64,000 nt of DNA from Tautonia plasticadhaerens (GTDB lineage: Bacteria; Planctomycetota; Planctomycetia; Isosphaerales; Isosphaeraceae): contig NZ_CP036426.1 of the NCBI RefSeq assembly GCF_007752535.1, positions 3,472,001 through 3,536,000 on the forward strand. Reading direction: 5' to 3'. The notes under the pieces are model-generated. The model searched no databases. It was given only the letters and a program-made list of their open reading frames with translations, and had not been told where the DNA came from. Shown piece by piece: positions 1 to 64,000 of this stretch (position 1 is the stretch's first letter; each line of letters starts with the position of its first letter). The position numbers and the translations under genes were made by a program.

Positions 1-542
1 AAGACCGCGCAGGCGGTGTCGCTGGTGCCCTCGGTGAGCGTGATGTTGTAATCTCCCGCGCCTGTGCGCGAGATCGAGGCGACGTTGTGGCTGCGCTGGA
101 TGACGGGCGGGTTGCTTGGCGTGAAATTGATCCACGCCTTCGCCACGCCGGGGTGGTATTTCATCCGTCCCGGGCTGGCGAGCTTTGTCGTGCTGCTGGC
201 CGCTTCCAGCTCGTTCTGGCTGGCGGCCTGGCCTAAGACGAACGCCGTGGTGGCCACCTGCGTGGTGTTGGTGTCCGCCGAAGCGGTCGGTGCGGTCGCG
301 TAGAACACATTGGCGCTGGTGTCGAACTCGCCCAGCGCGATGTCGTCCGATCCGTCATAGAGATACAGCGTCCAGCGGGAGGAGCTGGGGCTGTTGTCAT
401 CCAGCCAGAGCTGCCCGGCGGAGATGGTGGAAGGGCGGGTGGAGCCTTTGCTGGTGGTGGCGAGCGCCGCCAGTGCGCTGTTCAGGTCGGCGCGGAACGT
501 CGCGCCGTCTGCGTTGGCGAGAATCATATCATGTTGGGACAT
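1..542 (-). CDS. tail fibre-like protein, 3' end outside the window
   Basis: The minus-strand frame is open from an ATG at 542 to the window edge (about 180 residues, no stop). The ATG overlaps the stop of the tail tip gene in a TAATG junction, so the two are translationally coupled. The N-terminus (MSQHDMILANADG) and the motif TAPTASADTNTTQVATTAFV are typical of phage fibre or neck-appendage proteins that carry trimeric repeats. Being the last gene seen in the tail operon, after the J-like tip protein, fits a receptor-binding fibre. The C-terminal half, which would show the binding head, cannot be seen. Confidence 0.75.
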   Translation of the reverse strand, partial: MSQHDMILANADGATFRADLNSALAALATTSKGSTRPSTISAGQLWLDDNSPSSSRWTLYLYDGSDDIALGEFDTSANVFYATAPTASADTNTTQVATTAFVLGQAASQNELEAASSTTKLASPGRMKYHPGVAKAWINFTPSNPPVIQRSHNVASISRTGAGDYNITLTEGTSDTACAV

Positions 543-3500
543 TAAGTTACCTCGTCTGCGTGTACGGAAAGGGAAGTGACGGAAATGTTGTAGGTCGGGT
601 CGTCCACCGCCATCTCCAGCATGAACTGGAAGGCGCGGGTGAAAAACTCCCCGGAGTCGAGCCGCTGCCATGCACCCCAGGTGGGGGTACCGGCGGGGTT
701 GTCGTCGGTCTGGCGCACATAGATGCGGGCATCCCCCGCTGCGGCGTCGGTGCCGTCGAAGGAAGCCCAGTTGTCGATGGAGTCGGAGCGCGAGTCGATC
801 TGGTCGTAGATTTGCGTGATGGCTGCAACCACCTCGCCGGTCAGGCGAACCGCTTTCACGCTGCCCAAATCCATCGCACCGGAGAACAAATAGGTGCCGG
901 TGACGCTGGTGCCGCCGTAGGCGTCAAGGTCTGCCACCGCGTCGAAATCCGGGATGGAGTCGAACTCTCCCGCGCCGGTGAGCTTGAGTGCCCCGCTGTC
1001 CACGATGACGCCTGTTTTCGTGCCGGAGAAGGTCGGGTCTTCGGTCAGCGTGGTCAGATTGGCGAAGGTGAGCGCGGTGGCCTGGTCGGCGGTGACGCTG
1101 GCGTAAGCAGCGGACTCGATGCCGGAGGAATCCACCGCCTTGAGCAGGTAGACGCCCGGCTTGAGCGGCACCGCCCAGCAGGCGGCAGCACCGGGGGCGG
1201 GGTTGCCGATGGATATTGTCTGGTTCCACGTCGCGCCCGTGTCCGAGGAATGGCGGATGACGATTTTGCCGCCGATCCGCACGTCCACGTCGGGCGTTTG
1301 ATCCCAGTAGAGGTACGCCATGCCCCCGATGGTGGCGATGGTGAGGTTCTGCGGCTCCTGCGGCGCGTCCAGCAGGCCGGAAATCTGCCGCGAAGAGGTC
1401 GAGTAATCCGACGACACGCCGAGCTGGTTGAGCGCCTTGACGCGGAAATCGTACTCGCCCGGCTGGATGTCCTCGATGGTGGCGGTCACGCCCTTGGTGG
1501 CGGAGAGCTGCCGCCAGATCACTTCGGGTTTGAGCTTGTATTCCGGCTGGTATTCCCGCAGGAACCCGTCGGGCGAAGCGCCCCAATCCATGATGGCGCG
1601 CACTTTTACCCCGTCGCCGGTGCGGGTGATGTACTTCTCTTCAGTGATGGTGACGGCTCCGGGAGGCTGGACGGTGAAGACGGAAGGCAGCGTGGTGTCC
1701 GGTGCCGCGTCCACGATATGCGCCTCGGCGAAGTTCCAGCTGTAGGAGGCGGAGGATTCCTCCTGAAGCTCCAGCAGGATCGGCCCCGGCACGCCCATAC
1801 TCCATTTGAGGATGCGGAACGGCTTGGCAGTCCAGCCGAGCTGCGCGTTGGTCAGCGTCACCACGTCATAGACGGCGTGTTTCAAAGCGGAATGGTTGAC
1901 CGGGATCGTCACCCGGATGCCCTGCCTGCCCTTCTCCTGGATGATCTTGGCGATGCGCTGGGCGGCTTCCGCGTTGGTGGTAAAGGGAAGCTCGATGTCC
2001 CGGAAGATGCGCTCGCCCCCGTCCTGTGCCTCATAGGTGGCGTTGGTCATGGCCGGGAAATCGGTCGGCTGCCATTGCTTGTTCGGATCGACGTAAGTGC
2101 CTTTCACCGCGTTGAACAGCTCCTTGCGGGAGGGGCGGGCGTCCATCTGCACGTCACCGGCGAGCATGTCCAGCCCGATCTCGCCCGAGGGTGAGTCATA
2201 GGCGGCGGCGTGGATGCGGAACTGGCCTTGGACATAGGTCACCGCCCCGGCACCTGCGGTCAGGAGGGAGGAGAGGTTTTCCAGCGGGGCGGTCGCGGTA
2301 TCCACCACGCCGTTGCAGGTGTAGCGGGCTTGCGTGCCCCCGGCATAAAGGTTCACCGGCTCATCCGCGATGTTGGCGGCGGCGATGAAGTAGCTGTCGT
2401 TGATCTCGTCGGGCTGGCAGTTAAAGCCGTAATCGGCATAGAGGTAATCACGCACGCACAGCGCCCAGTTGTCGCTCCACGAAGTCACGCCGGTGCGCGG
2501 GTCGTAGAGCTTCTTCCCCTTTACCAGGAAGCTGACGTTCGGGATGCCGGTGGGGAATACATCGGCGTTGAACTCGAACCGAAGATAGGCGTAGGCGATG
2601 CCCTGCAAGCGGTGATCCGCCGTCCATTCCGGGGCTTCGGCCATGAGGTAGGTGTCAGCGGTCTGATTGGCGGCTCCGTTATGCTTGCTCACCCGCACAT
2701 AGCTCTGGGTCTGGGTGGAGGCGGTGGCGACGCTGATATTGCCGCCCGTGGCCGATGCGTCGGCGGCATAGGCCGCGTTGCTGACGCTGCACACGATGCT
2801 GGTAGGGCTGCTGACCGTGCTGACGACGAATCTCCCCGCGAAGCTGCGGTCGCTCAAGTCCTTGAGTTCAATCGACTGGCCGACGGAAAGCCCGTGCGCG
2901 GCACTGGTGGTGATGGACAGCGTGAGCGTGCTGTTGCGGGTGGTGTAGGTGCGCGTGGCCGAGGCGACGGCGATGATCCGCGTGTCGGTCTTCTCCACCT
3001 GCTTCGCATACGGGGAAGATGTCACCCAGTCCCCGCCCACCGTGACCGGCGCATCGTTCAGGTAAAGCGTGCCGATTTCCTCGACCTCATGCCCGGCCAG
3101 GGGCAAGACCATGTGGAGGAATTTGTTGTCGCCGGTCACGGTGGCACCGGTGGAATCCGGGCCGGAGCTGGTGGTGGTGATGAACACAATCGGGCCGGAA
3201 ACGCGCGCCTGCCCATAGATGATCTTATGGCTCTCGACGCTGGAGCGGATCATGGACACACGGCCTGCGGCGTCCGCCTGGAAGTTCTGGCCTTTGGGCT
3301 TTTTGGCTAGAGCCTTGCTACCGAGGAAATTAATGCCGGTGGCGACGACCGCCCCAGCGATGGAGCCGAGGAACGCCGTGGAGAGGCCAAGCCCGGCGAA
3401 TGCGCCACCAGCAAGGAGGAATGCCGGGGTAGCGGCAACACTCGCGGAAACGGCGGCTCCGGCCACGGCGGCGGTCAGGGTGACGGGGTCGGCAAAGGCC

Positions 3501-3550
3501 GGGGCGGTCAGTGCGGAGGTGACCAGTAGGGCGGCGAGAAGACGCTTCAT
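542..3550 (-). CDS. tail tip / host-specificity protein (J-like)
   Basis: This 1002-residue protein is the largest in the tail operon and lies directly after the DUF2163-type and peptidase-like tip genes, the place of lambda J or the GTA megatron protein. The central part (about 330-650) resembles the phage tail-tip hub fold, followed by fibronectin-like segments (about 700-850) and a C-terminal beta region. I start it at the ATG at 3550, which overlaps the previous stop as ATGA; an upstream in-frame start at 3592 lies inside the previous gene. From 3550 the N-terminus (MKRLLAALLVTSALTAPAFA) looks like a Sec signal peptide with an AFA-D cleavage site, which is odd for a virion protein. Confidence 0.85.
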   Translation of the reverse strand: MKRLLAALLVTSALTAPAFADPVTLTAAVAGAAVSASVAATPAFLLAGGAFAGLGLSTAFLGSIAGAVVATGINFLGSKALAKKPKGQNFQADAAGRVSMIRSSVESHKIIYGQARVSGPIVFITTTSSGPDSTGATVTGDNKFLHMVLPLAGHEVEEIGTLYLNDAPVTVGGDWVTSSPYAKQVEKTDTRIIAVASATRTYTTRNSTLTLSITTSAAHGLSVGQSIELKDLSDRSFAGRFVVSTVSSPTSIVCSVSNAAYAADASATGGNISVATASTQTQSYVRVSKHNGAANQTADTYLMAEAPEWTADHRLQGIAYAYLRFEFNADVFPTGIPNVSFLVKGKKLYDPRTGVTSWSDNWALCVRDYLYADYGFNCQPDEINDSYFIAAANIADEPVNLYAGGTQARYTCNGVVDTATAPLENLSSLLTAGAGAVTYVQGQFRIHAAAYDSPSGEIGLDMLAGDVQMDARPSRKELFNAVKGTYVDPNKQWQPTDFPAMTNATYEAQDGGERIFRDIELPFTTNAEAAQRIAKIIQEKGRQGIRVTIPVNHSALKHAVYDVVTLTNAQLGWTAKPFRILKWSMGVPGPILLELQEESSASYSWNFAEAHIVDAAPDTTLPSVFTVQPPGAVTITEEKYITRTGDGVKVRAIMDWGASPDGFLREYQPEYKLKPEVIWRQLSATKGVTATIEDIQPGEYDFRVKALNQLGVSSDYSTSSRQISGLLDAPQEPQNLTIATIGGMAYLYWDQTPDVDVRIGGKIVIRHSSDTGATWNQTISIGNPAPGAAACWAVPLKPGVYLLKAVDSSGIESAAYASVTADQATALTFANLTTLTEDPTFSGTKTGVIVDSGALKLTGAGEFDSIPDFDAVADLDAYGGTSVTGTYLFSGAMDLGSVKAVRLTGEVVAAITQIYDQIDSRSDSIDNWASFDGTDAAAGDARIYVRQTDDNPAGTPTWGAWQRLDSGEFFTRAFQFMLEMAVDDPTYNISVTSLSVHADEVT

Positions 3551-3948
3551 ACGCCCCACGCCTTGAGGCAGGCGAGCGTTTCCTCGACGCACAAGCCCTG
3601 AGGCGTGACGAAATGCGAGAACAGACCGTTGCAGATGCCGAGCGCGCCTTGCGGGTGCAGCACCAGGTCGCCGCGCATGGCGACCGTCACGGGCTTTTCT
3701 TCCAGATGATGGTCGGCGATGTCTTCGACGGTTTCAAATCCCCGGTCGATCATGGCGCGGCGTGCGCCGAACTCGGTGGCGTAATCGCCCTTCCAGCGGC
3801 TGACGTGATCCGACCCGGTGGCGAGCAGCACCCAGGTGGCGGCATAGAGCGCGCAGTCGTGGCTGCCCCACGCAAACGGCTTGCTGGCGGAGGCGTGCAG
3901 GTACTCGCCCAGCAGCGATTCCCAGCCCGGCTTGCGGTTACCCTGCAT
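3547..3948 (-). CDS. tail-tip peptidase-like protein (DUF6950-like)
   Basis: A protein of 133 residues that starts at the ATG at 3948, 11 bases inside the previous gene; the ORF extends further upstream but that part overlaps coding sequence. The segment FAWGSHDCALYAATWV is the signature of the DUF6950 family, a small relative of NlpC/P60-type papain-like cysteine peptidases, with the Cys of HDCAL as the expected nucleophile. In GTA and many siphophages a gene of this kind sits between the DUF2163 protein and the tip protein and helps to cross the cell wall. Enzyme activity is inferred, not shown. Confidence 0.75.
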   Translation of the reverse strand: MQGNRKPGWESLLGEYLHASASKPFAWGSHDCALYAATWVLLATGSDHVSRWKGDYATEFGARRAMIDRGFETVEDIADHHLEEKPVTVAMRGDLVLHPQGALGICNGLFSHFVTPQGLCVEETLACLKAWGV

Positions 3949-4507
3949 AGCGCTGCCCCCACACGATTTGTTTTTCAGTAGCTTGCTCGACGAACTCACA
4001 ACCACGGTCACCGGGGTATCGGGACTGCTGGTCGGCGTGGTTATAGCGGCGTGTCAACGGCCGATCCCACGCGGCGAAGCGGCTCTCCACGGTCACGGTC
4101 ACGGCGCAGGTTTCTCCCTGCGCGACGGACGCGGTGTCCATCCTGCCGCGGTAGATGATGATGGGGTCGGCGGTGAGTAGCCGGGTGGTCTGGTTCAGGT
4201 AGCCGAGATAGAGGGTTGCCGTGCGCCCCTGGTAATACTCATTGAGGATGATGCTGATGATGTCGTTCGGCAGCCCGCGCAGCGTGAGCTTGAGCGTGGA
4301 GCGGGTCAGCTCCGCGTCTTCCTCCACGGTGTCGATGCCGCCGATTGCCCCGGCTCCGGTGTAGGATTCGCCGTCAAAGTTGATGGTGCCGAGCGAGGTA
4401 TGCAGGCGGATGTCGCCGCTGTCGAATTCGAGCTTGACGAACCACACTGGCAGGATGACATCGGCTTCGGATGCGGTCTGCGTGGCGGCGTCGATCTGGC
4501 GGGTCAT
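3938..4507 (-). CDS. tail tip protein, DUF2163-like
   Basis: The 189-residue product begins with a short polar segment, continues in a beta-rich body (VKLEFDSGDIRLHTSLG, YTGAGAIGGID), and ends with RYPGDRGCEF followed by a segment like the C-terminus of DUF2163/BR0599 phage proteins. The family is the GTA gp13 type, a baseplate/tip component. It lies between the 202-residue tail protein and the peptidase-like gene, as in GTA-type tail clusters. Confidence 0.72.
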   Translation of the reverse strand: MTRQIDAATQTASEADVILPVWFVKLEFDSGDIRLHTSLGTINFDGESYTGAGAIGGIDTVEEDAELTRSTLKLTLRGLPNDIISIILNEYYQGRTATLYLGYLNQTTRLLTADPIIIYRGRMDTASVAQGETCAVTVTVESRFAAWDRPLTRRYNHADQQSRYPGDRGCEFVEQATEKQIVWGQRYAG

Positions 4508-4519
4508 GCGATAATATGC

Positions 4520-4547
4520 TTGCTGTTTATAGGGTTAGTGCTATGGT
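4520..4547 (+). promoter_or_regulatory. sigma70-type promoter, extended -10
   Basis: TTGCTG (4520-4525), a 16-nt spacer and TATGGT (4542-4547) preceded by TGC, which gives an extended -10 element. It points away from the surrounding late operon, toward the small membrane gene at 4683. The leader would be about 130 nt. The same TGC-TATGG core recurs at 5511 and 58130. Confidence 0.6.
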
Positions 4548-4682
4548 CGGCAGGTGGCTGCGGCGGCATTGACGGAAACGTTAGCTGTGTGTTGCCAGAT
4601 GGGCTAGAGCAACGGGGACATCTGTAGCCATTCAATCTCCGGCTCCAAATCCGACGCAGCCACACAACCGCAGGGAGGCGAT

Positions 4683-4874
4683 ATGGCCAAGGGATACACC
4701 GACACGCTCCAGTTCGCCTTCAAGCTGCTTCGAGTGCGCTGGTTGAGGTTTGTTCGCACCGTGCTCATGGAAACCGGACTCTATCGGCTCAGATCAATCG
4801 GTCAGATTCCCGCGTTAATCGGGTTGATCGCCATTATGCTGCTCCTCATCCTGCATGAGATGAGGATTCTTTAG
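4683..4874 (+). CDS. small membrane protein, moron-like
   Basis: A 63-residue protein with an excellent ribosome-binding site (AGGGAGG five bases before ATG). The C-terminal half holds one hydrophobic segment (IPALIGLIAIMLLLILHEM); the N-terminal half is basic and aromatic. It runs opposite to all neighbouring tail genes, has its own promoter at 4520, and ends four bases inside the 3' end of the next minus-strand gene. Such inserted opposite-strand units are typical of morons expressed from the prophage. Function unknown. Confidence 0.65.
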   Translation: MAKGYTDTLQFAFKLLRVRWLRFVRTVLMETGLYRLRSIGQIPALIGLIAIMLLLILHEMRIL

Positions 4875-5479
4875 AACACCTCCATCGCGCTAAACGTCTT
4901 TTCCTCGTACACGCCCATCACATCCGCATCCCACATCCCCTGCCGGTCATCCACGAGGATCATCGTGCAAGTGGGGTTGGTGAAGTTCACCGCGCTGTTG
5001 TCGGTTGGGCTCCCCCGCCATGCTGGCATGAAGTTGAGGGTTGCCTGCCCCGAGCCGTTGGTGTTCACGTCGGCGGTGAGCTGCTTGAGTTCGCCGTTGG
5101 CCGAAAAATAATCCCCCGCCCTCGCCCATCCGGTGACATTGGCCGTGCAGCCGTCAATGGCGAGCGTGGTGCCGCTCTGGAAGCTGCCGTTGACCAGGGG
5201 AGTCCCGCCCTGCAATCCCTTGGAGCCTTTGCGGTCGGGGTCGTAGGCGTAGAAGGATTCGCCCATGCCCTGGCATTTGAGGAAGAAGGCGATCCAGTTG
5301 CGTGCAAGCTGGTCGTCCTTCCGCATCCGGCGGATGGTGGCGGTCATGATCCAGCGTGAGCCGGCCAGTATCGCGCGCTGGGTGTTGCGCGTGAGCGGGC
5401 TTGTGTACGTTTGCGTATTGGTTTCCAGCCCGAAGTTGCACCGGACGAGGCCAAGCTTGGGGGGTAGGCTGATCGGCAT
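4871..5479 (-). CDS. tail protein, likely distal tail or tip component
   Basis: This 202-residue protein starts MPISLPPKLGLVRCNFGLE. It carries the conserved segment SRWIMTATIRRMRKDD and a following FFLKCQGMGESFYAYDPDRK block that recur in tail proteins of alphaproteobacterial siphophages. It follows the tape measure gene, the place of the distal tail protein (Dit or DUF2460 type), so a structural role at the tail end is likely by position. I do not recognise an exact family. Confidence 0.65.
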   Translation of the reverse strand: MPISLPPKLGLVRCNFGLETNTQTYTSPLTRNTQRAILAGSRWIMTATIRRMRKDDQLARNWIAFFLKCQGMGESFYAYDPDRKGSKGLQGGTPLVNGSFQSGTTLAIDGCTANVTGWARAGDYFSANGELKQLTADVNTNGSGQATLNFMPAWRGSPTDNSAVNFTNPTCTMILVDDRQGMWDADVMGVYEEKTFSAMEVF

Positions 5480-5487
5480 AATATCCG

Positions 5488-5516
5488 TTGACGTTAATAA
5501 TTGTTAATGCTATGGC
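5488..5516 (+). promoter_or_regulatory. sigma70-type promoter, extended -10
   Basis: TTGACG (5488-5493), a 17-nt AT-rich spacer and TATGGC (5511-5516) preceded by TGC. It drives the plus-strand small gene at 5543, whose start is only about 20 nt after the expected start of transcription. It shares the string TGCTATGG with the promoter at 4520. Confidence 0.65.
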
Positions 5517-5542
5517 TGCTCCCGTTAACCAATGGGGGCACT

Positions 5543-5809
5543 ATGGCGAAATCGATCTGCAAACAATGCGGCTCCACCTTGATGCGGTGGGCCGCCAATT
5601 CCTTCAACGGCTGGGTCTTCGTCTGGTGGATCGCCGCCTTCGTGGCGCTCACCCTCCAGTTGGAGGCGCTGCTGTACTGCTGTCTGTTCGCCGCCACGCT
5701 CAAGACGCTGCACGGCCTGCTGAACTGGGAGCGCCAGTGCAAGACATGCGGGTCGGACGATGTGATCCCGGCGGATTCGCCCGTGGGCAGGCGGCTGCTG
5801 GCCGATTAG
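5543..5809 (+). CDS. small membrane protein with zinc ribbon, moron-like
   Basis: An 88-residue protein; I use the ATG at 5543 (GGGGG five bases upstream) rather than the one at 5501, which lies upstream of the -10 box. CKQCG near the N-terminus and CKTCGSDD near residue 74 form a split zinc ribbon around a hydrophobic, tryptophan-rich core (WVFVWWIAAFVALTLQ) that should cross the membrane once or twice. It begins MAKSICKQCG, recalling the MAK start of the other plus-strand insert. Opposite orientation and an own promoter suggest a lysogeny-expressed accessory gene; function unknown. Confidence 0.65.
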   Translation: MAKSICKQCGSTLMRWAANSFNGWVFVWWIAAFVALTLQLEALLYCCLFAATLKTLHGLLNWERQCKTCGSDDVIPADSPVGRRLLAD

Positions 5810-7524
5810 CCGCGTATCTGGCGGGTAAACGCGCCGCCCTTCTGCACCTCGGTGGCGACCGCCTGCTTGGTGGCGGAGATGATGCCGGGGAGCATGCCCG
5901 CCACTTCCGAGCGGGTGACGCCGGAGCCGAAGCTGTTGTTCTGGACGATGGTGATTCCGCCGCCACCCATCTGGTGGTTGGGTATGATCTGCCCGCTGAC
6001 GGAAGGCGTGAAGATTTCCGGGCCGCGCTCGCCCACGAGGTAGGACTTGCCGCCTCCGACCGGGCCGCCGTCTGCCCTGGCTCCGCTTAAGAACCCGCCG
6101 ATGCTCTTGAAAATGTCCGTGCCTTCGATGGCACCCATGATGCCGTCGCTCAGCGGGCCGGTGACGCTTTTCTTAAGAATCTGGGCGGCGATCTCGTCGA
6201 AGAACCGCTTCGCCGCATCGCCTGCGGAGTCGAAGTGCAGGATGATGTCGGTCAGGCCGTCCGTCAGCTCCTTCCGCCATTCGCGGGCGGTTTCGGCGGC
6301 TTCTTCCTGTGCTTTGGTAATTTGTTTGGTCGCTTCTTCGGCCTCGTAGGTGACGCCCGCCTGCTCGCGTATCTTGTCGATAAGCTCCTGCGACGTGCCG
6401 AGCGTCTTATCCTTGATCGCCTGTGCCGTGGCTTCCATCTCGGCGCGGCGTTCGGCCAACGCCCTGCCGGAAAGCTGCGCCAGTTCGGCCTCCTGCTCGT
6501 ATTTCAGGAGCAGGTTGCTGAGTGCATCCCCGGCTTCGTCGTAATCCTCGGCTTCTTTTTTCTTCTTCGTCTTCCCGCTCTTCCCGAAGCTGCCACCACC
6601 GCCTTTCGGCCTGTTGCCGGTAACGTCAATAGAGGGAACGGTCGGCGCGTCGTTCTGCGCCATGAGTTCATCGAGCAGCGCCTGCTTCACGGCGGGGTCG
6701 TCGGTGAACTGCATCGCAATCCCGCCGACGATGGCGTTGAAGCCCTGCTTGAATTTCGGGATGTTTTCGTTGGCGGTTAGCGTGAGGTTCTTGATCTCGT
6801 CGGCCACGCCCTTAATCAGCGCGGTCAGCCCGGCATCGCCGATGGTCTTGGCGAGCTGGTCGAAGCTGTCGCCCATGTTGGAGAGCGCCACGGAAAGCGT
6901 GCTTTCCTGCTCCTTGATCGCCCCGGCGAACTGCACGTCGCCGATGGAGCGGATGTAGCCTTCGATACCCGCCGCATTCTTCCTCACCTTGGTTTCCATG
7001 CCCTGGAAGGTGAAGATCACGCTGTCACCCGCGTCCTTGGTGCGGATGCCGAACTCTTTCAGGCGCTCGAACTCTCCCGTGGCGGCGTCGGCCACGGCTT
7101 CGACCACCTGGTTGAGCGACTTGCCCATCGCCGAGGCGGTGTTTCCGTAGGACAGCAATGCCTTCTCCGACGGGTCAAGCCCCAGCGATTTCAGCTTGAT
7201 GAAGGCATTGGCCACCTCTTCCACGGCAAACGGCGTGGTCGCGGCGAATTTCTGGATCATCCCGAAAGCAGCGGCGGCATTCTCCGCCGATCCGGTGACG
7301 GTGCGCAAGGAGGCTTCGATTTTCTCGAACTTGGTGATGCCGTCGATCAGCTTGCCCCCGGCCAGCAGGCTGGAGATGGCGGCGAGCTGCACGCGGAACT
7401 GCCCCATCGACGCGCCCATCTTCTTGCCCGCGTTTTCGGTGACGGTGGTCGCCTTCTTCATCTCGCGGTCGAGCTGGGAGGCATCCGCCTTGATTTTCAC
7501 CGTGAGTTCGCTAAGTGTTGCCAT
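5806..7524 (-). CDS. tail tape measure protein
   Basis: A 572-residue protein with the tape-measure N-terminal domain: a coiled-coil start (LTVKIKADASQLDREMKKA) and then the motif FEKIEASLRTVTGSAENA with helical repeats to about residue 250. The C-terminus ends with a Gly-rich block (GGPVGGGKSYLVGERGPE) usual in this family. It directly follows the G/GT genes. Tape length sets tail length; at about 1.5 angstrom per residue the tail would be roughly 85 nm. Start overlaps the end of the GT extension by 14 bases. Confidence 0.93.
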   Translation of the reverse strand: MATLSELTVKIKADASQLDREMKKATTVTENAGKKMGASMGQFRVQLAAISSLLAGGKLIDGITKFEKIEASLRTVTGSAENAAAAFGMIQKFAATTPFAVEEVANAFIKLKSLGLDPSEKALLSYGNTASAMGKSLNQVVEAVADAATGEFERLKEFGIRTKDAGDSVIFTFQGMETKVRKNAAGIEGYIRSIGDVQFAGAIKEQESTLSVALSNMGDSFDQLAKTIGDAGLTALIKGVADEIKNLTLTANENIPKFKQGFNAIVGGIAMQFTDDPAVKQALLDELMAQNDAPTVPSIDVTGNRPKGGGGSFGKSGKTKKKKEAEDYDEAGDALSNLLLKYEQEAELAQLSGRALAERRAEMEATAQAIKDKTLGTSQELIDKIREQAGVTYEAEEATKQITKAQEEAAETAREWRKELTDGLTDIILHFDSAGDAAKRFFDEIAAQILKKSVTGPLSDGIMGAIEGTDIFKSIGGFLSGARADGGPVGGGKSYLVGERGPEIFTPSVSGQIIPNHQMGGGGITIVQNNSFGSGVTRSEVAGMLPGIISATKQAVATEVQKGGAFTRQIRG

Positions 7525-7768
7525 CCCGTATCCGTTCCTTTGCGATTTCTTCGTCCATCCATGCCTTCAGCTCGCTTACCTTTTCCGAAGACAGGGCGGT
7601 TTTCTTCTCCGGCTGCTTCAGCCCGTGCTTCAGCGCATAGCCCTCATAGGCTTGTTCCACCTCCCACACGGTCGCTTGCCAGAATGCCTGCGGCGTCCAT
7701 CCCAGCGCTCCTAGGCAGAATCGCTGGTAGTCTCGCCAGGGGAAGCCGTCTCCAGCTTCCCGGTCAGC
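7511..7768 (-). CDS. GT extension, second tail assembly chaperone made by -1 frameshift
   Basis: This frame has no ATG but codes for a clear tail-assembly-chaperone domain of the small GTA/TIGR02216 type (WRDYQRFCLGALGWTPQAFW). It is in the -1 frame relative to the upstream G-like gene, and both frames are open across GGGAAAG at 7774-7768. Slippage there would give 118 residues of the first gene plus 85 from this frame, 203 in all, ending at TAG 7513-7511 inside the tape measure start. This mirrors lambda gpG and gpGT, chaperones that bind the tape measure before tail tube assembly. Confidence 0.85.
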   Translation of the reverse strand, partial: ADREAGDGFPWRDYQRFCLGALGWTPQAFWQATVWEVEQAYEGYALKHGLKQPEKKTALSSEKVSELKAWMDEEIAKERIRDGNT

Positions 7769-8121
7769 TTTCCCATCGCTTCGGCCACTCCCTCCCGGTC
7801 TTTCGGCGGGGAAAGCAGGATGCGAAGGAACGCGAACAGGTGGATTTTCAGCATGCCGTGCTCTTCCGAGTCGATCCCGAGGCCGAGGATGGCGTCACCC
7901 ATGTCCTTCACGGTCGCCTTGTGCCCGCTGCTGGTGAGCATGGCCGCGAGCAGCTTTGCCGTGTCGGTGACGCCCATGTCCATCACCCGCTTGGCGATGC
8001 GGATGATGCCCTCGCCCAGCGCGTGCTCGCAGGCTTCGATCAGCTCGAACGTGCCCAGCAGTTCGTAGTTCTTCCCCGCCAGCTCTAGGCTGTAGCGGGG
8101 GCGGGCTGCGTCGTAGCTCAC
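7711..8121 (-). CDS. tail assembly chaperone (G-like; GTA gp10-like)
   Basis: The 136-residue protein begins MSYDAARPRYSLELAGKNYE and resembles the GTA-family protein encoded just before the small tail chaperone: a beta start (LELAGKNYELLGTFELI) and a helical body. It lies between the tail tube gene region and the tape measure, the standard place for the G gene. The last 18 codons follow the slippery site and would be replaced in the frameshifted product. It overlaps the upstream stop by ATGA. Confidence 0.8.
   Translation of the reverse strand: MSYDAARPRYSLELAGKNYELLGTFELIEACEHALGEGIIRIAKRVMDMGVTDTAKLLAAMLTSSGHKATVKDMGDAILGLGIDSEEHGMLKIHLFAFLRILLSPPKDREGVAEAMGKLTGKLETASPGETTSDSA
7768..7774 (-). 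promoter_or_regulatory. programmed -1 ribosomal frameshift site
   Basis: The heptamer reads G GGA AAG in the frame of the G-like gene and GGG AAA after a one-base slip, the same heptamer used by lambda G/T. It lies 18 codons before the stop of the first frame, with the -1 frame open on both sides. Confidence 0.85.
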
Positions 8122-8477
8122 CGGTAGTTCGTCAGCTTGACGGCAGCCACGGTCATGCCCGTTGCATCGCTGAGCGTGTAGTTGACATTGCCGTCCACGT
8201 CGTTGAACCGATCCACGGGGAATGGGCCAGCGGCATACCTACCGCCATTCGTGCCGGAACCCGGCAGGGTGATGACCGTATCCGGGGTGGCAATCGTGCC
8301 GAAGCCGGGCTTGGTCGCGTCATTCGCGGCGAAGGTCAGCGTGCGGCTGGAGGCGTTGCTGTTCAGGAAGATCAGCATCGTGCGCCCGTCGTTGGCGAAC
8401 TTGTCAGCCGTCGAAGCGGAGCCGAGGGTATAGGCCAGTCCGCCAAAAACAGAAGTTTGAACAGAGAGTGTTGCCAT
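8118..8477 (-). CDS. virion-associated beta-rich protein, unknown
   Basis: A protein of 119 residues rich in Thr, Ser, Gly and Asn with a beta-sandwich look (TMLIFLNSNASSRTLTFAAN). It sits between the tail tube gene and the chaperone genes, with ATGA overlap to the latter. Position suggests a tail decoration or tube-associated protein. No family recognised. Confidence 0.6.
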   Translation of the reverse strand: MATLSVQTSVFGGLAYTLGSASTADKFANDGRTMLIFLNSNASSRTLTFAANDATKPGFGTIATPDTVITLPGSGTNGGRYAAGPFPVDRFNDVDGNVNYTLSDATGMTVAAVKLTNYR

Positions 8478-8486
8478 GGGTTACCT

Positions 8487-8894
8487 CTATGCGGCTGCGG
8501 TGAAGGTCGGCTCGCCGTGCGATTCGAGCGTGTAGCTGTATTGTTCCACGCCGTCCTTCGCGCCGTTGCGCGTGTAGCCGGCGATGAGGAAATCGCCCTC
8601 GATGGTGTCGCCGTTCGGGAACACCAGCGTGTAGGTGTCGATGGTTCCGGCGAATGCCTTGGCGCGGATGGATTCGTCCGTGGCGGAATCCTTGAAGAAT
8701 CCGCTGCACGCGATGGAAAACGACTTCAAAGAGGCATCCTCCACCAGCTCGCGCCAGCCGTTGGTGTCCTTGGTGCTGCCGTCGACCACGTTGTTGCCCA
8801 TCGTGATGCTGGTGTCCGTAAGCCCGCCGATGGTAGTTCCCGTAGCGGCATCGCCCAACTTAATGAGCATGTCGCGGCCTTTTTGTAGTGCCAT
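8487..8894 (-). CDS. major tail (tube) protein
   Basis: A 135-residue protein with the pattern of the phage major tail protein 2 family: an N-terminal MALQKGRDMLIKLGD, then ITMGNNVVDGSTKDTNGWRE, a long beta body, and LVFPNGDTIEGDFLIAGYTR near the end. It would form the hexameric rings of the tail tube. Its place between the DUF3168 completion gene and the chaperones is canonical. Confidence 0.85.
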   Translation of the reverse strand: MALQKGRDMLIKLGDAATGTTIGGLTDTSITMGNNVVDGSTKDTNGWRELVEDASLKSFSIACSGFFKDSATDESIRAKAFAGTIDTYTLVFPNGDTIEGDFLIAGYTRNGAKDGVEQYSYTLESHGEPTFTAAA

Positions 8895-8916
8895 AAGCCC
8901 TCCTTGGCTAAGTGTG

Positions 8917-9558
8917 TTAAGGGGTGATCAGTTCGACGGTCGCGCTTTCCAGCGTGATCGTCTCGCCGGTATTGGAAAGCTGCCCGGTCAGGGCCAGGGT
9001 CGTCGCTGCCGTGGTGTCCACGCTCGCGGTGACGGCGGTGCTCGATGAAGTACCGAAGGTCACGCCCCCGCCGACCCCGCCTTGCGAATTGGTGGCGTTG
9101 CGGTTCTGGATGGTGGTATAAACCCGCGATGTGGCCGCCGTGGTCAGCGCGAATGAGGAAAAGGCGGTGCCGCCCGCGCCGTCGTAGCGCACGCGCAGCG
9201 TCTTGGTGTTTGCGGAATTGGTGTGCGACCAGCCGGACGTGATGGCGAGCTGGCCGTTGGTTCCAAGGACATTCGCCGGGACGGTCACGGTGGCGAGCGT
9301 GGTTTCCGTCAGCGTGCCGGTGATGGAGGCCGAAACCGCCGAGGAAGAGAGGATGCAGCGCCCATTGACCAGCTTGTAGCGGGTGCCGGTGGAGTACCAG
9401 AGCGAGCCGTTGCAGACATCGGTGACCAGATACACCTTGCCGGTGTTGCTTGCTGCTGCGGGGAGGCTTGCAAAGGTCGTCTGCGGGTAGCCGATGCCGG
9501 GGGTGTAGGCGAGCGCCGGGGCGGATAACAGCCAGAGCGAAAGCAGGCGTTTCATCAT
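8917..9558 (-). CDS. secreted-looking beta-rich structural protein, paralogue A
   Basis: The protein has 213 residues. It starts with a Sec-like signal peptide (MMKRLLSLWLLSAPALAYTP), then a segment with TTFASLPAAASNTGKVYLVTD and a long Thr/Ser-rich beta body ending TLESATVELITP. The gene at 13211-13843 codes for a clear relative: both share FANRP/FASLP starts, an R-C-(I/F)-L-(S/A)-S-S-A-V block, TETTxxTV, KTLRxR and an xVELIxP end. Probably a fibre- or spike-associated protein. The start overlaps the tailspike stop. Confidence 0.6.
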   Translation of the reverse strand: MMKRLLSLWLLSAPALAYTPGIGYPQTTFASLPAAASNTGKVYLVTDVCNGSLWYSTGTRYKLVNGRCILSSSAVSASITGTLTETTLATVTVPANVLGTNGQLAITSGWSHTNSANTKTLRVRYDGAGGTAFSSFALTTAATSRVYTTIQNRNATNSQGGVGGGVTFGTSSSTAVTASVDTTAATTLALTGQLSNTGETITLESATVELITP

Positions 9559-11972
9559 GCGGTGATCCTCCAGGTGGTGCCGTTGTAGTAGAAGGTGAGC
9601 GCGCCGTAATTCTCCGAAATGGTCGGGTTCACCACGCCGTCGAAGGTGCCAGTCAGGGTAATCGGGTAGGTCTGGGCATTGCCCGCGCCGTCCTTGACGG
9701 TGAACTGCTTATAGGGGGTGACTTTCGTGGGGAGCGTCACGCTCGTCGTGGCGGGGACTGTCTTTGCGATCTCCACCAGCGTGTCGGAATTGGACATCGT
9801 GACCGCGCCTGATGCGATGACAACGCGACCGTTCGGCCTTCCGGGGAAGCCGTTGTCGTCCTCATAGAGCGCGGCGCAGATGGCCGGGGTTCCGATGGCG
9901 GTCTTGTTCGTCAGGTTGGTGCTGCCGAAATTGTTGCCGTAAACGTGAACGCTGGTTAATGCGTTATCGGCCACGGAGCCGGAATCCACGATGATCGGAT
10001 AGGCGGTCGCGCCCGCGTAGGAAACCGAATTACGCTCCACCTCGAAGCGGGAGACGGCGAGCGTCTTGGCCGAAGCATTGCCCCCGATAAGGCGGATGAA
10101 GCCTTCCGAGCCGGAGCCGTTGGAATTGATGTTCACACACTCGTTGCCCTTCACGCTCAGCCGGGTGACCGTGGCGTTGTTCGGGAAGTTGAGCACGATG
10201 AACGAGCGGGCAAGGCCGGTGACGAAATTGTCGCGGAAGATGATCTCGTTCGCCGCAGCGGTGGACGACGAACCCGCCGAGCAGGTGATGTAGCCGAAGC
10301 GGAACATCGGCCCGTTGATGATTTTGTTGCGCTCCACGATCAGGGTCTTGAAGCCCTTGCTGGGCAGAACCCCGAGGAAGGCGGAGGTGGCGAGGCAGTT
10401 GGAGGCGATATTCCCCGCCACCACCATGTGCTCGCAACTCAGGTTCACGATGGAGCCGGTGGCGCCGGGCTTGACGTTCTCGAAGTAATTGCTCTCGATG
10501 ACAGCGGTGCCGTTGTCGGTCTGCTGGACGGTGATGCCGGAACCCGAGGTGAAGGCCATGCCGTTGGAGGCGATGCCTGCGGTGTTGTCGAGGTTGCGGA
10601 TCACGTTGTCGCGGATGACGATTTTGCACTGGTTGCCGGAAGACCAGATGATGCCGCCCGTTCCATAGACGCCACTTTCCACGTCGTAGCAGTCGATGTA
10701 ATTGCCCTCAAGGATGGTGTCGCCCGGCACTTCGTAGCCGTAGGTGAGCGAGGTCGAAGTGATGCCCGGCGCGATGGACTCGCCTTCCACCCCATACTCC
10801 CAGTTGCCGATGAGCACGTTGTTGCGGATGATCGTGCCCTTCCAGTTGGAGTTCTGGATGCCTTCCTGGAAGGCGCGGGTGACGATGTTGTCGGCGATGA
10901 GTAACCCCTGCGAGGCGAAGCTTGCGTCATCCCCATCGATCCAGCCTGAAGAAGAGATGCCGTTGCGCGACCCTAAATGCCCCAGCAAATGCCCGCAATG
11001 ATCGACGATATTGCGCTGGATGACGCCGTTCCTGCCCCAGTTGCAGTAAATGCCCGAGGACGGAAGGTTGTAGGCTTCGCAATCCACCACGCTGAAATTG
11101 TGGCAGAAGACGATGGAAAAGCCGTTGAGCGACTGGTTGGCGCTGAGATCGGGGCCGGAGTAGGCGCTGTTGTCGATGGTCAGCCCACGGATGTGGACGT
11201 TCTCCACCACCGTCGAATCGGTGACTGACTGGCCGGAGGTAATCCCTGCGCGCTTGCCGTCGGTCGGGTTGCCGGTAATCATCACCGCGCCCGCGGCGAG
11301 CGGGTAGATGTTGCTCAGGGTGATTGTGGACAGGTCGGGGATGATGATGGACTGCGCTTTCACCCCTTCGAGCGTGATGTTGCTCGGGATGATGAGCGGC
11401 GAAGCCACGTTCCAGCCGCTATAGGTGCCGGGGGGCACATAGACAACACCCCCGCCTAAGCCGGAGACATAATTGATCGCGGCCTGCCATGCGTTGCGGT
11501 GGTTTAAGGAGCCGTTCGAGCCGTAGAAGTCGAGCACGTTCACCTTGAACCGCACCGCGAGCGTGCGTTCTGTCGTGGAGCCTGCGGCGAGGATGGAGAG
11601 CGCGGAATCGCTGCCCCCGTCGAGAATCGTGCCGGAGGTGTCGGCGAAGCGTGCCAGCCTTCCAACGGTGGCTGCGCCGGAGACGGAGGCTACGGTGCCG
11701 CCTGCCCCGGAAGCGGCCTTTGTGGCTGCGGTGCCCAAGCCTAGATTGGTGCGTGCCGTGGCGGCGCTGGCGAGGCCGGAGAGGTTGCCCGCTGGCTGAA
11801 GTGCGGAATCGGCTTTCGTTCCTTGCTCTGTGGTGGCAAACGCCGAAGAATCCTGCGTTGCGGCGGAGCCTACGGCCACGCGGCGGTTCTCGCCACCCCG
11901 TGCCACGGGGATCATGTCGCCGGTTTGTACCGTTCCGCCGTTGGTCAGTGCGCTGATTTTGGTATCTGCCAT
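9555..11972 (-). CDS. tailspike, right-handed beta-helix (pectate-lyase-3-like)
   Basis: At 805 residues this is a typical tailspike. The N-terminus MADTKISALTNGG is a common particle-binding start, then a short collagen-like hinge (SALQPAGNLSGLASAAT), then from about residue 150 FKVNVLDFYGSNGSLNHRNA and YVPPGTYSG, the opening of a pectate-lyase-3-type beta helix. Repeated short strands with N-x-I/V patterns run to about 700, and a C-terminal cap ends FYYNGTTWRITA. Such spikes bind and often cut surface polysaccharide. Its place between tail completion and tail tube genes is unusual; spikes are normally at the end of the operon. Confidence 0.82.
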   Translation of the reverse strand: MADTKISALTNGGTVQTGDMIPVARGGENRRVAVGSAATQDSSAFATTEQGTKADSALQPAGNLSGLASAATARTNLGLGTAATKAASGAGGTVASVSGAATVGRLARFADTSGTILDGGSDSALSILAAGSTTERTLAVRFKVNVLDFYGSNGSLNHRNAWQAAINYVSGLGGGVVYVPPGTYSGWNVASPLIIPSNITLEGVKAQSIIIPDLSTITLSNIYPLAAGAVMITGNPTDGKRAGITSGQSVTDSTVVENVHIRGLTIDNSAYSGPDLSANQSLNGFSIVFCHNFSVVDCEAYNLPSSGIYCNWGRNGVIQRNIVDHCGHLLGHLGSRNGISSSGWIDGDDASFASQGLLIADNIVTRAFQEGIQNSNWKGTIIRNNVLIGNWEYGVEGESIAPGITSTSLTYGYEVPGDTILEGNYIDCYDVESGVYGTGGIIWSSGNQCKIVIRDNVIRNLDNTAGIASNGMAFTSGSGITVQQTDNGTAVIESNYFENVKPGATGSIVNLSCEHMVVAGNIASNCLATSAFLGVLPSKGFKTLIVERNKIINGPMFRFGYITCSAGSSSTAAANEIIFRDNFVTGLARSFIVLNFPNNATVTRLSVKGNECVNINSNGSGSEGFIRLIGGNASAKTLAVSRFEVERNSVSYAGATAYPIIVDSGSVADNALTSVHVYGNNFGSTNLTNKTAIGTPAICAALYEDDNGFPGRPNGRVVIASGAVTMSNSDTLVEIAKTVPATTSVTLPTKVTPYKQFTVKDGAGNAQTYPITLTGTFDGVVNPTISENYGALTFYYNGTTWRITA

Positions 11973-12461
11973 TTACGCTTCCATGAGTAGGTTGTCTCCG
12001 GTTTCGAGGAGCAGGCCGTAGCCGCTCTCAAGGAGGAATTCCGAGCCGGGGAATTCTTGCTCCTGCACAATCGCGCGGAACCGCATCACGCCGTGGTAGT
12101 ACCTGTCCGGCTCCGCTTCGTCCCCCGTATCGGGGAGGAGCTGGTTGAACTCGCAGGTGATCTCGGTGAGGTCGTAGCCTTCCACGTCCACCGCGTTTTC
12201 CTGCCGGTCTAATGCCCGGTAGACGCTTTGCATCAGGTCGGCGCATGCCTTGTCGCCGCTGCCCTGCGTCCATGCATGGAGCGTCACGGTGATTTCCTGC
12301 CCGTCGCCGGTCTTGGTGCGGAACGGGATGGATGTTTTCTCGCCGATCACCACATACGGGAAGGCTGAAGCCTGCGGGATATGGCTGTAGACGTTCGATC
12401 CGATGCGGATAACCAATCGGTCGTAGATGCCCTTGTGCAGTGCGTTGACGGCAAGGGTCAT
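11973..12461 (-). CDS. tail completion protein, DUF3168-type
   Basis: A 162-residue protein with the DUF3168 pattern: LHKGIYDRLV near the start, FPYVVIGEKTSIPFRTKTGD, and ITVTLHAWTQGSGDKACADL. The family includes SPP1 gp17-like tail-to-head joining proteins. The C-terminal tail LLESGYGLLLETGDNLL is a repeat commonly seen at the ends of phage structural proteins. It overlaps the gp10-like gene by four bases (ATGA). Confidence 0.82.
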   Translation of the reverse strand: MTLAVNALHKGIYDRLVIRIGSNVYSHIPQASAFPYVVIGEKTSIPFRTKTGDGQEITVTLHAWTQGSGDKACADLMQSVYRALDRQENAVDVEGYDLTEITCEFNQLLPDTGDEAEPDRYYHGVMRFRAIVQEQEFPGSEFLLESGYGLLLETGDNLLMEA

Positions 12462-13054
12462 ATACCCGCACCATCGGTGTTCTGGCTGCCTTGTCCGATA
12501 CCGTCATTCACGGCCTTGGCGATGCGTTCCAGGATGAATGGCTTGCTCTTCTCCAATGCGGTAAACATGAACGGTCGCGGCGCGATCTTGTGCGTGCCGA
12601 ACTCCAGCATCTTGGCATATTTCGCGGAAGCGCTGACCGTGGCAATCAGTTCGTTGTTTTCCTTCTTCACGCTGGAATCGACCTGGATGCTGTTGGTCAG
12701 ATTGCCGGTATCGGATGCCGGCGCTTCGCCGGGCGCGGAGGCGGTGTGCGCCTTACTGCGCTTGACGAATCCGACCGACCTGCCGTTGATCGTGAACCAC
12801 GCGGTGGGTTCTTCCCCATCCACGGCGGGGCGCATGTCGTAGGTCTTGCCGGACTTGCCGCCCTGCTGGATGGATTTCTTCGCCTCGGTCGCAACCCGTT
12901 GGGCGGCAACGTACAGGGCTTTCTTGACCTGCTTATCGACGGCTTTCTGTACGAGTTCGGTCGCCTTGCGAAGGTTATCCAAGCCGTCAATTTCGACCTT
13001 GAATCCGAGGGATGAGCGGTCTGTCCCTGAAAACGTGCCTCCCTCAGTCGCCAT
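12458..13054 (-). CDS. HK97 gp10-like head-tail joining protein
   Basis: The product has 198 residues. The start of the fold (FKVEIDGLDNLRKATELV), a long amphipathic helix with KKALYVAAQRVATEAKKSI, and YAKMLEFGTHKIAPRPFM near the C-terminus identify the HK97 gp10 family, which joins the tail to the connector. It is followed by the DUF3168 gene as in other siphophages. Confidence 0.85.
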   Translation of the reverse strand: MATEGGTFSGTDRSSLGFKVEIDGLDNLRKATELVQKAVDKQVKKALYVAAQRVATEAKKSIQQGGKSGKTYDMRPAVDGEEPTAWFTINGRSVGFVKRSKAHTASAPGEAPASDTGNLTNSIQVDSSVKKENNELIATVSASAKYAKMLEFGTHKIAPRPFMFTALEKSKPFILERIAKAVNDGIGQGSQNTDGAGI

Positions 13055-13211
13055 GCTCTCGTACCAGTCCTTTGCGTTTCATTTCCGCCAGTCCGATATC
13101 CATGAGCGCGGCGATAACTCTTCCATTGTGCCGTTGCGGGGTTTTCTCCTTGCTGGGCTGGCTCTTCGCGGCAAGCCGCTCCAGTCCGTCGATCTTGACG
13201 CTGATTTCCAT
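13044..13211 (-). CDS. small protein resembling a gp10 N-terminal strand
   Basis: A 55-residue protein. It begins MEISVKIDGLERLAAKS, which copies the opening of the neighbouring gp10-like protein (VEIDGLDNL), but the rest is short and lacks the long helices. The ATG overlaps the previous stop (TAATG) and its end overlaps the start of the gp10 gene, so it is translated in a coupled chain. It may be a truncated duplicate or an independent small protein. Confidence 0.6.
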   Translation of the reverse strand: MEISVKIDGLERLAAKSQPSKEKTPQRHNGRVIAALMDIGLAEMKRKGLVREHGD

Positions 13212-13843
13212 TACGGGATGATCAGCTCGACCATGTGGCGCAGGAGCGTCATCTCCTCGCCCGCGCCCGCGCTCTGCAACTGGCCGGTGATGACCAGCGT
13301 GGTATCCGCCGAGGTGTCGATGGCTCCGGTGACGCCCGCCCCGGAGGACTGACCGTAACCGGCCGACCCGGCACTCATGCCGAACTGGCTGTTCTGCGCG
13401 TTGCGGTTGGTGATGATGGCCGTTGCCTGCTGGGAAATCAGCGTGGTGCTGCCCGCCTGCAGGAATACCGTGCCTGACGCCCCGCCCAGGCGAATGCGGA
13501 GGGTTTTGCTGTTCGCCGAGTTGTTGCCCGAGTTGGTGCAGGTGATCTGGAGGGAGCCGTTGGCGGTCATGAGGCCGCCGGGCACATTGACCGTCACGAA
13601 GGTGGTTTCGGTAGTCGTGCCGCTGAGCGTGGCCGAGGCGACGGCAGATGATGCGAGGAAGCAGCGACCGAGCGGCTTCCACACCGAGCCGTTGGAGATG
13701 AACAGGGTGCCCCCGCCGATATCGGAGAAGTAATAGATTTTGTCCGTGGCCGCCGATGCCGCAGGGCGGTTGGCGAAAGTCGTGGAGGTAATGGCCATGT
13801 CGTTCAATCCATAAGCGTTGAGGAGGGTGAGCAGGCGGCTCAT
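13211..13843 (-). CDS. beta-rich structural protein, paralogue B
   Basis: A protein of 210 residues; the start is the ATG at 13843 (TGATG with the previous gene), since the upstream ORF extension is antisense noise. The N-terminus MSRLLTLLNAYGLND replaces the signal peptide of paralogue A, and the first internal Met (MAITSTTFANRP) begins the shared domain. The shared blocks with 8917-9558 run through the whole length and end HMVELIIP. The two copies flank the tailspike, DUF3168 and gp10 genes. The role is unknown, perhaps spike or fibre attachment. Confidence 0.65.
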   Translation of the reverse strand: MSRLLTLLNAYGLNDMAITSTTFANRPAASAATDKIYYFSDIGGGTLFISNGSVWKPLGRCFLASSAVASATLSGTTTETTFVTVNVPGGLMTANGSLQITCTNSGNNSANSKTLRIRLGGASGTVFLQAGSTTLISQQATAIITNRNAQNSQFGMSAGSAGYGQSSGAGVTGAIDTSADTTLVITGQLQSAGAGEEMTLLRHMVELIIP

Positions 13844-14193
13844 CAGAGGGGCCGGGTGGCGAGGGTGATGGCGGTATCCCCGGTCTGCGTGCCGGTCACC
13901 AGCTTGATGAAGCGAAGTCCTGCGACAACGGGCAGGTTCTCGACCGGGCAGTATTTGCTCGCCGCCGTGGTGAGCGTGAAATCCACGCCGCCGCTTTGCA
14001 CGGTGACGAAGGTTCCGCCCGAAGCGGGGGCAGCCTTGATCTGCACGGTGCTGCCGTCGAAGGTGGAAGGCATGAACAGACCGATCAAATCGGTGCCGTT
14101 CAGGTCGATCTCGTTGCTTTCGGTCGCGCCGTTGGCGATGGTCGCCGTCAGGTTGTAGCTGTCGTTGGGCTGGTACTGGTGGCTCTCGGGCAT
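13843..14193 (-). CDS. beta-sandwich structural protein, unknown
   Basis: A 116-residue Thr-, Gly- and Ala-rich protein with alternating hydrophobic residues and no clear helix (YNLTATIANGATESNEIDLN). It is translationally coupled to both neighbours (one-base overlaps). It lies in the block between the fibre-tail adaptor and paralogue B. A virion role follows from position only. Confidence 0.6.
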   Translation of the reverse strand: MPESHQYQPNDSYNLTATIANGATESNEIDLNGTDLIGLFMPSTFDGSTVQIKAAPASGGTFVTVQSGGVDFTLTTAASKYCPVENLPVVAGLRFIKLVTGTQTGDTAITLATRPL

Positions 14194-14462
14194 TAGCGGC
14201 TCCTGATGCGGATGGTGAGTGTCTGGTCTTGCTCCCGCCCTGCGGCGGTGATGATGTGGTTGACAAGCGCATATTCCGCGCCGAGCGTACCGCCGGAAAG
14301 CCAGATCGTGGCAGTGGTCTGGGTGGACGATTCGTTTTCGACCGTGATCCCGGCGGGTGCCGTCCAGGTGCTGGTGGCGATCGTGTCTCCGTCAAGCCAA
14401 TCCTCCCACTCGATGACGTAATCCTTCAGCGCCTGCGGGTCTTTGATCTTGATGTTGCTCAT
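14193..14462 (-). CDS. phage fibre-tail adaptor-like protein
   Basis: The 89-residue protein contains KDYVIEWEDWLDGDTIATST followed by an Ig-like beta segment (TTATIWLSGG, LVNHIITAAGREQDQTL). That pattern matches small proteins annotated as fibre-tail adaptor proteins in alphaproteobacterial phages. It directly follows the repeat-rich protein gene, a likely partner. Confidence 0.65.
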   Translation of the reverse strand: MSNIKIKDPQALKDYVIEWEDWLDGDTIATSTWTAPAGITVENESSTQTTATIWLSGGTLGAEYALVNHIITAAGREQDQTLTIRIRSR

Positions 14463-16588
14463 GCTGCTCTCACGGCTTTCAGTTCAGGGGGCACGCGATA
14501 CGTGCGGTCTTCCGCCTTCACGCGGTAGGTTCTGTCATCGGCGGGCACGCGGTAGGTGCGATCCGGCGGCGTCGAGCCGGGATCGGCGGAGGAGAATTCG
14601 CTCCCGGCGGTCAGCAGTTCGCTCCGCGATGCATTCATGGCGCTGAAGGCGGTCAAGCCATCGGTGGCCGTCAGGGCTTCCGCGAAGGCATGGCCATAGG
14701 CCAGCGAGGCAGTGGCGCTGTCGGTTGCGGCGATGTCCTCTGCGTAGCTCGCCGCCTGCGTCTGAAGAGTGGCGAGGAAATCCTCGGCGGCGGCGGTATC
14801 GTCGTAGGCGGCCGCCATCGTCTGGGCGGCCTCCATCCAGTCTTCGGCCAAGGCCGATTCTTCCATGTCGAGGAAGAGGGTCACGGTATCGGTCAGGCTT
14901 TCGGCTGCGGCCGAGTTTTCGTCGTAAGCCGCTTCTTGCGTGGCGATTACGGACTGGGCATCGCTCGCGGTGGCGGCTTCGCTCACGAACACGTCGTAGG
15001 TCTGCGGCCCCACAATCACGTTGCCATCGTAATTGTCATTCGCCGCGAGTGGTTCGTCGTAAGGCGGAACCAGCGTGGCGGTTGTAGCAAGCGACTCTGC
15101 GGCGGCGGCATCCTCGCTGATCGCTGCGTCCATCGCGTGCGCAGCGGCGTAACTTTCGGTGCTGGTTAGACTTTCGCTCAAAGACGGGTCGAAACTTACG
15201 GTGCCGTCGATTCCATCCTCTGCCGAAGCGGATTCGCTGAAGGCTGGGATGAGTGTGGCATCCACCGCCAGGGGAACGTCCGGCAACACCTCTTCGAGGA
15301 TGGCCGTATTGGCCATCAGGGAGACCGCTACGGCATCGTCTGCGGCAATGTCCCCTGATAGCTCCTCTTCGAGTAACAGCCCGCCAAACAGGCTCTCCGT
15401 GGCCGTCACGGCTTCGCTCAAGGCTGCATCGGCGATTGCCGTGGCGGCCAGACTCTCCCCGGCGGCCGCGGATTCGGCTCGCGTGGTGTTGGCGGTCAGC
15501 GCCGGGCTAGTGGATTCTGCGGCGGTAAGGGCTTCGGAGAAAGTGTCGTCGTAGGTCGAGCCGGAAGAGGCGGTGAATTCCGCCACCTGCCAGCCGGGCG
15601 TGGAGGCGACCGTTCCGGCATTTCCCTTCCGCGCGGTGACCGTCGTTCCGTTGGTCAGCTCCGCCGAGGCGAGAATCTGGTAGGTGCTGCTCCCTGTCGT
15701 CGAATAGCCGAGGAACGATAGCGCCGATTTGGTCGTATCCACGCCCGTAATCGCGCTGGCGGCCGAGGTCGCGGAGGTAACCGCCGTTGTCCCCTGCTGG
15801 CGGCTGGCCAGCACGCCGGGGACAAACTCGATCACGGTATAGTTGACCGTGCGCGACGACGAAGATGTGCCCGCGCGCGTCAGCGTGACGGAGGTGCTGC
15901 TGGCGAGCTGGAGATGGTAGGAAAATCCGTTCCATGTGCTCGTCGTCGTGCTCACCCCGCCCCAGATCAGGAGAGTATTGGCGGTATTGACGCTCGAAAT
16001 CGTGTCCGTGCTGCTAGTGGTGTTCACCGCGAGCGTCACCGAGCGTTTCTGCACGCTCTGTATCACGGACGGCTGGAATTCCACCACGCAGTAGGCCGCC
16101 GTGACCGTGTTGACCCCGGCGCTTCCGCGTGTGGCCGTGACCGTCGTGCCGTTCGTCAGCTCAAGTCGCGGGAAGGTGTTGGTCGGTGCCGTGCCGGTGC
16201 TGGAGTTGCTGCTGCCGAGGAAGAACACCGCCGAACGGCTGGTATCCACCGAGGCAATCGTGGCCGTGTTGCTCGCAACGCCGGAGGCGAGGGTGATCGT
16301 CCCCTGCTGCACGGAAGCCACCAGCGCGCTGGAGAATTCCACGACCTGACCCCGGACGATGCAGTTGGTGCCGGTGCCGCCGCGCGTGGCGGTGACGGTG
16401 GTGCTGTTCGTCAGCTCGGCGCGGGCGATGACGTTGTTCATCAGCCCGCCGGAATCGGTGCTCGTGCTCCCGCCGAAGAAGATGACGGACCTGGCCGTAT
16501 CGACGGCGGCTATCGTGTCAGTGCCCGTGGCCGCGCCGCTGCCGAGCGTTATCTCGAACGGCTGGGATGACGCGATATAGGAGGCCAT
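14459..16588 (-). CDS. large repeat-rich virion protein
   Basis: The 709-residue product has three zones. Residues 1 to about 340 hold four diverged beta repeats of about 80 residues, each with TITLxSGxxSxTATIxSVDT and later ELTNGTTVTATRG. Residues about 345-660 are low-complexity Ala, Ser and Glu repeats built on units such as SEALTAAES and SEAVTATES. The C-terminus carries three copies of DRTYRV (within DRTYRVPADDRTYRVKAEDR), a motif I know from ends of phage structural proteins. A fibrous or whisker-like appendage is plausible. Not a known enzyme. Confidence 0.7.
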   Translation of the reverse strand: MASYIASSQPFEITLGSGAATGTDTIAAVDTARSVIFFGGSTSTDSGGLMNNVIARAELTNSTTVTATRGGTGTNCIVRGQVVEFSSALVASVQQGTITLASGVASNTATIASVDTSRSAVFFLGSSNSSTGTAPTNTFPRLELTNGTTVTATRGSAGVNTVTAAYCVVEFQPSVIQSVQKRSVTLAVNTTSSTDTISSVNTANTLLIWGGVSTTTSTWNGFSYHLQLASSTSVTLTRAGTSSSSRTVNYTVIEFVPGVLASRQQGTTAVTSATSAASAITGVDTTKSALSFLGYSTTGSSTYQILASAELTNGTTVTARKGNAGTVASTPGWQVAEFTASSGSTYDDTFSEALTAAESTSPALTANTTRAESAAAGESLAATAIADAALSEAVTATESLFGGLLLEEELSGDIAADDAVAVSLMANTAILEEVLPDVPLAVDATLIPAFSESASAEDGIDGTVSFDPSLSESLTSTESYAAAHAMDAAISEDAAAAESLATTATLVPPYDEPLAANDNYDGNVIVGPQTYDVFVSEAATASDAQSVIATQEAAYDENSAAAESLTDTVTLFLDMEESALAEDWMEAAQTMAAAYDDTAAAEDFLATLQTQAASYAEDIAATDSATASLAYGHAFAEALTATDGLTAFSAMNASRSELLTAGSEFSSADPGSTPPDRTYRVPADDRTYRVKAEDRTYRVPPELKAVRAA

Positions 16589-16600
16589 CGAAGGCCCCGC

Positions 16601-17137
16601 TTAGCTCACGCTGACGGTCGGAGTGACGTTCAGCGTATCGCCATTTGCCACGGAGCGGGATACGGCGAAATCCCCTGCGCTATAAAGAACGCCGGAGGTG
16701 CCGGTATTGGCCGAGGCGATAAACGCGCCCGCGACCGTCGCGGTGCCGGTGATGGAGAAGGACACGGCGGTGGCGGTGTTGGAGCCGTTGGTCGTGGTGC
16801 CGAACGTAATCGCCGGGCGGTTGCCGGAATAGGGCGTGACTTCCGACCACCCGCCATGCGAGGAGAGCGTGTCGGCGGCGGCTGCGGAGCCTGTCCCCTT
16901 AAGCCCCAGATACCACGCGGCGGTATAGGCGGAGCCTTTAAAGTATTTATCCACGAGGTCGGTCTTGCCCGCGGTGGTCACCACGTTGGTGAAGCTGTCT
17001 TCCCACTTGAGGTTGCCGTCGGCGTCGAAGCACTCGAACTTGTAGGTGTATTTGGGGGCGTCCAGGCCGCTTTCAAAGCCGGGGTTCATCACCGCGCCCG
17101 CGTTTACGGAATCGCTGACGTTGGAGTTCTCATTCAT
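16601..17137 (-). CDS. conserved virion protein, unknown
   Basis: This 178-residue protein has a recognisable phage core: FECFDADGNLKWEDSF, then TTAGKTDLVDKYFKGSAYTA and WYLGLKG. The rest is Gly/Thr/Ser-rich beta sequence with PAITFGTTTNG. Relatives are found near head-completion genes of siphophages. A neck or connector-associated role is suggested by its place after the head closure gene. Confidence 0.65.
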   Translation of the reverse strand: MNENSNVSDSVNAGAVMNPGFESGLDAPKYTYKFECFDADGNLKWEDSFTNVVTTAGKTDLVDKYFKGSAYTAAWYLGLKGTGSAAAADTLSSHGGWSEVTPYSGNRPAITFGTTTNGSNTATAVSFSITGTATVAGAFIASANTGTSGVLYSAGDFAVSRSVANGDTLNVTPTVSVS

Positions 17138-17146
17138 CTGTCCTCG

Positions 17147-17467
17147 CTAACTGACTGGGTTTTTCTCGACGCAGAGCAGCCGCAGGAACCGGCCCTCCTC
17201 GTTCTCGTTGATGACTTCCTTGATGTGCAGCACGCGCTCGCCGTAGAGCAGGCGCATGGCGTTGGTGACGCCGGCGCGGTAGCGGATCATCACCTTGTGG
17301 GTGAGGGGCGTTTGCAGCTGCATCGCCTGCATCCGCTCGTAGCCCTTCATCGGCATGATCTCCGCCCAGGTGCTGGCGACGTTGCCCCAGCTGTCGGTGA
17401 AGCCGCCCTGGCCGTCCTCGGTCTGGGTCAGGCTCTGGAGCGTCACCCGCTTGTTCATGCGGGACAT
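17147..17467 (-). CDS. head closure protein (SPP1 gp16-like)
   Basis: The protein has 106 residues from the ATG at 17467 (MSRMNKRVTLQ); the longer ORF runs back over the connector gene in a different frame. The pattern MNKRVTLQSLTQTEDGQGGF, SWGNVASTWAEI and VMIRYRAGVTNAMRLLYGER is that of the phage head-tail joining or stopper family (HK97 gp7/SPP1 gp16). A second Met three codons in is an alternative start. Confidence 0.82.
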   Translation of the reverse strand: MSRMNKRVTLQSLTQTEDGQGGFTDSWGNVASTWAEIMPMKGYERMQAMQLQTPLTHKVMIRYRAGVTNAMRLLYGERVLHIKEVINENEEGRFLRLLCVEKNPVS

Positions 17468-17481
17468 CGCGTTGGTGCAGT

Positions 17482-18126
17482 TCACAGGCACTCGACGCGG
17501 TACTGGCGGAGCAGCTGCTGGGCTGCGGGCGGCACGTCGCAACCGCATTGGCCGCGCGTTTCGTACAGGCTCGCCGCGTGCATCTGGATGGCCATGCGGA
17601 TCGCGGGCGGCACGTCAGATGCGGCATCGCCATAGCCGTTGATGGTCACAATCGCCACGGCGGCGACGGAGCGGAGATTGGTCGGCCAGGTCGCTGTTTC
17701 GGCCAGCACGATCCGGTTACCCGCCGTGTCGGCGGTATAATTCGAGGGGTCGAACGTGCTGGCGGTATTGGCTGTATCGTAGGTGGTGACGCTGGTGATG
17801 CTTTGCACCGGCGCGCGGGGCAGCTCGATTTCGTCGGGCAGCTCGCCGTAGAGGGCGGTGACCGGCAGGTCATAGACGCCTTCGGGCAGGTCATAGACCA
17901 TACCGCAGCGGTTCAAATCGAGCGAGAGTTTCCAGCTCTGTGTGATGAACGCCCGGCGGGTGTATTCCTCCGCAGCCTGGCGCGCCACGGTGATGAAGCT
18001 GTCGATCAGGGCTTCTTCCGCGCTCGCGGCGTCGTCGTCCAGCCGCGCGAACGCGGCAAGCTCGCTCACCGTTACCGGCTCGATGGCCGGGGCGGTGATG
18101 AGCGTCAGGTGGCGCCGGGCGGACAC
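17482..18126 (-). CDS. head-tail connector protein (HK97 gp6-like)
   Basis: The 214-residue protein opens with ITAPAIEPVTVSELAAFARL and the helical segment ALIDSFITVARQAAEEYTRR, the signature of the gp6-like connector family, with a beta insertion and C-terminal helix (VPPAIRMAIQMHAASLYETR). Twelve or thirteen copies would form the ring under the portal. Canonical position between capsid and closure genes. Confidence 0.85.
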   Translation of the reverse strand: MSARRHLTLITAPAIEPVTVSELAAFARLDDDAASAEEALIDSFITVARQAAEEYTRRAFITQSWKLSLDLNRCGMVYDLPEGVYDLPVTALYGELPDEIELPRAPVQSITSVTTYDTANTASTFDPSNYTADTAGNRIVLAETATWPTNLRSVAAVAIVTINGYGDAASDVPPAIRMAIQMHAASLYETRGQCGCDVPPAAQQLLRQYRVECL

Positions 18127-18128
18127 GG

Positions 18129-18452
18129 TTATTTCTTACCCTTGTTGGCGGGTGCGCGCTGGATGGCCTTGTTCTCGGGCGCGAAGTCCAGGGATTTGGT
18201 TTGCTCGATCTCGATGGGATCGCCCGGTACGGCCGTTGCGCCTTCCGGCAGTTCGTCTTCCTGGAGCTTTTCTCCTTCGGCCAGCGTGCGCGGCTGGAGT
18301 TCGGTCACCAGCTCCACCGCCCCAAGCTCCACGAAGCAGCGAAGCAGCGTTTCACCGAGCGGGTATTGGTTGCCCGCCTCATAGGTGCGGGGGTAGATGT
18401 CGCCCTCGTCCACGCCGAGCATGGTCTTCAGCATCGTCACGGTTTGCTTCAT
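18129..18452 (-). CDS. head-region protein, unknown
   Basis: A 107-residue acidic protein with the recognisable start MKQTVTMLKTMLGVDEGDIYP and a charged Lys-rich end. It is read after a terminator-like hairpin at 18463-18492 and ends two bases before the connector start. No family recognised; many phages have a small gene here. Confidence 0.6.
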   Translation of the reverse strand: MKQTVTMLKTMLGVDEGDIYPRTYEAGNQYPLGETLLRCFVELGAVELVTELQPRTLAEGEKLQEDELPEGATAVPGDPIEIEQTKSLDFAPENKAIQRAPANKGKK

Positions 18453-18462
18453 AAGAATCCCG

Positions 18463-18492
18463 AAAAATGTGAGGGAGCCGGAGCCCCCTCAC
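18463..18492 (-). terminator. intrinsic terminator between head genes
   Basis: On the minus strand GTGAGGG and CCCTCAC (18492-18486 with 18475-18469) form a stem followed by ATTTTT. It follows the stop of the 18508-18957 gene and could reduce transcription after the abundant capsid genes. Confidence 0.6.
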
Positions 18493-18507
18493 TCAGTTGG
18501 CAATGGC

Positions 18508-18957
18508 TTAGGTGTAGGCGTTCACCGGAGCCTGGCGGTTGCGGCCGCGCAGGCCGAGCACGCCAACGGGCGTTCCGGTCGAGTGGGTGCCAGTAACGTT
18601 GAACACGCCGCGGATGTAGCGCTTGCTGCCTTTGTAGCCGACCGCGAAGACGTTGGAATCCTCGGCGGGGGCATCGATCACAGCCACCGTGCCCGGGTTG
18701 GTGCCGGTGACATAGTTGGTCAGGTCGGCATTGGCCACGTCCGTCCAGTTGGTGTTGTCGTCGGACTCTTCGACTTCGAGCTCGATATAGACCGAGCCGG
18801 AGAGCGTATCGGCGGAATTGCCGACATCGAACAGCAGCACCGCGTCGTCGCAATCCTGCAAATCCAGGCCGGTGGAGTTGGCATCCGCCGTGCGAACGGC
18901 AGGAATCAACAGGGAGATGAACCCCGTGTTGGCGTAGAGGGAAGTGTGGTTCGGCAT
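18508..18957 (-). CDS. probable capsid-associated protein
   Basis: This 149-residue protein lies immediately downstream of the capsid gene with its own ribosome-binding site (AGGAAAGGATT). It has a beta-rich sequence with DNTNWTDVANADLTNYV and GSKRYIRGVFNVTGTHS, which resembles proteins found after capsid genes in alphaproteobacterial phages. A decoration or cement role is possible; not proven by sequence. Confidence 0.6.
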   Translation of the reverse strand: MPNHTSLYANTGFISLLIPAVRTADANSTGLDLQDCDDAVLLFDVGNSADTLSGSVYIELEVEESDDNTNWTDVANADLTNYVTGTNPGTVAVIDAPAEDSNVFAVGYKGSKRYIRGVFNVTGTHSTGTPVGVLGLRGRNRQAPVNAYT

Positions 18958-19040
18958 AAGGAATCCTTTCCTTGGTGTTCAGGTGGGAGCGGGTTGCCCC
19001 GCCCCCGGTTAGTCACTCACTGTTACTGGGCTTCAGCAGG

Positions 19041-20342
19041 TTAATTGCTGAGTTTCAGCAGCTTGTAAGCCTCAAAATTGATCACAGCCCCGCCGACACG
19101 TTTGGTCGTGTAGAACGAGATGTACGGCTTGTCCGTGAACGGATCGCGCAGCACGCGGATGCCCATGCGGTCGACGATCTGGTAGGCGCGCTTGAAGTCG
19201 CCGTAGGCCACGCTGAGCGAGGCGGAAGCCGCAACCGGCATGTCGTCGGCGAAGTAAATCTTCTTTCCGAGCACCATGGTTTCCAGCCCGGCGTTCTTGT
19301 CGAGCGTCAGGTTGAAATACAGTCGGTTTTCCGCGTCCTTCAGCTTCATGATCGCGCCCCAGGAGGAACGCTTCATCAGGAACACCGCGCCCGCCTGGTA
19401 CGGCTCTTTCAGGCCGTTCTGCAGGGAGATCAGCCCGTCGATGGTGAACGCGCCGGCGGAACCGGAGACGATCTGTTCCACCTGCTGGGCGCCGATATCG
19501 GTGCCTGCGGTGTAGCTCAGGATGCCCTTGGGCTTCAGCACGCCGGTGCCGGAGATGAACGCGGTTGCCTCATCGCGGGCGAATTTGTCGACCACCTTGC
19601 TGCCGAGCCACGACTCCATGTCGATGCCCGCGTCGTCCAGGATCTTCTGGGTCGCCTTCGGGTTGGCGTAGAGCTCGTTGACCGGGATGGTCAGCTTGCC
19701 CAGCTGCGGGGTGCTGGTCGTGGAACGCGATCCGGTTTCGCCCACCCAGCCGGAGCCTGCCTCGTCGTTGTCGAGGATAACTTCATAGCTGTCGGTGCCG
19801 ATGGTGATCACGCTCGCCAGCTGGCGCATCGGCGAGGATTCCCACACCTTCGTCTGGATGATCCCGCCGAGTTCCGGCATCACCACGAAGCCGCCGCTCG
19901 GGTCGGCGTTGACCGACAGGGCTTTGAGTTCTGGGTTGGCATCGGCCTTCTGGGCGATGAAATCGGCGAAGTCTTCGCGGTTCGCGCTCTTGGTGCGGGT
20001 GAACTGGTTGAACAGCGTGTTGGCCTGGGCTTTGGCTTCCTTGGATTTGTCCTCGGAGGTGCCGGGCGCGGGCAGGCGGTTGAACGCCGTTTTCAGGTCG
20101 CTCAGTTCCTTATCGTGCTCGACCTGCTTGGCTTCCAGCGCCTTGTTCTGGTCTTCCAGGGCTTTGGTGCGAGCCGCCTCTTTCTGGCTCTGCTCCAGCG
20201 CTTTGCCGATGTCGGTCTGGATGGCATTGAACTTCGCTTCGTCGAACGCGTCGAGCTTGCCGAGCTTCGGTGCCAGGTCGGTTTTGAAGGCTTCGAACGC
20301 GTTCAGCGCATTCTTGACTTCGGTGGTTACATCATTGGTCAT
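19041..20342 (-). CDS. major capsid protein, HK97 fold
   Basis: A 433-residue protein. Residues 1-110 are a charged coiled coil, the delta or scaffold domain removed by the prohead protease. From about 145 the HK97 core starts: DPSGGFVVMPELGGIIQTKV, PMRQLASVITIGTDSYEV and GWVGETGSRSTTSTPQLGKL are family hallmarks. It follows the protease gene at nine bases, as in the HK97 order. Confidence 0.95.
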   Translation of the reverse strand: MTNDVTTEVKNALNAFEAFKTDLAPKLGKLDAFDEAKFNAIQTDIGKALEQSQKEAARTKALEDQNKALEAKQVEHDKELSDLKTAFNRLPAPGTSEDKSKEAKAQANTLFNQFTRTKSANREDFADFIAQKADANPELKALSVNADPSGGFVVMPELGGIIQTKVWESSPMRQLASVITIGTDSYEVILDNDEAGSGWVGETGSRSTTSTPQLGKLTIPVNELYANPKATQKILDDAGIDMESWLGSKVVDKFARDEATAFISGTGVLKPKGILSYTAGTDIGAQQVEQIVSGSAGAFTIDGLISLQNGLKEPYQAGAVFLMKRSSWGAIMKLKDAENRLYFNLTLDKNAGLETMVLGKKIYFADDMPVAASASLSVAYGDFKRAYQIVDRMGIRVLRDPFTDKPYISFYTTKRVGGAVINFEAYKLLKLSN

Positions 20343-20350
20343 AGGTCCTC

Positions 20351-20989
20351 TTACAGGGTGAGTTGTTGGGTAAAGCGGCCGAATAGCTCGGCCAGTTCCT
20401 TGTGCTCTTCCTCCTCAGCCTCCCGCTCAGGGTTCAGCGCCTTGAAGCCGCGCAGCGCGATGGTGGTCGCGTCGTCGCGGCTGTATCCTCCTGCCTCCCG
20501 CAGGAAATCCTCGAACTGCCGGATGGTTTCCGGCTTGCTCTTCACTCGTGTGATGTTCGCTTTCTCGTTGGCCGGGAAGGTCACCAGCGACACTTCCCAC
20601 AGCTCCAGGTCGAGCAGCTTGCGGGTGCCGTTGGCCTGGTCGACTTCGTATTTCTTGGTCGAATAGCCGATGGACAGGCCCTTCATCGCCTTCATCTTCG
20701 CCAGCTGGTAGGCTTCCTCGCCGAGCGGCGTGTTCGCGAACGTGCCTTCCAGGTAGAGCCCGCGCGTTCGCTCCTCGTAGACGTCCCAGACGCCGGGGAT
20801 CATGTCGCTGCGGTGCTGCCAGAGCATGGCCGGCTGGCGGTCTTTCATGCTGCGCAGGAATGCACCCGGCATGACGATGTCGCCGTAGCTGTCGGTGTTG
20901 CCGAACACGGAGCCGTAGCCGCATACTTTCCGGCTGCTGTCGTCGGCCTTCAGCTCGATCAGCTCGAAGCTTTTGAATTCACGTTCCAT
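20351..20989 (-). CDS. prohead protease, HK97 family (peptidase U35)
   Basis: The product is 212 residues from the ATG at 20989, which has AGGGGAC ahead of it; the ORF extends eight codons further. It shows the family pattern VCGYGSVFGNTDSYGDIVMP, LWQHRSDMIPG (candidate catalytic His) and MKGLSIGYST (candidate catalytic Ser). It would cut the capsid delta domain during maturation. A terminator lies just upstream of its start, so it may also have a separate promoter, or the terminator is leaky. Confidence 0.92.
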   Translation of the reverse strand: MEREFKSFELIELKADDSSRKVCGYGSVFGNTDSYGDIVMPGAFLRSMKDRQPAMLWQHRSDMIPGVWDVYEERTRGLYLEGTFANTPLGEEAYQLAKMKAMKGLSIGYSTKKYEVDQANGTRKLLDLELWEVSLVTFPANEKANITRVKSKPETIRQFEDFLREAGGYSRDDATTIALRGFKALNPEREAEEEEHKELAELFGRFTQQLTL

Positions 20990-21014
20990 GGATAGTCCCC
21001 TGTCTGTGGGCAAT

Positions 21015-21036
21015 AAAAAACCCCGCCGGAGCGGGG
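21015..21036 (-). terminator. intrinsic terminator before the protease gene
   Basis: Minus strand: CCCCGC TCCG GCGGGG followed by six T. It ends the upstream gene at 21043 and stands in the middle of the late operon. The stem arms are identical to those of the terminator at 26504-26519. Confidence 0.75.
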
Positions 21037-21042
21037 TTATGA

Positions 21043-21366
21043 TTAGAAAGTGGCTATCGGCTCCTCAGCGGACTGGGATTTACGCTCCCGTGCTTTTAGA
21101 ATCGATTCGATCACTTCTGGATGCGATGCGCCGAACGCGATATCGATCTCACCATCCGCGCTTTTGCTGAAATTGCATACGACGGGGTGGACAAGGCCTT
21201 CCGGCTCCTGCTCCGGTAGCGTCTCGTGGTCCGTCACCTGCACGGTAATCGTGTTCTGGATCAGGTCTTCCCACGTGATAGCAACCTTTTCTACCTTACA
21301 TTTCCCGCCAAACACTGCTTCAAGCAGTGGTACGGAAATGCGTAGAATTCCAGCCCTCTTTGTCAT
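21043..21366 (-). CDS. hypothetical protein in head cluster
   Basis: A 107-residue soluble protein (start MTKRAGILRISVPLLEAVFG), overlapping the Mu F-like gene by four bases. It lies between the head morphogenesis and protease genes and is followed by a terminator. No family recognised. Confidence 0.6.
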   Translation of the reverse strand: MTKRAGILRISVPLLEAVFGGKCKVEKVAITWEDLIQNTITVQVTDHETLPEQEPEGLVHPVVCNFSKSADGEIDIAFGASHPEVIESILKARERKSQSAEEPIATF

Positions 21367-22106
21367 TCCGCCTCACTGTAAATAATTGAGCACCTGCACG
21401 CTATCGTGTTACCCGCACTCCCAGCCGGGTCGCCCGGCCGGTCCATCAGCTCGCCGCCGACGTTGAATTTCTCGTCCAGCGGGATCGCCGGGTGATTCGC
21501 CATCGCAAGGTGCTCCGGGCGCGTGCGGCTATCCGAGGTCGGCAGCCAGGCTTTGAGCATCTTCATGTCCAGCTGCTGCTCGGCATCCCGCACGCTCTCG
21601 ATGCTGCCGTAGGTGGCGGCGGCGTGCGTCTCGGTGCGTGCGATCACGCTGGCCCGGCGCGGCGTCAGGCTGGTCAGCTTGCGGATATTCGAGGCGATGG
21701 CCTGCGTGCCCAGCCCCTCGCCGATCCCGGCTTCGATGGCAGCGGCCACGGTATCGCGGTCGGTGTCGGTGATCATGCGTGCTTTTCGCAGCGCTTCCCG
21801 GCGAACCCAGGAGAACATCAGGGCTTCCAGCGGCGTGAGTGCCGATTTCTTGCCCTTGGCGATGCCGGAGAGCGCCAGCTTGCCAAAATTCGCGGTCGTT
21901 TCCGTGTAATGGGCGAGTAGCGTGTTGAAGACCCGCGTGCGGTGCTTCTCGTTCAGGTGGGCGGGCACGGTGCCGGTGTCGGCCACGGATCTGGCGACCT
22001 GGCGGAGGTAGGAATTGAGCGCGGTACCGGCCTTCAGGCGGAGCTTGTGTTCGTAGAACGTCATCCCGCGCTGGAAGGCGACGTGCTGACGGCGGCGGGA
22101 GAGCAT
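21363..22106 (-). CDS. head morphogenesis protein (Mu gpF / SPP1 gp7-like)
   Basis: A 247-residue protein. The C-terminal part has the Mu F signature: RRASVIARTETHAAATYGSI, then DSRTRPEHLAMA and a cysteine pair in AGNTIACRCSII. The N-terminal half is helical and basic. The family is a minor head protein that enters with or near the portal. It follows the portal as usual, separated by two small genes. Confidence 0.85.
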   Translation of the reverse strand: MLSRRRQHVAFQRGMTFYEHKLRLKAGTALNSYLRQVARSVADTGTVPAHLNEKHRTRVFNTLLAHYTETTANFGKLALSGIAKGKKSALTPLEALMFSWVRREALRKARMITDTDRDTVAAAIEAGIGEGLGTQAIASNIRKLTSLTPRRASVIARTETHAAATYGSIESVRDAEQQLDMKMLKAWLPTSDSRTRPEHLAMANHPAIPLDEKFNVGGELMDRPGDPAGSAGNTIACRCSIIYSEAE

Positions 22107-22328
22107 CTAGGCTTTGTGTCCGAGCCACATCATCGTGGCCATGAAAGCGAGTGCGGCAATCAGAACGACGGCCAGGATAGCCGCGTTTTGCGAGTCCATC
22201 CCGCCCGGACGGGGGCGCGGGTTCTGCGTCGGAGCAGGCCGGTTGTAGGCGCTCACGTCCTCCGCAGGCATAGGGCGTTTCGGCTTGTGCACAGTTCCGT
22301 CGGGCAGGTATATCAGTTTTTCGGTCAT
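22107..22328 (-). CDS. small membrane protein
   Basis: The 73-residue product has a Pro-rich N-terminal half (MPAEDVSAYNRPAPTQNPRP) and one hydrophobic segment (AAILAVVLIAALAFMATMMW) near the C-terminus. It could be a holin-like or morphogenesis accessory protein, but nothing shows this. It ends one base before the Mu F-like start. Confidence 0.6.
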   Translation of the reverse strand: MTEKLIYLPDGTVHKPKRPMPAEDVSAYNRPAPTQNPRPRPGGMDSQNAAILAVVLIAALAFMATMMWLGHKA

Positions 22329-22331
22329 AAC

Positions 22332-22517
22332 TCAGGCAGGCAGCAGGAAATACGGCTGCCAGAACCACGGGCCGAACCAGCAGTTCAGCCGCACCAGCTG
22401 CACGAATTCATCCTGGTAGACGATGTCGAGTGCGGAACCGGCCTGGGCGTTCGAGCCCGGGAACTGGATGCGGATGACCTTGTCGTCCTCTTCGATAATC
22501 TCGACCTCAAGCGTCAT
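22332..22517 (-). CDS. small protein after portal, unknown
   Basis: A protein of 61 residues whose ATG at 22517 lies inside the end of the portal gene. It has an acidic N-terminus (MTLEVEIIEEDDKVIRIQFP) and an aromatic C-terminus (CWFGPWFWQPYF). I chose this start because the longer ORF runs back through the portal gene in another frame. Confidence 0.55.
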   Translation of the reverse strand: MTLEVEIIEEDDKVIRIQFPGSNAQAGSALDIVYQDEFVQLVRLNCWFGPWFWQPYFLLPA

Positions 22518-23895
22518 CCTCGTCCTCTTCTTCTTCCGCCGGTTTAGGCTTCTTGGGCTTCTTCGGTTTCGGCTCGGGCTCAGGTTCCGGCGACGGCGCA
22601 TCTTCCTCGCCATCGGCATCGCTGCCCGGCTCGGCCAGATCGGGGATTTCGCCGGCCAGTTCCAGCGGGATGTTGGTGGACGGCACCAGCACCACGTCGC
22701 CGCCGTCCACGTCATCCAGGCCCATCGCCCGGCGTTTCTCGTTGACGGTCATGTAGGTGGCAGCGTTGATCCGGTCACCCTTTTCCTTGCGGCGCGGCTC
22801 CAGCGCGGGAATCGCCTCTTCGTCGTACCAGATCACCAAATCGTCGCCGAACAGCGGGGCCAGCCAGTTGTTCAGCTCCTCGAGATCGCTCTCCAGGAAG
22901 GGGATCACGGTGTCGGAGTAATAGGCGACCTTGGCTTCACCGTAATTAGAATATGTGCTTTCGCCCGGGATGTTGACCAGCTGCGGCGGGGTGTGGAACA
23001 CGCCGGCGATGAAGCGGGCGGTAACCAGCATCGTCTCCCGGTGGTCCATGTCCTTCGGGCTGAGCGAAATCGGCGTCCATTTCATGCCGCCTTCGAGCAC
23101 CATGGGCTTGCCGGCGTTGTGCTTGCCGGAGAACCGGTCGTCGAGCATGCGCTTGAGGCTGGAGCGCTGGTCATCGGTCAGGGATACCGGCTTGCCTTCG
23201 CGGTCGACAATCTCCAGCGCGCCGGAGGGGCGAGCTTCGTTATCGAGCAGCGCCTTGTTCCAGGCTTGCCCGGAATTGAACGTGTCCACGCCGAACGCGG
23301 CGGCCACCAGCGGCGGCAGGCCGATCGACGGGTTGAGCGGGTTGACGGTCTTCAGGTGCAGGATGGCGCACTTGCCGGTGATCCGGTCGACCGGGAAGCG
23401 GATCGGCTTGGCCTGGCCGGGGCGGTAGTCGTACCAGGCGGGAAGCGCGCTCTGGGGCTGCGCCTGCACCGTCACCGACTGCGTCGGCAGGAGCCATAAT
23501 TCTTTCGGCGGGTTGCCCTTGCGGCTGAACGGGTCGATGCCCTCGCCGTGGACGTAGGCATTCCCGCCGATCAGGCGGTAGGTGGCCATCGCCTCGCGGA
23601 AGCTCCGGCCGCCCGCCATCGGGTTGGGGCGTTCCAGCAGTTTCAGCAGCGGATGGTTCTCCAGCTTCACCAGCTTGCCGCCCTGCTTGCGGTAGACGTG
23701 CAGGTCCACCGAGGCGGACGCCCTGGCGAGCTTGGTCACGCAGGCGTAGACGATCGGGTTCTGCTCGTAGCCGTCCTTGGCCAGCAGGTCGAAGCGGCGT
23801 TCCAGCCAGCGGGCCGCGCCGATGCCGTAAAGGAACGTGGCGTTCTTGACGGCGAATTGATCGACCGCTTTGGAGCGGCGGGTGAACCAGGCCAC
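22507..23895 (-). CDS. portal protein, HK97 family
   Basis: A 462-residue protein. Family signs include YEQNPIVYACVTKLARASAS, a PNPMAGGRSFREAMATYRLI block around residue 95, VPGEST-like NIPGESTYSNYGEAKVAYYS, and TVIPFLESDLEELNNWLAPL, all in the usual order. The C-terminus has an acidic and then Lys/Pro-rich tail. It lies four bases after the large terminase gene. Confidence 0.95.
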   Translation of the reverse strand: MAWFTRRSKAVDQFAVKNATFLYGIGAARWLERRFDLLAKDGYEQNPIVYACVTKLARASASVDLHVYRKQGGKLVKLENHPLLKLLERPNPMAGGRSFREAMATYRLIGGNAYVHGEGIDPFSRKGNPPKELWLLPTQSVTVQAQPQSALPAWYDYRPGQAKPIRFPVDRITGKCAILHLKTVNPLNPSIGLPPLVAAAFGVDTFNSGQAWNKALLDNEARPSGALEIVDREGKPVSLTDDQRSSLKRMLDDRFSGKHNAGKPMVLEGGMKWTPISLSPKDMDHRETMLVTARFIAGVFHTPPQLVNIPGESTYSNYGEAKVAYYSDTVIPFLESDLEELNNWLAPLFGDDLVIWYDEEAIPALEPRRKEKGDRINAATYMTVNEKRRAMGLDDVDGGDVVLVPSTNIPLELAGEIPDLAEPGSDADGEEDAPSPEPEPEPKPKKPKKPKPAEEEEDEDDA

Positions 23896-23898
23896 GGG

Positions 23899-25311
23899 CT
23901 ACCAGATGCGGATGTCGGGGGTGACCGACCGGGTGCGCATCCAGTTCAGGAACTGCGTTGTGCTGTCCACCTGGTCGTCGTGCGGAGCGTTCGGAAAAGT
24001 CATCAGTTCCATCTCGTAATCGGTTAGCCAGGCGGCGTGCGTGGGCAGGCTCACCTTGCCCGCTTCCACGAGGGCGGAGACGGCGCTGGCACGGGTTTCT
24101 TTGTCTTTCTCCGGGTTGATCGCCAGCAACGGCAATTGCGTGCTATGTCGGAGATCCTGCAAAACCTGCTGGCCGGAGGATTTGTCCTCGATCAACACGG
24201 CGTTGGCGCCCCATGTTTCGGCGTGCTCGGCCACGCGGGCTTTGAGCTGAGGGTATTCCAGGCGTTTGACCAGCACATGCAGGAGGTCGTAGCCGTCCGG
24301 GCGTATGCCCCATGTGGTGCAGCAGCTCGGGTCATTCAATTCCGCCGCCTTGCTCGCGGTATCCCAGCTCTGAACGATCTGCAGGTAGCTGTCCTGCGGC
24401 CGCTCGTGGCGTTTGAACCAGCCCGCCTTGAAGATGCCGCCTTCCGCCGGAGCCGGGCGTTGCTGGTACTGGCCGGCAAAGGCGTAGGAGCCCATGATAT
24501 TCTTCTGTGCCTCGACCGCCGCCGCACTCTCGCGCTCGGGATGGAGCAGATCGCCTTCCTCGCGGACCACTTTGACGCGGCCGAAATCGATGACGGTGCG
24601 CGTCTCGGCAATCGCCGGGATGCAGAGGTTTTCCCATCCGCCCTTGGCCAGCAGGTGACCGGAGAGGTCATCCGCGTGAAGTCGCTGCATCACCACGACA
24701 ATGACGCCGTTTTCTTTGTCGTCGAGGCGGGTGCAAAACCCCTGGTCGAACCACGTATTAGCTGTTTCCCGGTCAGCGTCCGAAAGGGCCTGCGCCGCAT
24801 TCAGCGGGTCATCGACGATCAGGAAGTTGCCGCCTTCGCCGATGGCCGAGCCGCCGACCGAAGTGGCGAAGCGATGGCCGCGAGCGGTGGTGACGAATTT
24901 GCGTTTCTCGTTCTGGTCGCCGGTCAGGTGAACGCCGGGAAACACCCGCTTGTACCACTCCGACTGGAGGATCAGGCGGGTATCCACGCTGTGCTTGAGC
25001 GACAGCACCTCGGCGTAGGAAGCGGCCAGGATGCGTTCGGATGGGTTATGCCCCAGCAGCCATGCCGGCCATGCCACGGTGACCGAGATGGATTTCATGT
25101 AGCGCGGCGGTATGTTGATGATCAGCCGCTTGATCTCGCGACGGGTGCAGGCTTCGAGATACTCCGCGATCAGGTCGATGTGCCAGTTGTGCTTGTAACT
25201 GGCGCCCGGATCGACCGTGGCGAAGGCTTTGCGGGTAAACGCCGCCAGGCGGGTGCGCAGGAGGGCGTCGAACGCCTTCTGGTCACTTACCTTGTTTTGC
25301 GTACTCGTCAA
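23899..25311 (-). CDS. terminase large subunit
   Basis: At 470 residues it has both terminase domains. The ATPase part has the deviant Walker A PPRYMKS at 69-74 and Walker B FLIVDDPL at 163-170. The RNase H-like nuclease has D317 (QSWDTAS), E375/D376 (LIEDKSSG) and HDDQVD at 444-449, the three-acid pattern of the Terminase_6C group. It packages DNA through the portal. It overlaps the small subunit gene by 29 bases. Confidence 0.95.
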   Translation of the reverse strand: MTSTQNKVSDQKAFDALLRTRLAAFTRKAFATVDPGASYKHNWHIDLIAEYLEACTRREIKRLIINIPPRYMKSISVTVAWPAWLLGHNPSERILAASYAEVLSLKHSVDTRLILQSEWYKRVFPGVHLTGDQNEKRKFVTTARGHRFATSVGGSAIGEGGNFLIVDDPLNAAQALSDADRETANTWFDQGFCTRLDDKENGVIVVVMQRLHADDLSGHLLAKGGWENLCIPAIAETRTVIDFGRVKVVREEGDLLHPERESAAAVEAQKNIMGSYAFAGQYQQRPAPAEGGIFKAGWFKRHERPQDSYLQIVQSWDTASKAAELNDPSCCTTWGIRPDGYDLLHVLVKRLEYPQLKARVAEHAETWGANAVLIEDKSSGQQVLQDLRHSTQLPLLAINPEKDKETRASAVSALVEAGKVSLPTHAAWLTDYEMELMTFPNAPHDDQVDSTTQFLNWMRTRSVTPDIRIW

Positions 25312-25792
25312 GCAGAGCCTTATCCTGCTCCGCCAGCTGTACCCCGTTCACGCTCACGTTCACATTGGTATCGCCCTTGGAGCCAAATCGCTTCGGTGCC
25401 AGTTTCTCGGCCACCTTGATGCGCGTATCCACCCGCAGCTTGTCGCGTTGTGCGGTGGCGGCAAGGAACTCCTGCCGCGCCTGGCTATCCTGCGGTGAAA
25501 CCCCATCGTCGTTGCTGCCGATATGCTCGCGCTCGGCGGGCTCGCCGTCTGCGATATCCACGGCCTCGTCCATGTAGGATTCCGCCTGCCAGTCGCGCGC
25601 ACAGGCGTACTGGTCGCAAAACGCCTTGTATGTTTCCTCGCCAGCTGCACCTCTGGTAAGCCAACGGATCACGGTAGCTTTGTCCGGCATGTGCTCGTCG
25701 GAGCAGATTCGACGCAGCGATTCGCCGTTCGCCAACCGCTCACAGATGTCCGTGGCGAGCTTGGCGGAATATCGTGTCGGCCTTCCGGTCAT
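25283..25792 (-). CDS. terminase small subunit-like protein
   Basis: The 169-residue protein begins GRPTRYSAKLATDICERLAN, with SLRRICSDEHMPDKATVIRW, a helix-turn-helix common to terminase small subunits of this type. The middle is a long helix with an LAPKRFG motif. Position directly before the large subunit supports the call. It would recognise the packaging start. Confidence 0.8.
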   Translation of the reverse strand: MTGRPTRYSAKLATDICERLANGESLRRICSDEHMPDKATVIRWLTRGAAGEETYKAFCDQYACARDWQAESYMDEAVDIADGEPAEREHIGSNDDGVSPQDSQARQEFLAATAQRDKLRVDTRIKVAEKLAPKRFGSKGDTNVNVSVNGVQLAEQDKALLDEYAKQGK

Positions 25793-26091
25793 TTCACATA
25801 CTTCTCGGGAAAGCTGATCGCGGAAGCCACGCGCACCAGCTCCTCTTTCGCGATCAGGCGGAACCGCACCGCGTCGTCATAATGGCCATCCTGCACCGGC
25901 TTCCCGAGCGACCGGTCGCCTTGCCTGGCCGGGAAGAGCGGCGTGTAATCGAAGTCGACCGGCACGTTGTTGCGGTCGTAAACCGTCTTGCCCTTGATAG
26001 CCGGCGGGTAATACTCGCCGTTCACGATTTTCTGGAAGATGGTGCCCTTGGGGCAGGACAGGAACGATATGCGGGATAGCTCCTTGCTCAT
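25789..26091 (-). CDS. hypothetical protein before terminase
   Basis: A 100-residue soluble protein (MSKELSRISFLSCPKGTIFQ) with ATGA overlaps on both sides. The body is rich in charged and aromatic residues. No domain recognised. Tight coupling with the small terminase gene suggests a packaging- or late-stage role. Confidence 0.6.
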   Translation of the reverse strand: MSKELSRISFLSCPKGTIFQKIVNGEYYPPAIKGKTVYDRNNVPVDFDYTPLFPARQGDRSLGKPVQDGHYDDAVRFRLIAKEELVRVASAISFPEKYVK

Positions 26092-26402
26092 CGCTTGACG
26101 AACTTTCCGTTGACGCGTGGCTGCGGCTGGCGGTTGACCTTCGGCTTTGCAGGCACGCAGTTTTCGGCCGGAGCCGCAGGGGTTTTCACCATCGCCTCGA
26201 TCAGCTGCCTGCCCGATTCCGTCAGTTGGCGGTCCAGCTCCAGAACGATATCGCCATGGGCTTTCTCCCGGGATTCCTTGATCGCCTTCCGAAGCGAGCC
26301 GATGCCCTTCAGGACGTCCTTCTGCTGCCGATCAATCCTGGCGATGGCCCAGAGCACCAGCATCAGCGCCAGTGCCAGCAGGATGACCAGCAGGGCGTTC
26401 AT
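26088..26402 (-). CDS. membrane-anchored coiled-coil protein
   Basis: The 104-residue protein starts at the ATG at 26402 (TGATG with the 25-codon gene upstream). It has an N-terminal membrane segment (ALLVILLALALMLVLWAIA), then a charged helix (IGSLRKAIKESREKAHGDI) and a basic Pro-rich end. The layout recalls i-spanin or holin-partner proteins, but the place before terminase and missing partner leave this open. Confidence 0.6.
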   Translation of the reverse strand: MNALLVILLALALMLVLWAIARIDRQQKDVLKGIGSLRKAIKESREKAHGDIVLELDRQLTESGRQLIEAMVKTPAAPAENCVPAKPKVNRQPQPRVNGKFVKR

Positions 26403-26479
26403 CACGCGCGGCTCCCCAGGCAGGCCAGGAGTACGCGGAGCGGTAGCTGGACTGCGAGTCCGAACCAGAGCAGCGGCAT
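26402..26479 (-). CDS. 25-residue hydrophobic peptide, first gene of the late operon
   Basis: ATG 26479 to TGA 26402-26404 codes for MPLLWFGLAVQLPLRVLLAC and five more residues. It is the first open frame after the terminator at 26495-26519 and is joined to the next gene by TGATG. It may be a leader peptide or a tiny membrane protein; ribosome-binding site is weak. Confidence 0.35.
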   Translation of the reverse strand: MPLLWFGLAVQLPLRVLLACLGSRA

Positions 26480-26494
26480 AAGCAAAACCTGTGC

Positions 26495-26519
26495 AAAAAG
26501 AAACCCCGCGTTGGCGGGG
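26495..26519 (-). terminator. intrinsic terminator at the head of the late operon
   Basis: Minus strand: CCCCGC CAAC GCGGGG then TTTCTTTTT. It stands between a promoter at 26645-26617 and the first late gene, so late transcription must read through it. Confidence 0.75.
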
Positions 26520-26616
26520 TGGAGTGAATTCGATGAGGAGGAATGATGCCAGACGGTCCTACAAAAAACGCTCTAAAACCCATGGTTCAGGCGCGCGAAC
26601 CCCTCTTACGAAAAAC

Positions 26617-26645
26617 AGGCTAGCATACGGAAAATTTATGCGCAA
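26617..26645 (-). promoter_or_regulatory. candidate late promoter
   Basis: On the minus strand TTGCGC (26645-26640), a 17-nt spacer and TAGCCT (26622-26617), with TGC before the -10. Transcription would start near 26610 and meet the terminator after about 110 nt, without a convincing gene in between. That promoter-leader-terminator layout is like lambda pR'. Confidence 0.5.
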
Positions 26646-26657
26646 GCGTTTTCGAAC

Positions 26658-27386
26658 TTATGCTGCGTTTATGCCTTCACGCTTCTTCTGCCGCATCTCG
26701 CGGTTCGCCTCGCTCCAGGCGTTCGGGTTCTGCCGGTATTCGTCCGCATCGCGGTTGATGGTGTTGATCGCGTCGGCCATGCGGCGGAACGCATCCAGGA
26801 AGGGCTCCCGATTAGCGCATACCCCGATCACCTGCTTTTCGGTCGGGTGGGAGCTGACCAGGATATCCACCAGGCGGAGGTCTTTGCGGTCGATTTTCTC
26901 CAGCAGCTTGGCGAAACGATCTTCCTTGCTCCAGGCCTCCGGATCGCCGGTGCCGACGTTGGAATAGCGGGCAGCCTCGGTGACCGCGTAGAATGCGGCG
27001 CGCCAATCGGCGTAAATGCTGGCGTGCGTTTGCGAACCGTCGTCCAGAACGCCTTTTTCGATCAGCGATGCCAGGATGGACTGGTTCTTGAACCCGGCAT
27101 GCGTGATGACCCCGTGCAGGATGCGTACCCAGGCGGTACCGGACTGGAAATAGCCGTCGGCGCGGGGAATGGCGATACCGTGCTGCTCAGGCCATCCACA
27201 CGGCACGAAATCGTCGGCATGGCCCGGATGCCGGGCGGTGGCCGCTTGCCCCTGCTTCCGCATCAGCCGCTCGACGGACTGTTTCAGCTGCCTGTTCTCC
27301 GCCAACGTCAGCCGGAGCTGCTTCAGGAGGTCTTTCTTCTTGGCTTGCGTCCAATCATTCTCGGCTTCGGCGGGGGTGTCGGTCAT
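26658..27386 (-). CDS. hypothetical protein just upstream of the late promoter
   Basis: A 242-residue soluble protein. N-terminal coiled coil (LLKQLRLTLAENRQLKQSVE) is followed by a Cys-poor mixed region and a basic helical C-terminus. No family recognised. It occupies the place of late-gene regulators such as lambda Q, directly before the candidate late promoter, so a regulatory role is possible by position only. Confidence 0.6.
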   Translation of the reverse strand: MTDTPAEAENDWTQAKKKDLLKQLRLTLAENRQLKQSVERLMRKQGQAATARHPGHADDFVPCGWPEQHGIAIPRADGYFQSGTAWVRILHGVITHAGFKNQSILASLIEKGVLDDGSQTHASIYADWRAAFYAVTEAARYSNVGTGDPEAWSKEDRFAKLLEKIDRKDLRLVDILVSSHPTEKQVIGVCANREPFLDAFRRMADAINTINRDADEYRQNPNAWSEANREMRQKKREGINAA

Positions 27387-27398
27387 GCGGGGGCTGGC

Positions 27399-27575
27399 TC
27401 AGGTGGGTTTGACCAGCCTTAGCAGTAAATTCCGCGTCAGGCAAGTGACGCTTTGGTGTAAGCGCGGCGTAAATGCACGGTCACGCAGGCCCTTGCGGGG
27501 AAAGGCGGCCGATGTGAACCGCTGCGCCCGTGCTGCCGGTGTTACAAAGCCACTACCGGCTTGGCCATGCGTCAT
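27399..27575 (-). CDS. small basic protein, perhaps Icd/Ash-like
   Basis: A 58-residue protein; the ATG at 27575 overlaps the previous stop (ATGA). The sequence GFVTPAARAQRF and FTPRLHQSVTCLTRN resembles small prophage proteins sometimes grouped near the C4-RNA, Icd and Ash families. I recall this pattern only loosely. It may be a chance frame in structured RNA. Confidence 0.35.
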   Translation of the reverse strand: MTHGQAGSGFVTPAARAQRFTSAAFPRKGLRDRAFTPRLHQSVTCLTRNLLLRLVKPT

Positions 27576-27955
27576 TTGCCGTTGTCCTCCGGCGATAGCG
27601 ATTCCCGCTCCGGCCACGGAAAGGGTTTGCCGTCACGCTGTACGATGCGCATTTCGTCTTTTCGGCCGGTGAATTCGGAATCGAAATTGCGGAAGATCAG
27701 GTCATCACCTCGAATTTCCAAGAGCCTCCAGCCGATCGCGCCACGGTTCGTGAGCATGTCACCCACCCGCGCCTCCGCCTTCGCCACGCTCTCCGGCGGC
27801 AGGTAGCACTTCACGCCTTCCGCCCGGGAGCGGATCGGGTCGCACAGGCGTTCCATCGTGAACGGCGAGCCTACCCGGTCCACGGTCTGGATGTCGTGAT
27901 CGAGCAGCGCGGCCAGGGCGTGGTGGGGCTGGCGGTAGAGGAAACGCTCCGTCAT
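27572..27955 (-). CDS. hypothetical protein in replication operon
   Basis: The protein has 127 residues and starts MTERFLYRQPHHALAALLDH at 27955 (ATGA overlap with the previous gene; the ORF extension upstream is another frame). It has a mixed fold with CDPIRSRAEGVKCYLPPESV. No family recognised. Confidence 0.6.
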   Translation of the reverse strand: MTERFLYRQPHHALAALLDHDIQTVDRVGSPFTMERLCDPIRSRAEGVKCYLPPESVAKAEARVGDMLTNRGAIGWRLLEIRGDDLIFRNFDSEFTGRKDEMRIVQRDGKPFPWPERESLSPEDNGK

Positions 27956-28518
27956 GCCGCCCCCGCGAATCGTGCCTGCAGCTGCCGCTCGCGGGCGTCC
28001 ATTGCCTCGAAGGCACTCAGCAGGGCCTGGAACAACGGCCAATCCTTCCGCTTGAATTCACCGAGCTGGGCTACGGTATCCTCCCTGGCCGCAACTGCTT
28101 TGCGGATATCGGCTTCTGTGTAATTCGCCTTGCCATCCCGCCAGGCGCCGATCCAGATGCTAAGGCCAACGCCCCGCTCCAACGCCATCTGCCCGATGGG
28201 GGAACGCATCAGCCGTTCGGCCAGCGCGGTGTTGGCGTGGCAGAAATACTCCTTCCGGTCCTGCGGGTTCGAGATGACAGTGCTGGACTGCCGCTCGGCC
28301 TTGAGGTGTTCCATGAAATGCGCGATGGTCGGTCGGGTCTTGCAGCTGAGCCGGACCTCTCGCCATGCTGCATCCAGAGCCTGCTCGCTGAATCTGCCCA
28401 AATCGTCGACGTAAGCCTTGATTTGGTCATCGCTCAGCATTCGCATCCCGAAATAGTTGACCATTGGATCGATGACAGCGCGTTTTACTTTGTCGTAGTT
28501 GATTTCCTTAGCTTGCAT
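27952..28518 (-). CDS. replication-associated protein, perhaps helicase loader
   Basis: A 188-residue, largely helical protein. The segment DDQIKAYVDDLGRFSEQALD and then TRPTIAHFMEHLKAE is the kind of helical repeat seen in small phage replication proteins that sit next to an O/DnaD-like initiator, like lambda P or DnaI-type loaders. It directly follows the initiator-like gene and overlaps it by 11 bases. The assignment rests on position and a weak pattern. Confidence 0.5.
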   Translation of the reverse strand: MQAKEINYDKVKRAVIDPMVNYFGMRMLSDDQIKAYVDDLGRFSEQALDAAWREVRLSCKTRPTIAHFMEHLKAERQSSTVISNPQDRKEYFCHANTALAERLMRSPIGQMALERGVGLSIWIGAWRDGKANYTEADIRKAVAAREDTVAQLGEFKRKDWPLFQALLSAFEAMDARERQLQARFAGAA

Positions 28519-29326
28519 TGAAATTCTCCCTCATGCGTTTGTCCTGTGCTATTCGTTCCTCCCTCGCCGCCTTGGCGGAAAGGATGGCGTGCGTGAAATA
28601 CCTGAAACTACCGATATCCCCTCCCTTGGCGGCGATGCGGTCATCCACCGAGGGGATGATGTCCTGCTCGACATCGCATCCGGCGTTGAGCCATTCATCG
28701 ATTTCGGGTGATGCGCGTGCCGCGAGCTGCGGCAGGCGGCCGCAGATGTAATCCCTGACCCGCCGGTGGTCGGGGTGGTTCTGGGCTGGCATCATCCGCG
28801 GTGATTTCGGAGGCGGCGGATGGGTCTCCTCGCGTGTGCGCGCGTGCGCGCCGTTCGCGACGTTGATTCCTTTACTGGATTCATAATTCATGATTCCTAT
28901 ACCTACCATGCAACTGCCGTTATCTAACGGTGCTTTAACGGTTAGGGCACCGTTATTTTCCTCAAGATGCTGATAATGCACCGTGTTTTTTTCGGTCGCC
29001 TCGGGGAGGCTGCTTTCGCGCTCCGTTTTGTGGGGCGATTGGTGCTGGCGGAACTTGTTTATCCAAATGTAAAGCAACGCATCGTGCACATAGAAGGTTA
29101 GGAAGCCCAACCGTGCCAGTTCCGTTAGATAACGGTTAAGTAACGGGAGATCGATGTCGTCGTACGGGAAGATCTGCTTTCTCAGCTTCTTGGGACGGTA
29201 TTCCAGCCGCCCTTCCTTGTCGGCCTCCGTCCACAACCCGATGAAAAGAAGCCTGGCGGCGAAGTCAAGTTCTGCCAAATGCTCGTTTTCGAAGAAGGAC
29301 GGCTTGATGTTGCGTGCTCGTGCCAT
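28508..29326 (-). CDS. phage replication initiator-like protein
   Basis: The 272-residue protein begins MARARNIKPSFFENEHLAEL and continues ARLLFIGLWTEADKEGRLEY, a start I know from many phage replisome-organiser or DnaD-like proteins with a winged-helix N-terminus (residues 1-100). The middle is Pro- and His-rich and disordered (REETHPPPPKSPRMMPAQNH). The C-terminal helical part resembles a DnaD-like tail. Good ribosome-binding site (TAAGGGATT). It likely starts replication; origins may lie in its own gene as in lambda. Confidence 0.7.
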   Translation of the reverse strand: MARARNIKPSFFENEHLAELDFAARLLFIGLWTEADKEGRLEYRPKKLRKQIFPYDDIDLPLLNRYLTELARLGFLTFYVHDALLYIWINKFRQHQSPHKTERESSLPEATEKNTVHYQHLEENNGALTVKAPLDNGSCMVGIGIMNYESSKGINVANGAHARTREETHPPPPKSPRMMPAQNHPDHRRVRDYICGRLPQLAARASPEIDEWLNAGCDVEQDIIPSVDDRIAAKGGDIGSFRYFTHAILSAKAAREERIAQDKRMRENFNAS

Positions 29327-29332
29327 AATCCC

Positions 29333-29449
29333 TTACGCCCCCCTTATGCCGCCGGCAGCATGACCGGATTGCCGCTTGATGTCGCCTGGTATCTCCTGGA
29401 ACCCCCGCCAGATGCGGGGTGACTGGCTCTCGCGCTGTTTCATGGTCAT
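29333..29449 (-). CDS. 38-residue basic protein
   Basis: ATG 29449 (ATGA overlap with the gene before) to TAA 29333-29335. Sequence starts MTMKQRESQSPRIWRGFQEI and ends in a Gly/Arg tail. Coupled translation is the main support. Confidence 0.4.
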   Translation of the reverse strand: MTMKQRESQSPRIWRGFQEIPGDIKRQSGHAAGGIRGA

Positions 29450-29646
29450 GTCCCGCCCGATGGCGGCGGGGTCATGCCTGCCCGCTTCAACTTCTCGTCG
29501 AATTCCCTCCGCAGCGCATCCAGCTGCTTATCGACCGCTTCACAGACCATCGCGGCTTGCGGGGATATCTTCGTTTCCTGGTAGCTCGCCGTTCCGAGCT
29601 TTTTCTTCTCCCGTACGATGATCCCCAGCTGCTCAATGGTTCGCAT
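29446..29646 (-). CDS. small coiled-coil protein
   Basis: A 66-residue protein starting MRTIEQLGIIVREKKKLGTA at 29646, with a long helix (AVDKQLDALRREFDEKLKRA). The start lies inside the end of the ribbon-helix-helix gene. Function unknown; possibly acts with the repressor. Confidence 0.55.
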   Translation of the reverse strand: MRTIEQLGIIVREKKKLGTASYQETKISPQAAMVCEAVDKQLDALRREFDEKLKRAGMTPPPSGGT

Positions 29647-29788
29647 TGGCTGCCTCCTGCTCAATCTGACGGAGAAGGAGCGTTGAGAGGTAGTTGCTCG
29701 GCGAACGGTTCTCGCCCTGGGCCTTCTCCTCAATCCACTTTTGAATTTCCTCGGGAAGATAATAGGTTGCGTTGCTCTTCTTACTCAT
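29633..29788 (-). CDS. ribbon-helix-helix repressor (Arc/CopG-like)
   Basis: The 51-residue protein has a beta strand (NATYYLPEEI) followed by two helices (IQKWIEEKAQG, SPSNYLSTLLLRQI), the RHH DNA-binding fold of Arc, Mnt and CopG. It is the first gene of the leftward replication operon and is divergent from the plus-strand helicase operon. Two inverted repeats in the shared 98-bp region are likely operators, so it probably controls both directions and itself. Confidence 0.8.
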   Translation of the reverse strand: MSKKSNATYYLPEEIQKWIEEKAQGENRSPSNYLSTLLLRQIEQEAANANH

Positions 29789-29803
29789 AGTGTACTATCC
29801 CTT

Positions 29804-29850
29804 AATTAGTGGTTGACTAATTGCATATATTAGATTACGTCTAAAGTCAA
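29804..29850. promoter_or_regulatory. divergent promoter region with operator-like inverted repeats
   Basis: AATTAGT-N5-ACTAATT (29804-29822) is a perfect 7-bp inverted repeat, and TTAGA-N5-TCTAA (29830-29844) is a second, 5-bp one. TTGACT occurs on the plus strand at 29813-29818 and on the minus strand at 29850-29845, the latter with TATGCA at a 17-nt distance. The palindromes overlap these elements, as expected for RHH repression. Confidence 0.6.
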
Positions 29851-29886
29851 GAGCGGCGAGGTTGCCGCGATAATCATGGAGGGAAC

Positions 29887-30042
29887 ATGCAAAAATCACA
29901 TCTCACGCTTGTCGTAAACCGCCTGCCGCGCGCCGAGCAGCTACCGCTCTGGCTTGCCGTGCCGTTCGGGACGCTCTCCCTAATGGCGTTCATGGGCCTG
30001 ATGCTCTTCGGCGTCGCCCTGCTGCATTCGTTCGCCGGGTAG
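29887..30042 (+). CDS. small membrane protein, first gene of the plus operon
   Basis: A 51-residue protein with strong ribosome-binding site (GGAGGG) and one or two hydrophobic segments (LSLMAFMGLMLFGVALLH). It ends four bases before the helicase start. Function unknown. Confidence 0.6.
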   Translation: MQKSHLTLVVNRLPRAEQLPLWLAVPFGTLSLMAFMGLMLFGVALLHSFAG

Positions 30043-30046
30043 CGCC

Positions 30047-31195
30047 ATGGAAGCGATCACCCCATCCGATGATCAGGCGAAAGCGATCCGGGCAATCGTT
30101 GATTGGTTCGGCGATGACAGCCGCGAGGAATTCTATCTGGCCGGTTTCGCCGGGGTCGGCAAGTCCACGATTGCCAACCTCGCCATCGAAGAGATCAAGG
30201 AGCAGCATAACGTCAGCAAGGTGCGAACCGCCGCATATACCGGCAAGGCCGCTTCCGTGCTCCGGAAGAAAGGCATCGAAGACGCCAGCACGATCCACAG
30301 CTTGATCTACACGCCGAAAGTGGATGAAGAGACCGGCGAGCTGAAATTCACCCTGTCGGAGGAGTCTGCGGCGGCGGAAGCAGACCTGATCGTGCTCGAC
30401 GAATGCTCCATGATCGACGACCGCCTGGCCGACGACCTGCGTTCCTTCGGCAAGAAAATCCTCGTCATGGGCGATCCTGGGCAGCTGCCGCCGGTCAATG
30501 GCCAGGGCGCGTTCACCCGCAACGTGCCGGACGTCTTCCTGCATGAAATCCACCGCCAGAGCGCCGAAAGCCCGATCATCGAGCTGGCCACGCTGGCGCG
30601 CCAGGGGCTGCCCATCCCCCGGAACTACCGGAAGGGCGACGTGGAAGCCATGGTGTTGACCAAGGCGACGCAGGAGCTGATCTATCGGGAAACCACCCAG
30701 CCGATCTGCGGCCTGAACCGCGTCCGCTGGACCTATACCCAGCGGATGCGTGCCCGGAAGGGTTTCAGCGGCGAGCATCCTGTGGCAGGCGAGCGGATCA
30801 TCTGCTGCCGGAACAATAACAAAAAGGGCTTGTTCAACGGCGGCATGGGGCAGTTGGTCACCCGGGGAGCGGACATCATCGGCGTGCGCGAGATCTATTC
30901 GCTCACCGTGGACATGGATGATCTGCACGGCACCACGGAGGATTTGCTGACCGACCCCTACCTCTTCGCCCACCACTTCAATGAGGGTAAGGCGCAGAAG
31001 ATCCAGGGCGCGCGGCCGATGCTGAACGAGTTCGATTGGGGATACATCATCACCGCGCACAAGGCTCAGGGCAGTTCCTGGGACCACGTGACGGTGATAG
31101 ATGACAGCGGGGCGTTTCGGGATAACCGCCGCAACTGGCTCTATACCGCCATCACACGGGCGGAGACTGGATTAACACTTTTGATGAGGGACTAA
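30047..31195 (+). CDS. SF1 DNA helicase (Dda/RecD-like)
   Basis: This 382-residue ATPase has Walker A GFAGVGKST at 33-41, Walker B with DECSM near 132-136, motif III GDPGQLPPV and motif VI YTAITRAE near the end. The order and length match T4 Dda-type 5'-3' helicases or the RecD2 core. It probably opens forks or branch intermediates for the replication and recombination genes that follow. Confidence 0.88.
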   Translation: MEAITPSDDQAKAIRAIVDWFGDDSREEFYLAGFAGVGKSTIANLAIEEIKEQHNVSKVRTAAYTGKAASVLRKKGIEDASTIHSLIYTPKVDEETGELKFTLSEESAAAEADLIVLDECSMIDDRLADDLRSFGKKILVMGDPGQLPPVNGQGAFTRNVPDVFLHEIHRQSAESPIIELATLARQGLPIPRNYRKGDVEAMVLTKATQELIYRETTQPICGLNRVRWTYTQRMRARKGFSGEHPVAGERIICCRNNNKKGLFNGGMGQLVTRGADIIGVREIYSLTVDMDDLHGTTEDLLTDPYLFAHHFNEGKAQKIQGARPMLNEFDWGYIITAHKAQGSSWDHVTVIDDSGAFRDNRRNWLYTAITRAETGLTLLMRD

Positions 31196-31197
31196 CG

Positions 31198-31968
31198 ATG
31201 ACCACGCTAGCACTACCGACGATCGGGCATAATGCCCCACCAAGTGACGCCGAAATGCTCCGCGAATCGCTGCTCAGCGCGCACGAATCGCTGCTGACCA
31301 ACGCCGAAAAGCTGGTCGAAAGCGTCGGCCGCATCCCCGAGCGATGCGAGGATGATTCTACCGCCGGAAAGATCGGCGATCTGATCAAGCTGCTGACCGG
31401 GCAGCGGAAGAACCTCGAATCCGCCCGTGTCGCCGAGAAGGAGCCGTTCCTGTCGCTCGGACGCGCGGTAGATGGGTTCTTCAAGGGCTACATCGACCAG
31501 CTGGATGCCGCCAAGACGAAAGCCCAGAAGCCGCTCGACGCCTACCTCAAGCTGAAAGCCGAGGAAGAGCGCCGCCGTCGTCTGGAAGAGGCGGAAGCCC
31601 TGCGTCTTCAGGCGGAGAAGGAAGCCGAAGCCGCCGCCGCCCTGGAAGCGGCCCAACTCCAGCCGCTCGCGGAATCCGCCCTGGATCAGGCCCAGGTGAC
31701 CGAGCAGCAGGCCTTACGCGCCCACGCCTCCGCTGCAGCCAAGCCCGCCGGTATGGCCCAAGCTCGCGGCTCAAGCGGCAGCCTGGCCAGCCTCCGCACC
31801 CGCTGGGTGGGCGAGGTGACTGATCGCAACCAGCTCGATCTGGACGCCCTGCGGGCGCATATCCCGCTGGAAGCCCTGCAGAAGGCGGTCAACGCCTTCG
31901 TGGCGGCCGGTGGCCGGGAGCTGAAGGGTGCCAAGATCTTTGAGAAATCCGAAGCGGTGGTGAGGTAG
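31198..31968 (+). CDS. coiled-coil protein in recombination operon
   Basis: The 256-residue protein has a long charged helix at about residues 110-160 (KAEEERRRRLEEAEALRLQA) and a C-terminal domain (LDALRAHIPLEALQKAVNAF). Proteins of this layout are common before YqaJ-type exonucleases in phages. No enzymatic motif seen. It starts two bases after the helicase stop. Confidence 0.6.
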   Translation: MTTLALPTIGHNAPPSDAEMLRESLLSAHESLLTNAEKLVESVGRIPERCEDDSTAGKIGDLIKLLTGQRKNLESARVAEKEPFLSLGRAVDGFFKGYIDQLDAAKTKAQKPLDAYLKLKAEEERRRRLEEAEALRLQAEKEAEAAAALEAAQLQPLAESALDQAQVTEQQALRAHASAAAKPAGMAQARGSSGSLASLRTRWVGEVTDRNQLDLDALRAHIPLEALQKAVNAFVAAGGRELKGAKIFEKSEAVVR

Positions 31969-31971
31969 GTA

Positions 31972-32886
31972 GTGCAGACGAGCAAAATTGAAACCGGAAC
32001 ACCCGAATGGCATGCCCAGCGTCGGACCGGGATCGGCGGGAGTGATTGCGCCGCCGTCCTCGGGCTCTCCAAATGGAAATCCCCGTATCAGCTCTACCTG
32101 GAGAAGATCGGCGAGGCCGAACCGGAAGACGAAACGTGGGAAATGATGCGGGGGAAGGCGATGGAGCCGCTGTTACGGCAGCATTACGCCGACACTACCG
32201 GGCAGGTCGTCATGCTACCTGATGGTGCAATTCGGAGCGATGCGTATCCTTTCATGATCTACAACCCGGACGGGTTGACCGAAGACCGACTGCAGGAGTT
32301 CAAAACGGCCGCGTACGGCAAGGAATGGGGTGAAGCAGGGAGTGACGAGATCCCGCATGAGTATCTCCTGCAGGTCCAGCACGGCATGATCGTGACGGGA
32401 AGGCAGGTCGCGGACGTCACCGTTTCGATCGCCTCCAACCGGCCGAAATACTTCGTTGTCCAGGCCGATCCCGAGTTGCAGGAGATCATCGTTGAGGCCG
32501 AGGCACAATTCTGGCGGATGGTGGAAGACCGCACCCCGCCCGAGCCCATCTCAAACGAAGATTGCGCCCGCATCTATAGGGCGGTGAGTCTGGGCGCGAG
32601 CACGTTAGCGACGGTAGATATCCAGGAGGCACTGGAGGAGCTGAAAGCACTGAAGGCTGTCGCGAAAAGGGTAGAAACCGAGGAGGAAGCGCTGCAAGTC
32701 AAAATCAAAGCCTATATGGGCGAATGCGAGTCGCTCGTGGACGAAGGTGGGAAGACCTTAGCGACATGGAAACTGGCGAAAGGTGCGGAGCGCATCGACG
32801 CCGCAAGCCTGAGGAAAGAGCAGCCTTCCATAGCTCAGCGATACACCGTTATCGGCGAGCCGAACCGGCGATTCCTGCTGAAATAA
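31972..32886 (+). CDS. YqaJ-type viral recombinase (exonuclease)
   Basis: A 304-residue protein with a GTG start at 31972. It carries the YqaJ pattern: EWHAQRRTGIGGSDCAAVLG near the start, YNPDGLTEDRLQEFKTA (the D and E-x-K of the lambda-exonuclease-like site), and YLLQVQHGMIVTG. The C-terminal third is a coiled coil. It degrades duplex ends to give single strands for annealing. The next gene codes for a likely partner. Confidence 0.85.
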   Translation: MQTSKIETGTPEWHAQRRTGIGGSDCAAVLGLSKWKSPYQLYLEKIGEAEPEDETWEMMRGKAMEPLLRQHYADTTGQVVMLPDGAIRSDAYPFMIYNPDGLTEDRLQEFKTAAYGKEWGEAGSDEIPHEYLLQVQHGMIVTGRQVADVTVSIASNRPKYFVVQADPELQEIIVEAEAQFWRMVEDRTPPEPISNEDCARIYRAVSLGASTLATVDIQEALEELKALKAVAKRVETEEEALQVKIKAYMGECESLVDEGGKTLATWKLAKGAERIDAASLRKEQPSIAQRYTVIGEPNRRFLLK

Positions 32887-32921
32887 TCAATAATCAATCA
32901 ACTCAAAAAAGGAGAAACACC

Positions 32922-34160
32922 ATGAACGATATATCAACCAAAGTGGCCCCCATGGAAAACAGCATGGTCGCGGCATCACCACGAAACGTGCAGAGCCAGA
33001 CAGCCGGAACGCAAGCCCTCATGCAGCGAACGCTTGCAGAGGTACAGGTAGCCGTCATGATGGCAAGGCAATTCCCACGCGATAAGATCGAGGCGCGCGA
33101 AAAGCTGGTGCTGGATTGCAGCCGCGAAGGGTTGGCCAGCGTGGCGACCTACTCTTACGCCCGCGGGGGAACTGAGATAACAGGACCTTCCATCCGCCTG
33201 GCGGAAGCGGCGAAGAACGCATGGGGCAACCTGCAATCGGGCTGGCGGGAACTTTCCCGCTCGAAAGGTGCTGACGGCGTCGGTCAAAGCGAGGTGGAAG
33301 CGTTCGCCTGGGATGCGGAAAACAATACCCGCGAGAGCGTTACGTTCATCGTCAGGCATTGGCGGGATACGAAGGGTGGCGGCTATCCACTAAAGGAAGA
33401 ACGCGACATCAAGGAACTGCTCGCCAACCAAGCCAAGCGCGTAGAGCGCGGATGCATCCTCAACAGCATCGACGGCGACATGATCGAAGCCGCCCTGGCC
33501 CAATGCAACGTCACGCTCACCACGAAGGTGACCGCCACGCCTGAACGCATCGCTTCCATGGTCGCCATGTTCAATGAACTGGGAGTCACGAAGGGTCAGA
33601 TTGAGAAGCGGATTCAACGGCGCGTCGATGCCATCAACCCACCTCTGATCATCTCTCTGACGAAAATCTACAACAGCCTGAAGGACGGCATGAGCAAGGC
33701 TACCGATTGGTTCGAGCCGGAGGAATCGACCGAAGATGCGGCCAAGCCGGGTAGTCGTGCGGAAGCCATCAAGGAAAAGCTCAGGAAGGAAAAGCCAGCC
33801 GCGCAGGAAGGGAAGCCTGGTTACGACCCGGAAACCGGGGAAATCCCCGCTGAAGAGAAGCCCGAAACCCAGCAGGCCGGCACTCAGGCCGAAGTCAAGC
33901 CGAGCGTACCCTTCTCCGCCGCTCTGATCGGCATGAAACCGATGCCCGGGAACACCTCGCAGTTGGATCTGGACGGCTGGGCAGCCGCATGGGAGGCGAT
34001 GTGCCTGGCGGCACCGGATGCGGACAAGCTGCAGCTCCTGCAGAAGAATAACGCCAAGCAGCTGGCTCAGCTGCAGTCGCTGCGGCCTGCCCAGCACCAG
34101 TGGTGCATGGAGGTTTATGCCTCCAGCCTGGAACGCCTAGGAGGAAAGCCGGCGGCGTGA
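32922..34160 (+). CDS. candidate single-strand annealing protein
   Basis: The product is 412 residues from the ATG at 32922 (AAAAGGAG ahead); the longer ORF begins inside the previous gene. Conserved blocks ARQFPRDKIEAREKLVLDCS, YSYARGGTEITGPSIRLAEA and ERDIKELLANQAKRVERGCI recur in phage proteins found next to YqaJ exonucleases. The C-terminus is Pro/Glu/Lys-rich and ends in a small helical domain. I infer a RecT/Erf-like annealing role from the pairing; the family itself is not proven to anneal DNA. Confidence 0.65.
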   Translation: MNDISTKVAPMENSMVAASPRNVQSQTAGTQALMQRTLAEVQVAVMMARQFPRDKIEAREKLVLDCSREGLASVATYSYARGGTEITGPSIRLAEAAKNAWGNLQSGWRELSRSKGADGVGQSEVEAFAWDAENNTRESVTFIVRHWRDTKGGGYPLKEERDIKELLANQAKRVERGCILNSIDGDMIEAALAQCNVTLTTKVTATPERIASMVAMFNELGVTKGQIEKRIQRRVDAINPPLIISLTKIYNSLKDGMSKATDWFEPEESTEDAAKPGSRAEAIKEKLRKEKPAAQEGKPGYDPETGEIPAEEKPETQQAGTQAEVKPSVPFSAALIGMKPMPGNTSQLDLDGWAAAWEAMCLAAPDADKLQLLQKNNAKQLAQLQSLRPAQHQWCMEVYASSLERLGGKPAA

Positions 34161-34333
34161 CGCAGGAGGAGAAAGACCGGAAGATGGGCGAGGTGGTGCG
34201 GCGCGCCATCTCCGCCTGCCTGGAGCATAACGCCTGCGGTGAATTGCTGCTGGGCCTTAACACGGATGGGTATGGCGTTGTGGAGGTGAAAATCCACATC
34301 TGCCCGTCCCGCCAGGAATCAGTTAAACATTAG
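34157..34333 (+). CDS. hypothetical protein, GTG start
   Basis: A 58-residue protein that starts at GTG 34157, overlapping the previous stop (GTGA). Sequence VVRRAISACLEHNACGELLL suggests a helical N-half and a beta end (GVVEVKIHICPS). No family recognised. Confidence 0.55.
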   Translation: MTQEEKDRKMGEVVRRAISACLEHNACGELLLGLNTDGYGVVEVKIHICPSRQESVKH

Positions 34334-34353
34334 GATTGAAGTGGAAAGACAGT

Positions 34354-34974
34354 ATGGCACTACCGGGACATAATAGTAATCGCGCCGGGGGCGTTGCTGG
34401 TGAAAGGTTACGAAGCCTGATCGAACGAATCGAACGACTGGAAGAGGAGAAGGCGAGCATAGCGGCGGATATCCGGGATATCTATGCCGAGGCAAAGGGT
34501 AACGGGTTCGATCCGAAGACCATGCGCCACATCATAAAACTGAGGAAAATGGAGCATGCCGAACGGGAAGAGCATGAAGCCCTAATTGACATTTACAAGG
34601 CATCCCTCGGCATGCTGGATGGCACACCGCTCGGTGAGGCTGCTATCAAGCGATTGACCAAAGAAGCGATGGCGGAGGGCGAGAATCCTGGCGCCTTCCC
34701 TGATGCTTCAGAGCCGGAGCAAGCAGCGAACGCAGACCCACTTTCTGGTATCACGGTCCAGGAAGCCCGCGACATGGGACGCCAGGCGGCGCTGGAAGGC
34801 GAGCCCGTTACGAGCAACCCGTTCCCGGCCCGCGATCCGCGCCGATCGGCGTGGGATGAAGAGTGGTGCATGACCGCCGGGAGCGACGGCATGGAACTGC
34901 CGGAAGCGTGGCGACGCTCGCCGAAGAAAGGACATGGCGGTAGCGAAGGCGGCGCGACGGGAGAAGCCGCTTGA
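34354..34974 (+). CDS. GapR/DUF2312-like protein with an RMF-like C-terminal motif
   Basis: A 206-residue protein. Residues about 10-90 (RLRSLIERIERLEEEKASIA, YAEAKGNGFDPKTMRHIIKL) match GapR, the alphaproteobacterial nucleoid protein that binds overtwisted AT-rich DNA. A linker follows, then about 130-195 (ARDMGRQAALEGEPVTSNPF, ARDPRRSAWDEEW) has the spacing of ribosome modulation factor. The start is the ATG at 34354, with GGAAAG ahead. The combination suggests a DNA-binding part joined to an RNA- or ribosome-related part; the second half is less sure. Confidence 0.75.
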   Translation: MALPGHNSNRAGGVAGERLRSLIERIERLEEEKASIAADIRDIYAEAKGNGFDPKTMRHIIKLRKMEHAEREEHEALIDIYKASLGMLDGTPLGEAAIKRLTKEAMAEGENPGAFPDASEPEQAANADPLSGITVQEARDMGRQAALEGEPVTSNPFPARDPRRSAWDEEWCMTAGSDGMELPEAWRRSPKKGHGGSEGGATGEAA

Positions 34975-35879
34975 GCGGGCTTCAGGGCTTCCGGCCAGTG
35001 CGGGATATCACCGACTTCGCCGAGGTGCTCAAGCCGGAGGAGGCGGAGCCGCCGATCCTCTCTCCGGCAATCCGGCTGGCCGTGCGGCAATGGCTGGTCG
35101 AGCTGGCGGCGGAGGAGGAATTGGCTTCCTATGGCCTCAAGCCACGCCGCACGGCGATGCTCTCCGGGCCGCCCGGCTGCGGCAAGACGACGCTCGCCCA
35201 CCATTTCTCGGCGAGGCTCGGCCTGCCACTGATTCTGGTCAACATGGCCTCCCTGATCACCAGCTTTCTCGGGGGGACCGGCCAGAACGTGAACAAGCTG
35301 TTCGACGCGGTGCGGGCGCAGAGTCAGGAGTGCATCCTGTTCCTGGATGAATTCGACTCGGTTGCGTCCAAAAGGGTCAGCGGAGCCCGGAACGCCGACA
35401 ATGAGCGGAACAGCATCGTCATCTCGCTCCTGCAGAAGATCGATACCTTTCCGGGAATCATGATCGCCGCGACGAACCGGAGCGACGATATCGACCCCGC
35501 CATCTGGCGCCGATTCGGCATGCAGCTCGAAATCCTGGAGCCGGATGCTGACGCTCGGTTTGCGATCCTGACCCGATACCTGGCGCCTATGACCTTGCCA
35601 GAAGAGTCGATGGAACTGCTCACGGAAGTGACTGCCGGGGCATCGCCCGCCGTGCTGCGGCAGCTCATGGAGGGGCTGAAGCGGGATGTAATCCTTGCAC
35701 CCCGTTATGGCCAGCCGGTAGAAGCGAAAGCGGTATTATCCCGCCTGGTCGCATCGGTAAGGCCCCACGCGGAAGCCGTGATGCCGCCGCTGTGGACGGA
35801 GACTTGGGCGATGGAATCGATCGCCAAGATGCCGTGGCCGCCGGTCGATGGACGAGAGGATTCGCCAGAAGCGAGCTGA
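34971..35879 (+). CDS. AAA+ ATPase
   Basis: The 302-residue protein has Walker A GPPGCGKT (66-73), Walker B CILFLDEFD (121-129), sensor 1 AATNRSDD and a RRF arginine finger, i.e. an AAA+ core like FtsH-type or clamp-loader-like modules. It starts at TTG 34971, overlapping the previous stop (TTGA). No protease site follows. It may remodel replication or regulatory proteins; substrate unknown. Confidence 0.8.
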   Translation: MSGLQGFRPVRDITDFAEVLKPEEAEPPILSPAIRLAVRQWLVELAAEEELASYGLKPRRTAMLSGPPGCGKTTLAHHFSARLGLPLILVNMASLITSFLGGTGQNVNKLFDAVRAQSQECILFLDEFDSVASKRVSGARNADNERNSIVISLLQKIDTFPGIMIAATNRSDDIDPAIWRRFGMQLEILEPDADARFAILTRYLAPMTLPEESMELLTEVTAGASPAVLRQLMEGLKRDVILAPRYGQPVEAKAVLSRLVASVRPHAEAVMPPLWTETWAMESIAKMPWPPVDGREDSPEAS

Positions 35880-35935
35880 CGATGGATGTCGCGTGAGCGG
35901 GTGCTTTGCGGCCTGATCGGTCAGGACGGCATCCG

Positions 35936-36364
35936 CTACGCGGCCGTTTCCCAGCCTGGCACCAGCCGCTCAGCCTGGGCCTTGATCAGCCGGTATTGCC
36001 TGGCATCGATGACGACCAGCCGCACCGCCGGGTGGTACTTGGCCATCCGCTTGATCTTGGTGGCGCTCCGGGCGTCCATCCAGCCCTTCACCTCGTGGTA
36101 GGCTTCTTCGCCGTTCCGCTCGATCACCAGAAAGTCAGGCAGGTAGCTCACGCAGCCGCGTTTGATGCCTGGGAACCAGAACGTGCAGGGCTCGTGCTTC
36201 CAGTCCCGGATCTCGCCTAGCGACTTCAGCCATTCCAGGTACCGGGCATAGTTGCTCTCCCACGCACTGCGGTAGTAATTCCGCTTTCCGCCGATTTCGC
36301 GCCACCCGGCCTTCCAGCGGGTTTGCGGCTGGCTGCCGTCGATTACACTCTGCTTATTCACCAT
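35936..36364 (-). CDS. DUF1064-type PD-(D/E)XK nuclease
   Basis: The protein has 142 residues from Met at 36364. The pattern SAWESNYARYLEWLKSLGEI, SYLPDFLVIERNGEEAYHEV then KGW is DUF1064: E36, D77 and E91-x-K93 make the nuclease site. These proteins occur in many phages near ninX-like genes. Stands convergent to the AAA+ gene. Confidence 0.78.
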   Translation of the reverse strand: MVNKQSVIDGSQPQTRWKAGWREIGGKRNYYRSAWESNYARYLEWLKSLGEIRDWKHEPCTFWFPGIKRGCVSYLPDFLVIERNGEEAYHEVKGWMDARSATKIKRMAKYHPAVRLVVIDARQYRLIKAQAERLVPGWETAA

Positions 36365-36478
36365 CCCTGCCTTCCACATTGCCTACTGATCCATCCCTCG
36401 CTCTACTGGCCGCTCCCTTTGCATGAATGGTGGCGCGGCGGGAAACTCGGCTTACCGCTGAGCATGCCGCGCCGTATT

Positions 36479-36601
36479 TCATCCGTCGGTCTTCGGTTGG
36501 TGACGATTCGCCGCTCGTGCCGCGGCGGCGATATTCGGCTCCTTCCGGTACGACCGCTTGACCAGCGCCTTCTCGGCATCGGTGAGGCACGGCCCGCTCA
36601 T
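36479..36601 (-). CDS. 40-residue HTH-like peptide
   Basis: ATG 36601 overlaps the previous stop (TAATG), stop TGA at 36479-36481. The sequence LTDAEKALVKRSYRKEPNIA followed by AAARANR-type residues looks like a start of a helix-turn-helix. Downstream to 36365 I see only low-content DNA of about 110 bases, without a gene. Confidence 0.45.
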   Translation of the reverse strand: MSGPCLTDAEKALVKRSYRKEPNIAAAARAANRHQPKTDG

Positions 36602-36747
36602 TACTTAACCCCCGGTTCGTCGTACCAGATGTCGAGGACTTCTTGCGGCGCCGCGCTATAACCGGGTTCTATCAAAAGCACGCGAGTAGTTGGGCCGGTC
36701 TTGGCTTCGATCTCCCGCCGCAACCGCTTCTTCTCTTGCTTCGTCAT
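36601..36747 (-). CDS. 48-residue protein
   Basis: Start MTKQEKKRLRREIEAKTGPT at 36747, end GVK. A basic N-terminus and an acidic end. Coupled to the next gene by TAATG. No family recognised. Confidence 0.5.
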   Translation of the reverse strand: MTKQEKKRLRREIEAKTGPTTRVLLIEPGYSAAPQEVLDIWYDEPGVK

Positions 36748-36764
36748 AGGCCCGCGCGACCGAT

Positions 36765-37157
36765 TCACGCGGCGGGCTTCCAGCGTTCGCTGTAGAGCAG
36801 CGGCGGGATGTCCTGCTTGGCCGCCTCGGCGTTCGCCATCTGCATGATGTCGTCCAGGTGCCGCACCCTCCCCTGGTACCGCATGGTGTCGCGGTCGAAA
36901 TCGCGGAGCATCGATTCGGCGAAGACCAGCGGGTTTACCCGCATCGCGGTAGGCTTCCCTTCGACGGGAGACTGCTTCCCACGGTCCGGCTTGTAGGGCT
37001 TCGGATCGGTCAGCCCGGCAGACGCCAGGATGGCGGAAACGGTCGCCTCCGAACGGCGGAAGGTATCGGCGATCTGCTTGCCGGTCAGCCGCATGTATTG
37101 CCGCTTGAACGCGATGATCCGCGCTCGTTCCGCATCGTCGCAGGGAAGCCCGTTCAT
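36765..37157 (-). CDS. HTH-domain protein
   Basis: A 130-residue protein with a helix-turn-helix at about residues 20-55 (LTGKQIADTFRRSEATVSAI) and a longer helical C-terminus. It could be a regulator or a terminase-like DNA-binding protein. It starts inside the end of the previous gene (four-base overlap). Confidence 0.6.
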   Translation of the reverse strand: MNGLPCDDAERARIIAFKRQYMRLTGKQIADTFRRSEATVSAILASAGLTDPKPYKPDRGKQSPVEGKPTAMRVNPLVFAESMLRDFDRDTMRYQGRVRHLDDIMQMANAEAAKQDIPPLLYSERWKPAA

Positions 37158-37342
37158 AAGGCGACGGACGGTACAGCGGCTTCGCTGCCATTTACACGCT
37201 GAGCACGCGAGCGGTTCACGATTTCTCGCCGCAGCTGCGCTTCGGCTTCCAGACGCTCTGCATCCGGCAAAGCACGGATACGGTCGGCTACTTCGGGAGG
37301 AGCTTCAGAAACGGGCCAGTGGTCGTTGGTGGGCTGGGACAT
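37154..37342 (-). CDS. small helical protein
   Basis: A 62-residue protein with a Glu/Ala/Arg-rich helix (IRALPDAERLEAEAQLRREI). First gene after the promoter-like sequence at 37398-37371 and coupled to the HTH gene. Confidence 0.55.
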   Translation of the reverse strand: MSQPTNDHWPVSEAPPEVADRIRALPDAERLEAEAQLRREIVNRSRAQRVNGSEAAVPSVAL

Positions 37343-37370
37343 GCGGGGCCTCGAATGGCGGGTTTGATCG

Positions 37371-37398
37371 ACATTAAGGCGGCATGCGGAATTGTCAA
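37371..37398 (-). promoter_or_regulatory. promoter for the 37.3-35.9 kb operon
   Basis: TTGACA (37398-37393), 16-nt spacer, TAATGT (37376-37371) on the minus strand, 28 bases before the start at 37342. The -35 is perfect, the -10 weak. Confidence 0.45.
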
Positions 37399-37417
37399 GC
37401 GGGATATAAGGGGAGCG

Positions 37418-37852
37418 TCAAGGCTCCTGTTTTGGACGCTTCTTCTGTCTAGCGATCTTGCTCTCCATGTGGGCTATCCTGCCGTGCCATCCGAATGCTC
37501 TTGCTGATAATTCGCGGTTGTTTCCAACACCGGTCATGTTATACATGTGAGCCTTGAGGGCGAACGCTTTAATGACGCGACTTTCAAACTCCGTCGCGCA
37601 TTCCGCAGGAACGACAAGCAAGGGCTTGAACTCAAAAGATGCCAGTCCAAAGAGCCAGAAATCAACCTGAATCAAGCTGTTAGGGTGGCCATTCAACATT
37701 AACGACTGAAAGTGACCGATGATCCGCTTGTCGAGATCTTTGGCCTTTCCGATATACACTCGCTTCGACTTACGACACGTCATTTTGTAGATCGTGATCG
37801 AGTTGGCTGGCGGCCTATGTCGCACATCCGGGCTGACGTTATTTCGCCCCAC
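37418..37852 (-). CDS. GIY-YIG nuclease domain protein
   Basis: The 144-residue protein shows the GIY-YIG layout: ITIYKMTCRKSKRVYIGKAK (the two strands), DLDKRIIGHFQSLMLNGHPN with the Arg and His, and a Glu in TEFESRVI. It is followed by a short helical end. Start GTG 37852, overlapping the RHH gene by 14 bases. It could be a homing-type or repair nuclease. Confidence 0.72.
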   Translation of the reverse strand: MGRNNVSPDVRHRPPANSITIYKMTCRKSKRVYIGKAKDLDKRIIGHFQSLMLNGHPNSLIQVDFWLFGLASFEFKPLLVVPAECATEFESRVIKAFALKAHMYNMTGVGNNRELSARAFGWHGRIAHMESKIARQKKRPKQEP

Positions 37853-38006
37853 ACTTCTTCTCCGATTGTTCCTTGGCCTTCCTTACCAGCTGTGATAACA
37901 ACTTGCTGGCCGAGCGATCTTGCCGAGCCGCCTCCTCATCTAGCCATTGCATTAGCTCTACCGGCAGATAGAACCCTCTGACTTTTCCTTGCTTTTCTAC
38001 CTTCAT
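37839..38006 (-). CDS. second ribbon-helix-helix protein
   Basis: A 55-residue protein with a strand (KVRGFYLPVEL) and two helices (MQWLDEEAARQD, SASKLLSQLVRKAK), similar in layout to the RHH protein at 29633-29788. AGGAG stands before the ATG at 38006. It is the first gene left of a divergent promoter and may control the plus-strand operon that starts at 38121. Confidence 0.75.
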   Translation of the reverse strand: MKVEKQGKVRGFYLPVELMQWLDEEAARQDRSASKLLSQLVRKAKEQSEKKCGAK

Positions 38007-38027
38007 TCTTTCATCTCCTGAAAGCTG

Positions 38028-38068
38028 TTGACATTTGCTATCATATGCAGTAATTCTTATATCGTCAA
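38028..38068. promoter_or_regulatory. face-to-face overlapping promoters
   Basis: Minus: TTGACG (38068-38063), 17 nt, TATGAT (38045-38040). Plus: TTGACA (38028-38033), 17 nt, TAATTC (38051-38056). The two overlap, so use of one should block the other. Confidence 0.6.
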
Positions 38069-38120
38069 GCCGATAGAAGCGGCTTCGCAGTTACTACCAA
38101 CCAACAAAAGGAATACTACA

Positions 38121-38540
38121 ATGGCACTTCGCATAATCAAACTGGCGCGCGGCTCTTCGGCCAACCCCAACCCCACCATCACCGTGACGCAAGGCGGCGA
38201 TCTTCGCATCAACAAGGCCGCGCAGGACGAACTCGGTTTGGCAGCCGGCCAGCACCTTCAGTTCCTGGATGACCCCGAACGCGCCAACACGCTCTTCCTC
38301 AAGCAGGCCGACGCAGGAGAGCAAGATACGCGTGTACTGAAAGGCGATAAGGACGGCAAAGGCACTTCCCTGACGGTTTCCGCGACCTCGGCCACCAGAA
38401 GCCTGAAGATTAAGCCCGGCCGCTATTCCATCCAGCTGGACGAAGAAACTGGTCTTCCGGCGTTCGAGTTCGTGCAGGCCGAAGTGGCGAACGAGAACGA
38501 GCGCGTGTCCAAACCTCGCGCCGCCAAGAAGGCCAGCTAA
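38121..38540 (+). CDS. hypothetical protein, first gene of the 38-44 kb operon
   Basis: The protein is 139 residues from the ATG at 38121 (AAAGGAAT ahead). N-terminus has ITVTQGGDLRINKAAQDELG and LAAGQHLQFLDD, vaguely like an AbrB-type swapped-hairpin start, with an Arg/Lys-rich end (RAAKKAS). Function unknown. It is likely the best-expressed gene of the operon. Confidence 0.6.
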   Translation: MALRIIKLARGSSANPNPTITVTQGGDLRINKAAQDELGLAAGQHLQFLDDPERANTLFLKQADAGEQDTRVLKGDKDGKGTSLTVSATSATRSLKIKPGRYSIQLDEETGLPAFEFVQAEVANENERVSKPRAAKKAS

Positions 38541-38601
38541 CCGGAGCACGGCGGGTTCGGTCGGTGATCGACCCGCCCCACACCGAGGAAAGGAATCCAC
38601 C

Positions 38602-38754
38602 ATGGCCATCATCCCAATTCAACAGCCAGAATCCCGCGAAGAGAAGCGCGCCCGGCTGGAACTCTTCTGCCAGGAGGTGCTGGCACCGCTGGTGAAGCCC
38701 GGGATCGACCGCACCAGCGACAGCCTGGTGCAGCACCACGGGAGGCGGCCATGA
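38602..38754 (+). CDS. 50-residue protein
   Basis: ATG 38602 with AAAGGAA ahead, TGA 38752-38754, overlapping the next ATG (ATGA). Sequence MAIIPIQQPESREEKRARLE, helical middle, basic end. Unknown. Confidence 0.55.
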   Translation: MAIIPIQQPESREEKRARLELFCQEVLAPLVKPGIDRTSDSLVQHHGRRP

Positions 38755-38999
38755 GGCTCAATGAGGCCATGGAGCGGCTGAAGAAGCACGTAGCGCAGGA
38801 CGAGTTGCTGTACAGCCACGAGAAAACGCTGATCTGCCAGGTGATCGATAATTTCCAGGCGGAGGAAGAACGGAAAATCCATGAAACGTACGAGGCCAAA
38901 AAGCTGCTGCTTCGAAAGAACGACAAGCAGGCCGCCGTGCGGAAGTTATTTCGAGCGAAACCATTAAACCTGAAGGAATTGGGCGATGACAAAGAGTAA
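38751..38999 (+). CDS. small charged helical protein
   Basis: An 82-residue protein, mostly one long helix (DNFQAEEERKIHETYEAKKL). Overlaps the transglycosylase start by 14 bases. No family recognised. Confidence 0.55.
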   Translation: MRLNEAMERLKKHVAQDELLYSHEKTLICQVIDNFQAEEERKIHETYEAKKLLLRKNDKQAAVRKLFRAKPLNLKELGDDKE

Positions 39000-39789
39000 G
39001 AAACCCCAGCCGAAGCGTCGCCCGGCGACCAAAGGCTGCCACATGGACGGTGACAAACCGTTCTGGTCGGCTCTGATCCTCTCCGTCGTCGCCGCCTGCG
39101 GCATCGCGTACAGCGTCCAGAGCCAGCCCATCGATGCGGCTCGGTCGGCAAGCTGGGTGATTACCGCCGAGGACAAGGCCACGCTGGAACGGGCGAACCG
39201 TTCCGCTGCGGTGGAAGCGCAAGAGCTGGTGAGCAAGCCGGTCATCCTTCAGGCGCCGAAAAAGCCGGAAGCTCCGAAGGAGGCGAAGAAGCAGGTGGCG
39301 AAGCTGGACGCGAAACAGGCGGCGAAGGAGGAAGCCAGGCAGAAGCGTGAGGCGGAGAAGCGAGTGCTTTATGACCTCGCCTACCGCGCCTCGATCCAGG
39401 AAGGCGTTGACCCCTACCTCTACATCGGCCTGCTGAAGTCGGAGAACTCGTTCAAGACCAGCATGGACGTGAGCAGCGCAGGGGCTATCGGCCCGGCCCA
39501 GCTCCTGGCGAGCACGGCGGCGGAGATGGGGCTGAACCCCTGGAACCTGGAGCAGAACGTCACCGGCGGCGCGCGGTATCTCAAGCGGAAGCTCGACTCG
39601 CTGGGGCAGGAAGCGCTCGCCATCGCCAGCTACAACATGGGCGAGGGGGCGCTGAAAGGCTGGATGAGGAAAGGCGGTCACCCGGAGCGGCTTCCGGCTG
39701 AGACGAAAACCTATGTGATGAAAGTCCAGATGAACGCTGCCTACGAGCGGCATCAGGGCACGCTGAAACAATACGCGGCGATGGAGTAA
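38986..39789 (+). CDS. membrane-anchored lytic transglycosylase (SLT-like)
   Basis: The 267-residue protein has a basic start, one membrane anchor (WSALILSVVAACGIAYSV, about 27-44), an Ala/Lys-rich periplasmic stalk (80-125) and an SLT domain (126-260) with catalytic E153 in LLKSENSF, AGAIGPAQLLASTA and ALAIASYNMGEG. It cuts peptidoglycan without water addition. It may be the endolysin (signal-anchor type) or a wall enzyme for transfer; it is far from the late operon and no holin stands beside it. Confidence 0.8.
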   Translation: MTKSKKPQPKRRPATKGCHMDGDKPFWSALILSVVAACGIAYSVQSQPIDAARSASWVITAEDKATLERANRSAAVEAQELVSKPVILQAPKKPEAPKEAKKQVAKLDAKQAAKEEARQKREAEKRVLYDLAYRASIQEGVDPYLYIGLLKSENSFKTSMDVSSAGAIGPAQLLASTAAEMGLNPWNLEQNVTGGARYLKRKLDSLGQEALAIASYNMGEGALKGWMRKGGHPERLPAETKTYVMKVQMNAAYERHQGTLKQYAAME

Positions 39790-39794
39790 GGAGG

Positions 39795-40208
39795 ATGACT
39801 CAGGAGGCAATCGTAGACGAAATGCACCGTGCCAGCCGGTCGGTGCTGCCGGCAACCGGCGGGCAGGAAACGGTGGTGCCGCAGGACTTCGCGGCCTGGC
39901 TGAACGGCAAGCTCACGGAATGGTGCCGGGCACGCGGCTACTCGCCGGTGCACCAGGGCGACCTGTTCAAGATCGTGGATGAGGCGAAGAGATTTGCCAC
40001 CTCGGCTGTGATTGCAGATAGACCGCAGACCTGGGAATGCTTCTGCGACATCGCCTATTACGATCAGTGGGCCGTGCGTCCGGTGGGGGAGAACCGCTGG
40101 GGGTATTGCTTCCACGTGCCTAGCCGGAAGGAAGCGGAGGCGCTGCGGGATTTGCTCCAGGGCACCGCGTCACCCTTTTCGGCTATCGACGCCCAGGAGG
40201 GCGCATGA
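39795..40208 (+). CDS. hypothetical protein
   Basis: A 137-residue soluble protein (VPQDFAAWLNGKLTEWCRAR, CDIAYYDQWAVRPVGENRWG). Ribosome-binding site GGAGG seven bases upstream. Overlaps the next gene by ATGA. No domain recognised. Confidence 0.6.
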   Translation: MTQEAIVDEMHRASRSVLPATGGQETVVPQDFAAWLNGKLTEWCRARGYSPVHQGDLFKIVDEAKRFATSAVIADRPQTWECFCDIAYYDQWAVRPVGENRWGYCFHVPSRKEAEALRDLLQGTASPFSAIDAQEGA

Positions 40209-40648
40209 CCGAACTGGAACGCGCCATGGCCGCGATGGAAGCAGCCATGGAGAAACACGACTACCACCACGCCGATGACATCGCATTGCGAATCGCCAAA
40301 CTGAAGAAGGAGCAGACCATGAAAGTAGAAGACATTTCCCCCGCCTCGCAGACGCTCTGTGCCGTGGTTTCTCTGCGGCAGCTCCAGGCAGCATGCATCG
40401 CCATCACGGATCTAGACCCTGGCCTGATCGACCAGGTGGCCATCAGCGGCGAGCGTGGGCCAGTCGATCCGCTGACTTTTCTCTCAAAGCTGGGAAGAGA
40501 CGTATTTTGCGCCGTCGACCGCCTGGAGCGGTACCGCGCTGAGCAGCAGCGGCAGATGGAATGCCGTGGCACCGTTGAGGTGAAGCCTTCCCTGAGCGAT
40601 GCGCAGGCATGGCCTGACCCTGCGGTATGGCCGGAGCCAGCCGCATGA
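40205..40648 (+). CDS. hypothetical helical protein
   Basis: A 147-residue protein with a helical N-half (MAAMEAAMEKHDYHHADDIA) and a Pro/Trp-rich end (AWPDPAVWPEPAA). Coupled on both sides. Unknown. Confidence 0.55.
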   Translation: MTELERAMAAMEAAMEKHDYHHADDIALRIAKLKKEQTMKVEDISPASQTLCAVVSLRQLQAACIAITDLDPGLIDQVAISGERGPVDPLTFLSKLGRDVFCAVDRLERYRAEQQRQMECRGTVEVKPSLSDAQAWPDPAVWPEPAA

Positions 40649-41217
40649 CGCAGGAGTACCCCTTGCAATGGCCGACGAGCTGGCCGCGTACGCCACGCCC
40701 AGCCAAGAGCCAGTTCAAAACAAGTCTTTCCGCAGCGATCGACAACGTGCTCGGTTCGCTCCGCCTGTTTGGCGCTGACAGCGGGCGCAAGGTTGAAAAG
40801 GTCGTGGTGTCGAGCAACGTGTCCCTGATGGACCGGAACCCGAAGGATTCGGGCGTTGCGGTCTATTTCACCTGGGACGGCATCGCCACCTGCATTGCCG
40901 TCGATCGCTACCTCAAGCTCGAGGAAAACCTGCAGGCGATCCATCACGTCATCGAAGCGGAACGGACGAAACTCCGGCACGGTGGCCTGAACCTGGTGCG
41001 TGCCTCCTTCCGCGGCTATGCCGCCTTGCCTTCGCCGTTGGCTTTCCCAGACTCGCCGTGGGAAGTGCTGGGCATCCAGCCGGGCGTATCGCGCGAGGAA
41101 ATCGAGCGGGCGTTCCGTGAAAAGGCGAAATCGGCTCATCCTGACGCCGGAGGCGATCCTGACGCGATGGCACGCCTCAACGATGCCAGGGCGGCGGCTT
41201 TGCGGGGTGCTGCGTGA
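40645..41217 (+). CDS. phage J-domain (DnaJ-like) protein
   Basis: The protein has 190 residues. The last 55 are a J domain: PWEVLGIQPGVSREEIERAF, then EKAKSAHPDAGGD with the HPD motif at 165-167, and a helix IV. The N-terminal 130 residues have a beta-rich unknown domain (VAVYFTWDGIATCIAVDRYL). I use the ATG at 40645 (ATGA overlap). It probably recruits host DnaK to a replication or virion target, as lambda relies on DnaJ. Confidence 0.78.
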   Translation: MTQEYPLQWPTSWPRTPRPAKSQFKTSLSAAIDNVLGSLRLFGADSGRKVEKVVVSSNVSLMDRNPKDSGVAVYFTWDGIATCIAVDRYLKLEENLQAIHHVIEAERTKLRHGGLNLVRASFRGYAALPSPLAFPDSPWEVLGIQPGVSREEIERAFREKAKSAHPDAGGDPDAMARLNDARAAALRGAA

Positions 41218-41399
41218 CCGGGAATGGGCAGATTTCCGAGCTGGAGGCGGCGCACAACGCCATCCGCGACCTGTCGGAGCGGCTACGGCTTGCCCGGGAA
41301 GGGCTGATGCTCTGGCGACACGGCTACCCGATGGGGGAAGCCGGCCGGAAGGCGCTCGACGCCACTGATTTAACCAAGCCACTCAAGGAGGAGCCATGA
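41214..41399 (+). CDS. small helical protein, GTG start
   Basis: A 61-residue helical protein (ELEAAHNAIRDLSERLRLAR). GTG overlaps the previous stop (GTGA) and its end overlaps the next ATG. Unknown. Confidence 0.5.
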   Translation: MTGNGQISELEAAHNAIRDLSERLRLAREGLMLWRHGYPMGEAGRKALDATDLTKPLKEEP

Positions 41400-41467
41400 C
41401 CTATTTCCGCTTTGCCTGCGCCCTGTCCTTCGCCTGCTGGATTTTGCTGTTCGGGTATCCGTCATGA
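41396..41467 (+). CDS. 23-residue membrane peptide
   Basis: ATG 41396 with GGAGGAG just upstream, TGA 41465-41467. One hydrophobic segment (FACALSFACWILLFGY). ATGA overlaps on both sides make it likely to be translated. Possible holin-like or leader peptide. Confidence 0.45.
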   Translation: MTYFRFACALSFACWILLFGYPS

Positions 41468-41796
41468 GTGAGTTAGCGGATATTGCGCTGGCCTTTGCCA
41501 AGGAGGTGATGGGCTGGGAGAACTGCCGAGAGGCTACGCTGTATCAGGACGCCGTATGCGGGCACAACCCGGCCTGCAATGAGGGGCAGATTTTCTCTTA
41601 TGGAAAGCTCGATTCAGTAATGGCTGCGGTGCGGGAGTGGTGCGACGATGCCGAGCAAGGGCTTACCATCGCCTACTATGCGGGGTTGCCGAACGCTCCG
41701 TGGCGGGTGGTGATTCCTTGGGAAGCAGAGGTAATGCACGATAACCTCTGCCAAGCCCTCATGGCCGCCTGTCTGGAAGCGAAGCGGAAGCTATGA
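41464..41796 (+). CDS. conserved phage hypothetical protein
   Basis: A 110-residue protein of the kind that contains a FAKEVMGWENCREATLYQD start and a C-terminal LCQALMAACLEAKR helix; similar small proteins occur in many phages (BC1872/Gp-type). It may bind nucleic acid or a metabolite; not known. Confidence 0.55.
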   Translation: MSELADIALAFAKEVMGWENCREATLYQDAVCGHNPACNEGQIFSYGKLDSVMAAVREWCDDAEQGLTIAYYAGLPNAPWRVVIPWEAEVMHDNLCQALMAACLEAKRKL

Positions 41797-41939
41797 ACTG
41801 GGCGGAGCAAATCGCCAAAGGCAGGGAAACGCCGCACCATCTGGCCTACTGGCTGCCGGGGGCGACGTTCCTCTCCGCGTGGATTGCCGCGCTGGTTTGG
41901 GCGCTTCAGGACAAAGAACCGCCGGGGCGGGAGCGGTAG
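41793..41939 (+). CDS. small membrane protein
   Basis: A 48-residue protein with one membrane segment (ATFLSAWIAALVWALQ). ATGA overlap with the gene before. It ends two bases before the HNH gene. Confidence 0.5.
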   Translation: MNWAEQIAKGRETPHHLAYWLPGATFLSAWIAALVWALQDKEPPGRER

Positions 41940-41941
41940 CC

Positions 41942-42361
41942 ATGCAGCACAAAGCACGAAGGCGAAAGCGATTCTTCAGCAACCAGAAAGGCCGGTGCGG
42001 CTACTGCGAGGATGGGATGCGGTTTCCGGAGAGTGGCAAACCTCATCCGCTCGATGCGACGTTCGACCACCTGATTCCCCGTGCCCGGTGGCAAGGGGAT
42101 AAAGGCAGCCGTTCACGCAACAGCAACCTGGTGCTCTGCTGTCGCGATTGCAACGAAGCGAAGGCCAACATGACTCCGCGTGAGTTCCTTCGGGCGATCT
42201 GGCTGCTGGGCCAGCTGCCTGATTTTGAGATGATGATGCTCCCCTCGCCGCCCGACGGCATCCCGATATGCCTGCCTGGCCAGCCGACTGCCTGGCTGGA
42301 TGGCGCGGCGGAAATGCCGCCCCAAGAGGTCATGGCCAGCGTTTCTTCCACCGTGGCATAA
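41942..42361 (+). CDS. HNH endonuclease
   Basis: The 139-residue protein has C19-x2-C22 and C67-x2-C70 as zinc ligands and D42-H43 in ATFDHLIPRARWQ, with N60/N62, the HNH nuclease core. C-terminal extension is Pro-rich. I use the ATG at 41942, as the upstream ORF overlaps the previous gene. In siphophages an HNH protein can help terminase cut DNA, but this one is far from terminase; a homing-like role is also possible. Confidence 0.8.
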   Translation: MQHKARRRKRFFSNQKGRCGYCEDGMRFPESGKPHPLDATFDHLIPRARWQGDKGSRSRNSNLVLCCRDCNEAKANMTPREFLRAIWLLGQLPDFEMMMLPSPPDGIPICLPGQPTAWLDGAAEMPPQEVMASVSSTVA

Positions 42362-42431
42362 AGACAGGCGGCTCGGGGGATTCCGCCGTAACATTTCGCC
42401 GTATGCGTAGGGTGTATAAGGAAGCCAATTC

Positions 42432-42459
42432 TTGCTCCAAACCGGCTCGGCGCTATGAT
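42432..42459 (+). promoter_or_regulatory. relaxase promoter
   Basis: TTGCTC (42432-42437), 16-nt spacer, TATGAT (42454-42459), 30 bases before the relaxase ATG. It follows a 70-base gap after the HNH gene. Confidence 0.6.
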
Positions 42460-42489
42460 GCGGGTGACGCTCAACCGTGAGGCTGCCCC

Positions 42490-44136
42490 ATGATTAACGC
42501 CACCTTCCCCGCTAACGCTGAGGCTGCCATCGGCTACTACGGCCACGCGGGCACGGAGCTGGAGAAGGTCGGGGAATGGCAGGGCAAAGGGGCGGAGAAG
42601 CTCGGCCTGTCCGGTGCCGTGGATATGGCCGACTGGCGGGCGCTTGTGCGGGGAAAAGCCCCTGACGGCACCAAGCTCGCCCAGCGACTGCGGGATGACC
42701 GCCGGGTGCTGCTCGATCTGACACTCAGCGTCAACAAGGATACCGCTGTGCTCCTCTCGCTGGTCGATCCCCGGATTGAAGGGGTAATCCAGCGGGCAAA
42801 CGCGGTTGCGATGGAGCTGGCGGAATCCTACCTCGATACCCGCGTGAAGGGGCTGCTCGGCACGGAGACGGTGCAGTCGGCGGCGATGATCTCGGCACCG
42901 TTCTACCACCAGATCACCCGGGCGCGGGAGCCGGGCTACCACATCCACAACACGATCATCGCCCTCACGCCGTATAAAGACCGCTGGTATGCCCCGGAGT
43001 TTGACCGGCTGGTATCGAACAGCGACCGGATAAAACGGCTATTCCACAGCCAAGTCGCCCGGGGCATGCGGGAACTGGGCTACCAGACGGAGCTGACGAA
43101 AGACAATTTCCGCGTGGTCGGCTTCCCGGATTCCATTCGGCGGGAGTTTTCCACCGGACAGGGGAACATCGACCACGAGCAGGCGATGCGGGAGACGGCG
43201 CTGTCCGAGCAAATCCGCCGGACAAGCGATCCGGTCGAGCTGCGAAAGCTGGAGGGCAAGCTCGGCTTCGTCAAATCGCCGAAAGGCCGGGCGGCGCTGG
43301 CCGTGCAGGTGCGGGAGAAGAAGCAACGCGATCTCGATCCGGCAACGCTCAAGGCAGATTGGTGGGGCAGGCTCACGCCCGAGGAGGCAAACGCCCTCCA
43401 AGCCGTCCTCCGGCAGGCGTCCAGCCGTGAACCCAGCAAGTTGCCTGACCATTCCCGGCAATTCTTCGGCCAGTCGGTCAACCGGCTGAGCCAGCAGTAT
43501 GGCCGCGTGCCGGAGGAAGACCTGTTCACCGACGCCCTCAAAACCGGCGTGGGCGAGGTGACGCTGGGCGGCCTGCGGCAAACGCTCGAGCAATCCGAGC
43601 TGCTGCGGGTCACGGTGAACGGCACGCCCATGGTGCAGACATGGGAAAACCGCCAGAAGGAAAAGGAGCTATTGGCGTTCGCCCGTTCCGGCGGCATCGT
43701 CTGGATCAGCGGCAAGCCGGACGCGGCCACCGTCCGCGAGGCCGAGCAGCGTGCGGGCAAAAACCCGCTCTGGGTCAAGGATGCGGGCAGCCAGCCGTTT
43801 GCCGAGCTGCACCGACTGAGTCAGGCAGCTGAGGCCGAGCAGCGTCGCATTGTGCTCCAGGGCCTGCCGCCGCGGAACGCCCCTGATGGCCACACGCTCC
43901 GCCTGCTGCAAGAGGTGGCCGGGCTGAAACCGCTTGACGATAAGCCTTTGAAGCCACGGTCAAGCGTGCTAAAGCTCCTGCCGAAAGCATGGCGGGAGTC
44001 GATGCAGCAGCACGTTGGTCGGCTGAACCGGATGCATTTCTTCAAGTCCATCCAGCAGGAGCACGCCATCGATGAGCAGCGCACAAGAGCGGCTAAGGAG
44101 CAAGCTGAACGGCGTGAGGCCGTCTGGGAACGGTGA
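42490..44136 (+). CDS. MobF/TrwC-type relaxase
   Basis: This 548-residue protein carries the MobF relaxase domain in its first 300 residues. Tyr16-Tyr17 lie in the N-terminal AIGYYGHAGTEL, WQGKGAEKLGL follows, the acid D76 is in LLDLTLS, and the metal-binding triad is H140-x10-H151-x-H153, the same spacing as in TrwC. Residues 300-548 are charged and have no helicase motifs, so it is a relaxase without the usual helicase part. It should nick an oriT and stay joined to the 5' end. It ends 65 bases inside the next gene. A relaxase in a genome with a full siphophage set is unusual. Confidence 0.85.
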   Translation: MINATFPANAEAAIGYYGHAGTELEKVGEWQGKGAEKLGLSGAVDMADWRALVRGKAPDGTKLAQRLRDDRRVLLDLTLSVNKDTAVLLSLVDPRIEGVIQRANAVAMELAESYLDTRVKGLLGTETVQSAAMISAPFYHQITRAREPGYHIHNTIIALTPYKDRWYAPEFDRLVSNSDRIKRLFHSQVARGMRELGYQTELTKDNFRVVGFPDSIRREFSTGQGNIDHEQAMRETALSEQIRRTSDPVELRKLEGKLGFVKSPKGRAALAVQVREKKQRDLDPATLKADWWGRLTPEEANALQAVLRQASSREPSKLPDHSRQFFGQSVNRLSQQYGRVPEEDLFTDALKTGVGEVTLGGLRQTLEQSELLRVTVNGTPMVQTWENRQKEKELLAFARSGGIVWISGKPDAATVREAEQRAGKNPLWVKDAGSQPFAELHRLSQAAEAEQRRIVLQGLPPRNAPDGHTLRLLQEVAGLKPLDDKPLKPRSSVLKLLPKAWRESMQQHVGRLNRMHFFKSIQQEHAIDEQRTRAAKEQAERREAVWER

Positions 44137-44620
44137 GCCCACGCAGGCCGACGGCGTCGCCACGGCATCGTCCAGCAACAAGAAACGGGCGGAAGGGGCG
44201 AACCAGTCCAAGCTCTGCCTGCGGTACTTCCCGCTCGAAAGCAGCCCCGGATTCGATAACCGCTGGCTGGCCATGCCCTATTCCTCGATCTGGGACATCA
44301 GGGGCAAGCGGGATTTTTCGCAGATGGTCGTTCGCTACATGGACGGCAAGAAGGTCACGATTGACGGGCCGAACCTGAAATCCATCGCCGACCGGCTGGA
44401 AGGCGGCCGCCTGGGCGACGTGATTCAGGCCGATCCGATGGAAATGGCCGGGGAGCGGCACTGCGTCACGCTCACCGTGCGGGGCGATGAGCTGGAGCCG
44501 CTGCTGCAGGCGCTCAAGCTGTTCCGCACCGCGAAGGTGGATGGCGTTCACGCTGCGGACGATAGCGATCTGTTGCAATGCCTCGTGACCAAGCTCACGC
44601 TGGAGCAGGAGAAGGTGTGA
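44072..44620 (+). CDS. relaxase-linked hypothetical protein
   Basis: A 182-residue protein that starts 65 bases before the relaxase stop. It has a Ser/Asn-rich start and a beta-rich body (NRWLAMPYSSIWDIRGKRDF, RHCVTLTVRGDELEPLLQAL). Coupling suggests a mobilisation accessory factor; no family recognised. Confidence 0.6.
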   Translation: MSSAQERLRSKLNGVRPSGNGEPTQADGVATASSSNKKRAEGANQSKLCLRYFPLESSPGFDNRWLAMPYSSIWDIRGKRDFSQMVVRYMDGKKVTIDGPNLKSIADRLEGGRLGDVIQADPMEMAGERHCVTLTVRGDELEPLLQALKLFRTAKVDGVHAADDSDLLQCLVTKLTLEQEKV

Positions 44621-44702
44621 TGCTGGCGGTGGCATCCGGTGGGGATAAGCGAGCGAAGCGAGCGCGCGGCGGCGGTCGCGCCAGTTAGCTGGGTGACTGA
44701 AT

Positions 44703-44725
44703 GGGGCGGCGTGGCTAGCCGCCCC
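44703..44725. terminator. GC hairpin between convergent operons
   Basis: GGGGCGGC-N7-GCCGCCCC, no T run. It lies where the plus operon ends and the minus operon ends. Member of the hairpin family seen through 44.7-56.7 kb. Confidence 0.5.
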
Positions 44726-44732
44726 GTGGCGG

Positions 44733-45155
44733 TCAGGCGGCTTCGCCGGTGGCTGCTGCGTGAGCCTCGAATATCGCCTGATAATCCCGCTCCAGCTGCT
44801 CCGCGTTGTCATTCTCGCCAGCCGAATAGGCCAGCTCGATTTGCTCGCGGCCATGCTTCACCAGCGGTTCGATAGCCGCCAGCAGCTTCGGCGCGGCATG
44901 CATCAGCCGCACGCGGGCGGCGTTCTCCTCGTGCGTGCCGAACGGAGCGCCGGTGATTCGCTGGTAGAGGTCTTGCGCCTGCTGCTCGGTCTGGCAATCG
45001 GCGATGGCCTCCACGCCTTCTCCGTCGATGTGGCCGTAGAGCGTCCAGCAATCGGCTTCCGCCCGTTCGCAAACCTCGAAATAGAAATGGCCGGGCTTGT
45101 CAGGTTCTTCGTAGCGGCGGCACGGGCTGATTTCGTAGTTGTCGAATACCTTCAT
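44733..45155 (-). CDS. hypothetical protein
   Basis: A 140-residue protein with start MKVFDNYEISPCRRYEEPDK and AGGAAGGAAAA ahead. C-terminal half is a helical repeat rich in Ala, Glu and Gln. The N-terminal half has the shape FYFEVCERAEADCWTLYGHI. This kind of gene is common in plasmids and ICEs (last gene before mobilisation genes). Function unknown. Confidence 0.6.
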   Translation of the reverse strand: MKVFDNYEISPCRRYEEPDKPGHFYFEVCERAEADCWTLYGHIDGEGVEAIADCQTEQQAQDLYQRITGAPFGTHEENAARVRLMHAAPKLLAAIEPLVKHGREQIELAYSAGENDNAEQLERDYQAIFEAHAAATGEAA

Positions 45156-45207
45156 GGTGTTTTCCTTCCTTGGTTGCGGGGCAGGCATGCAACCCGCCCC
45201 TCGGTAG

Positions 45208-45417
45208 TTATGCCTTCTTCGCGGCGAGCCTGTCGGCCTCGTCCATGGCTTTCCGCAATGCTATGGCCTTATCAATCGGCGCTTCGCTCTCTGCCGTGAA
45301 TGTTGCGCGCTTCGCTTGGCCGTGTCCTTCGCTGGATACGACAATCACGAAGTCCAGCCCGTTCCTGACCACGCGGAATGTGCCGTTGTCGTGGTGGATA
45401 TTGGAAATGCTCAACAT
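45208..45417 (-). CDS. small protein, unknown
   Basis: A 69-residue protein starting MLSISNIHHDNGTFRVVRNG at 45417 (AAGGAATT ahead). Lys/Ala-rich helical end. A GC hairpin stands between it and the gene before. Confidence 0.5.
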   Translation of the reverse strand: MLSISNIHHDNGTFRVVRNGLDFVIVVSSEGHGQAKRATFTAESEAPIDKAIALRKAMDEADRLAAKKA

Positions 45418-45438
45418 AAGTTTTAATTCCTTGGTGGT

Positions 45439-45462
45439 GGGGCGGCAGGCCAGCGCCGCCCC
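45439..45462. repeat. intergenic GC hairpin
   Basis: GGGGCGGC-N8-GCCGCCCC. Lies between the stop of the 45482 gene and the start at 45417. Confidence 0.6.
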
Positions 45463-45481
45463 GGTTGATTCATGGCTCCGG

Positions 45482-45853
45482 CTACCAGCTCGCCTGATAG
45501 ACGACAGAGCGCCAAACGCCCTCTTCTTCCTCTTCCAGCCACGCGATGGCTTCCCGGAAGATGGCCAGATCTTCCTCCTTCTCGCTGCCGTCGCTGGCAC
45601 CGAAAAAGAAGCCGGTCGTATGAGGCAACTGCTCCGCCTCAACCGCCGCGATAATCCGCTCCATCCGTTCCTTATCCAGATAGATGGGCTGGCACTCGTC
45701 CTCGCCGCCCGCGAATTCCTTGACGATGAAGCCGTGAAGGTTCGGGTGCTTCCGCCAGTAGCCGAGGTCGTAGCGCTCCCCCTTCTTGTCGCCGCGCTTC
45801 CGCTTTACTCCATGGAAGTATTTTTCTCCGGTGAGGTACATATCGAGTCCCAT
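45482..45853 (-). CDS. conserved phage/plasmid hypothetical protein
   Basis: A 123-residue protein starting MGLDMYLTGEKYFHGVKRKR at 45853 (GGAG seven bases ahead). It has the family features GYWRKHPNLHGFIVKEFAGG, an aromatic-hydrophobic LPHTTGFFFGASDG and an acidic end. Proteins of this shape (MGLDMYL start, GYWRK) are known from many phages without a function. Confidence 0.62.
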   Translation of the reverse strand: MGLDMYLTGEKYFHGVKRKRGDKKGERYDLGYWRKHPNLHGFIVKEFAGGEDECQPIYLDKERMERIIAAVEAEQLPHTTGFFFGASDGSEKEEDLAIFREAIAWLEEEEEGVWRSVVYQASW

Positions 45854-45884
45854 AGCAAACTCCATTTTGCTGTTAATCGTTAGG

Positions 45885-46130
45885 TGTGCGTTTCAGGTCG
45901 GCTTCTTCGCCGTCCTGAAACCTTGCCAAGCGGCGAGCTGGGCGGGGTGAATCCGCAAGGGTCGCCGGGCCGTCTGCACGGAGCGCAGCGCAGGAAGATG
46001 GTTCGGCGACTCGCGCAGCCCTTGCGGAGAGGGGGCGGAACTGCCCCCTCCTGCGTCAGGAATGCGCAGGGCCTGGTCGCCGCAAGGCGACGGAGCGAAC
46101 AGCGACCCCGGAGCACTCCGCCCGGACGCC
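45885..46130 (-). ncRNA. structured noncoding stretch, copy B
   Basis: A 246-base stretch without a gene between 45853 and 46131. It begins (plus strand, about 45888) with TTTCAGG / CCTGAAA arms around a GGC-ttcttc-GCC stem, has GGAGAGGGGGCGGAACTGCC (arms GGGGGC / GCCCCC) near 46020, and GGAGCGAACAGCGACCCCGG near 46090. The parts follow each other in the same order as in the 53.25-53.48 kb stretch (copy A). I infer a structured RNA upstream of a minus-strand gene; direction unsure. Confidence 0.4.
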
Positions 46131-46265
46131 CTACCCGGCATTCCGCTTCAGCGCCGCCCGCTTTCTGCATCTATCGCACGGGCAACTTGACAACCACAGA
46201 ATGCCCTTGATGGCTGCTGTCACAACGAAAGCCGCGACGCACAAAATCCACACCAATAAATTCAT
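46131..46265 (-). CDS. small membrane protein
   Basis: The protein has 44 residues from the ATG at 46265 (ATGA overlap). Hydrophobic segment WILCVAAFVVTAAIKGILW, then C-P-C-D-R-C-R and a basic end, possibly a metal site. Confidence 0.5.
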   Translation of the reverse strand: MNLLVWILCVAAFVVTAAIKGILWLSSCPCDRCRKRAALKRNAG

Positions 46266-46633
46266 ACAATCCCCGCCTGCTTGCGGATGGCGGAAAGGGC
46301 GGCTTGTGCATCTGGCGCGCGGGTTTCCCATTCGCGCTCCAGCACCACGTCAACCAATTCAGGCTCTATCGTGATGCCAGTGACGATCTGCCTGCGCCGT
46401 ATAGCTCGCGCCATATCCTCCACCGTTTCCGGGTCATCCAGCAGGGCGCGGAGATAGACATCAATAAATGAACTGCGGATAGATTCCCCTGCCTGCCGAA
46501 TGAGAAAAGCCCGGTTATCGGCTCGAGTTTCATCCCATGTGCCGTTGTCGTAACCCTGACTATACCGATAGACGGTTTCCCATCGCGCTTTAGCGACCGC
46601 CTCAAGCGCCCGTTCATGTGCTGTCTGTGTCAT
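46262..46633 (-). CDS. hypothetical helical protein
   Basis: A 123-residue helical protein (ERALEAVAKARWETVYRYSQ). The start at 46633 is joined to the previous stop by TGATG. C-terminal part includes EPELVDVVLEREWETRAPDA. Unknown. Confidence 0.55.
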   Translation of the reverse strand: MTQTAHERALEAVAKARWETVYRYSQGYDNGTWDETRADNRAFLIRQAGESIRSSFIDVYLRALLDDPETVEDMARAIRRRQIVTGITIEPELVDVVLEREWETRAPDAQAALSAIRKQAGIV

Positions 46634-46944
46634 CAATATAAATCCTCGCTGAATAGTTCCTTGCTGTCGGGGTTCCCGCTCTTGTGACGAATCTGGCCAG
46701 CGGCGGTAGCCACCTCGAATGCCTCCCTCCGGTTCATGAACACGCCCCGCTGGTCGATGAAACCCTGCTCGGCTTTGTGAACCGCCTTCGTGTAGCCGCT
46801 GACCACGTTGAATTCCGGCATCCGGGCAAGCTGACCGTGCATCACCATGTCGAAATGCCGCGCCCCGGCGATGATCGTATCGCCGATCTTGCAGGCGGCG
46901 CAGACAACGCGGCGCTGAGTGCGGTCGTGACCGGGCGTGGTCAT
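46633..46944 (-). CDS. hypothetical protein
   Basis: A 103-residue protein with CAACKIGDTIIAGARHFD near the N-terminus, like a small Cys pair region, and NVVSGYTKAVHKAEQGFIDQ in the middle. I recall this layout from phage and ICE proteins without known function. Confidence 0.55.
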   Translation of the reverse strand: MTTPGHDRTQRRVVCAACKIGDTIIAGARHFDMVMHGQLARMPEFNVVSGYTKAVHKAEQGFIDQRGVFMNRREAFEVATAAGQIRHKSGNPDSKELFSEDLY

Positions 46945-47309
46945 ACTGCGGTTCCTTTCTCTGCCGTTGGTTTATCGAAGCGGGCAAGCCCGAGAGGAAG
47001 CGGCAAACTCTCGCGTGATCCATCCGCGTTTATCCGCGAGTAGCTGATGACATGGAGCATCAGCCCTTCCTGTTCCAGCGGCACCACGGCGGCTTTGCCC
47101 TCCATGATGGCCGCAATCGCCGCTTCGCCGAGCTTCTGCCGGAGCGGGTCGGCGCGCAGCGCGGCCTTCGCATCCTTATGAGCCTGCCGCCCGTCGCGGT
47201 GGCCACGCATCTGATCCACCGGCTTGGGCTGGTTGAGCGCGTCCCGGTTGCGGTTCTGCCAGATGGCCGCCCGGATGGTTTGGATGGCTTCTTCGTGATG
47301 CGTGGTCAT
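46941..47309 (-). CDS. hypothetical protein
   Basis: A 122-residue protein, helical N-half (EEAIQTIRAAIWQNRNRDAL), beta end (LMLHVISYSRINADGSRESL). ATGA overlap with both neighbours. Confidence 0.55.
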   Translation of the reverse strand: MTTHHEEAIQTIRAAIWQNRNRDALNQPKPVDQMRGHRDGRQAHKDAKAALRADPLRQKLGEAAIAAIMEGKAAVVPLEQEGLMLHVISYSRINADGSRESLPLPLGLARFDKPTAEKGTAV

Positions 47310-47593
47310 GCAGCGGTTCCTTTAAGTTTGTCGCGGATGGCGCGGGCTTTACCGAAAGCGGCCTCCATCTCCTCGGACTGCCAGCTGGCCTCATAGCAGG
47401 TACGGTCGTGGATGTGGTCGAAGGCGAGGATAGCGTCCAGCGCCTCCAACAGCTCGGAGGTGTCGGCGGCGTGCTGACAAATTATCTCATTAACCTTGTC
47501 CAGCGGCACATAGGCGCACAAGCTAACCAAGACATGGGGCAGCGACTGCACCTTCTCGATCATCTCCTTCATGTTTCCTTGCTCGATGGTCAT
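47306..47593 (-). CDS. hypothetical protein
   Basis: A 95-residue protein starting MTIEQGNMKEMIEKVQSLPH at 47593, in the repeated GTCATGCCGCC junction. Helical. Unknown. Confidence 0.5.
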   Translation of the reverse strand: MTIEQGNMKEMIEKVQSLPHVLVSLCAYVPLDKVNEIICQHAADTSELLEALDAILAFDHIHDRTCYEASWQSEEMEAAFGKARAIRDKLKGTAA

Positions 47594-47802
47594 GCCGCCT
47601 CGCTTTCCGGCTGCTTCGGCGTGAAGCCGTCGCAGCTTTTCAGCCATAGCGGGTCGTAGTTGAACGGCCAGGCGAACCAGCCCTTGCGGATGCCGTGCGG
47701 GTCGCCGGTCACGGCAGCGGCGGGGTTGGCGCATTGGCTATGGGCATCGCCGGGCAGGTTGCGGCGGAAGATGCAGGCGTAGCAGTTGGGTTTCGGGGTC
47801 AT
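47590..47802 (-). CDS. small Cys-containing protein
   Basis: A 70-residue protein starting MTPKPNCYACIFRRNLPGD at 47802. CYAC, a His and a later Cys (AHSQCANP) suggest a zinc site. It ends ESEAA-stop. Similar small proteins are known from Gram-negative phages. Confidence 0.55.
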   Translation of the reverse strand: MTPKPNCYACIFRRNLPGDAHSQCANPAAAVTGDPHGIRKGWFAWPFNYDPLWLKSCDGFTPKQPESEAA

Positions 47803-48098
47803 GCCGCCTCGCTTTCCGGCCACATGCCAAGCTCACGCAGGGCGGCCTTTTTCGCTTCCGGCAGCGCTTCCAGGGTCAGGATGCTGTCGGGGTGGATGTA
47901 GACACGGCTTACCGGGTGCAGCTTACTTCCGGGTCGATTCCGGTAATCCCAGTCGTCAACGAGGTGGTGGGCGTTGCGTGTACCGTAAGCGTCGTAGTCG
48001 CCAGCGGCGGTAGCGCGGAGTATGACCGTCAAATTGCAGTGCTTCGCCGCCCATGCGGCAGTCAGCGGGTCGGTGAAGAAGAGGTGCTTCTGGGTCAT
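47799..48098 (-). CDS. hypothetical protein
   Basis: A 99-residue protein starting MTQKHLFFTDPLTAAWAAKH at 48098, ending PESEAA. Like its neighbours it begins and ends in the repeated junction sequence. Confidence 0.5.
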   Translation of the reverse strand: MTQKHLFFTDPLTAAWAAKHCNLTVILRATAAGDYDAYGTRNAHHLVDDWDYRNRPGSKLHPVSRVYIHPDSILTLEALPEAKKAALRELGMWPESEAA

Positions 48099-48706
48099 GC
48101 CGCCTCGCTTTCCACCGTCATCTCGGCGATGGCATCGTCCACCAGCTTGTAAAGCGAGCATCCGAGAGGGATGTCTTCGAGCGCGGCCTGCTGGCTGGGG
48201 GCGTAGGCTTTCTGCTGGCTGTTCGATACCTTGTACCGATTCCAGCCGAGCACCTGCTCCGCGATGATCGCCCCGCGCTTCCAGTTTTCGCAGATCAGTT
48301 CTTCGACGCGGCTCCATGCCCGTGCCGCGTCTTCTTCAGCCCTGGCCAGCTTGTCCTTCAGGATGCCGACTTCACCGCCGGGATGGGTCATCCGCTCAAG
48401 GTAGGCATCCCAGCCGTGGGTCTTGATCCAGAGCGCGGAGCTGATGACGGCCTGGTGCATCGCCCCGGTTGTTCCGAACTCGCCTGCCGCGTCGCAGGCG
48501 GCCTTGCTCAACGCCTTCGCGTCTTCGTTATCCTCGTCGATCACGTCGTAAACGTTCGAGTAGCCGGTAAATCGGGGGTCTGCCTCCGGGTGGCCGTCCA
48601 GCCATTCCAGCGCGGCGATCAGCATCCGGCGGCAACATTCCTCGTAGGCTCCGCCAAAGCCGCTGATTTCGCGCATGGCGGGGGTAAATTTGTACTTCTG
48701 GGGCAT
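48095..48706 (-). CDS. hypothetical protein
   Basis: The 203-residue protein (MPQKYKFTPAMREISGFGGA) is helical, with the segment YEECCRRMLIAALEWLDGHP and a C-terminal VESEAA. GAGAGGTG stands before its ATG. No family recognised. Confidence 0.55.
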   Translation of the reverse strand: MPQKYKFTPAMREISGFGGAYEECCRRMLIAALEWLDGHPEADPRFTGYSNVYDVIDEDNEDAKALSKAACDAAGEFGTTGAMHQAVISSALWIKTHGWDAYLERMTHPGGEVGILKDKLARAEEDAARAWSRVEELICENWKRGAIIAEQVLGWNRYKVSNSQQKAYAPSQQAALEDIPLGCSLYKLVDDAIAEMTVESEAA

Positions 48707-48741
48707 AGCACCTCTCTTTCAGGTTGGTTGTTAGCGAGCCG

Positions 48742-48780
48742 CAGGGCGGCGAGCGCGGCGGGTTGCCCCGCCGTGCCCTG
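48742..48780. repeat. long intergenic GC hairpin
   Basis: CAGGGC and GCCCTG outer arms around CGGCGGG-TTGC-CCCGCCG. It lies between the stop of the 48793 gene and the start at 48706. Confidence 0.6.
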
Positions 48781-48792
48781 TTGGTTGACTGA

Positions 48793-49347
48793 CTATGCGG
48801 CGGTGGCCTTGGTGATGGCATCGTCATTCCCTTGAATCCTCTGAGTGAGGAGCAAGTCGATTTCAGGCCAGCGCGGATGGTTTTTGTCAGCCACCAGCCG
48901 CATTAGTTCGATCGTGTCGTTAGTCAGCACCAGCCTATCCAGCAGCTCCGGCGCGGCGGCGATCAGCCGGGCGTTGGCCAATGCCTCGGCACGCGGTCGT
49001 GGCGCATACTGGAAGTCACCGACTTGGGCGACGATGGAGCCGGTAGCATCATCGCAATAGACCAGTACCGGGCTTTCTCCACGGCTCGGATCGCCGCACT
49101 CCCACGGCCCCGGCGTGTGCCGTGCCGTGTCCGTCTGCGGTTCAGCGTTGTCCAGCGGCTCCAAATCGGCAACCGGCACGGTGAAGAACGGGTAGTCGCC
49201 ATCGCTCTGGAGCGTCACGCTCCGGTGTTCGACCCCGGTTGCCCGCGTGTCGTCACCGACCACTCCGTAGTTCGGCTTGATGCAGTCGTAGACGATGGTT
49301 CCGGCAGGGGTGCCAAATCGCTCCGCTTTCAGTTTGTATTTCCTCAT
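48793..49347 (-). CDS. hypothetical protein
   Basis: A 184-residue protein from ATG 49347 (ATGGAGG ahead). N-terminal beta part (GTPAGTIVYDCIKPNYGVVG) and a C-terminal part with ANARLIAAAPELLDRLVL, a segment common in phage and plasmid proteins of unknown function. Confidence 0.55.
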   Translation of the reverse strand: MRKYKLKAERFGTPAGTIVYDCIKPNYGVVGDDTRATGVEHRSVTLQSDGDYPFFTVPVADLEPLDNAEPQTDTARHTPGPWECGDPSRGESPVLVYCDDATGSIVAQVGDFQYAPRPRAEALANARLIAAAPELLDRLVLTNDTIELMRLVADKNHPRWPEIDLLLTQRIQGNDDAITKATAA

Positions 49348-49369
49348 GATGTGCCTCCATGCTGTTGGT

Positions 49370-49391
49370 GGGCGGCGCATCCACGCCGCCC
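49370..49391. repeat. intergenic GC hairpin
   Basis: GGGCGGCG-CATCCA-CGCCGCCC, between a stop codon (49399) and a ribosome-binding site and start (49347). Confidence 0.65.
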
Positions 49392-49398
49392 GGTTTCG

Positions 49399-49758
49399 TT
49401 ATGCGGCTTGTAGCGCGGCCAATTGCTTTTCCCGCTCCGCGATTTCTTCGGTGAGTCGAGCGATTTCGCGTTGTCGCTTCTCTTCCGCCTCCCGCTCCAG
49501 TCGCTCCTTGCGGGCTTCTTCCGTTTCGCTCGGTACGGCTGAGAAAAATCGCTGGCCTTTCCCCGAAATCGGCTGGACGGTGTTGTAATCGAATCCCATC
49601 TTCTCACCGAGCGCCGCCCATGCGCGATTGGCATTCTCCTGCGGCGAACTGCTCATGGGCTGCCCGCCAGACAGGTACATCGCGGGTGTTGGCCTGCAAG
49701 CTTCAAGCAGTGTCTTCAGGTCTTCCTCAGTCATCTCGTATTCGGTTCTTGGGTACAT
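49399..49758 (-). CDS. conserved phage/plasmid protein with coiled-coil end
   Basis: The protein has 119 residues and begins MYPRTEYEMTEEDLKTLLEA. The core (CRPTPAMYLSGGQPMSSSPQ, NRAWAALGEKMGFD, TVQPISGKGQRFFSAVPSE) matches a family known from enterobacterial phages and plasmids without function. The C-terminal third is a charged coiled coil. Confidence 0.65.
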   Translation of the reverse strand: MYPRTEYEMTEEDLKTLLEACRPTPAMYLSGGQPMSSSPQENANRAWAALGEKMGFDYNTVQPISGKGQRFFSAVPSETEEARKERLEREAEEKRQREIARLTEEIAEREKQLAALQAA

Positions 49759-49828
49759 AGCGGTTCCTTCCATTGCATATGCATTACGGTTAAATGATTT
49801 TCCAATTCTCGGCGATTCGTCAGAAACA

Positions 49829-49850
49829 GGGCGGCGCTCTCACGCCGCCC
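49829..49850. repeat. intergenic GC hairpin
   Basis: GGGCGGCG-CTCTCA-CGCCGCCC, eight bases after the ParB-like stop at 49858 and before the start at 49758. Confidence 0.65.
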
Positions 49851-49857
49851 CGATTCG

Positions 49858-51774
49858 TTACGCCGCTTCCGCCACGGCCTTGGCTTCTTCCGCACCGAAC
49901 GCCATGCCTTCGGGGAGCCACTGTCGCAGCGCTTCCACCTGCTCCGGCGTTTTGCCGTGCGTCTGCGGTTCGGCAAACGCTTCGTTCAGTTGCGTCACCA
50001 GCGCCGCCCGTTTCGAGTTCCGGCGGTGCGATACCCACAGGGCACCGAGGACGCGCTCGCCGACCTCGAGCAACTGCCCGATCTTGATGCGGCCAAAGAA
50101 GTTGGCGGCAGTCGGTCGCCAGTATGCGGCCACGTTCACCCCGGTCTGAGCCAGTGCGGCATCGTAGACCGTCCGCTGCTTGCCAGCGCCGGGAGCGAGC
50201 TTCGGCTGGAGCGTCATCGCCGTGCAGTAGGCCAGAATCCGGTGCTTGTCGGCCTCGTCCAGCCGCTGGAAGGCGGCGAGCTGGGCGGCTTCGGTCTTCT
50301 CCCGCAGCCACGCCAGCGGCAGGGCTTCGCGGATGGCTTCCAGTCGTGCGGCGGCGGCGGTCTGCTCGCCTCCGCTGGGGCGTGGGTAGCTCTGGTTGAA
50401 GCTGACGTTCGCCCCGTCAAACCCGCCCTGGCTGGTCAGCACCTTCCGGGCGGCGGTCACCACCAGCAGGTCGAAGGCGATGGCCGGGTTTTCGGCGATG
50501 GCGACCTGAGCCACCTGCGTCCGGTAGGCTTTCAGGTCGTCGATCAGCGCCTGCGAGAGGGCGGGCTTGGCCGGGGCGGATTCTTCGCTGTCTTCCTCGT
50601 CGCTGCTGGCCTGAGCGGTGGCGGCGGCTTTCTTGTCCTCCGGCTTCACCAGCCCTTTGTCGATGCTGAGCCTGCCGCCCCAGACCACTCTGACGAAGCA
50701 TCCGGCCAGCTTCTTCTGCTCGGGGTCGAAGTCGGTGAATGATTCCAGCTTCTCCTCGACAGCTTCTCGTTTCTCTTCCGCCAAGCGGCACTGCTCATAA
50801 AGGGATTCCAGCTCGTCATCGTCTTCGGTCGCGTCAATCGCGTCCTCGATCCGCTGTTCCTCAGCCTTTGCCGCTTCCAGTTCGGCCATCAGGTCGGCGG
50901 GAGCATCCAGCGGCACGGGCTGAATCCGGCCAAATTTCGAGAGCGTCGAGTAATCGCCCTCGAAATCCGCCTCCACCCATCCCCAGCCATCGGCGCGGAG
51001 CTTTTCGGCTTCCGCTTCCAGCTTTTCCCCGGCCAGGCGGTGCAGCAGCGTCATGTCCTCCAGATACACGTCCTCCCCGAACAGGTCAGACCTCGTCTTG
51101 CCGCCAGCGGCTTGATAGGCTTCCAGCCCGACAAATGCGGTCAGCTTGCTGTCGGCCTTCGCCATCTTGTCGGTCAGCAGCGAGCGAATTTCGCTGGCGT
51201 GGTGAATCTGCCAGCCATTCTTCACCTGCTTGTAAACCTTCAGCTGCCGCTTGCGGTCATCCGTGATGGTGAAGGCTTCCAGCACCTCCAGCTTCAGCTT
51301 CCCCTCCCGGTACTCTTCCAGCAGTTCCGGCGCGACACGCCCCAGCTTGAGCCGCTGGAGCACATGCTTCTCCGTCTTGCCGAACCGCTGCCCGATCTGT
51401 TCGGCGGTTTCGCTCTTCTCCACCAGCGCGGCGAAGGCTTCAAATTCGTCCGCCGGATGCATCGCCAGCCGCACCATGTTCTCGGCGAGGCTCATTTCCT
51501 GTGCCTGTTCCTCGGTAACGATCAGGCAGGGCACCGCGTGGTCTTCCGGCAGCTGGCCTTCCGCGATCAGGGCTTGCAGCGCCTCCAGTCGGCGGCTGCC
51601 AGCGCTGACGAAATACTTGCCCTTCTTGCCGGGGTAGGCGGTCAGGTTCTGCATCAGGCCGTGGGCGAGGATGCTTGCTTTCATTTCGTCCAGCGGGGAC
51701 TTGCTGCTGCTGCCACGCCTCACGTTCAAGGGGGACTTGCTAAGTTTCTTTACTTCGATGGTTTGTGCAGTCAT
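49858..51774 (-). CDS. ParB/Srx-type protein, large plasmid form
   Basis: The 638-residue protein has the ParB N-terminal nuclease-like domain (LSKSPLNVRRGSSSKSPLDE, LMQNLTAYPGKKGKYFVSAG, then SRRLEALQAL), then AENMVRLAMHPADEFEAF and a HTH (GQRFGKTEKHVLQRLKLGRV). The C-terminal 400 residues are helical with an acidic stretch. Such long ParB-like proteins without ParA are common in plasmids and ICEs. Role in partition or DNA-binding regulation is likely. It overlaps the zinc-ribbon gene start region by 35 bases. Confidence 0.85.
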   Translation of the reverse strand: MTAQTIEVKKLSKSPLNVRRGSSSKSPLDEMKASILAHGLMQNLTAYPGKKGKYFVSAGSRRLEALQALIAEGQLPEDHAVPCLIVTEEQAQEMSLAENMVRLAMHPADEFEAFAALVEKSETAEQIGQRFGKTEKHVLQRLKLGRVAPELLEEYREGKLKLEVLEAFTITDDRKRQLKVYKQVKNGWQIHHASEIRSLLTDKMAKADSKLTAFVGLEAYQAAGGKTRSDLFGEDVYLEDMTLLHRLAGEKLEAEAEKLRADGWGWVEADFEGDYSTLSKFGRIQPVPLDAPADLMAELEAAKAEEQRIEDAIDATEDDDELESLYEQCRLAEEKREAVEEKLESFTDFDPEQKKLAGCFVRVVWGGRLSIDKGLVKPEDKKAAATAQASSDEEDSEESAPAKPALSQALIDDLKAYRTQVAQVAIAENPAIAFDLLVVTAARKVLTSQGGFDGANVSFNQSYPRPSGGEQTAAAARLEAIREALPLAWLREKTEAAQLAAFQRLDEADKHRILAYCTAMTLQPKLAPGAGKQRTVYDAALAQTGVNVAAYWRPTAANFFGRIKIGQLLEVGERVLGALWVSHRRNSKRAALVTQLNEAFAEPQTHGKTPEQVEALRQWLPEGMAFGAEEAKAVAEAA

Positions 51775-51970
51775 ACTGTGGTTCCTTATCCGTATGGTTA
51801 ATGAGAGGCCGGGTTGCAGCCCCGGCCTTTAGTTTTTGGCGCTTCCTCTCCGCTTTCTTGCGACAGGCTTCCGAGCAATACGCCTTGCTGCGACGCTGAA
51901 ACTCCATTTCAGTCCCGCATTCCATGCACCGCATTACGAGCGGCTGATTACACGCTTTGCATATCCTCAT
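51740..51970 (-). CDS. small zinc-ribbon protein
   Basis: A 76-residue protein. CKACNQPL, CMECGTEM and CSEACRKKA give paired Cys, a zinc-ribbon similar to small plasmid proteins. Its C-terminus runs over the hairpin at 51806-51828 and 35 bases into the ParB gene, so a shorter product is possible. Confidence 0.55.
   Translation of the reverse strand: MRICKACNQPLVMRCMECGTEMEFQRRSKAYCSEACRKKAERKRQKLKAGAATRPLINHTDKEPQYDCTNHRSKET
51806..51828. repeat. GC hairpin before the ParB-like gene
   Basis: AGGCCGGG-N7-CCCGGCCT. Stands between the zinc-ribbon part and the ParB start; inside the longest form of the zinc-ribbon gene. Confidence 0.45.
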
Positions 51971-52064
51971 TCGTCCGTCTTAGCACGGCTTAGCGTGACT
52001 GTCCACGAAAGAATTAAGGGTAAGCGAGCCGAAGGCGAGCGCCGCGATTTTCCCGCCGCCCCAG

Positions 52065-52235
52065 TCAGTTGCCCGACTGTTCCGCCCTCTCCTTTGCCCG
52101 TTCCTCCTCGTACAGCCGATAGGCAAGCTGCCGCACCTGCTCCGAATCCGGCGGGAAGTCTCCCGTTTCCCGCCAGATGGTCACATACGCCACGAGGGCG
52201 CAGTTGTGGAACAGGTCGTTTAGAATGTCGTCCAT
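52065..52235 (-). CDS. small hypothetical protein
   Basis: A 56-residue protein starting MDDILNDLFHNCALVAYVTI at 52235. The sequence WRETGDFPPDSEQVRQLAYR LYEEERAK is known from small plasmid/phage proteins. AAGG before the ATG is moderate. Confidence 0.55.
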   Translation of the reverse strand: MDDILNDLFHNCALVAYVTIWRETGDFPPDSEQVRQLAYRLYEEERAKERAEQSGN

Positions 52236-52239
52236 GGCC

Positions 52240-52407
52240 TTACCCCGTTGATTCCTGCCCCAGCCGGTACGCCTCCATGAGCGCCTGTTTGACGCTCCAG
52301 CAAGCAACGCTGTGGAAGTCCAGCGAATCCGCGTTGCGAGCCTCCAGCGATGCTATGCCAAGATGCTTTGTCGCGATTGCGGTAAGCTGTGCGTGTAAAT
52401 CGTCCAT
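52240..52407 (-). CDS. DUF6900-like small protein
   Basis: ATG 52407 to TAA 52240-52242, 55 residues. It has LTAIATKHLGIASLEARNAD followed by SLDFHSVACWSVKQALMEAY, which matches the DUF6900 pattern (short helical protein of plasmids and phages). It ends five bases before the start of the next gene. Confidence 0.68.
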   Translation of the reverse strand: MDDLHAQLTAIATKHLGIASLEARNADSLDFHSVACWSVKQALMEAYRLGQESTG

Positions 52408-52426
52408 GGCGTTTCCCTTTCAAGGT

Positions 52427-52448
52427 GGGCGGCGCTTTCACGCCGCCC
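52427..52448. repeat. intergenic GC hairpin
   Basis: GGGCGGCG-CTTTCA-CGCCGCCC between the methyltransferase stop (52458) and the DUF6900-like start. Confidence 0.65.
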
Positions 52449-52457
52449 GGTTGGAGG

Positions 52458-53216
52458 TTAATTACTCTGGCTTTCGGCTACCGCCTCCGGCTTCTCAAAC
52501 ACCACGCAGGTATCGTGTAGGCCGGGAATAAACGCCGTGTTGTACCGCCTGCGGCTGCTGGTCGAGCCGTGCGAGAACCGGATAATGTCGGTCACGCGCT
52601 GCTCATATCCCAGCGAGAAAGCCGCCTGCTTTGTCAGATAGGTAAGCGGCAGGAATCCAAGCTCGCGGTCGTTGTAGTCGCCGATTAGCACGGCCAGTTT
52701 CCCACCCGGTGACAGGCGGTGCCAAATCGCCTGCATGGCTTCTTTGAGCTTTTCCACGAAGTCGGTCAGCGTTGGCTGCGCGGACAAATCACGCGGGTCA
52801 TTGCTGTAGGCAATCATGCGCCAGTAAGGCGGATGAATCCAAGCGAAGTCGAATACCTCACCCTCCGTGGCAGTTTCCAGTTCTTCCGCGTTGCAGGCAT
52901 CCAAACCGGTGCGGAGGTCGCCGGAATAGCACGGGATTCCGAGGCTGCGGCATACATCCCCGGCAGTACCCGAGCCGCTCATAACATCCAGCACGCTTTC
53001 CGGCTGGAAATACAGAATCAGGTCGCGAATCAGGTTGCCGCTGCAATTTCCGCGATAGTTGCGGTTGCCGTAAATTCCGGCATCGGCGTTGTGGTAGAGG
53101 CTGGTAAGCCACGGCACGGGGCTCTCGTTCCGGGGCGGTTGCGGAAGCTGGACGTACCGGGGGGCGCGGTAGGACTGGCGGAAGGCTTCTAAGTGTGCGT
53201 TAGTTGTCATTTGCAT
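52458..53216 (-). CDS. DNA methyltransferase (N4/N6-type)
   Basis: The 252-residue protein has the SAM motif DVMSGSGT (77-84) and the catalytic motif HPPYW (128-132), a variant of DPPY/W with His in place of the first Asp, and later GGKLAVLIGDYND. No target-recognition domain is obvious and no restriction enzyme stands beside it. It probably protects the element's DNA or regulates genes. Start at 53216 or 53210. Confidence 0.82.
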   Translation of the reverse strand: MQMTTNAHLEAFRQSYRAPRYVQLPQPPRNESPVPWLTSLYHNADAGIYGNRNYRGNCSGNLIRDLILYFQPESVLDVMSGSGTAGDVCRSLGIPCYSGDLRTGLDACNAEELETATEGEVFDFAWIHPPYWRMIAYSNDPRDLSAQPTLTDFVEKLKEAMQAIWHRLSPGGKLAVLIGDYNDRELGFLPLTYLTKQAAFSLGYEQRVTDIIRFSHGSTSSRRRYNTAFIPGLHDTCVVFEKPEAVAESQSN

Positions 53217-53228
53217 CTTTCCTTATCT

Positions 53229-53480
53229 TAGTTGATTTGGGTTTCAGCGGGGGGCTTGCTTTGAAGCCCGCCGCTGAAACCCTGGCTCGCGCCGAGCAGC
53301 GGGGGTGGGAGCGGAAAGGCCTGAGCACGGTGAGGGGTATCTCCCGGCTTTGTCGCTCGCGGCAAAGTTGGGGATACGCCGTGCGAACCGTAGGCGAGCG
53401 CAGCGAGGGCCTTGAAGCGGAGAGGGGGCAGGAGCCCCCTGAACGCTTGCATGGGAACTGGGCGTGGCCTGTTGGCCACG
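53229..53480 (-). ncRNA. structured noncoding stretch, copy A
   Basis: Part of a gene-free stretch (53217-53677). It begins with a long inverted repeat (GGGTTTCAGCGG / CCGCTGAAACCC with GGGCTT / AAGCCC inside) just upstream of the methyltransferase start, then GAGCAGCGGGGGTGGGAGCG, CGAGCGCAGCGAGG, GGAGAGGGGGCAGGAGCCCC and GTGGCCTGTTGGCCAC. The same elements in the same order occur at 45.9-46.1 kb. Beyond 53480 I see no gene before 53678. Confidence 0.4.
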
Positions 53481-53677
53481 CGCCGCTTGGGCTATGGCAT
53501 TGCTTGCGATAGGGATGGAAACCGGATGGCCGAGACGCTTCAGCGGCTCGGTGCGCAGCATGACAGCCCGGCCCGAAGGGATCGCCGTGAAACCGCCGGT
53601 GAAAGACTTCCCGCCACCGGTGCCGCTCCGGCTGGCCATCGCCCCGGCCGCCATTAGAATAGCGCCGGAGGTGCCCC

Positions 53678-54352
53678 ATGCCGCTGAGCGATGCCGAGCT
53701 GGCCCTGATCGCTGCTATCCACGCTGATCCGCGAAACGACGCCCCGCGGCTGGCCTATGCCGACTGGCTGGAAGCGAACGGCCTGGGCGACGAAGCCAAA
53801 TTCATCCGCGTCCAGTGCGAGCAGCCGTATTTCTCGCTCATCACGCGGGATGGGATTCGGCCTGCCACGGATTCCGGGCGGATCAAGTTTGAAGACCCCG
53901 AGCGGATGGAGCAGGCGATTGAGCTGCTGGGCCGCATCTACCCCTCAGAGCGGTACCCGGAGACCCGCTATTACGATGAGTACCGCCGTGGCCTGCCGCT
54001 CTACGAGGAAAAACTGAACGACGGGAACCTGCGGTACAGCGCGGCACAGATCAGAGCCGACATGTCGCCGCTGGTGCGGTATCGGCTCCATCTGGAGACT
54101 TCCAGGCTAGCCGACTGGCTGAACCATCCAATCATGCAGTTCGTGGATGTGCTCCGGATTTCACCCGGCTGGGAAGATGACGATGACGTCGAAGATATCC
54201 GCGCCGATGATCTGCGGGCACTGGCCGCCTCCCCACTGATCGACCGCCTGGAGAAGCTGGGCCTGGGCGTCGACATGGCACCGGACGCGGTAGAGCTTGC
54301 CCGCTCCCTCGAGCGTCGCGTGGAAGTGGAGTACGGAGACTGGACGATTTAA
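53678..54352 (+). CDS. TIGR02996-domain protein
   Basis: A 224-residue protein that starts with MPLSDAELALIAAIHADPRN and DAPRLAYADWLEANG followed by DEAKFIRVQCEQ, the TIGR02996 domain (a short motif often in repeat-containing proteins of Planctomycetes and Myxobacteria). The rest is helical with no leucine-rich repeats. Function unknown. It points rightward, divergent from the methyltransferase. Confidence 0.7.
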   Translation: MPLSDAELALIAAIHADPRNDAPRLAYADWLEANGLGDEAKFIRVQCEQPYFSLITRDGIRPATDSGRIKFEDPERMEQAIELLGRIYPSERYPETRYYDEYRRGLPLYEEKLNDGNLRYSAAQIRADMSPLVRYRLHLETSRLADWLNHPIMQFVDVLRISPGWEDDDDVEDIRADDLRALAASPLIDRLEKLGLGVDMAPDAVELARSLERRVEVEYGDWTI

Positions 54353-54738
54353 CTACCGCCAGTTCTCCCCACTCGGATCGTCAGGCAGGCTCGTCGTTTC
54401 TGGCGGGAGCGACGGCTTCCTTCGAGTCAGCGGGCGTGCGGGGCAGTGCCGCAGGCACCGGAGCGGGAGCGAAGCCCGGGAGCACTCGACGGCGCCAGAC
54501 GGGACGCTAGGGCACTCACCGGTGGACATCCAAACACAGGCCGGTTATCTTCCGCGATCAGAGAATCTGGTGTGACCGGGTGCTGCATCCGCCATGGCGG
54601 TTGATGGAACCGGATGTACGAGCCGGAGGTGGAAATCCTGGGTAAAGCGGTAAAGTAGGCGATGTGAGGCGACCGAGCTAGAGCAGAGAAACTGATGGCG
54701 TAAGGCTTGAGGCAGTCAGTGTTTTTGGTGGATGGGCA
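54353..54738 (+). ncRNA. 386-nt leader before the deaminase
   Basis: No gene. It contains GC-rich inverted repeats such as GCCGCAGGCACCGGAGCGGG... and ACCGGGTGC / GCATCCGC pieces, and GGAGCGGGAGCGAAGCCCGG near 54468 that resembles a part of copy B at 46.1 kb. AvcD-type deaminases are known to be held off by an RNA (AvcI) encoded just upstream; this stretch is a candidate for such an RNA by position. Confidence 0.35.
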
Positions 54739-56400
54739 ATGGCCAAGCAATCCCGTCAGAGATCGGCCCAGTCTGATAGGATCAAAGCGGCTCCTTACGC
54801 TGCCGACGATCTGCCAGCAGAGTCTGCGCGAATTGCAGACAAAGATACATCGAGCGCCTCGCCGGATGGATCAACCCGATCTGCAAAAGACTTCCTATAT
54901 CAGAATTTTTCAGAATCAGAGCTGGTGCTGGGCTTGGTTGCGGCGGTCGGCACCGACCTCAAGAGCGTGATCGGAACGATTGAAGATCGTTTGAAAATAT
55001 TTGGATACACGACCATTGTAATCAAGATCTCCAAGGACGTCATTCCACGCGTTGCCAAGATCAAACCCCTTAACGAGGGGAGTGCTGGCTACGTCCGCAC
55101 TGACGCCTTGATGACTGCCGGAGATGATGCCCGAAAACTATCGGATGATTCGTCGATCCTGGCACTGGGGGTAGCAGCCAGAATCGCGTCTGATCGCAAT
55201 TATGAAGGCAGCGATATTACGCAGGGCCTTAAGCCCAAATTTGCCTACATTGTGGATTCCCTGAAGCACCCCTCCGAAGTGACTCGCCTGCGGGAGATTT
55301 ACCCGGAATCGTTCTATCTCGTTGGAGTACACGCTGACGAAAATCGCAGGAGGGAGGTGTTGACTGAAGAGAAGAGAATGACGGAAGACGAAGCTACCCG
55401 CTTGATGCAGCGGGATGAGGACGAACAGCTGTCATATGGGCAGCGGACGAGCGACACATTCCATATGTCGGACTTCTTTGTTCGGTTCGACGAAAGCGCG
55501 GACAAGCTGAAGCAGGATCTTTGGCGATTCCTCGACATTATTTTTGGTAACCCGTACATTACGCCGCTGTTCGATGAGTTTGCCATGTTCATGGCATTCT
55601 CGGCAGCGCTGCGCTCAGCAGATTTGTCCAGACAGGTCGGGGCGGTGCTTGCGAAGAATGAGGAACTCTTGTCAACCGGAGCTAACGATTGCCCCCGGTT
55701 TGGGGGTGGGCTTTATTGGCCATACTACGATGCTCCCAGTCGACGCTACGCAGACGTTCCTGGAGGCAGGGATTACACCCTTGGCGTCGACTCCAATAAG
55801 GCTGAGCAGCAAGACATCATCGAAAGCATTTTAAAGGACTCTAGCAATCATGTTAAAGACCTAGATGCGTTTCGAGCGGTGCTGAGGAGCAGCCGAATCG
55901 GTGATCTTACTGAGTACGGCCGCGTCGTGCACGCCGAAATGGAGGCGATGCTGTCCTGTGCGCGGAACAATATCAGTTGCCGTGATGCCACGCTTTATGG
56001 GACGACCTTCCCATGTCATAATTGCGCCAAGCATATAATTGCGGCAGGCATTAAGAGAGTCGTTTACGTCGAGCCCTATCCAAAGAGCAAGGCCGTTGAT
56101 TTCCACAGAGATTCGCTTGTGCTCGGATTCTCCGAACGCGAACAAGCAGTCCGCTTTGAACCATTCGTCGGCGTAGGCCCTAGAAGGTTTTTCGACCTCT
56201 TCTCCATGGGCCTAAGCTCCGGATATCCGGTGGTGAGGAAGGACAAGCGAACAGGTAAGGTCATTGATTGGAAACCAGAGACAGCGAGGCTCAGGCTTCA
56301 ACTGATGCCGCTGTCATATCTCCAACTTGAAACCTTGGCCGGATCACTATTCACGGATTTCCTGATCGAGAAGGAGGGCACGGATGGCCAGCCAAAATGA
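54739..56400 (+). CDS. anti-phage dCTP deaminase (DcdV/AvcD-like)
   Basis: The 553-residue protein has two parts. Residues about 60-270 form a P-loop-like kinase domain opening with ELVLGLVAAVGTDLKSV (G-x4-G-T-D), the start seen in DcdV. Residues about 290-530 form a deoxycytidylate deaminase with H398-A-E400 and P425-C426-x2-C429, after SRQVGAVLAKNEEL. Family members deplete dCTP/dCMP during phage infection. Length and order match DcdV. The gene body is less GC-rich than the neighbours, which suggests transfer. It is followed, with 17 bases overlap, by a small gene. Confidence 0.85.
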   Translation: MAKQSRQRSAQSDRIKAAPYAADDLPAESARIADKDTSSASPDGSTRSAKDFLYQNFSESELVLGLVAAVGTDLKSVIGTIEDRLKIFGYTTIVIKISKDVIPRVAKIKPLNEGSAGYVRTDALMTAGDDARKLSDDSSILALGVAARIASDRNYEGSDITQGLKPKFAYIVDSLKHPSEVTRLREIYPESFYLVGVHADENRRREVLTEEKRMTEDEATRLMQRDEDEQLSYGQRTSDTFHMSDFFVRFDESADKLKQDLWRFLDIIFGNPYITPLFDEFAMFMAFSAALRSADLSRQVGAVLAKNEELLSTGANDCPRFGGGLYWPYYDAPSRRYADVPGGRDYTLGVDSNKAEQQDIIESILKDSSNHVKDLDAFRAVLRSSRIGDLTEYGRVVHAEMEAMLSCARNNISCRDATLYGTTFPCHNCAKHIIAAGIKRVVYVEPYPKSKAVDFHRDSLVLGFSEREQAVRFEPFVGVGPRRFFDLFSMGLSSGYPVVRKDKRTGKVIDWKPETARLRLQLMPLSYLQLETLAGSLFTDFLIEKEGTDGQPK

Positions 56401-56587
56401 ATCGTCCCCCTCGCAAGAGGAAGATCGCTTCCTGATCTACTTGCAGTGGGCCCGAGAGGAGGTTCGTTCCTGGCCGGAATGGAAACAGAACCTACTTGGA
56501 TGGCACTACAGCAAGAAGCGGGCGCGCGAGGCCGGGGAGCGTGAACAGAGCGACAAATCAGATTATGGGCCAGGTCGCAAAGCCTAG
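56384..56587 (+). CDS. small companion of the deaminase
   Basis: A 67-residue protein overlapping the deaminase 3' end by 17 bases. It is acidic at the start and basic at the end (YSKKRAREAGEREQ), with WAREEVRSWPEWKQNLLGW in the middle. It could be a regulator or immunity-type partner; not known from DcdV systems to me. The next 247 bases hold no clear gene, but a hairpin at 56655-56677. Confidence 0.6.
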   Translation: MASQNESSPSQEEDRFLIYLQWAREEVRSWPEWKQNLLGWHYSKKRAREAGEREQSDKSDYGPGRKA

Positions 56588-56654
56588 GAGGAGTGTCCGT
56601 TTACGATACGTTTAATCCCGGCTGCCAACCACCACTCCCGGCACACGAAACACG

Positions 56655-56677
56655 GGCGGCGAGCCGATGGCGCCGCC
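56655..56677. repeat. GC hairpin after the deaminase pair
   Basis: GGCGGCG-N9-CGCCGCC, of the same arm type as the hairpins in the minus operon. A terminator role is possible. Confidence 0.5.
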
Positions 56678-56834
56678 GCCCGGGCGGCCAGCTACTCGGC
56701 TCGGTCGTTACTGAGGGCGCGGCTGGGGATGAGCGTGGCCGCGCATCTACCTCGCTCTGGTCGAAAGCACTGATGCGGTGCCAGCATCCGACACCAGAAC
56801 CCGAGGCAGCCCCGCACCAGTAGCTGCTTCTAGC

Positions 56835-57659
56835 TCAGCGGAAAGCATTCTTATCCCCGGCCTCGAACGCCCGGAATCGCTCCTCCGCCTTCTGAGCGAA
56901 ATCACTCGTCAGGTCCTGCACCTTCCCATGCTGGACCCGGTCCAGATCGCGTAGCTCGATGAGTGATTCCTGTCTCCCGTCCCGGTTGATCAGGATGCCG
57001 CCGAAGAAGAACGCGGGGCTGCCGAAGTGTGTGTTCGCCAGGAGCCGCAGGAAGGCATCCTTCGTTTCCTGGTAGATGGCTTCTGTCATCACGACGAAAC
57101 GCCTCGGGTCACCCACATCCCCCGCGCCGAGGATGGCGTCTTTGTGCCTTAGGACGATTTGCCGGATCGTCTCCTGCTGGTAATCGTCTACCGGGTAATC
57201 GCAGGGCTCCTTGTGGGTAATCGTTCCTGCCTCTAGAGCTTTGAGCGCCGCCGCCGCTGCGCCGCAACAATCGCTCGGCGTAGATTGGCCAGGCCGGACC
57301 ACCTTGCCGACCTGCCCGTCGCTGGTGATGCCGACATGCGGGCCGAAAAACATCAGCGCTGCGCCGGGCTCAGGGATATGGTGGGAGAACGCGCCAAGCC
57401 CGGTCATGCCCGCGAACGGGAAGCCATTGAGGCCGCCCTGGACGAACGGGCCAACCATATCGGTCCGGGGCAGCCCGACACTGTTGAGGTCGTCGCTGCA
57501 AATGCTGGTCAGGAAGGCGACTTGCTCCGGGCTGATGCCGTACTCGCGATTTGCATAAGCTAAAAATGCATTGATGTAGTAGCTGGATTCAACCGCCCTG
57601 GGATAGTAGGAGCTCACGTTGCTGCCAGCGCGGATATCGAGCACGGCGCGGTCCTCCAT
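56835..57659 (-). CDS. LCIB-type beta-carbonic anhydrase homologue
   Basis: The protein has about 274-277 residues (ATG 57659; GTG 57668 possible). TSICSDDLN, GGLNGFPFAGMTGLGAFSHH, FGPHVGITSDGQVGKVVRPG and SDCCGAAAAAL are the LCIB/C signature. Cys in CSDD (57), His in PHVGI (111) and Cys in DCCG (134/135) are the zinc ligands, with the D-R pair expected nearby. The family hydrates CO2 in algae and some bacteria. No linked carboxysome or bicarbonate transporter gene is seen. Its purpose on a mobile element is unclear. Confidence 0.82.
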   Translation of the reverse strand: MEDRAVLDIRAGSNVSSYYPRAVESSYYINAFLAYANREYGISPEQVAFLTSICSDDLNSVGLPRTDMVGPFVQGGLNGFPFAGMTGLGAFSHHIPEPGAALMFFGPHVGITSDGQVGKVVRPGQSTPSDCCGAAAAALKALEAGTITHKEPCDYPVDDYQQETIRQIVLRHKDAILGAGDVGDPRRFVVMTEAIYQETKDAFLRLLANTHFGSPAFFFGGILINRDGRQESLIELRDLDRVQHGKVQDLTSDFAQKAEERFRAFEAGDKNAFR

Positions 57660-57783
57660 AAATGGCACGGGGGGAATCCGAGCCTATTCTCACCGTGCCG
57701 TGGGCGGCATGCAACCGTCCTTTCGGATCTCGCGTAAGCCATTTGTGGAAAACAAGATGGGACTGCGGCGGCACGGCCCGCGG

Positions 57784-58065
57784 CTAGAACGGCAACTCGT
57801 CCGGGTCACTGAGCACAGGCAGCTCGTGGCACACGATCTTCTCGCCGGCGGCCAGGCGGCGGGCCTGCTCCCGTTCCACGAAGCTCTCGATCTGCTGTTC
57901 GTGCCGCCGCAGCCCTAGGTAATCACGATAGCCCTGCCGGTCGCCGTTCCAGTGCCGGGCGACGGTTGTGGCGAAGCCTTTGGCGCCGATTTCGGCCATG
58001 TGTTTCGAGCCATGGCGCTCAAACGTGGTGCGCCCGCCCTTGCTTCCTGCTGCGCTGCGGTCCAT
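57784..58065 (-). CDS. KGG-like small protein
   Basis: A 93-residue basic protein with SKGGRTTFERHGSKHMAEIG and AKGFATTVARHWNGDRQGYR, like the stress-induced KGG motifs and related plasmid proteins. C-terminus is acidic. A lone gene pointing left, away from the promoter at 58108. Confidence 0.6.
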   Translation of the reverse strand: MDRSAAGSKGGRTTFERHGSKHMAEIGAKGFATTVARHWNGDRQGYRDYLGLRRHEQQIESFVEREQARRLAAGEKIVCHELPVLSDPDELPF

Positions 58066-58107
58066 CCGGCACGGATAGCACGGTCAAGCGTGCAGCGCAA
58101 GAATCGC

Positions 58108-58135
58108 TTGCGCTTTCCGGCAGGCTTGCTATGGT
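58108..58135 (+). promoter_or_regulatory. sigma70-type promoter, extended -10
   Basis: TTGCGC (58108-58113), 16-nt spacer, TATGGT (58130-58135) preceded by TGC. It starts the rightward operon 58254-60009 with a leader of about 110 nt. Same core as at 4542. Confidence 0.6.
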
Positions 58136-58253
58136 CGCCGGATGCGAACACTCACCACCTTTCACACAATTAGCCCTTCAGCGCTGCGGATGCCCGAGTG
58201 TTCGCAAAATTCTTGTCGCGTCCGCAGCGCTGAGCGGCTGAGAGTGAGGTAAT

Positions 58254-58736
58254 GTGCTTGAGATTCCGAAATCCCCCAATGACGAAACCCGGCTGCAAGC
58301 CGCCATTATCACAGCCCAAACGCTGATCGACGAAGAGGGGCTTAGCGGCAAAGTGGAAGAGCTTGCCGCCGACATCGTAAGGCATTGCCGATCTGGCGAC
58401 GGCTACAGCATGGCGAAGGATCTAGAAAAGCACGGATGGGATTGCGACACGGCTATCGCGGAGATCCTGGATAGCCACCAGCACACGCTCGCTCGCGCCC
58501 ATGAAGACTTTCTTCGGGGTTTCCAACAGACGCATAACGTGCAGCCGCCTATCCCCGTGGGAACGTGCGTGAAGACCCGCCGCGGCACGGGCGTTATCGC
58601 CGAGGTCTACCCGCATCGGCCAATGAGCTACGCCATCAAGCAGGATGGTGATGCGCAGGCGGAAGAACCGACGAATCGCCGAATCCTCCTCTACTGGGAC
58701 GAAGTTGAAGCGCTGCCGCTCAGCGGGGCCGCATGA
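58254..58736 (+). CDS. hypothetical protein, GTG start
   Basis: A 160-residue protein (LEIPKSPNDETRLQAAIITA). C-terminal part has VGTCVKTRRGTGVIAEVYPH like a small beta-barrel. GAGTGAGG before GTG. Coupled to the ASCH gene by ATGA. Confidence 0.58.
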   Translation: MLEIPKSPNDETRLQAAIITAQTLIDEEGLSGKVEELAADIVRHCRSGDGYSMAKDLEKHGWDCDTAIAEILDSHQHTLARAHEDFLRGFQQTHNVQPPIPVGTCVKTRRGTGVIAEVYPHRPMSYAIKQDGDAQAEEPTNRRILLYWDEVEALPLSGAA

Positions 58737-59107
58737 AAGCGCTCAGCATCCAGCAGCCGTGGGCGTGGCTCATCGCCCACGGGTTCAAGCCGCTCGAAAA
58801 CCGGACGTGGAACACGAAATTTCGCGGCGAACTCCTGATCCATGCCGGGAAGACGTTCGACAGCGACGGCTATGACTGGGTGCGTGAAGAATTCCCGGAG
58901 ATTCCGATGCCAGCCCCGGGTGATTTCGAGCGTGGCGGCATCGTAGGCAAGGCAGATCTGACAGACGTTGTGAAATCCAGCGATTCGCCGTGGTTCTCCG
59001 GCCCGGTTGGCTTCTGTCTGGAGCGAGCTCAGCCGGTGGATTTTCTGCCGATGCCCGGTAAGCTGGGCTTCTTCGAGGTGGACTACCCGCAGCAGGCAGC
59101 CGCATGA
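58733..59107 (+). CDS. ASCH-domain protein
   Basis: A 124-residue protein with MKALSIQQPWAWLIAHGFKP, ENRTWNTKFRGELLIHAGKT, a GGIVGKADL strand, and FCLERAQPV: the ASCH fold. ASCH proteins bind RNA or nucleosides (for example YqfB-type amidohydrolases and the EVE/PUA group). A role in RNA or modified-base metabolism is likely; exact substrate unknown. Confidence 0.82.
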   Translation: MKALSIQQPWAWLIAHGFKPLENRTWNTKFRGELLIHAGKTFDSDGYDWVREEFPEIPMPAPGDFERGGIVGKADLTDVVKSSDSPWFSGPVGFCLERAQPVDFLPMPGKLGFFEVDYPQQAAA

Positions 59108-59364
59108 GCGTGGTCGTCCGGTACATCGAAGGCGCAGACCGGAACGATCCCAATGCCGCCCGCTCCCATATGTATGCCCTGACGAAGGCCGGGAACTACT
59201 GGCCGATGTGCGATTACGGCTGGAACCGGAGCAACGGCGCGCGGTTCAGCATCCTGCGGGGGTGGGGCAGCAAGCGGGGCACCTGTGCGATCTGCCTTCG
59301 GAACGTCGAGCAGGGGAAACGTCCGGTGATCCACGCCCGATCTCATAAGACGAAGTGGTTATGA
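59104..59364 (+). CDS. small Cys/Trp-rich protein
   Basis: An 86-residue protein with MCDYGWNRSNG and CAICLRNVEQGKRPV, which suggests a zinc finger. Coupled on both sides. No family recognised. Confidence 0.58.
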   Translation: MSVVVRYIEGADRNDPNAARSHMYALTKAGNYWPMCDYGWNRSNGARFSILRGWGSKRGTCAICLRNVEQGKRPVIHARSHKTKWL

Positions 59365-59630
59365 TCTGCCGCCTCCTCCGGCTCGGCTGGCCATACAGCA
59401 AACGCAGGCAGAAGCGCCGGGAGTGGCTGGCGCTCCGCAAGGAAATCGAGCGTGAGCGCAAAGCGGCGGCGAAGGCCTGCCGCGAGCAAGGGCATAGCTG
59501 GGTGGTCGGCTCTCATTCCGTGACGTTCCTGCCCAAAGACCGGACATGTTTCCGCTGCCTGCGCCGAGAAGTGCCATTGACGGTGTGGGTGAAGAAAGGA
59601 GGGCTACAAGGTGTGGACAGGAAAAATTGA
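59361..59630 (+). CDS. basic Cys-containing protein
   Basis: The protein has 89 residues from the ATG at 59361 (ATGA). Basic helix (KRREWLALRKEIERERKAAA), then ACREQGHSWVVG and RTCFRCLRRE, perhaps a zinc ribbon. It overlaps the next start by 20 bases. Confidence 0.55.
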   Translation: MICRLLRLGWPYSKRRQKRREWLALRKEIERERKAAAKACREQGHSWVVGSHSVTFLPKDRTCFRCLRREVPLTVWVKKGGLQGVDRKN

Positions 59631-60009
59631 TCGGTATTACCCAACCAGGGAGAAGGCAGCCACGACGGGCTGGCTCTCCCCTTCCGGGGAATTCATCGCC
59701 TGCGGGATGGGCGAGCACGAACCGATAGGCGCGCTGTTGGTCTGCCTCGGTGCGCCGCAAGCGCTTCGGGGCTGGCTCCGTATCTCCGATAATTGGACGG
59801 GCGACCATCTGAACGCGGACAAGCTCACGAGCAGCCAGGATCGGTTTATCGCCAAGAATTTCGGCGAACGGGAATTACATCTCAGAACCGGATACGAACA
59901 CCGATTCGGTGACGCGGAGCTTCGGCAGGCAATGCGGGACATCAACTTCACTGACGAAACGGATGTTCCCGAACTGAAAGCGCCTGATGAGTTCAGCACA
60001 ATGGTTTAA
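59611..60009 (+). CDS. hypothetical protein, GTG start
   Basis: A 132-residue protein (MWTGKIDRYYPTREKAATTG). Beta-rich start, charged end (FGDAELRQAMRDINFTDETD). Last gene of the rightward operon. Unknown. Confidence 0.55.
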   Translation: MWTGKIDRYYPTREKAATTGWLSPSGEFIACGMGEHEPIGALLVCLGAPQALRGWLRISDNWTGDHLNADKLTSSQDRFIAKNFGERELHLRTGYEHRFGDAELRQAMRDINFTDETDVPELKAPDEFSTMV

Positions 60010-60059
60010 CCCGCCGAAGCGAAGCGAGGCGGCGACTCCTGAGAATCACCGCCCGTCGG

Positions 60060-60302
60060 TCAAAGGTCTTCCGCGATGCAAACGGTGGTCTGCCCCGGAT
60101 CGGTGATGATGTGGATACGCTCTCCATCGATGAGGTAGCTCGACCGGATGGCCTCCCCTTCCTGTGCGTTGAGCGCCTTCTGCTCGTCGGATACGTCCCC
60201 CCAGTCCCCTTGCCGGTGACGTTCCAGCGCCTTGGCCACTTCTTCCATCGAAACGAAGAACTGCGCTCCGGTAGTGACGACGATACGGCCTAGTTTAAAC
60301 AT
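60060..60302 (-). CDS. plasmid-type hypothetical protein
   Basis: An 80-residue protein with FKLGRIVVTTGAQFFVSMEE, RHRQGDWGDVSDEQKALNAQ and ERIHIITDPGQTTVCI. This is a pattern well known from plasmid-borne hypothetical proteins (sometimes tagged type I restriction-like). Supports the plasmid nature of the region. Confidence 0.7.
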   Translation of the reverse strand: MFKLGRIVVTTGAQFFVSMEEVAKALERHRQGDWGDVSDEQKALNAQEGEAIRSSYLIDGERIHIITDPGQTTVCIAEDL

Positions 60303-60492
60303 CTGCCCTCCTGACGTGGGTTTCGGACTCGGTGGTGAGGAGTTCAAACGCGATGCCGTCGTGCTCGTGCTGGCTGTGCTTCTCGCTCCCGGTGAAATGC
60401 CGGACGATGGCGGCGATTAATGCCGAGCGCGGAAGGGTAGTCAAAAGGTCGGGGTCGGCTTTCAGGGAGCCGCAGGGGAACGAAGCGCGCAT
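60295..60492 (-). CDS. small hypothetical protein
   Basis: A 65-residue protein with SALIAAIVRHFTGSEKHSQH and DGIAFELLTTESE. Overlaps the next gene by eight bases. Common next to the previous family in plasmids. Confidence 0.58.
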   Translation of the reverse strand: MRASFPCGSLKADPDLLTTLPRSALIAAIVRHFTGSEKHSQHEHDGIAFELLTTESETHVRRADV

Positions 60493-60568
60493 GGTCGAAT
60501 CCTTGGCCGGAATGATGGGCTAAGCGGTTGATATGCCGTGGTTGTCTTGGGCGGGCTTGGACAGGGTT

Positions 60569-60586
60569 GGGGGCTTCCATGCCCCC
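60569..60586. repeat. hairpin after the DUF932 gene
   Basis: GGGGGC-TTCCAT-GCCCCC. Between the DUF932 stop (60594) and the start at 60492; possible terminator or processing site. Confidence 0.5.
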
Positions 60587-60593
60587 GAGACGT

Positions 60594-61415
60594 TTAGTCC
60601 ACCAGCTCCGCCATCCGTGCGGTGAGCGTCCACAACGCCTTGTTCAGGCGAATATCACGATCCACGGCCTTCACCGGCCTGGTCGTGGTGCGGCGGCCGG
60701 TCGGCGTCGTGCCGCTGATGCCGCCCTTCAACGCGCCTTCCTGCACGGTATTGAAGGTAGCCCAGAGGGACCGGCTGCCGTCCGGTGCGGGCTGATCCTC
60801 GCTGCGGCGGGGGGTGAGCAGCTGGTCGGGCGTGATGTTCGGTGCATCGAGCAGGACATGGGCGGCCTCCGCGAATGCCGTCTGTGCCGGTGCCGGGAGA
60901 GCGAGCTGCTTCCAGGCGTCGATCTGCTGCAGCACCTTCGGCGTGTCCTCGACGATACGGAACGTCGCGTCGATGATCCGCTGGCTGAAATCCGCCCCGC
61001 CCGCATGCTTGACGCTGATCGAGCCGAAATCGCTGCTGGCCACGACAAGGCCATTCGAGCAGACCAAACGAAAGATGCCGGAGGCGAAGCGGTACGCCGC
61101 CGTGCCATCATGGCTGTTTGATAGCACAAGCTCCGGCAACTCGGCCCCGACCGTCTGCGGCGTCAGGTAGTCGGAATGGCGGAACCGGAGCATGTGCCGG
61201 GTGTAGGCCTGCTTCCCCTCGATCCTGCTGCGGCTCTGTGCCGCCTTGACCGGGAAGAAGCCGCGGTCGCGGAGGATATCCACGACTTCGATGGTGGGGA
61301 CGTGCCGGTAGCGGCCGGACATGCGGTGCCACGGTTCGGAGGCGAACACGCTGGGGCAGGTGCGGCGGAGGGTGGCGGTGTCGAGCACGGCGGGCAGGTT
61401 CTGGGTGGCGGACAT
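60594..61415 (-). CDS. DUF932 protein (phage/plasmid-like TIGR03299 group)
   Basis: The 273-residue protein carries SRSRIEGKQAYTRHMLRFRH, GAELPELVLSNSHDGTAAYR and SGIFRLVCSNGLVVASSDFG, the DUF932 core. These proteins are typical of plasmids, ICEs and some phages; function is not known. GGAG stands before its ATG. Between 61416 and 61582 I see no gene. Confidence 0.85.
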   Translation of the reverse strand: MSATQNLPAVLDTATLRRTCPSVFASEPWHRMSGRYRHVPTIEVVDILRDRGFFPVKAAQSRSRIEGKQAYTRHMLRFRHSDYLTPQTVGAELPELVLSNSHDGTAAYRFASGIFRLVCSNGLVVASSDFGSISVKHAGGADFSQRIIDATFRIVEDTPKVLQQIDAWKQLALPAPAQTAFAEAAHVLLDAPNITPDQLLTPRRSEDQPAPDGSRSLWATFNTVQEGALKGGISGTTPTGRRTTTRPVKAVDRDIRLNKALWTLTARMAELVD

Positions 61416-61582
61416 GGATCTGTCTCCGGTTAACGATGCCTGTTTGACCGTGAAGTTCGCCTCGCGCGAAATTCACTTGGGCAAACGGGGCGAAGACAGA
61501 AACAGGGGGTGAAGCGGAGTGAAGAGAGAAGCTGGCGGCTGCACACGGGAGGCACGACCACGGAAGCTGACGGATTCGACCT

Positions 61583-61831
61583 TCATGGAGCGAGGGCGCA
61601 GCCCTTCTGTTGCCCGTCGTTTTCTGCTTGCTCCCGAATGTCCCGAATCCGCTCTAGAAGCACAGGATGCGGTTCGGTCTTGCCCGCGATCCATCGCCGC
61701 ACTGTCCGGGAGTTGACCGGCTTGCCGTGCGAATTCAGGGGCAGCAGCCGGGCGAGCTTTGTTTGCCCGCCCGTGCCCTTGTCATTGTTCAGCGCCTGGC
61801 ATGCGCGGCGCACTTCCTCGGCTGGAGTCAC
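61583..61831 (-). CDS. small helical, HTH-like protein
   Basis: The protein has 82 residues from GTG 61831, which overlaps the clamp stop (TAGTG). TKLARLLPLNSHGKPVNSRT and VRRWIAGKTEPHPVLLERIR look like a helix-turn-helix. A regulator of the clamp or DUF932 operon is possible. Confidence 0.55.
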   Translation of the reverse strand: MTPAEEVRRACQALNNDKGTGGQTKLARLLPLNSHGKPVNSRTVRRWIAGKTEPHPVLLERIRDIREQAENDGQQKGCALAP

Positions 61832-62099
61832 TATTCTTCTGTTCGCATCGGCATCATTACGCAACGAACGCCTTCCAGCTTTGGACTTGTGACCAAATGG
61901 GGGAGACCCGTCGAGCCATCCTCCTTCTCCCGAAAGATATTAACAGGGGTTCCTTCGCCGAAAACGTTAGCTACTGCATGCACATATTTTGAATTGAATC
62001 GGTCAAAATAATATTGCTTTTCATGATTTGGCTTAGGAATGACTCTCTCATAGTCGGGGTAATTGGCGTCGATGGTCTTGGTGATAAGCTGTGCGTCGA

Positions 62100-62106
62100 T
62101 ATTGTC
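62100..62106 (+). repeat. target site duplication, left copy
   Basis: TATTGTC next to the IS end; the same seven bases are at 63588-63594. In coding direction it reads GACAATA. Confidence 0.85.
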
Positions 62107-63587
62107 CTGTACTTTCCGGGGGAATGTATATGTCATGCGGCCAGACTGAGCAGCCTTTCGGCCGTGGCCTGAATTTCCGCCTCGGTAGCCCCCGGGCGTA
62201 GAGTCGCACGAATCTCCTCGCCCAGCAGATCGCGACGCCAGGCCCGGCGCTTGTCCGCATGGCTCGGGCGGCGCAGCGTCGAGTCCCACGGCGAGGTCGA
62301 GCGGTCCACCAGATCCTCCGCCTCACGGCCCCAGGCCCACGCCTCGGTCATGGTGTAGGTCCACAGGCAGATGTGGAAGGCCCCGACGTTCGCCCGGATG
62401 AACCGCACCTGCTGCTGCCCGGCCCCCACGACCTGCTTGCACTCGCGAAATGCGATCTCCAGGCCGAACCGGTCGGCCACGGTCGTCAGGATGTCGGCGA
62501 CGCTCGCCTCGGTGTCGGTGCAGAAGTAGGCCCGCCAGCCGGTCGGCTCGTCCACCAGCACCACCCGGATCGCGCCGCCGGCCGGACGCCAGGTCGCCGG
62601 GAACGTCTTGTACTTCTTGACCGCGGCAACCCCGTACAGGCTGATTGTCTCGGTGGACCAGCCGCGTCGCTGACCGGCCCGCTTGGCCAGGTCGATCACA
62701 TCCGGGCCGTAGGTGCGGGGACGGCCAGGCTTGCCCGCAGGCCGGGGGCCGGGCAGTGACCGCAGGGCCGCGTCCTTTCGGAGCCGGCTGACGACCGTCA
62801 TGCCCAGCTCCATCGCCGGCTTGAGGAACTCCCTGCTGGCATAGGCCCCGTCGGCCACCACCCAGATCGGCAACCCCAGGGGCCCCAGCCAGGGCTTGGC
62901 CCAACGGAGCAACTCGACGGCCAGCTCCAGCTTGGTGCGGAACTCCGGCCGGTGTTTCGGGTCGATTCCCGGCAGGTCCACCTTCCGGACGTAGAGCCGG
63001 GCCAGCAGCGGCAGGGCAACGACGCCCCACGCCGGGTGGGCCACGAGCAGGGCCAACACGACGAAGACGTGGCCGTAGACGTAGGGCGAGCCGGCCGGGC
63101 CGGGTGTCGGGTTGTGATGCACGCCGGCCCCCTGGACGTGCGGGCCGTACCGCTTCGTCGGGGTGTCGTCCAGGGCGAGGGTCAGCCGCGTGGCGCCCTT
63201 GACCAGGGGCCGGACCACTTCGGTCAGGAGGCGTCGGGCGATGCGATCGGCCCGCTTGCCGGCGGCGGCGACGGCGGTATAGCAGGGGCGGAAGTGGTCG
63301 CTGAGCTTGGCGGCCCGGATCCAGGTCGTGACGGTCCGGCGGCCCCGGGCGAGGACGGCGCCGAGGAACAGCAGGGCGAGCCGGGGTGCGGAGCGGCGGT
63401 CGAGGGCGGCGGCGAGCCACGGGAACCACTGGCACGGGGCGGGCGGTAGAGGCGAGGATGTCATCGGGGGCCGGCTCCGCTCGGGGTCTCTGGCTGGTCC
63501 GGTAACCGCCATCGTCCCGGCCGGACCGGCCCTCATCTACCCTCTGCCCCGGATCGCGCTACGTACATGAAGTCCCGGAAAGTGCAG
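62107..63587 (-). mobile_element. 1481-bp insertion sequence, IS4/IS701-like
   Basis: Terminal inverted repeats: CTGTACTTTCCGGG (62107-62120) and the complement of CCCGGAAAGTGCAG (63574-63587), 13 of 14 matching. Flanked by the 7-bp repeat TATTGTC. It carries one transposase gene and inserted into the clamp gene. The transposase reads in the same direction as the clamp gene. The base use is more GC-rich than the clamp pieces, a sign of recent arrival from another genome. Confidence 0.88.
62133..63464 (-). CDS. DDE transposase of the IS
   Basis: The protein has about 443 residues from the ATG at 63464 (GAGCGGAG ahead; an upstream ATG at 63512 is possible). Catalytic acids: D in LALDDTPTKRYG, D in WVVADGAYASREF and E in GLEIAFRECKQVVG, the Y/R-E-K type end of IS4/IS701-group transposases. 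Close relatives I recall are frequent in Planctomycetes (Gemmata-type). It looks intact. The element is likely active or recently active. Confidence 0.85.
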   Translation of the reverse strand: MTSSPLPPAPCQWFPWLAAALDRRSAPRLALLFLGAVLARGRRTVTTWIRAAKLSDHFRPCYTAVAAAGKRADRIARRLLTEVVRPLVKGATRLTLALDDTPTKRYGPHVQGAGVHHNPTPGPAGSPYVYGHVFVVLALLVAHPAWGVVALPLLARLYVRKVDLPGIDPKHRPEFRTKLELAVELLRWAKPWLGPLGLPIWVVADGAYASREFLKPAMELGMTVVSRLRKDAALRSLPGPRPAGKPGRPRTYGPDVIDLAKRAGQRRGWSTETISLYGVAAVKKYKTFPATWRPAGGAIRVVLVDEPTGWRAYFCTDTEASVADILTTVADRFGLEIAFRECKQVVGAGQQQVRFIRANVGAFHICLWTYTMTEAWAWGREAEDLVDRSTSPWDSTLRRPSHADKRRAWRRDLLGEEIRATLRPGATEAEIQATAERLLSLAA

Positions 63588-63594
63588 TATTGTC
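63588..63594 (+). repeat. target site duplication, right copy
   Basis: TATTGTC, matching 62100-62106 exactly, directly next to the right inverted repeat. Confidence 0.85.
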
Positions 63595-63975
63595 AAATGT
63601 CAGGCGGTACGGCTTTGCTTCTTCCACTGTCATCGTGACCCGGCCGAAAGCGCATTCCTTGAGCATACTGCAAAGAGCAGCAATGGCTTGACGCGGACAG
63701 ATGGCCGCGAATGCTTCGCCATGCTCGATGGCGCATTTCATGACCGCCTCGTACAAGATATGCCCGTTGGTGGCCACTGCCTTTAGCTGTTTGCCATCGT
63801 ATTTGAAATAGACGCCATTGAGGTAATAGCGGGTTTCATCGTCGCTCATAAATGGGGTTATGACTTTCAGCTGCTCTCTCAGATTCTTTGCCTCGAAAAT
63901 GAAAGTCGGAAACGTCTTCTCGGTCATATACACTCCGCAATTTGCCGGGCTTCATTGCCCATGCGCAGGGAGGAC

Positions 63976-63996
63976 ATTAGGGCAGGCCGCCCTAAT
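63976..63996. repeat. hairpin upstream of the clamp gene
   Basis: ATTAGGGC-AGGCC-GCCCTAAT close to the window end, about 50 bases upstream of the clamp start. It could be an operator or a terminator of a gene beyond the window. Confidence 0.45.
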
Positions 63997-64000
63997 GGTC

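Follow-up and report, generated by a model that had tools for sequence, protein, structure and literature searches.

A MobF-type relaxase gene in an integrated tailed-phage element of Tautonia plasticadhaerens

The stretch of Tautonia plasticadhaerens DNA analysed here (64,000 nucleotides; the window) is the middle part of a 98.4-kb integrated element in which tailed-phage genes, a MobF/TrwC-type relaxase and a VirD4/TraG-type coupling protein (T4CP) are found together. We consider it somewhat better than an even bet (probability about 0.55) that the element belongs to a temperate phage lineage, represented by seven virion-linked loci, that stably carries a conjugative DNA-processing module consisting of the relaxase, the T4CP, the membrane proteins that adjoin the T4CP in the element and probably a cis site. 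From this gene content we infer that the element may be transferred from cell to cell.

The element lies in a contig of 8.67 Mb and is bounded by a 19-bp repeat (the att repeats) near the 3' end of an aminotransferase gene; its right end carries a tyrosine integrase, and the genome of a relative shows the empty integration site. The virion genes, the relaxase and the T4CP are all enclosed by this one att pair, with one integrase. The following genes, besides those of the module, were identified:

542-3592, minus strand: tail fibre / central tail protein J (PHROG 5616 and 31)
5806-7524, minus strand: tail tape measure protein (PHROG 1716)
19041-20342, minus strand: major head protein (PHROG 10, 3e-66)
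22507-23895, minus strand: portal protein (PHROG 12, 5.5e-70; PF04860, 1.4e-72)
23899-25311, minus strand: terminase large subunit, TerL (PHROG 38, 8e-102)
28508-29326, minus strand: phage replication-initiation-like protein (PHROG 12556, 2e-42)
30047-31195, plus strand: Dda-like SF1 helicase (PHROG 325, 3.7e-91; a 65% relative in G004)
31972-32886, plus strand: RecE-like exonuclease (PHROG 434, 8.9e-83)
49858-51774, minus strand: ParB-like protein (PHROG 7783, 5e-82; 48-49% relatives in G035 and G004)
60594-61415, minus strand: DUF932 protein (PF06067, 2.8e-38; 55-61% relatives in 4 of the 20 MobF loci compared)
L003:2868-3650, right of the window: second ParB-like protein

Endolysin genes and a small excisionase-like HTH protein are also present, and at 62-64 kb of the window a transposase adjoins a shortened beta-clamp-like gene. 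The phage genome described in the original prediction is borne out by the tail fibre, tape measure, major head, portal and TerL genes; together with the endolysin genes, the integrase and the att sites, these mark the element as a temperate tailed phage by its gene content. The same prediction took it for a phage-plasmid, that is, an element that replicates extrachromosomally and usually lacks an integrase. A replicon of its own could be suspected from the two ParB-like proteins, the first of which is common to MobF loci whether or not they have virion genes, while the second had no sequence homologs among 9 loci compared, its equivalence to other genes being one of position only. However, the chromosomal location, the integrase, the att repeats and the empty site contradict a phage-plasmid for the T. 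plasticadhaerens copy, and we rejected this very improbable reading.

The relaxase gene and the gene that follows it are:

42490-44136, plus strand: MobF/TrwC-type relaxase, 548 aa, relaxase domain at about residues 12-294
44072-44620, plus strand: overlapping downstream gene, 182 aa, sharing 65 nt with the relaxase ORF

The assignment to MobF, which a profile mismatch could have overturned, held: the protein matches the TrwC model PF08751 at 5.1e-40 and 138.3 bits (cut-off 25) and the NCBIfam MobF model NF041492 at 133.6 bits (cut-off 100); its score against TIGR02686 (relax_trwC), 111.4 bits, is under the cut-off of 145.5. The nearest solved chains are those of TrwC (2cdm/1omh, 7e-22). The predicted catalytic residues with TrwC spacing were also recovered, namely the catalytic tyrosine Y16, the aspartate D76 and the three-histidine motif H-x10-H-x-H (H140, H151 and H153); all 15 relaxases that were aligned share Y16, K83, H140, H151 and H153, and conservation at D76 is 90% or higher. 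A second tyrosine pair a few residues on is usual in MobF/TrwC relaxases and does not define them; most relatives have DYY at this place, whereas the window relaxase has GTELE. The claim that there is no helicase half needs qualification: a complete or working helicase is indeed missing, but residues ~419-479 are a degenerate remnant of helicase motifs II and III, with motif II changed from VDEA to VKDA and motif III broken, and both Walker A and motifs IV-VI are lost. Because the SF1 helicase signature (Walker A, DEA(G/S), GDxxQ) survives only as this remnant, we file the protein as a relaxase-domain protein rather than a relaxase-helicase; judged from these motifs, its own helicase is dead in the T. 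plasticadhaerens copy. In TrwC and F TraI, transfer requires helicase activity. The ORF is intact and has a strong coding signal (third-position GC 0.81). A single-sequence AlphaFold2 model was useless (mean pLDDT 44.5).

The accessory gene was correctly predicted, and in relatives a gene of 135-170 aa likewise overlaps the relaxase or stands directly after it; a comparison of 9 loci gave no sequence homolog of the 44072-44620 product, so that its equivalence to these genes is positional only. The promoter proposed for the relaxase was not recovered, as a simple consensus scan of 42000-45000 found 0 sigma-70-like sites (0.2 expected).

The window relaxase alone proved too divergent to serve as a query, and for that reason gave 0 matches among viral contigs and 0 relatives among genome contigs; with an alignment of two closer relatives as query, three virus records were retrieved, as were two distant loci from Verrucomicrobia/Opitutaceae assemblies. 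A match of 27% in a phage collection, MT836143.1, is a 16-kb unannotated faecal scaffold.

The second component of the module lies outside the window:

L003:4216-5703, right of the window, in the same att-bounded element: VirD4/TraG-type coupling protein

No other protein in the genome matches PF12696 at E <= 0.01. The T4CP scores 23.3 bits (cut-off 22), the lowest in a four-member group whose other members reach 28.6-33.7 bits. Its neighbours are encoded at L003:5707-6273, L003:6960-7991 and L003:8032-8640. Searched as a whole protein in another run it was marginal, with 20.2 bits for PF02534 (cut-off 20.1) and 20.2 for PF12696 (cut-off 22), and phmmer against the PDB gave 0 matches. Its Walker A motif, GSSGYGKT, is intact, and a hydrophobic segment lies at residues 4-25; profile match, Walker A and N-terminal membrane segment thus make it a T4CP, marginally. 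The subfamily aligns to classical VirD4/TraG relatives (hhalign 98.5%, 3.9e-15) and matches the coupling protein IcmO/DotL at 3e-10.

A VirB4-type ATPase was recognised with PF19044 in 0 of 15 genomes, and with TIGR00929 in 0 of 45 genomes of the host family over the cut-off, where only weak short P-loop matches were seen, none of them within the element; divergent systems may escape both profiles. By these two profiles the element is not a self-transmissible ICE, and with its integrase, its relaxase and no recognised mating channel it resembles integrative mobilisable elements. Conjugal exit would therefore need a helper or a channel of unrecognised kind. The original idea of two ways of spreading is thus still an inference, which gains from the T4CP and a candidate cis site and loses by the unrecognised VirB4 and the dead helicase. 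We think it doubtful that the phage lineage has a VirB4-less transfer apparatus of its own, built from the relaxase, the VirD4-type T4CP and two or three membrane or exported proteins that are conserved. Such an apparatus would act as a second, contact-dependent exit, so that one genome would spread in virions and also as single-stranded DNA, while the virion cassette is exchanged and the transfer arm persists.

The arrangement is not confined to T. plasticadhaerens. All seven virion-linked loci, this one included, show the order TerL - relaxase - T4CP - integrase as far as each contig extends, with 15-19.4 kb between TerL and relaxase, and two of them are IMG/VR virus records. The T4CP accompanies the relaxase in six of the seven (the contig of the remaining one stops before this point) and in the three virion-free loci read in detail. 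Two others of the seven have att repeats of their own: in G004, 64 bp at tRNA-Leu bounding ~119.6 kb, and in G011:C4, 46 bp at tRNA-Pro bounding ~54.6 kb. Head, packaging and tail genes vary among the elements, one of which has a contractile-tail sheath. As predicted, relaxase and phage genes behave as one unit, and their recurrence in other genomes and virus records is evidence against a chimeric join. On the one hand, in G035, G038 and G003:C56 no virion genes were detected with the module, which is therefore able to exist alone; this, together with the transposase at 62-64 kb, would suit a prophage lying by chance or misassembly beside a separate mobilisable element. On the other hand, a single att pair and integrase enclose both parts, two other elements have their own att pairs, and order and spacing are conserved in seven loci; this reading is hardly credible, and with three att-bounded units and seven syntenic loci we rejected misassembly and tandem elements.

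The relaxase might instead serve phage DNA replication, nicking an origin (perhaps at 53505-53586) so that rolling-circle synthesis feeds packaging or stabilises the circle, with no single-stranded DNA passing between cells. ICE relaxases, as in ICEBs1 and Tn916, can drive plasmid-like rolling-circle replication. VirB4 is not recognised in the host family, phage replication genes are close by, and the helicase half is lost both in the window relaxase and in that of G011:C4 (327 aa), as if nicking alone were needed. However, replication would not require the T4CP that accompanies the relaxase in both kinds of loci, and a replication-initiation-like gene of its own is already present in the phage; we regard this alternative as unlikely, if worth serious attention.

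The site that could serve such an origin, or transfer, is:

53505-53586, plus strand: conserved noncoding cis site, which starts TGCGATAGGGAT, contains a small local inverted repeat and ends GGATCGCC

We treat it as an oriT candidate from its sequence conservation; it may be a partition or replication site instead. Noncoding sites of three of five relatives match it better than any other place in the 98-kb element (1.5e-9, 7.4e-5 and 6.7e-4); those of G001 and L124 do not recover it, and none was found in G046. Over 42 bp it shares 88% identity with G011:C27, and an 11-mer from it has a single occurrence in the whole T. plasticadhaerens genome and likewise one in G001, where it lies 137 bp upstream of the relaxase; in T. 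plasticadhaerens the site is 9.4 kb from the relaxase. An Rfam search gave no credible match, and since folding was no better than that of shuffles (z -0.14 to -0.94, 4 sequences), we do not claim a conserved structure. The most widespread 8-mer in 27 upstream regions of MobF loci was shared by 6 of them, a figure that shuffles also attained (up to 7 in 50 shuffles), and thus no upstream motif is common to all MobF loci. Of the stretches scanned around the gaps proposed to contain oriT inverted repeats, 42300-42560 had none, and 44600-44760, 45860-46260 and 53210-53700 had 3, 5 and 8, counts made without a chance control in DNA so GC-rich that it gives many.

The lost helicase motifs, the missing second tyrosine pair, the divergent, low-scoring T4CP and the distance of the cis site could also mean that a mobilisation module real in the lineage is decaying in the T. 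plasticadhaerens copy and is carried by the phage as a relic. Against this, the ORFs are intact with a strong third-position GC signal, Y16, D76, K83 and the three histidines are retained, the T4CP keeps its Walker A motif and the cis site its identity to G011:C27; such decay seems improbable, though a real contender.

Under the favoured reading of a phage lineage with a DNA-processing module, the integrase and the excisionase-like protein would excise the element at the observed att sites, and TerL would package the circle for release in virions, as the head, tail and endolysin genes suggest. Alternatively, the relaxase would nick the cis site, for which 53505-53586 is the best candidate, and stay on the cut end, and the T4CP would deliver the relaxase-bound DNA to a type IV channel from a helper or of unrecognised kind. 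As the helicase of the relaxase itself is dead in the T. plasticadhaerens copy, unwinding would fall to another helicase, either a host enzyme or the Dda-like phage helicase, possibly acting in trans.

Phages and conjugative elements are usually distinguished by their way of leaving the cell. A genome type that combines both gene sets stably and recurs would allow a direct test of whether a temperate phage is mobilised as single-stranded DNA, and raises the questions of what selects for keeping two routes and how elements of phage-like and ICE-like type interconvert; relaxase-based and phage-based classifiers may both claim such elements.

Like TrwC of R388 and TraI of F, the window relaxase has the relaxase domain by profile and the tyrosine, aspartate and three histidines; unlike them, it lacks a working helicase and the second tyrosine pair and sits in a phage. 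In the available text on Mycobacterium abscessus mobile elements, relaxases are placed on plasmids, not prophages (PMC8092301). For Phi1207.3, a conjugative prophage of Streptococcus, the word relaxase is absent from the main text as available (PMC4260502), whereas the T. plasticadhaerens element has genes for a predicted mechanism. Integrative mobilisable elements (iMOB/IME), as the accessible part of PMC11389934 presents them, similarly have an integrase, a relaxase and no recognised mating channel of their own; the T. plasticadhaerens element adds tailed-phage virion genes and a T4CP, its oriT being only a candidate. Phage-ICE tandems, put at <0.1% of islands in the available portion of a TIGER/Islander survey (PMC12424338), also place conjugation genes together with those of a phage in a single integrated island, whereas here VirB4 is not recognised and one att-bounded unit has an internal order that is conserved. 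Phage-plasmids, and P1-like plasmids with mob/oriT, as presented in PMC10879196 and PMC12977533, likewise combine a phage-derived genome with a relaxase; by comparison, the T. plasticadhaerens element keeps its virion genes, is integrated, and shows a combination that is syntenic across its relatives.

The window encodes a genuine MobF/TrwC-type relaxase, which is part of an integrated temperate phage. The protein matches the Pfam TrwC model PF08751 over residues 12-294 (5.1e-40), the single match to this model in the host genome (G000), and it scores over the cut-off of the NCBIfam MobF model; its match to the older model TIGR02686 falls under the cut-off, and PHROG gave no match at 0.01. Among 20 listed plasmid matches, out of 5000 or more, the one with the lowest E-value comes from a Planctomycetes bacterium. 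The closest solved structures are those of TrwC (2cdm and 1omh, 7e-22). When it is aligned with 14 relaxases from the host's family, all 15 sequences share Y16, K83, H140, H151, and H153, and at least 90% of them have D76; a second Tyr pair, present in most relatives, is missing from the window protein. The profiles, the TrwC structures, and the retained catalytic residues bear out the TrwC-type domain of the original prediction.

The phage-plasmid that was also predicted did not hold up: the element is integrated and is not a free plasmid. The window (C1:3472001-3536000) lies in a contig of 8,668,938 bases, inside an element of 98,370 bp that is bounded by, and includes, a 19-bp exact repeat (C1:3449591 and C1:3547942); the two searched stretches share no longer repeat (next longest, 16). 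On the left, the repeat sits about 70 nt short of the stop codon in an aminotransferase-like gene; on the right, it is found about 115 bp upstream of a tyrosine integrase and runs on into what was originally the 3' end of the aminotransferase-like gene. In the congener G003 (locus L059) the gene is uninterrupted, and both flanks of the element match this locus, collinear with a stretch 6 kb further on. Virion genes inside the window encode tail fibre J, tape measure, major head protein, portal, and the terminase large subunit (TerL). The window also encodes a replication-initiation-like protein, a Dda-like helicase, a RecE-like exonuclease, and an AAA protein.

Features of the element (L002 and L003, flanks left and right of the window; bare coordinates, window positions)
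42490-44136, +: MobF/TrwC relaxase ORF, 548 aa
L002:8955-15242, -: DarB-like antirestriction protein, 2095 aa (PHROG 10089, 1417 bits)
L002:18249-18761: endolysin, in the element, left of the window
L003:4216-5703: VirD4/TraG-type coupling protein, 495 aa (PF02534 and PF12696, both marginal)
L003:5707-6273: membrane protein after the coupling protein; relative in G011:C4
Between this and the next: 174-aa protein
L003:6960-7991: 343-aa protein, N-terminal hydrophobic segment; relatives in G003, G004, G035
L003:8032-8640: 202-aa protein; relatives in G004, G035, G003
L003:10614-10796: excisionase-like HTH protein, in the element, outside the window
L003:10793-11827: tyrosine integrase (PF00589, 4e-18)

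Several other genes were observed in passing. An LCIB_C-type beta carbonic anhydrase within the prophage (56835-57668, -; PF18599, 1e-43) is a possible auxiliary metabolic gene, and a 553-aa protein (54739-56400, +; PHROG 9198, 4e-144) with a dCMP-deaminase-like C-terminal half is possibly a defence or nucleotide gene. At 62133-63933 (-), a DDE transposase (PF13546, 4e-24) adjoins a 124-aa ORF with a beta clamp central domain (PF02767, 2.6e-11), which looks like a clamp gene cut by the transposase insertion. A Type ISP restriction-modification enzyme (L002:2431-5511, -; PF18135, 4e-95) lies near the left end of the element, and the chromosome has a second prophage-type portal gene (G000:C1:2401897-2402925).

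What is surprising is that a phage lineage conserves the relaxase and the coupling protein, in syntenic order, as part of its genome. The window relaxase has matches at 28 distinct places in 16 of 45 host-family genomes (31 match rows minus three second pieces). Five of these places have a portal or TerL match no more than 20 kb away (G000, G001:C10, G004:C1, G011:C27, and G011:C4), a lower bound because the portal and TerL models do not cover every virion type. There are nine such TerL loci in six genomes; four are relaxase-linked, and the other five are in G012, G013, and G023, which have no relaxase match at 1e-10. IMG/VR added three records with a relaxase relative: G046 (61 kb), G047 (143 kb), and L122 (28 kb). 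G046 has TerL (2e-27), portal (1.8e-123), major head protein (6e-85), and integrase (1e-26) by PHROG, although it gave no PF04860 match; G047 has a PF04860 portal (1e-49) and TerL (6.6e-25). L122 gave no match to PF04860 or, over 21 kb, to the virion proteins compared. G004 carries portal, TerL (4.9e-16), tail sheath (1.3e-38), tape measure, and integrase (1.2e-50) genes; as a separate observation, a 510-aa protein of its head-gene block (L105:3941-5470, -) matches RNA ligase PHROG 755 over its first 154 residues (5e-25).

In all seven virion-linked loci the relaxase starts 15-19.4 kb from TerL and is oriented away from it. The coupling protein follows the relaxase in six of the seven (the G011:C27 contig stops 5 kb past the relaxase), and an integrase is at the element end in five (the G001:C10 and G011:C27 contigs stop earlier), those of G011:C4 and G047 being named from similarity to profiled integrases. 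G000, G001, and G011:C27 carry DarB-like genes at the far end. Two relatives have att repeats of their own: 64 bp in G004, adjoining an intact tRNA-Leu gene and enclosing about 119.6 kb, and 46 bp in G011:C4, adjoining an intact tRNA-Pro gene and enclosing about 54.6 kb. The virion cassette differs among elements: tail genes including a sheath family are common to G004, G011:C27, G046, and G047, G000 and G001 share another set, and among virion proteins only TerL and the product of the small gene beside it match between G011:C4 and G000.

The coupling protein has an N-terminal hydrophobic segment and a Walker A motif (GSSGYGKT), and it is the sole PF12696 match in G000 at E <= 0.01. The subfamily formed by this protein and three relatives aligns (hhalign probability 98.5%, E 3.9e-15) with classical VirD4/TraG proteins from elements of the host's family, among which the G004 and G035 members match PF02534 at 4e-73 and 3.7e-73; it also matches the coupling protein IcmO/DotL (3e-10). 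Relatives of the neighbouring proteins come from jackhmmer against the ORFs of nine loci, with E-values that are not comparable with those of large searches; Pfam gave no match to the four proteins after the coupling protein at the thresholds used (one non-significant, 0.036).

The module belongs to a wider element family, some members of which are phages, since it is also present at loci without virion matches: in G035, G038, and G003:C56 the relaxase and the small gene that follows it are accompanied by a ParB-like gene and a coupling protein, and none of the compared virion proteins has a match in the 80 kb covered for each. Among the window's genes, the ParB-like, methyltransferase, and DUF932 ones recur at MobF loci, and the DarB-like protein has relatives at such loci both with and without detected virion genes.

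An 11-mer, GCGATAGGGAT, is identical 137-140 bp before the relaxase in G004, L122, G001, and L124; these loci form two pairs whose DNA there is otherwise unlike. In 1.75 Mb of compared loci (some overlapping, short duplicates left out), further copies occur only in G011:C27 and at window position 53506, all on the relaxase's strand; it is thus found once each in five of the seven virion-linked loci and L122, and not in the G011:C4 or G046 loci. By itself the 11-mer is unspecific, because it also occurs in genomes without a detected virion-linked locus (0-4 times) and repeatedly in G004 and G011, where the cis-site copy is one of four and one of seven; it is unique in G000 and G001, each time as the cis-site copy. 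Twelve whole genomes or records hold 24 occurrences, versus 6 for a reversed control. The longer site is stronger evidence: 53505-53586 is the best match in the 98-kb element for the sites of G011:C27 (1.5e-9, 88% of 42 bp), G004 (7.4e-5), and L122 (6.7e-4), and it has a weak match in G011:C4 (0.001). The G001 and L124 sites did not recover it in the element; they match the virion-free MobF loci L040 (2e-7) and L041 (7e-7). A weak ORF (53204-53512) is the only one to reach into the site, and only with its end; Rfam gave nothing credible. We propose the site as a candidate oriT; it would fit equally well as a replication origin or as the partition site of the ParB-like proteins. The same gap contains a 19-nt inverted repeat (53239-53282, 95% complementary, 6-nt spacer).

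The best single reading of the relaxase and coupling protein is a mobilisation route, to which we give a probability of about 0.55. One main rival is that the relaxase serves phage replication. The other is that the module is decaying in the G000 copy. Relatives of the relaxase are mostly open frames of about 800-1050 aa, such as that of G001 (PF08751, 1.7e-60; AAA_30, 5e-39). As originally predicted, the window protein has no helicase half: after the linker, only residues about 419-479 align with helicase motifs II and III (blastp 5e-5 to 8e-5 against the best relatives, in a small sequence set), with VDEA changed to VKDA and GDxxQ broken. Since the linker and this altered stretch are kept and the Walker A segment and motifs IV-VI are gone, the protein appears to be an in-frame derivative whose helicase is dead. 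The G011:C4 relaxase (327 aa) ends before the helicase. Separately, locus L033 (G037:C94) has two relaxases about 5 kb apart (2473-5094 and 10292-11788), the second of which (498 aa) ends inside the helicase after the Walker A region, a different route to helicase loss.

For the mobilisation route, transfer would need a helper or an unrecognised channel, because VirB4 was recognised neither by PF19044 (0 of 15 genomes; control positive in 7 of 14) nor by TIGR00929 (0 of 45 over a strict cut-off that 1 of 14 controls passed). With TIGR00929, for which scoring took in just 17 of the 27-82 first-look candidates from each genome, weak short matches (18.7-26.3 bits) appeared in 27 of 45 genomes, none within the element. 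Pfam found 14 families at 0.001 among 45 further element proteins, none of them a transfer or secretion family. At L110 (G035:C1, 5694-5698 kb), a locus without detected virion genes, three ORFs closely upstream of the MobF relaxase start with FTLIE(L/I)SIVLV(V/I), which we take to be pilin-like; they could bear on the missing channel.

A literature search, with most subscription papers and preprints outside its scope, found no report of this phage lineage and no papers on prophage relaxases in a Planctomycet context or on phage relaxases by phrase; VirD4, prophage, relaxase, and tail tape measure together yielded nothing beyond one paper on Thaumarchaeota. P1-like plasmids with mob/oriT are described (PMC10879196, PMC12977533), the second paper referring to P1-related plasmids that lack phage genes; phage-ICE tandems make up <0.1% of islands (PMC12424338), and prophage transmission by conjugation appears rare (PMC5154133). 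Phi1207.3 is described as a prophage moving in a conjugation-like manner (PMC4260502); the word "relaxase" is absent from the main text of that paper, whereas the element described here carries a relaxase gene.
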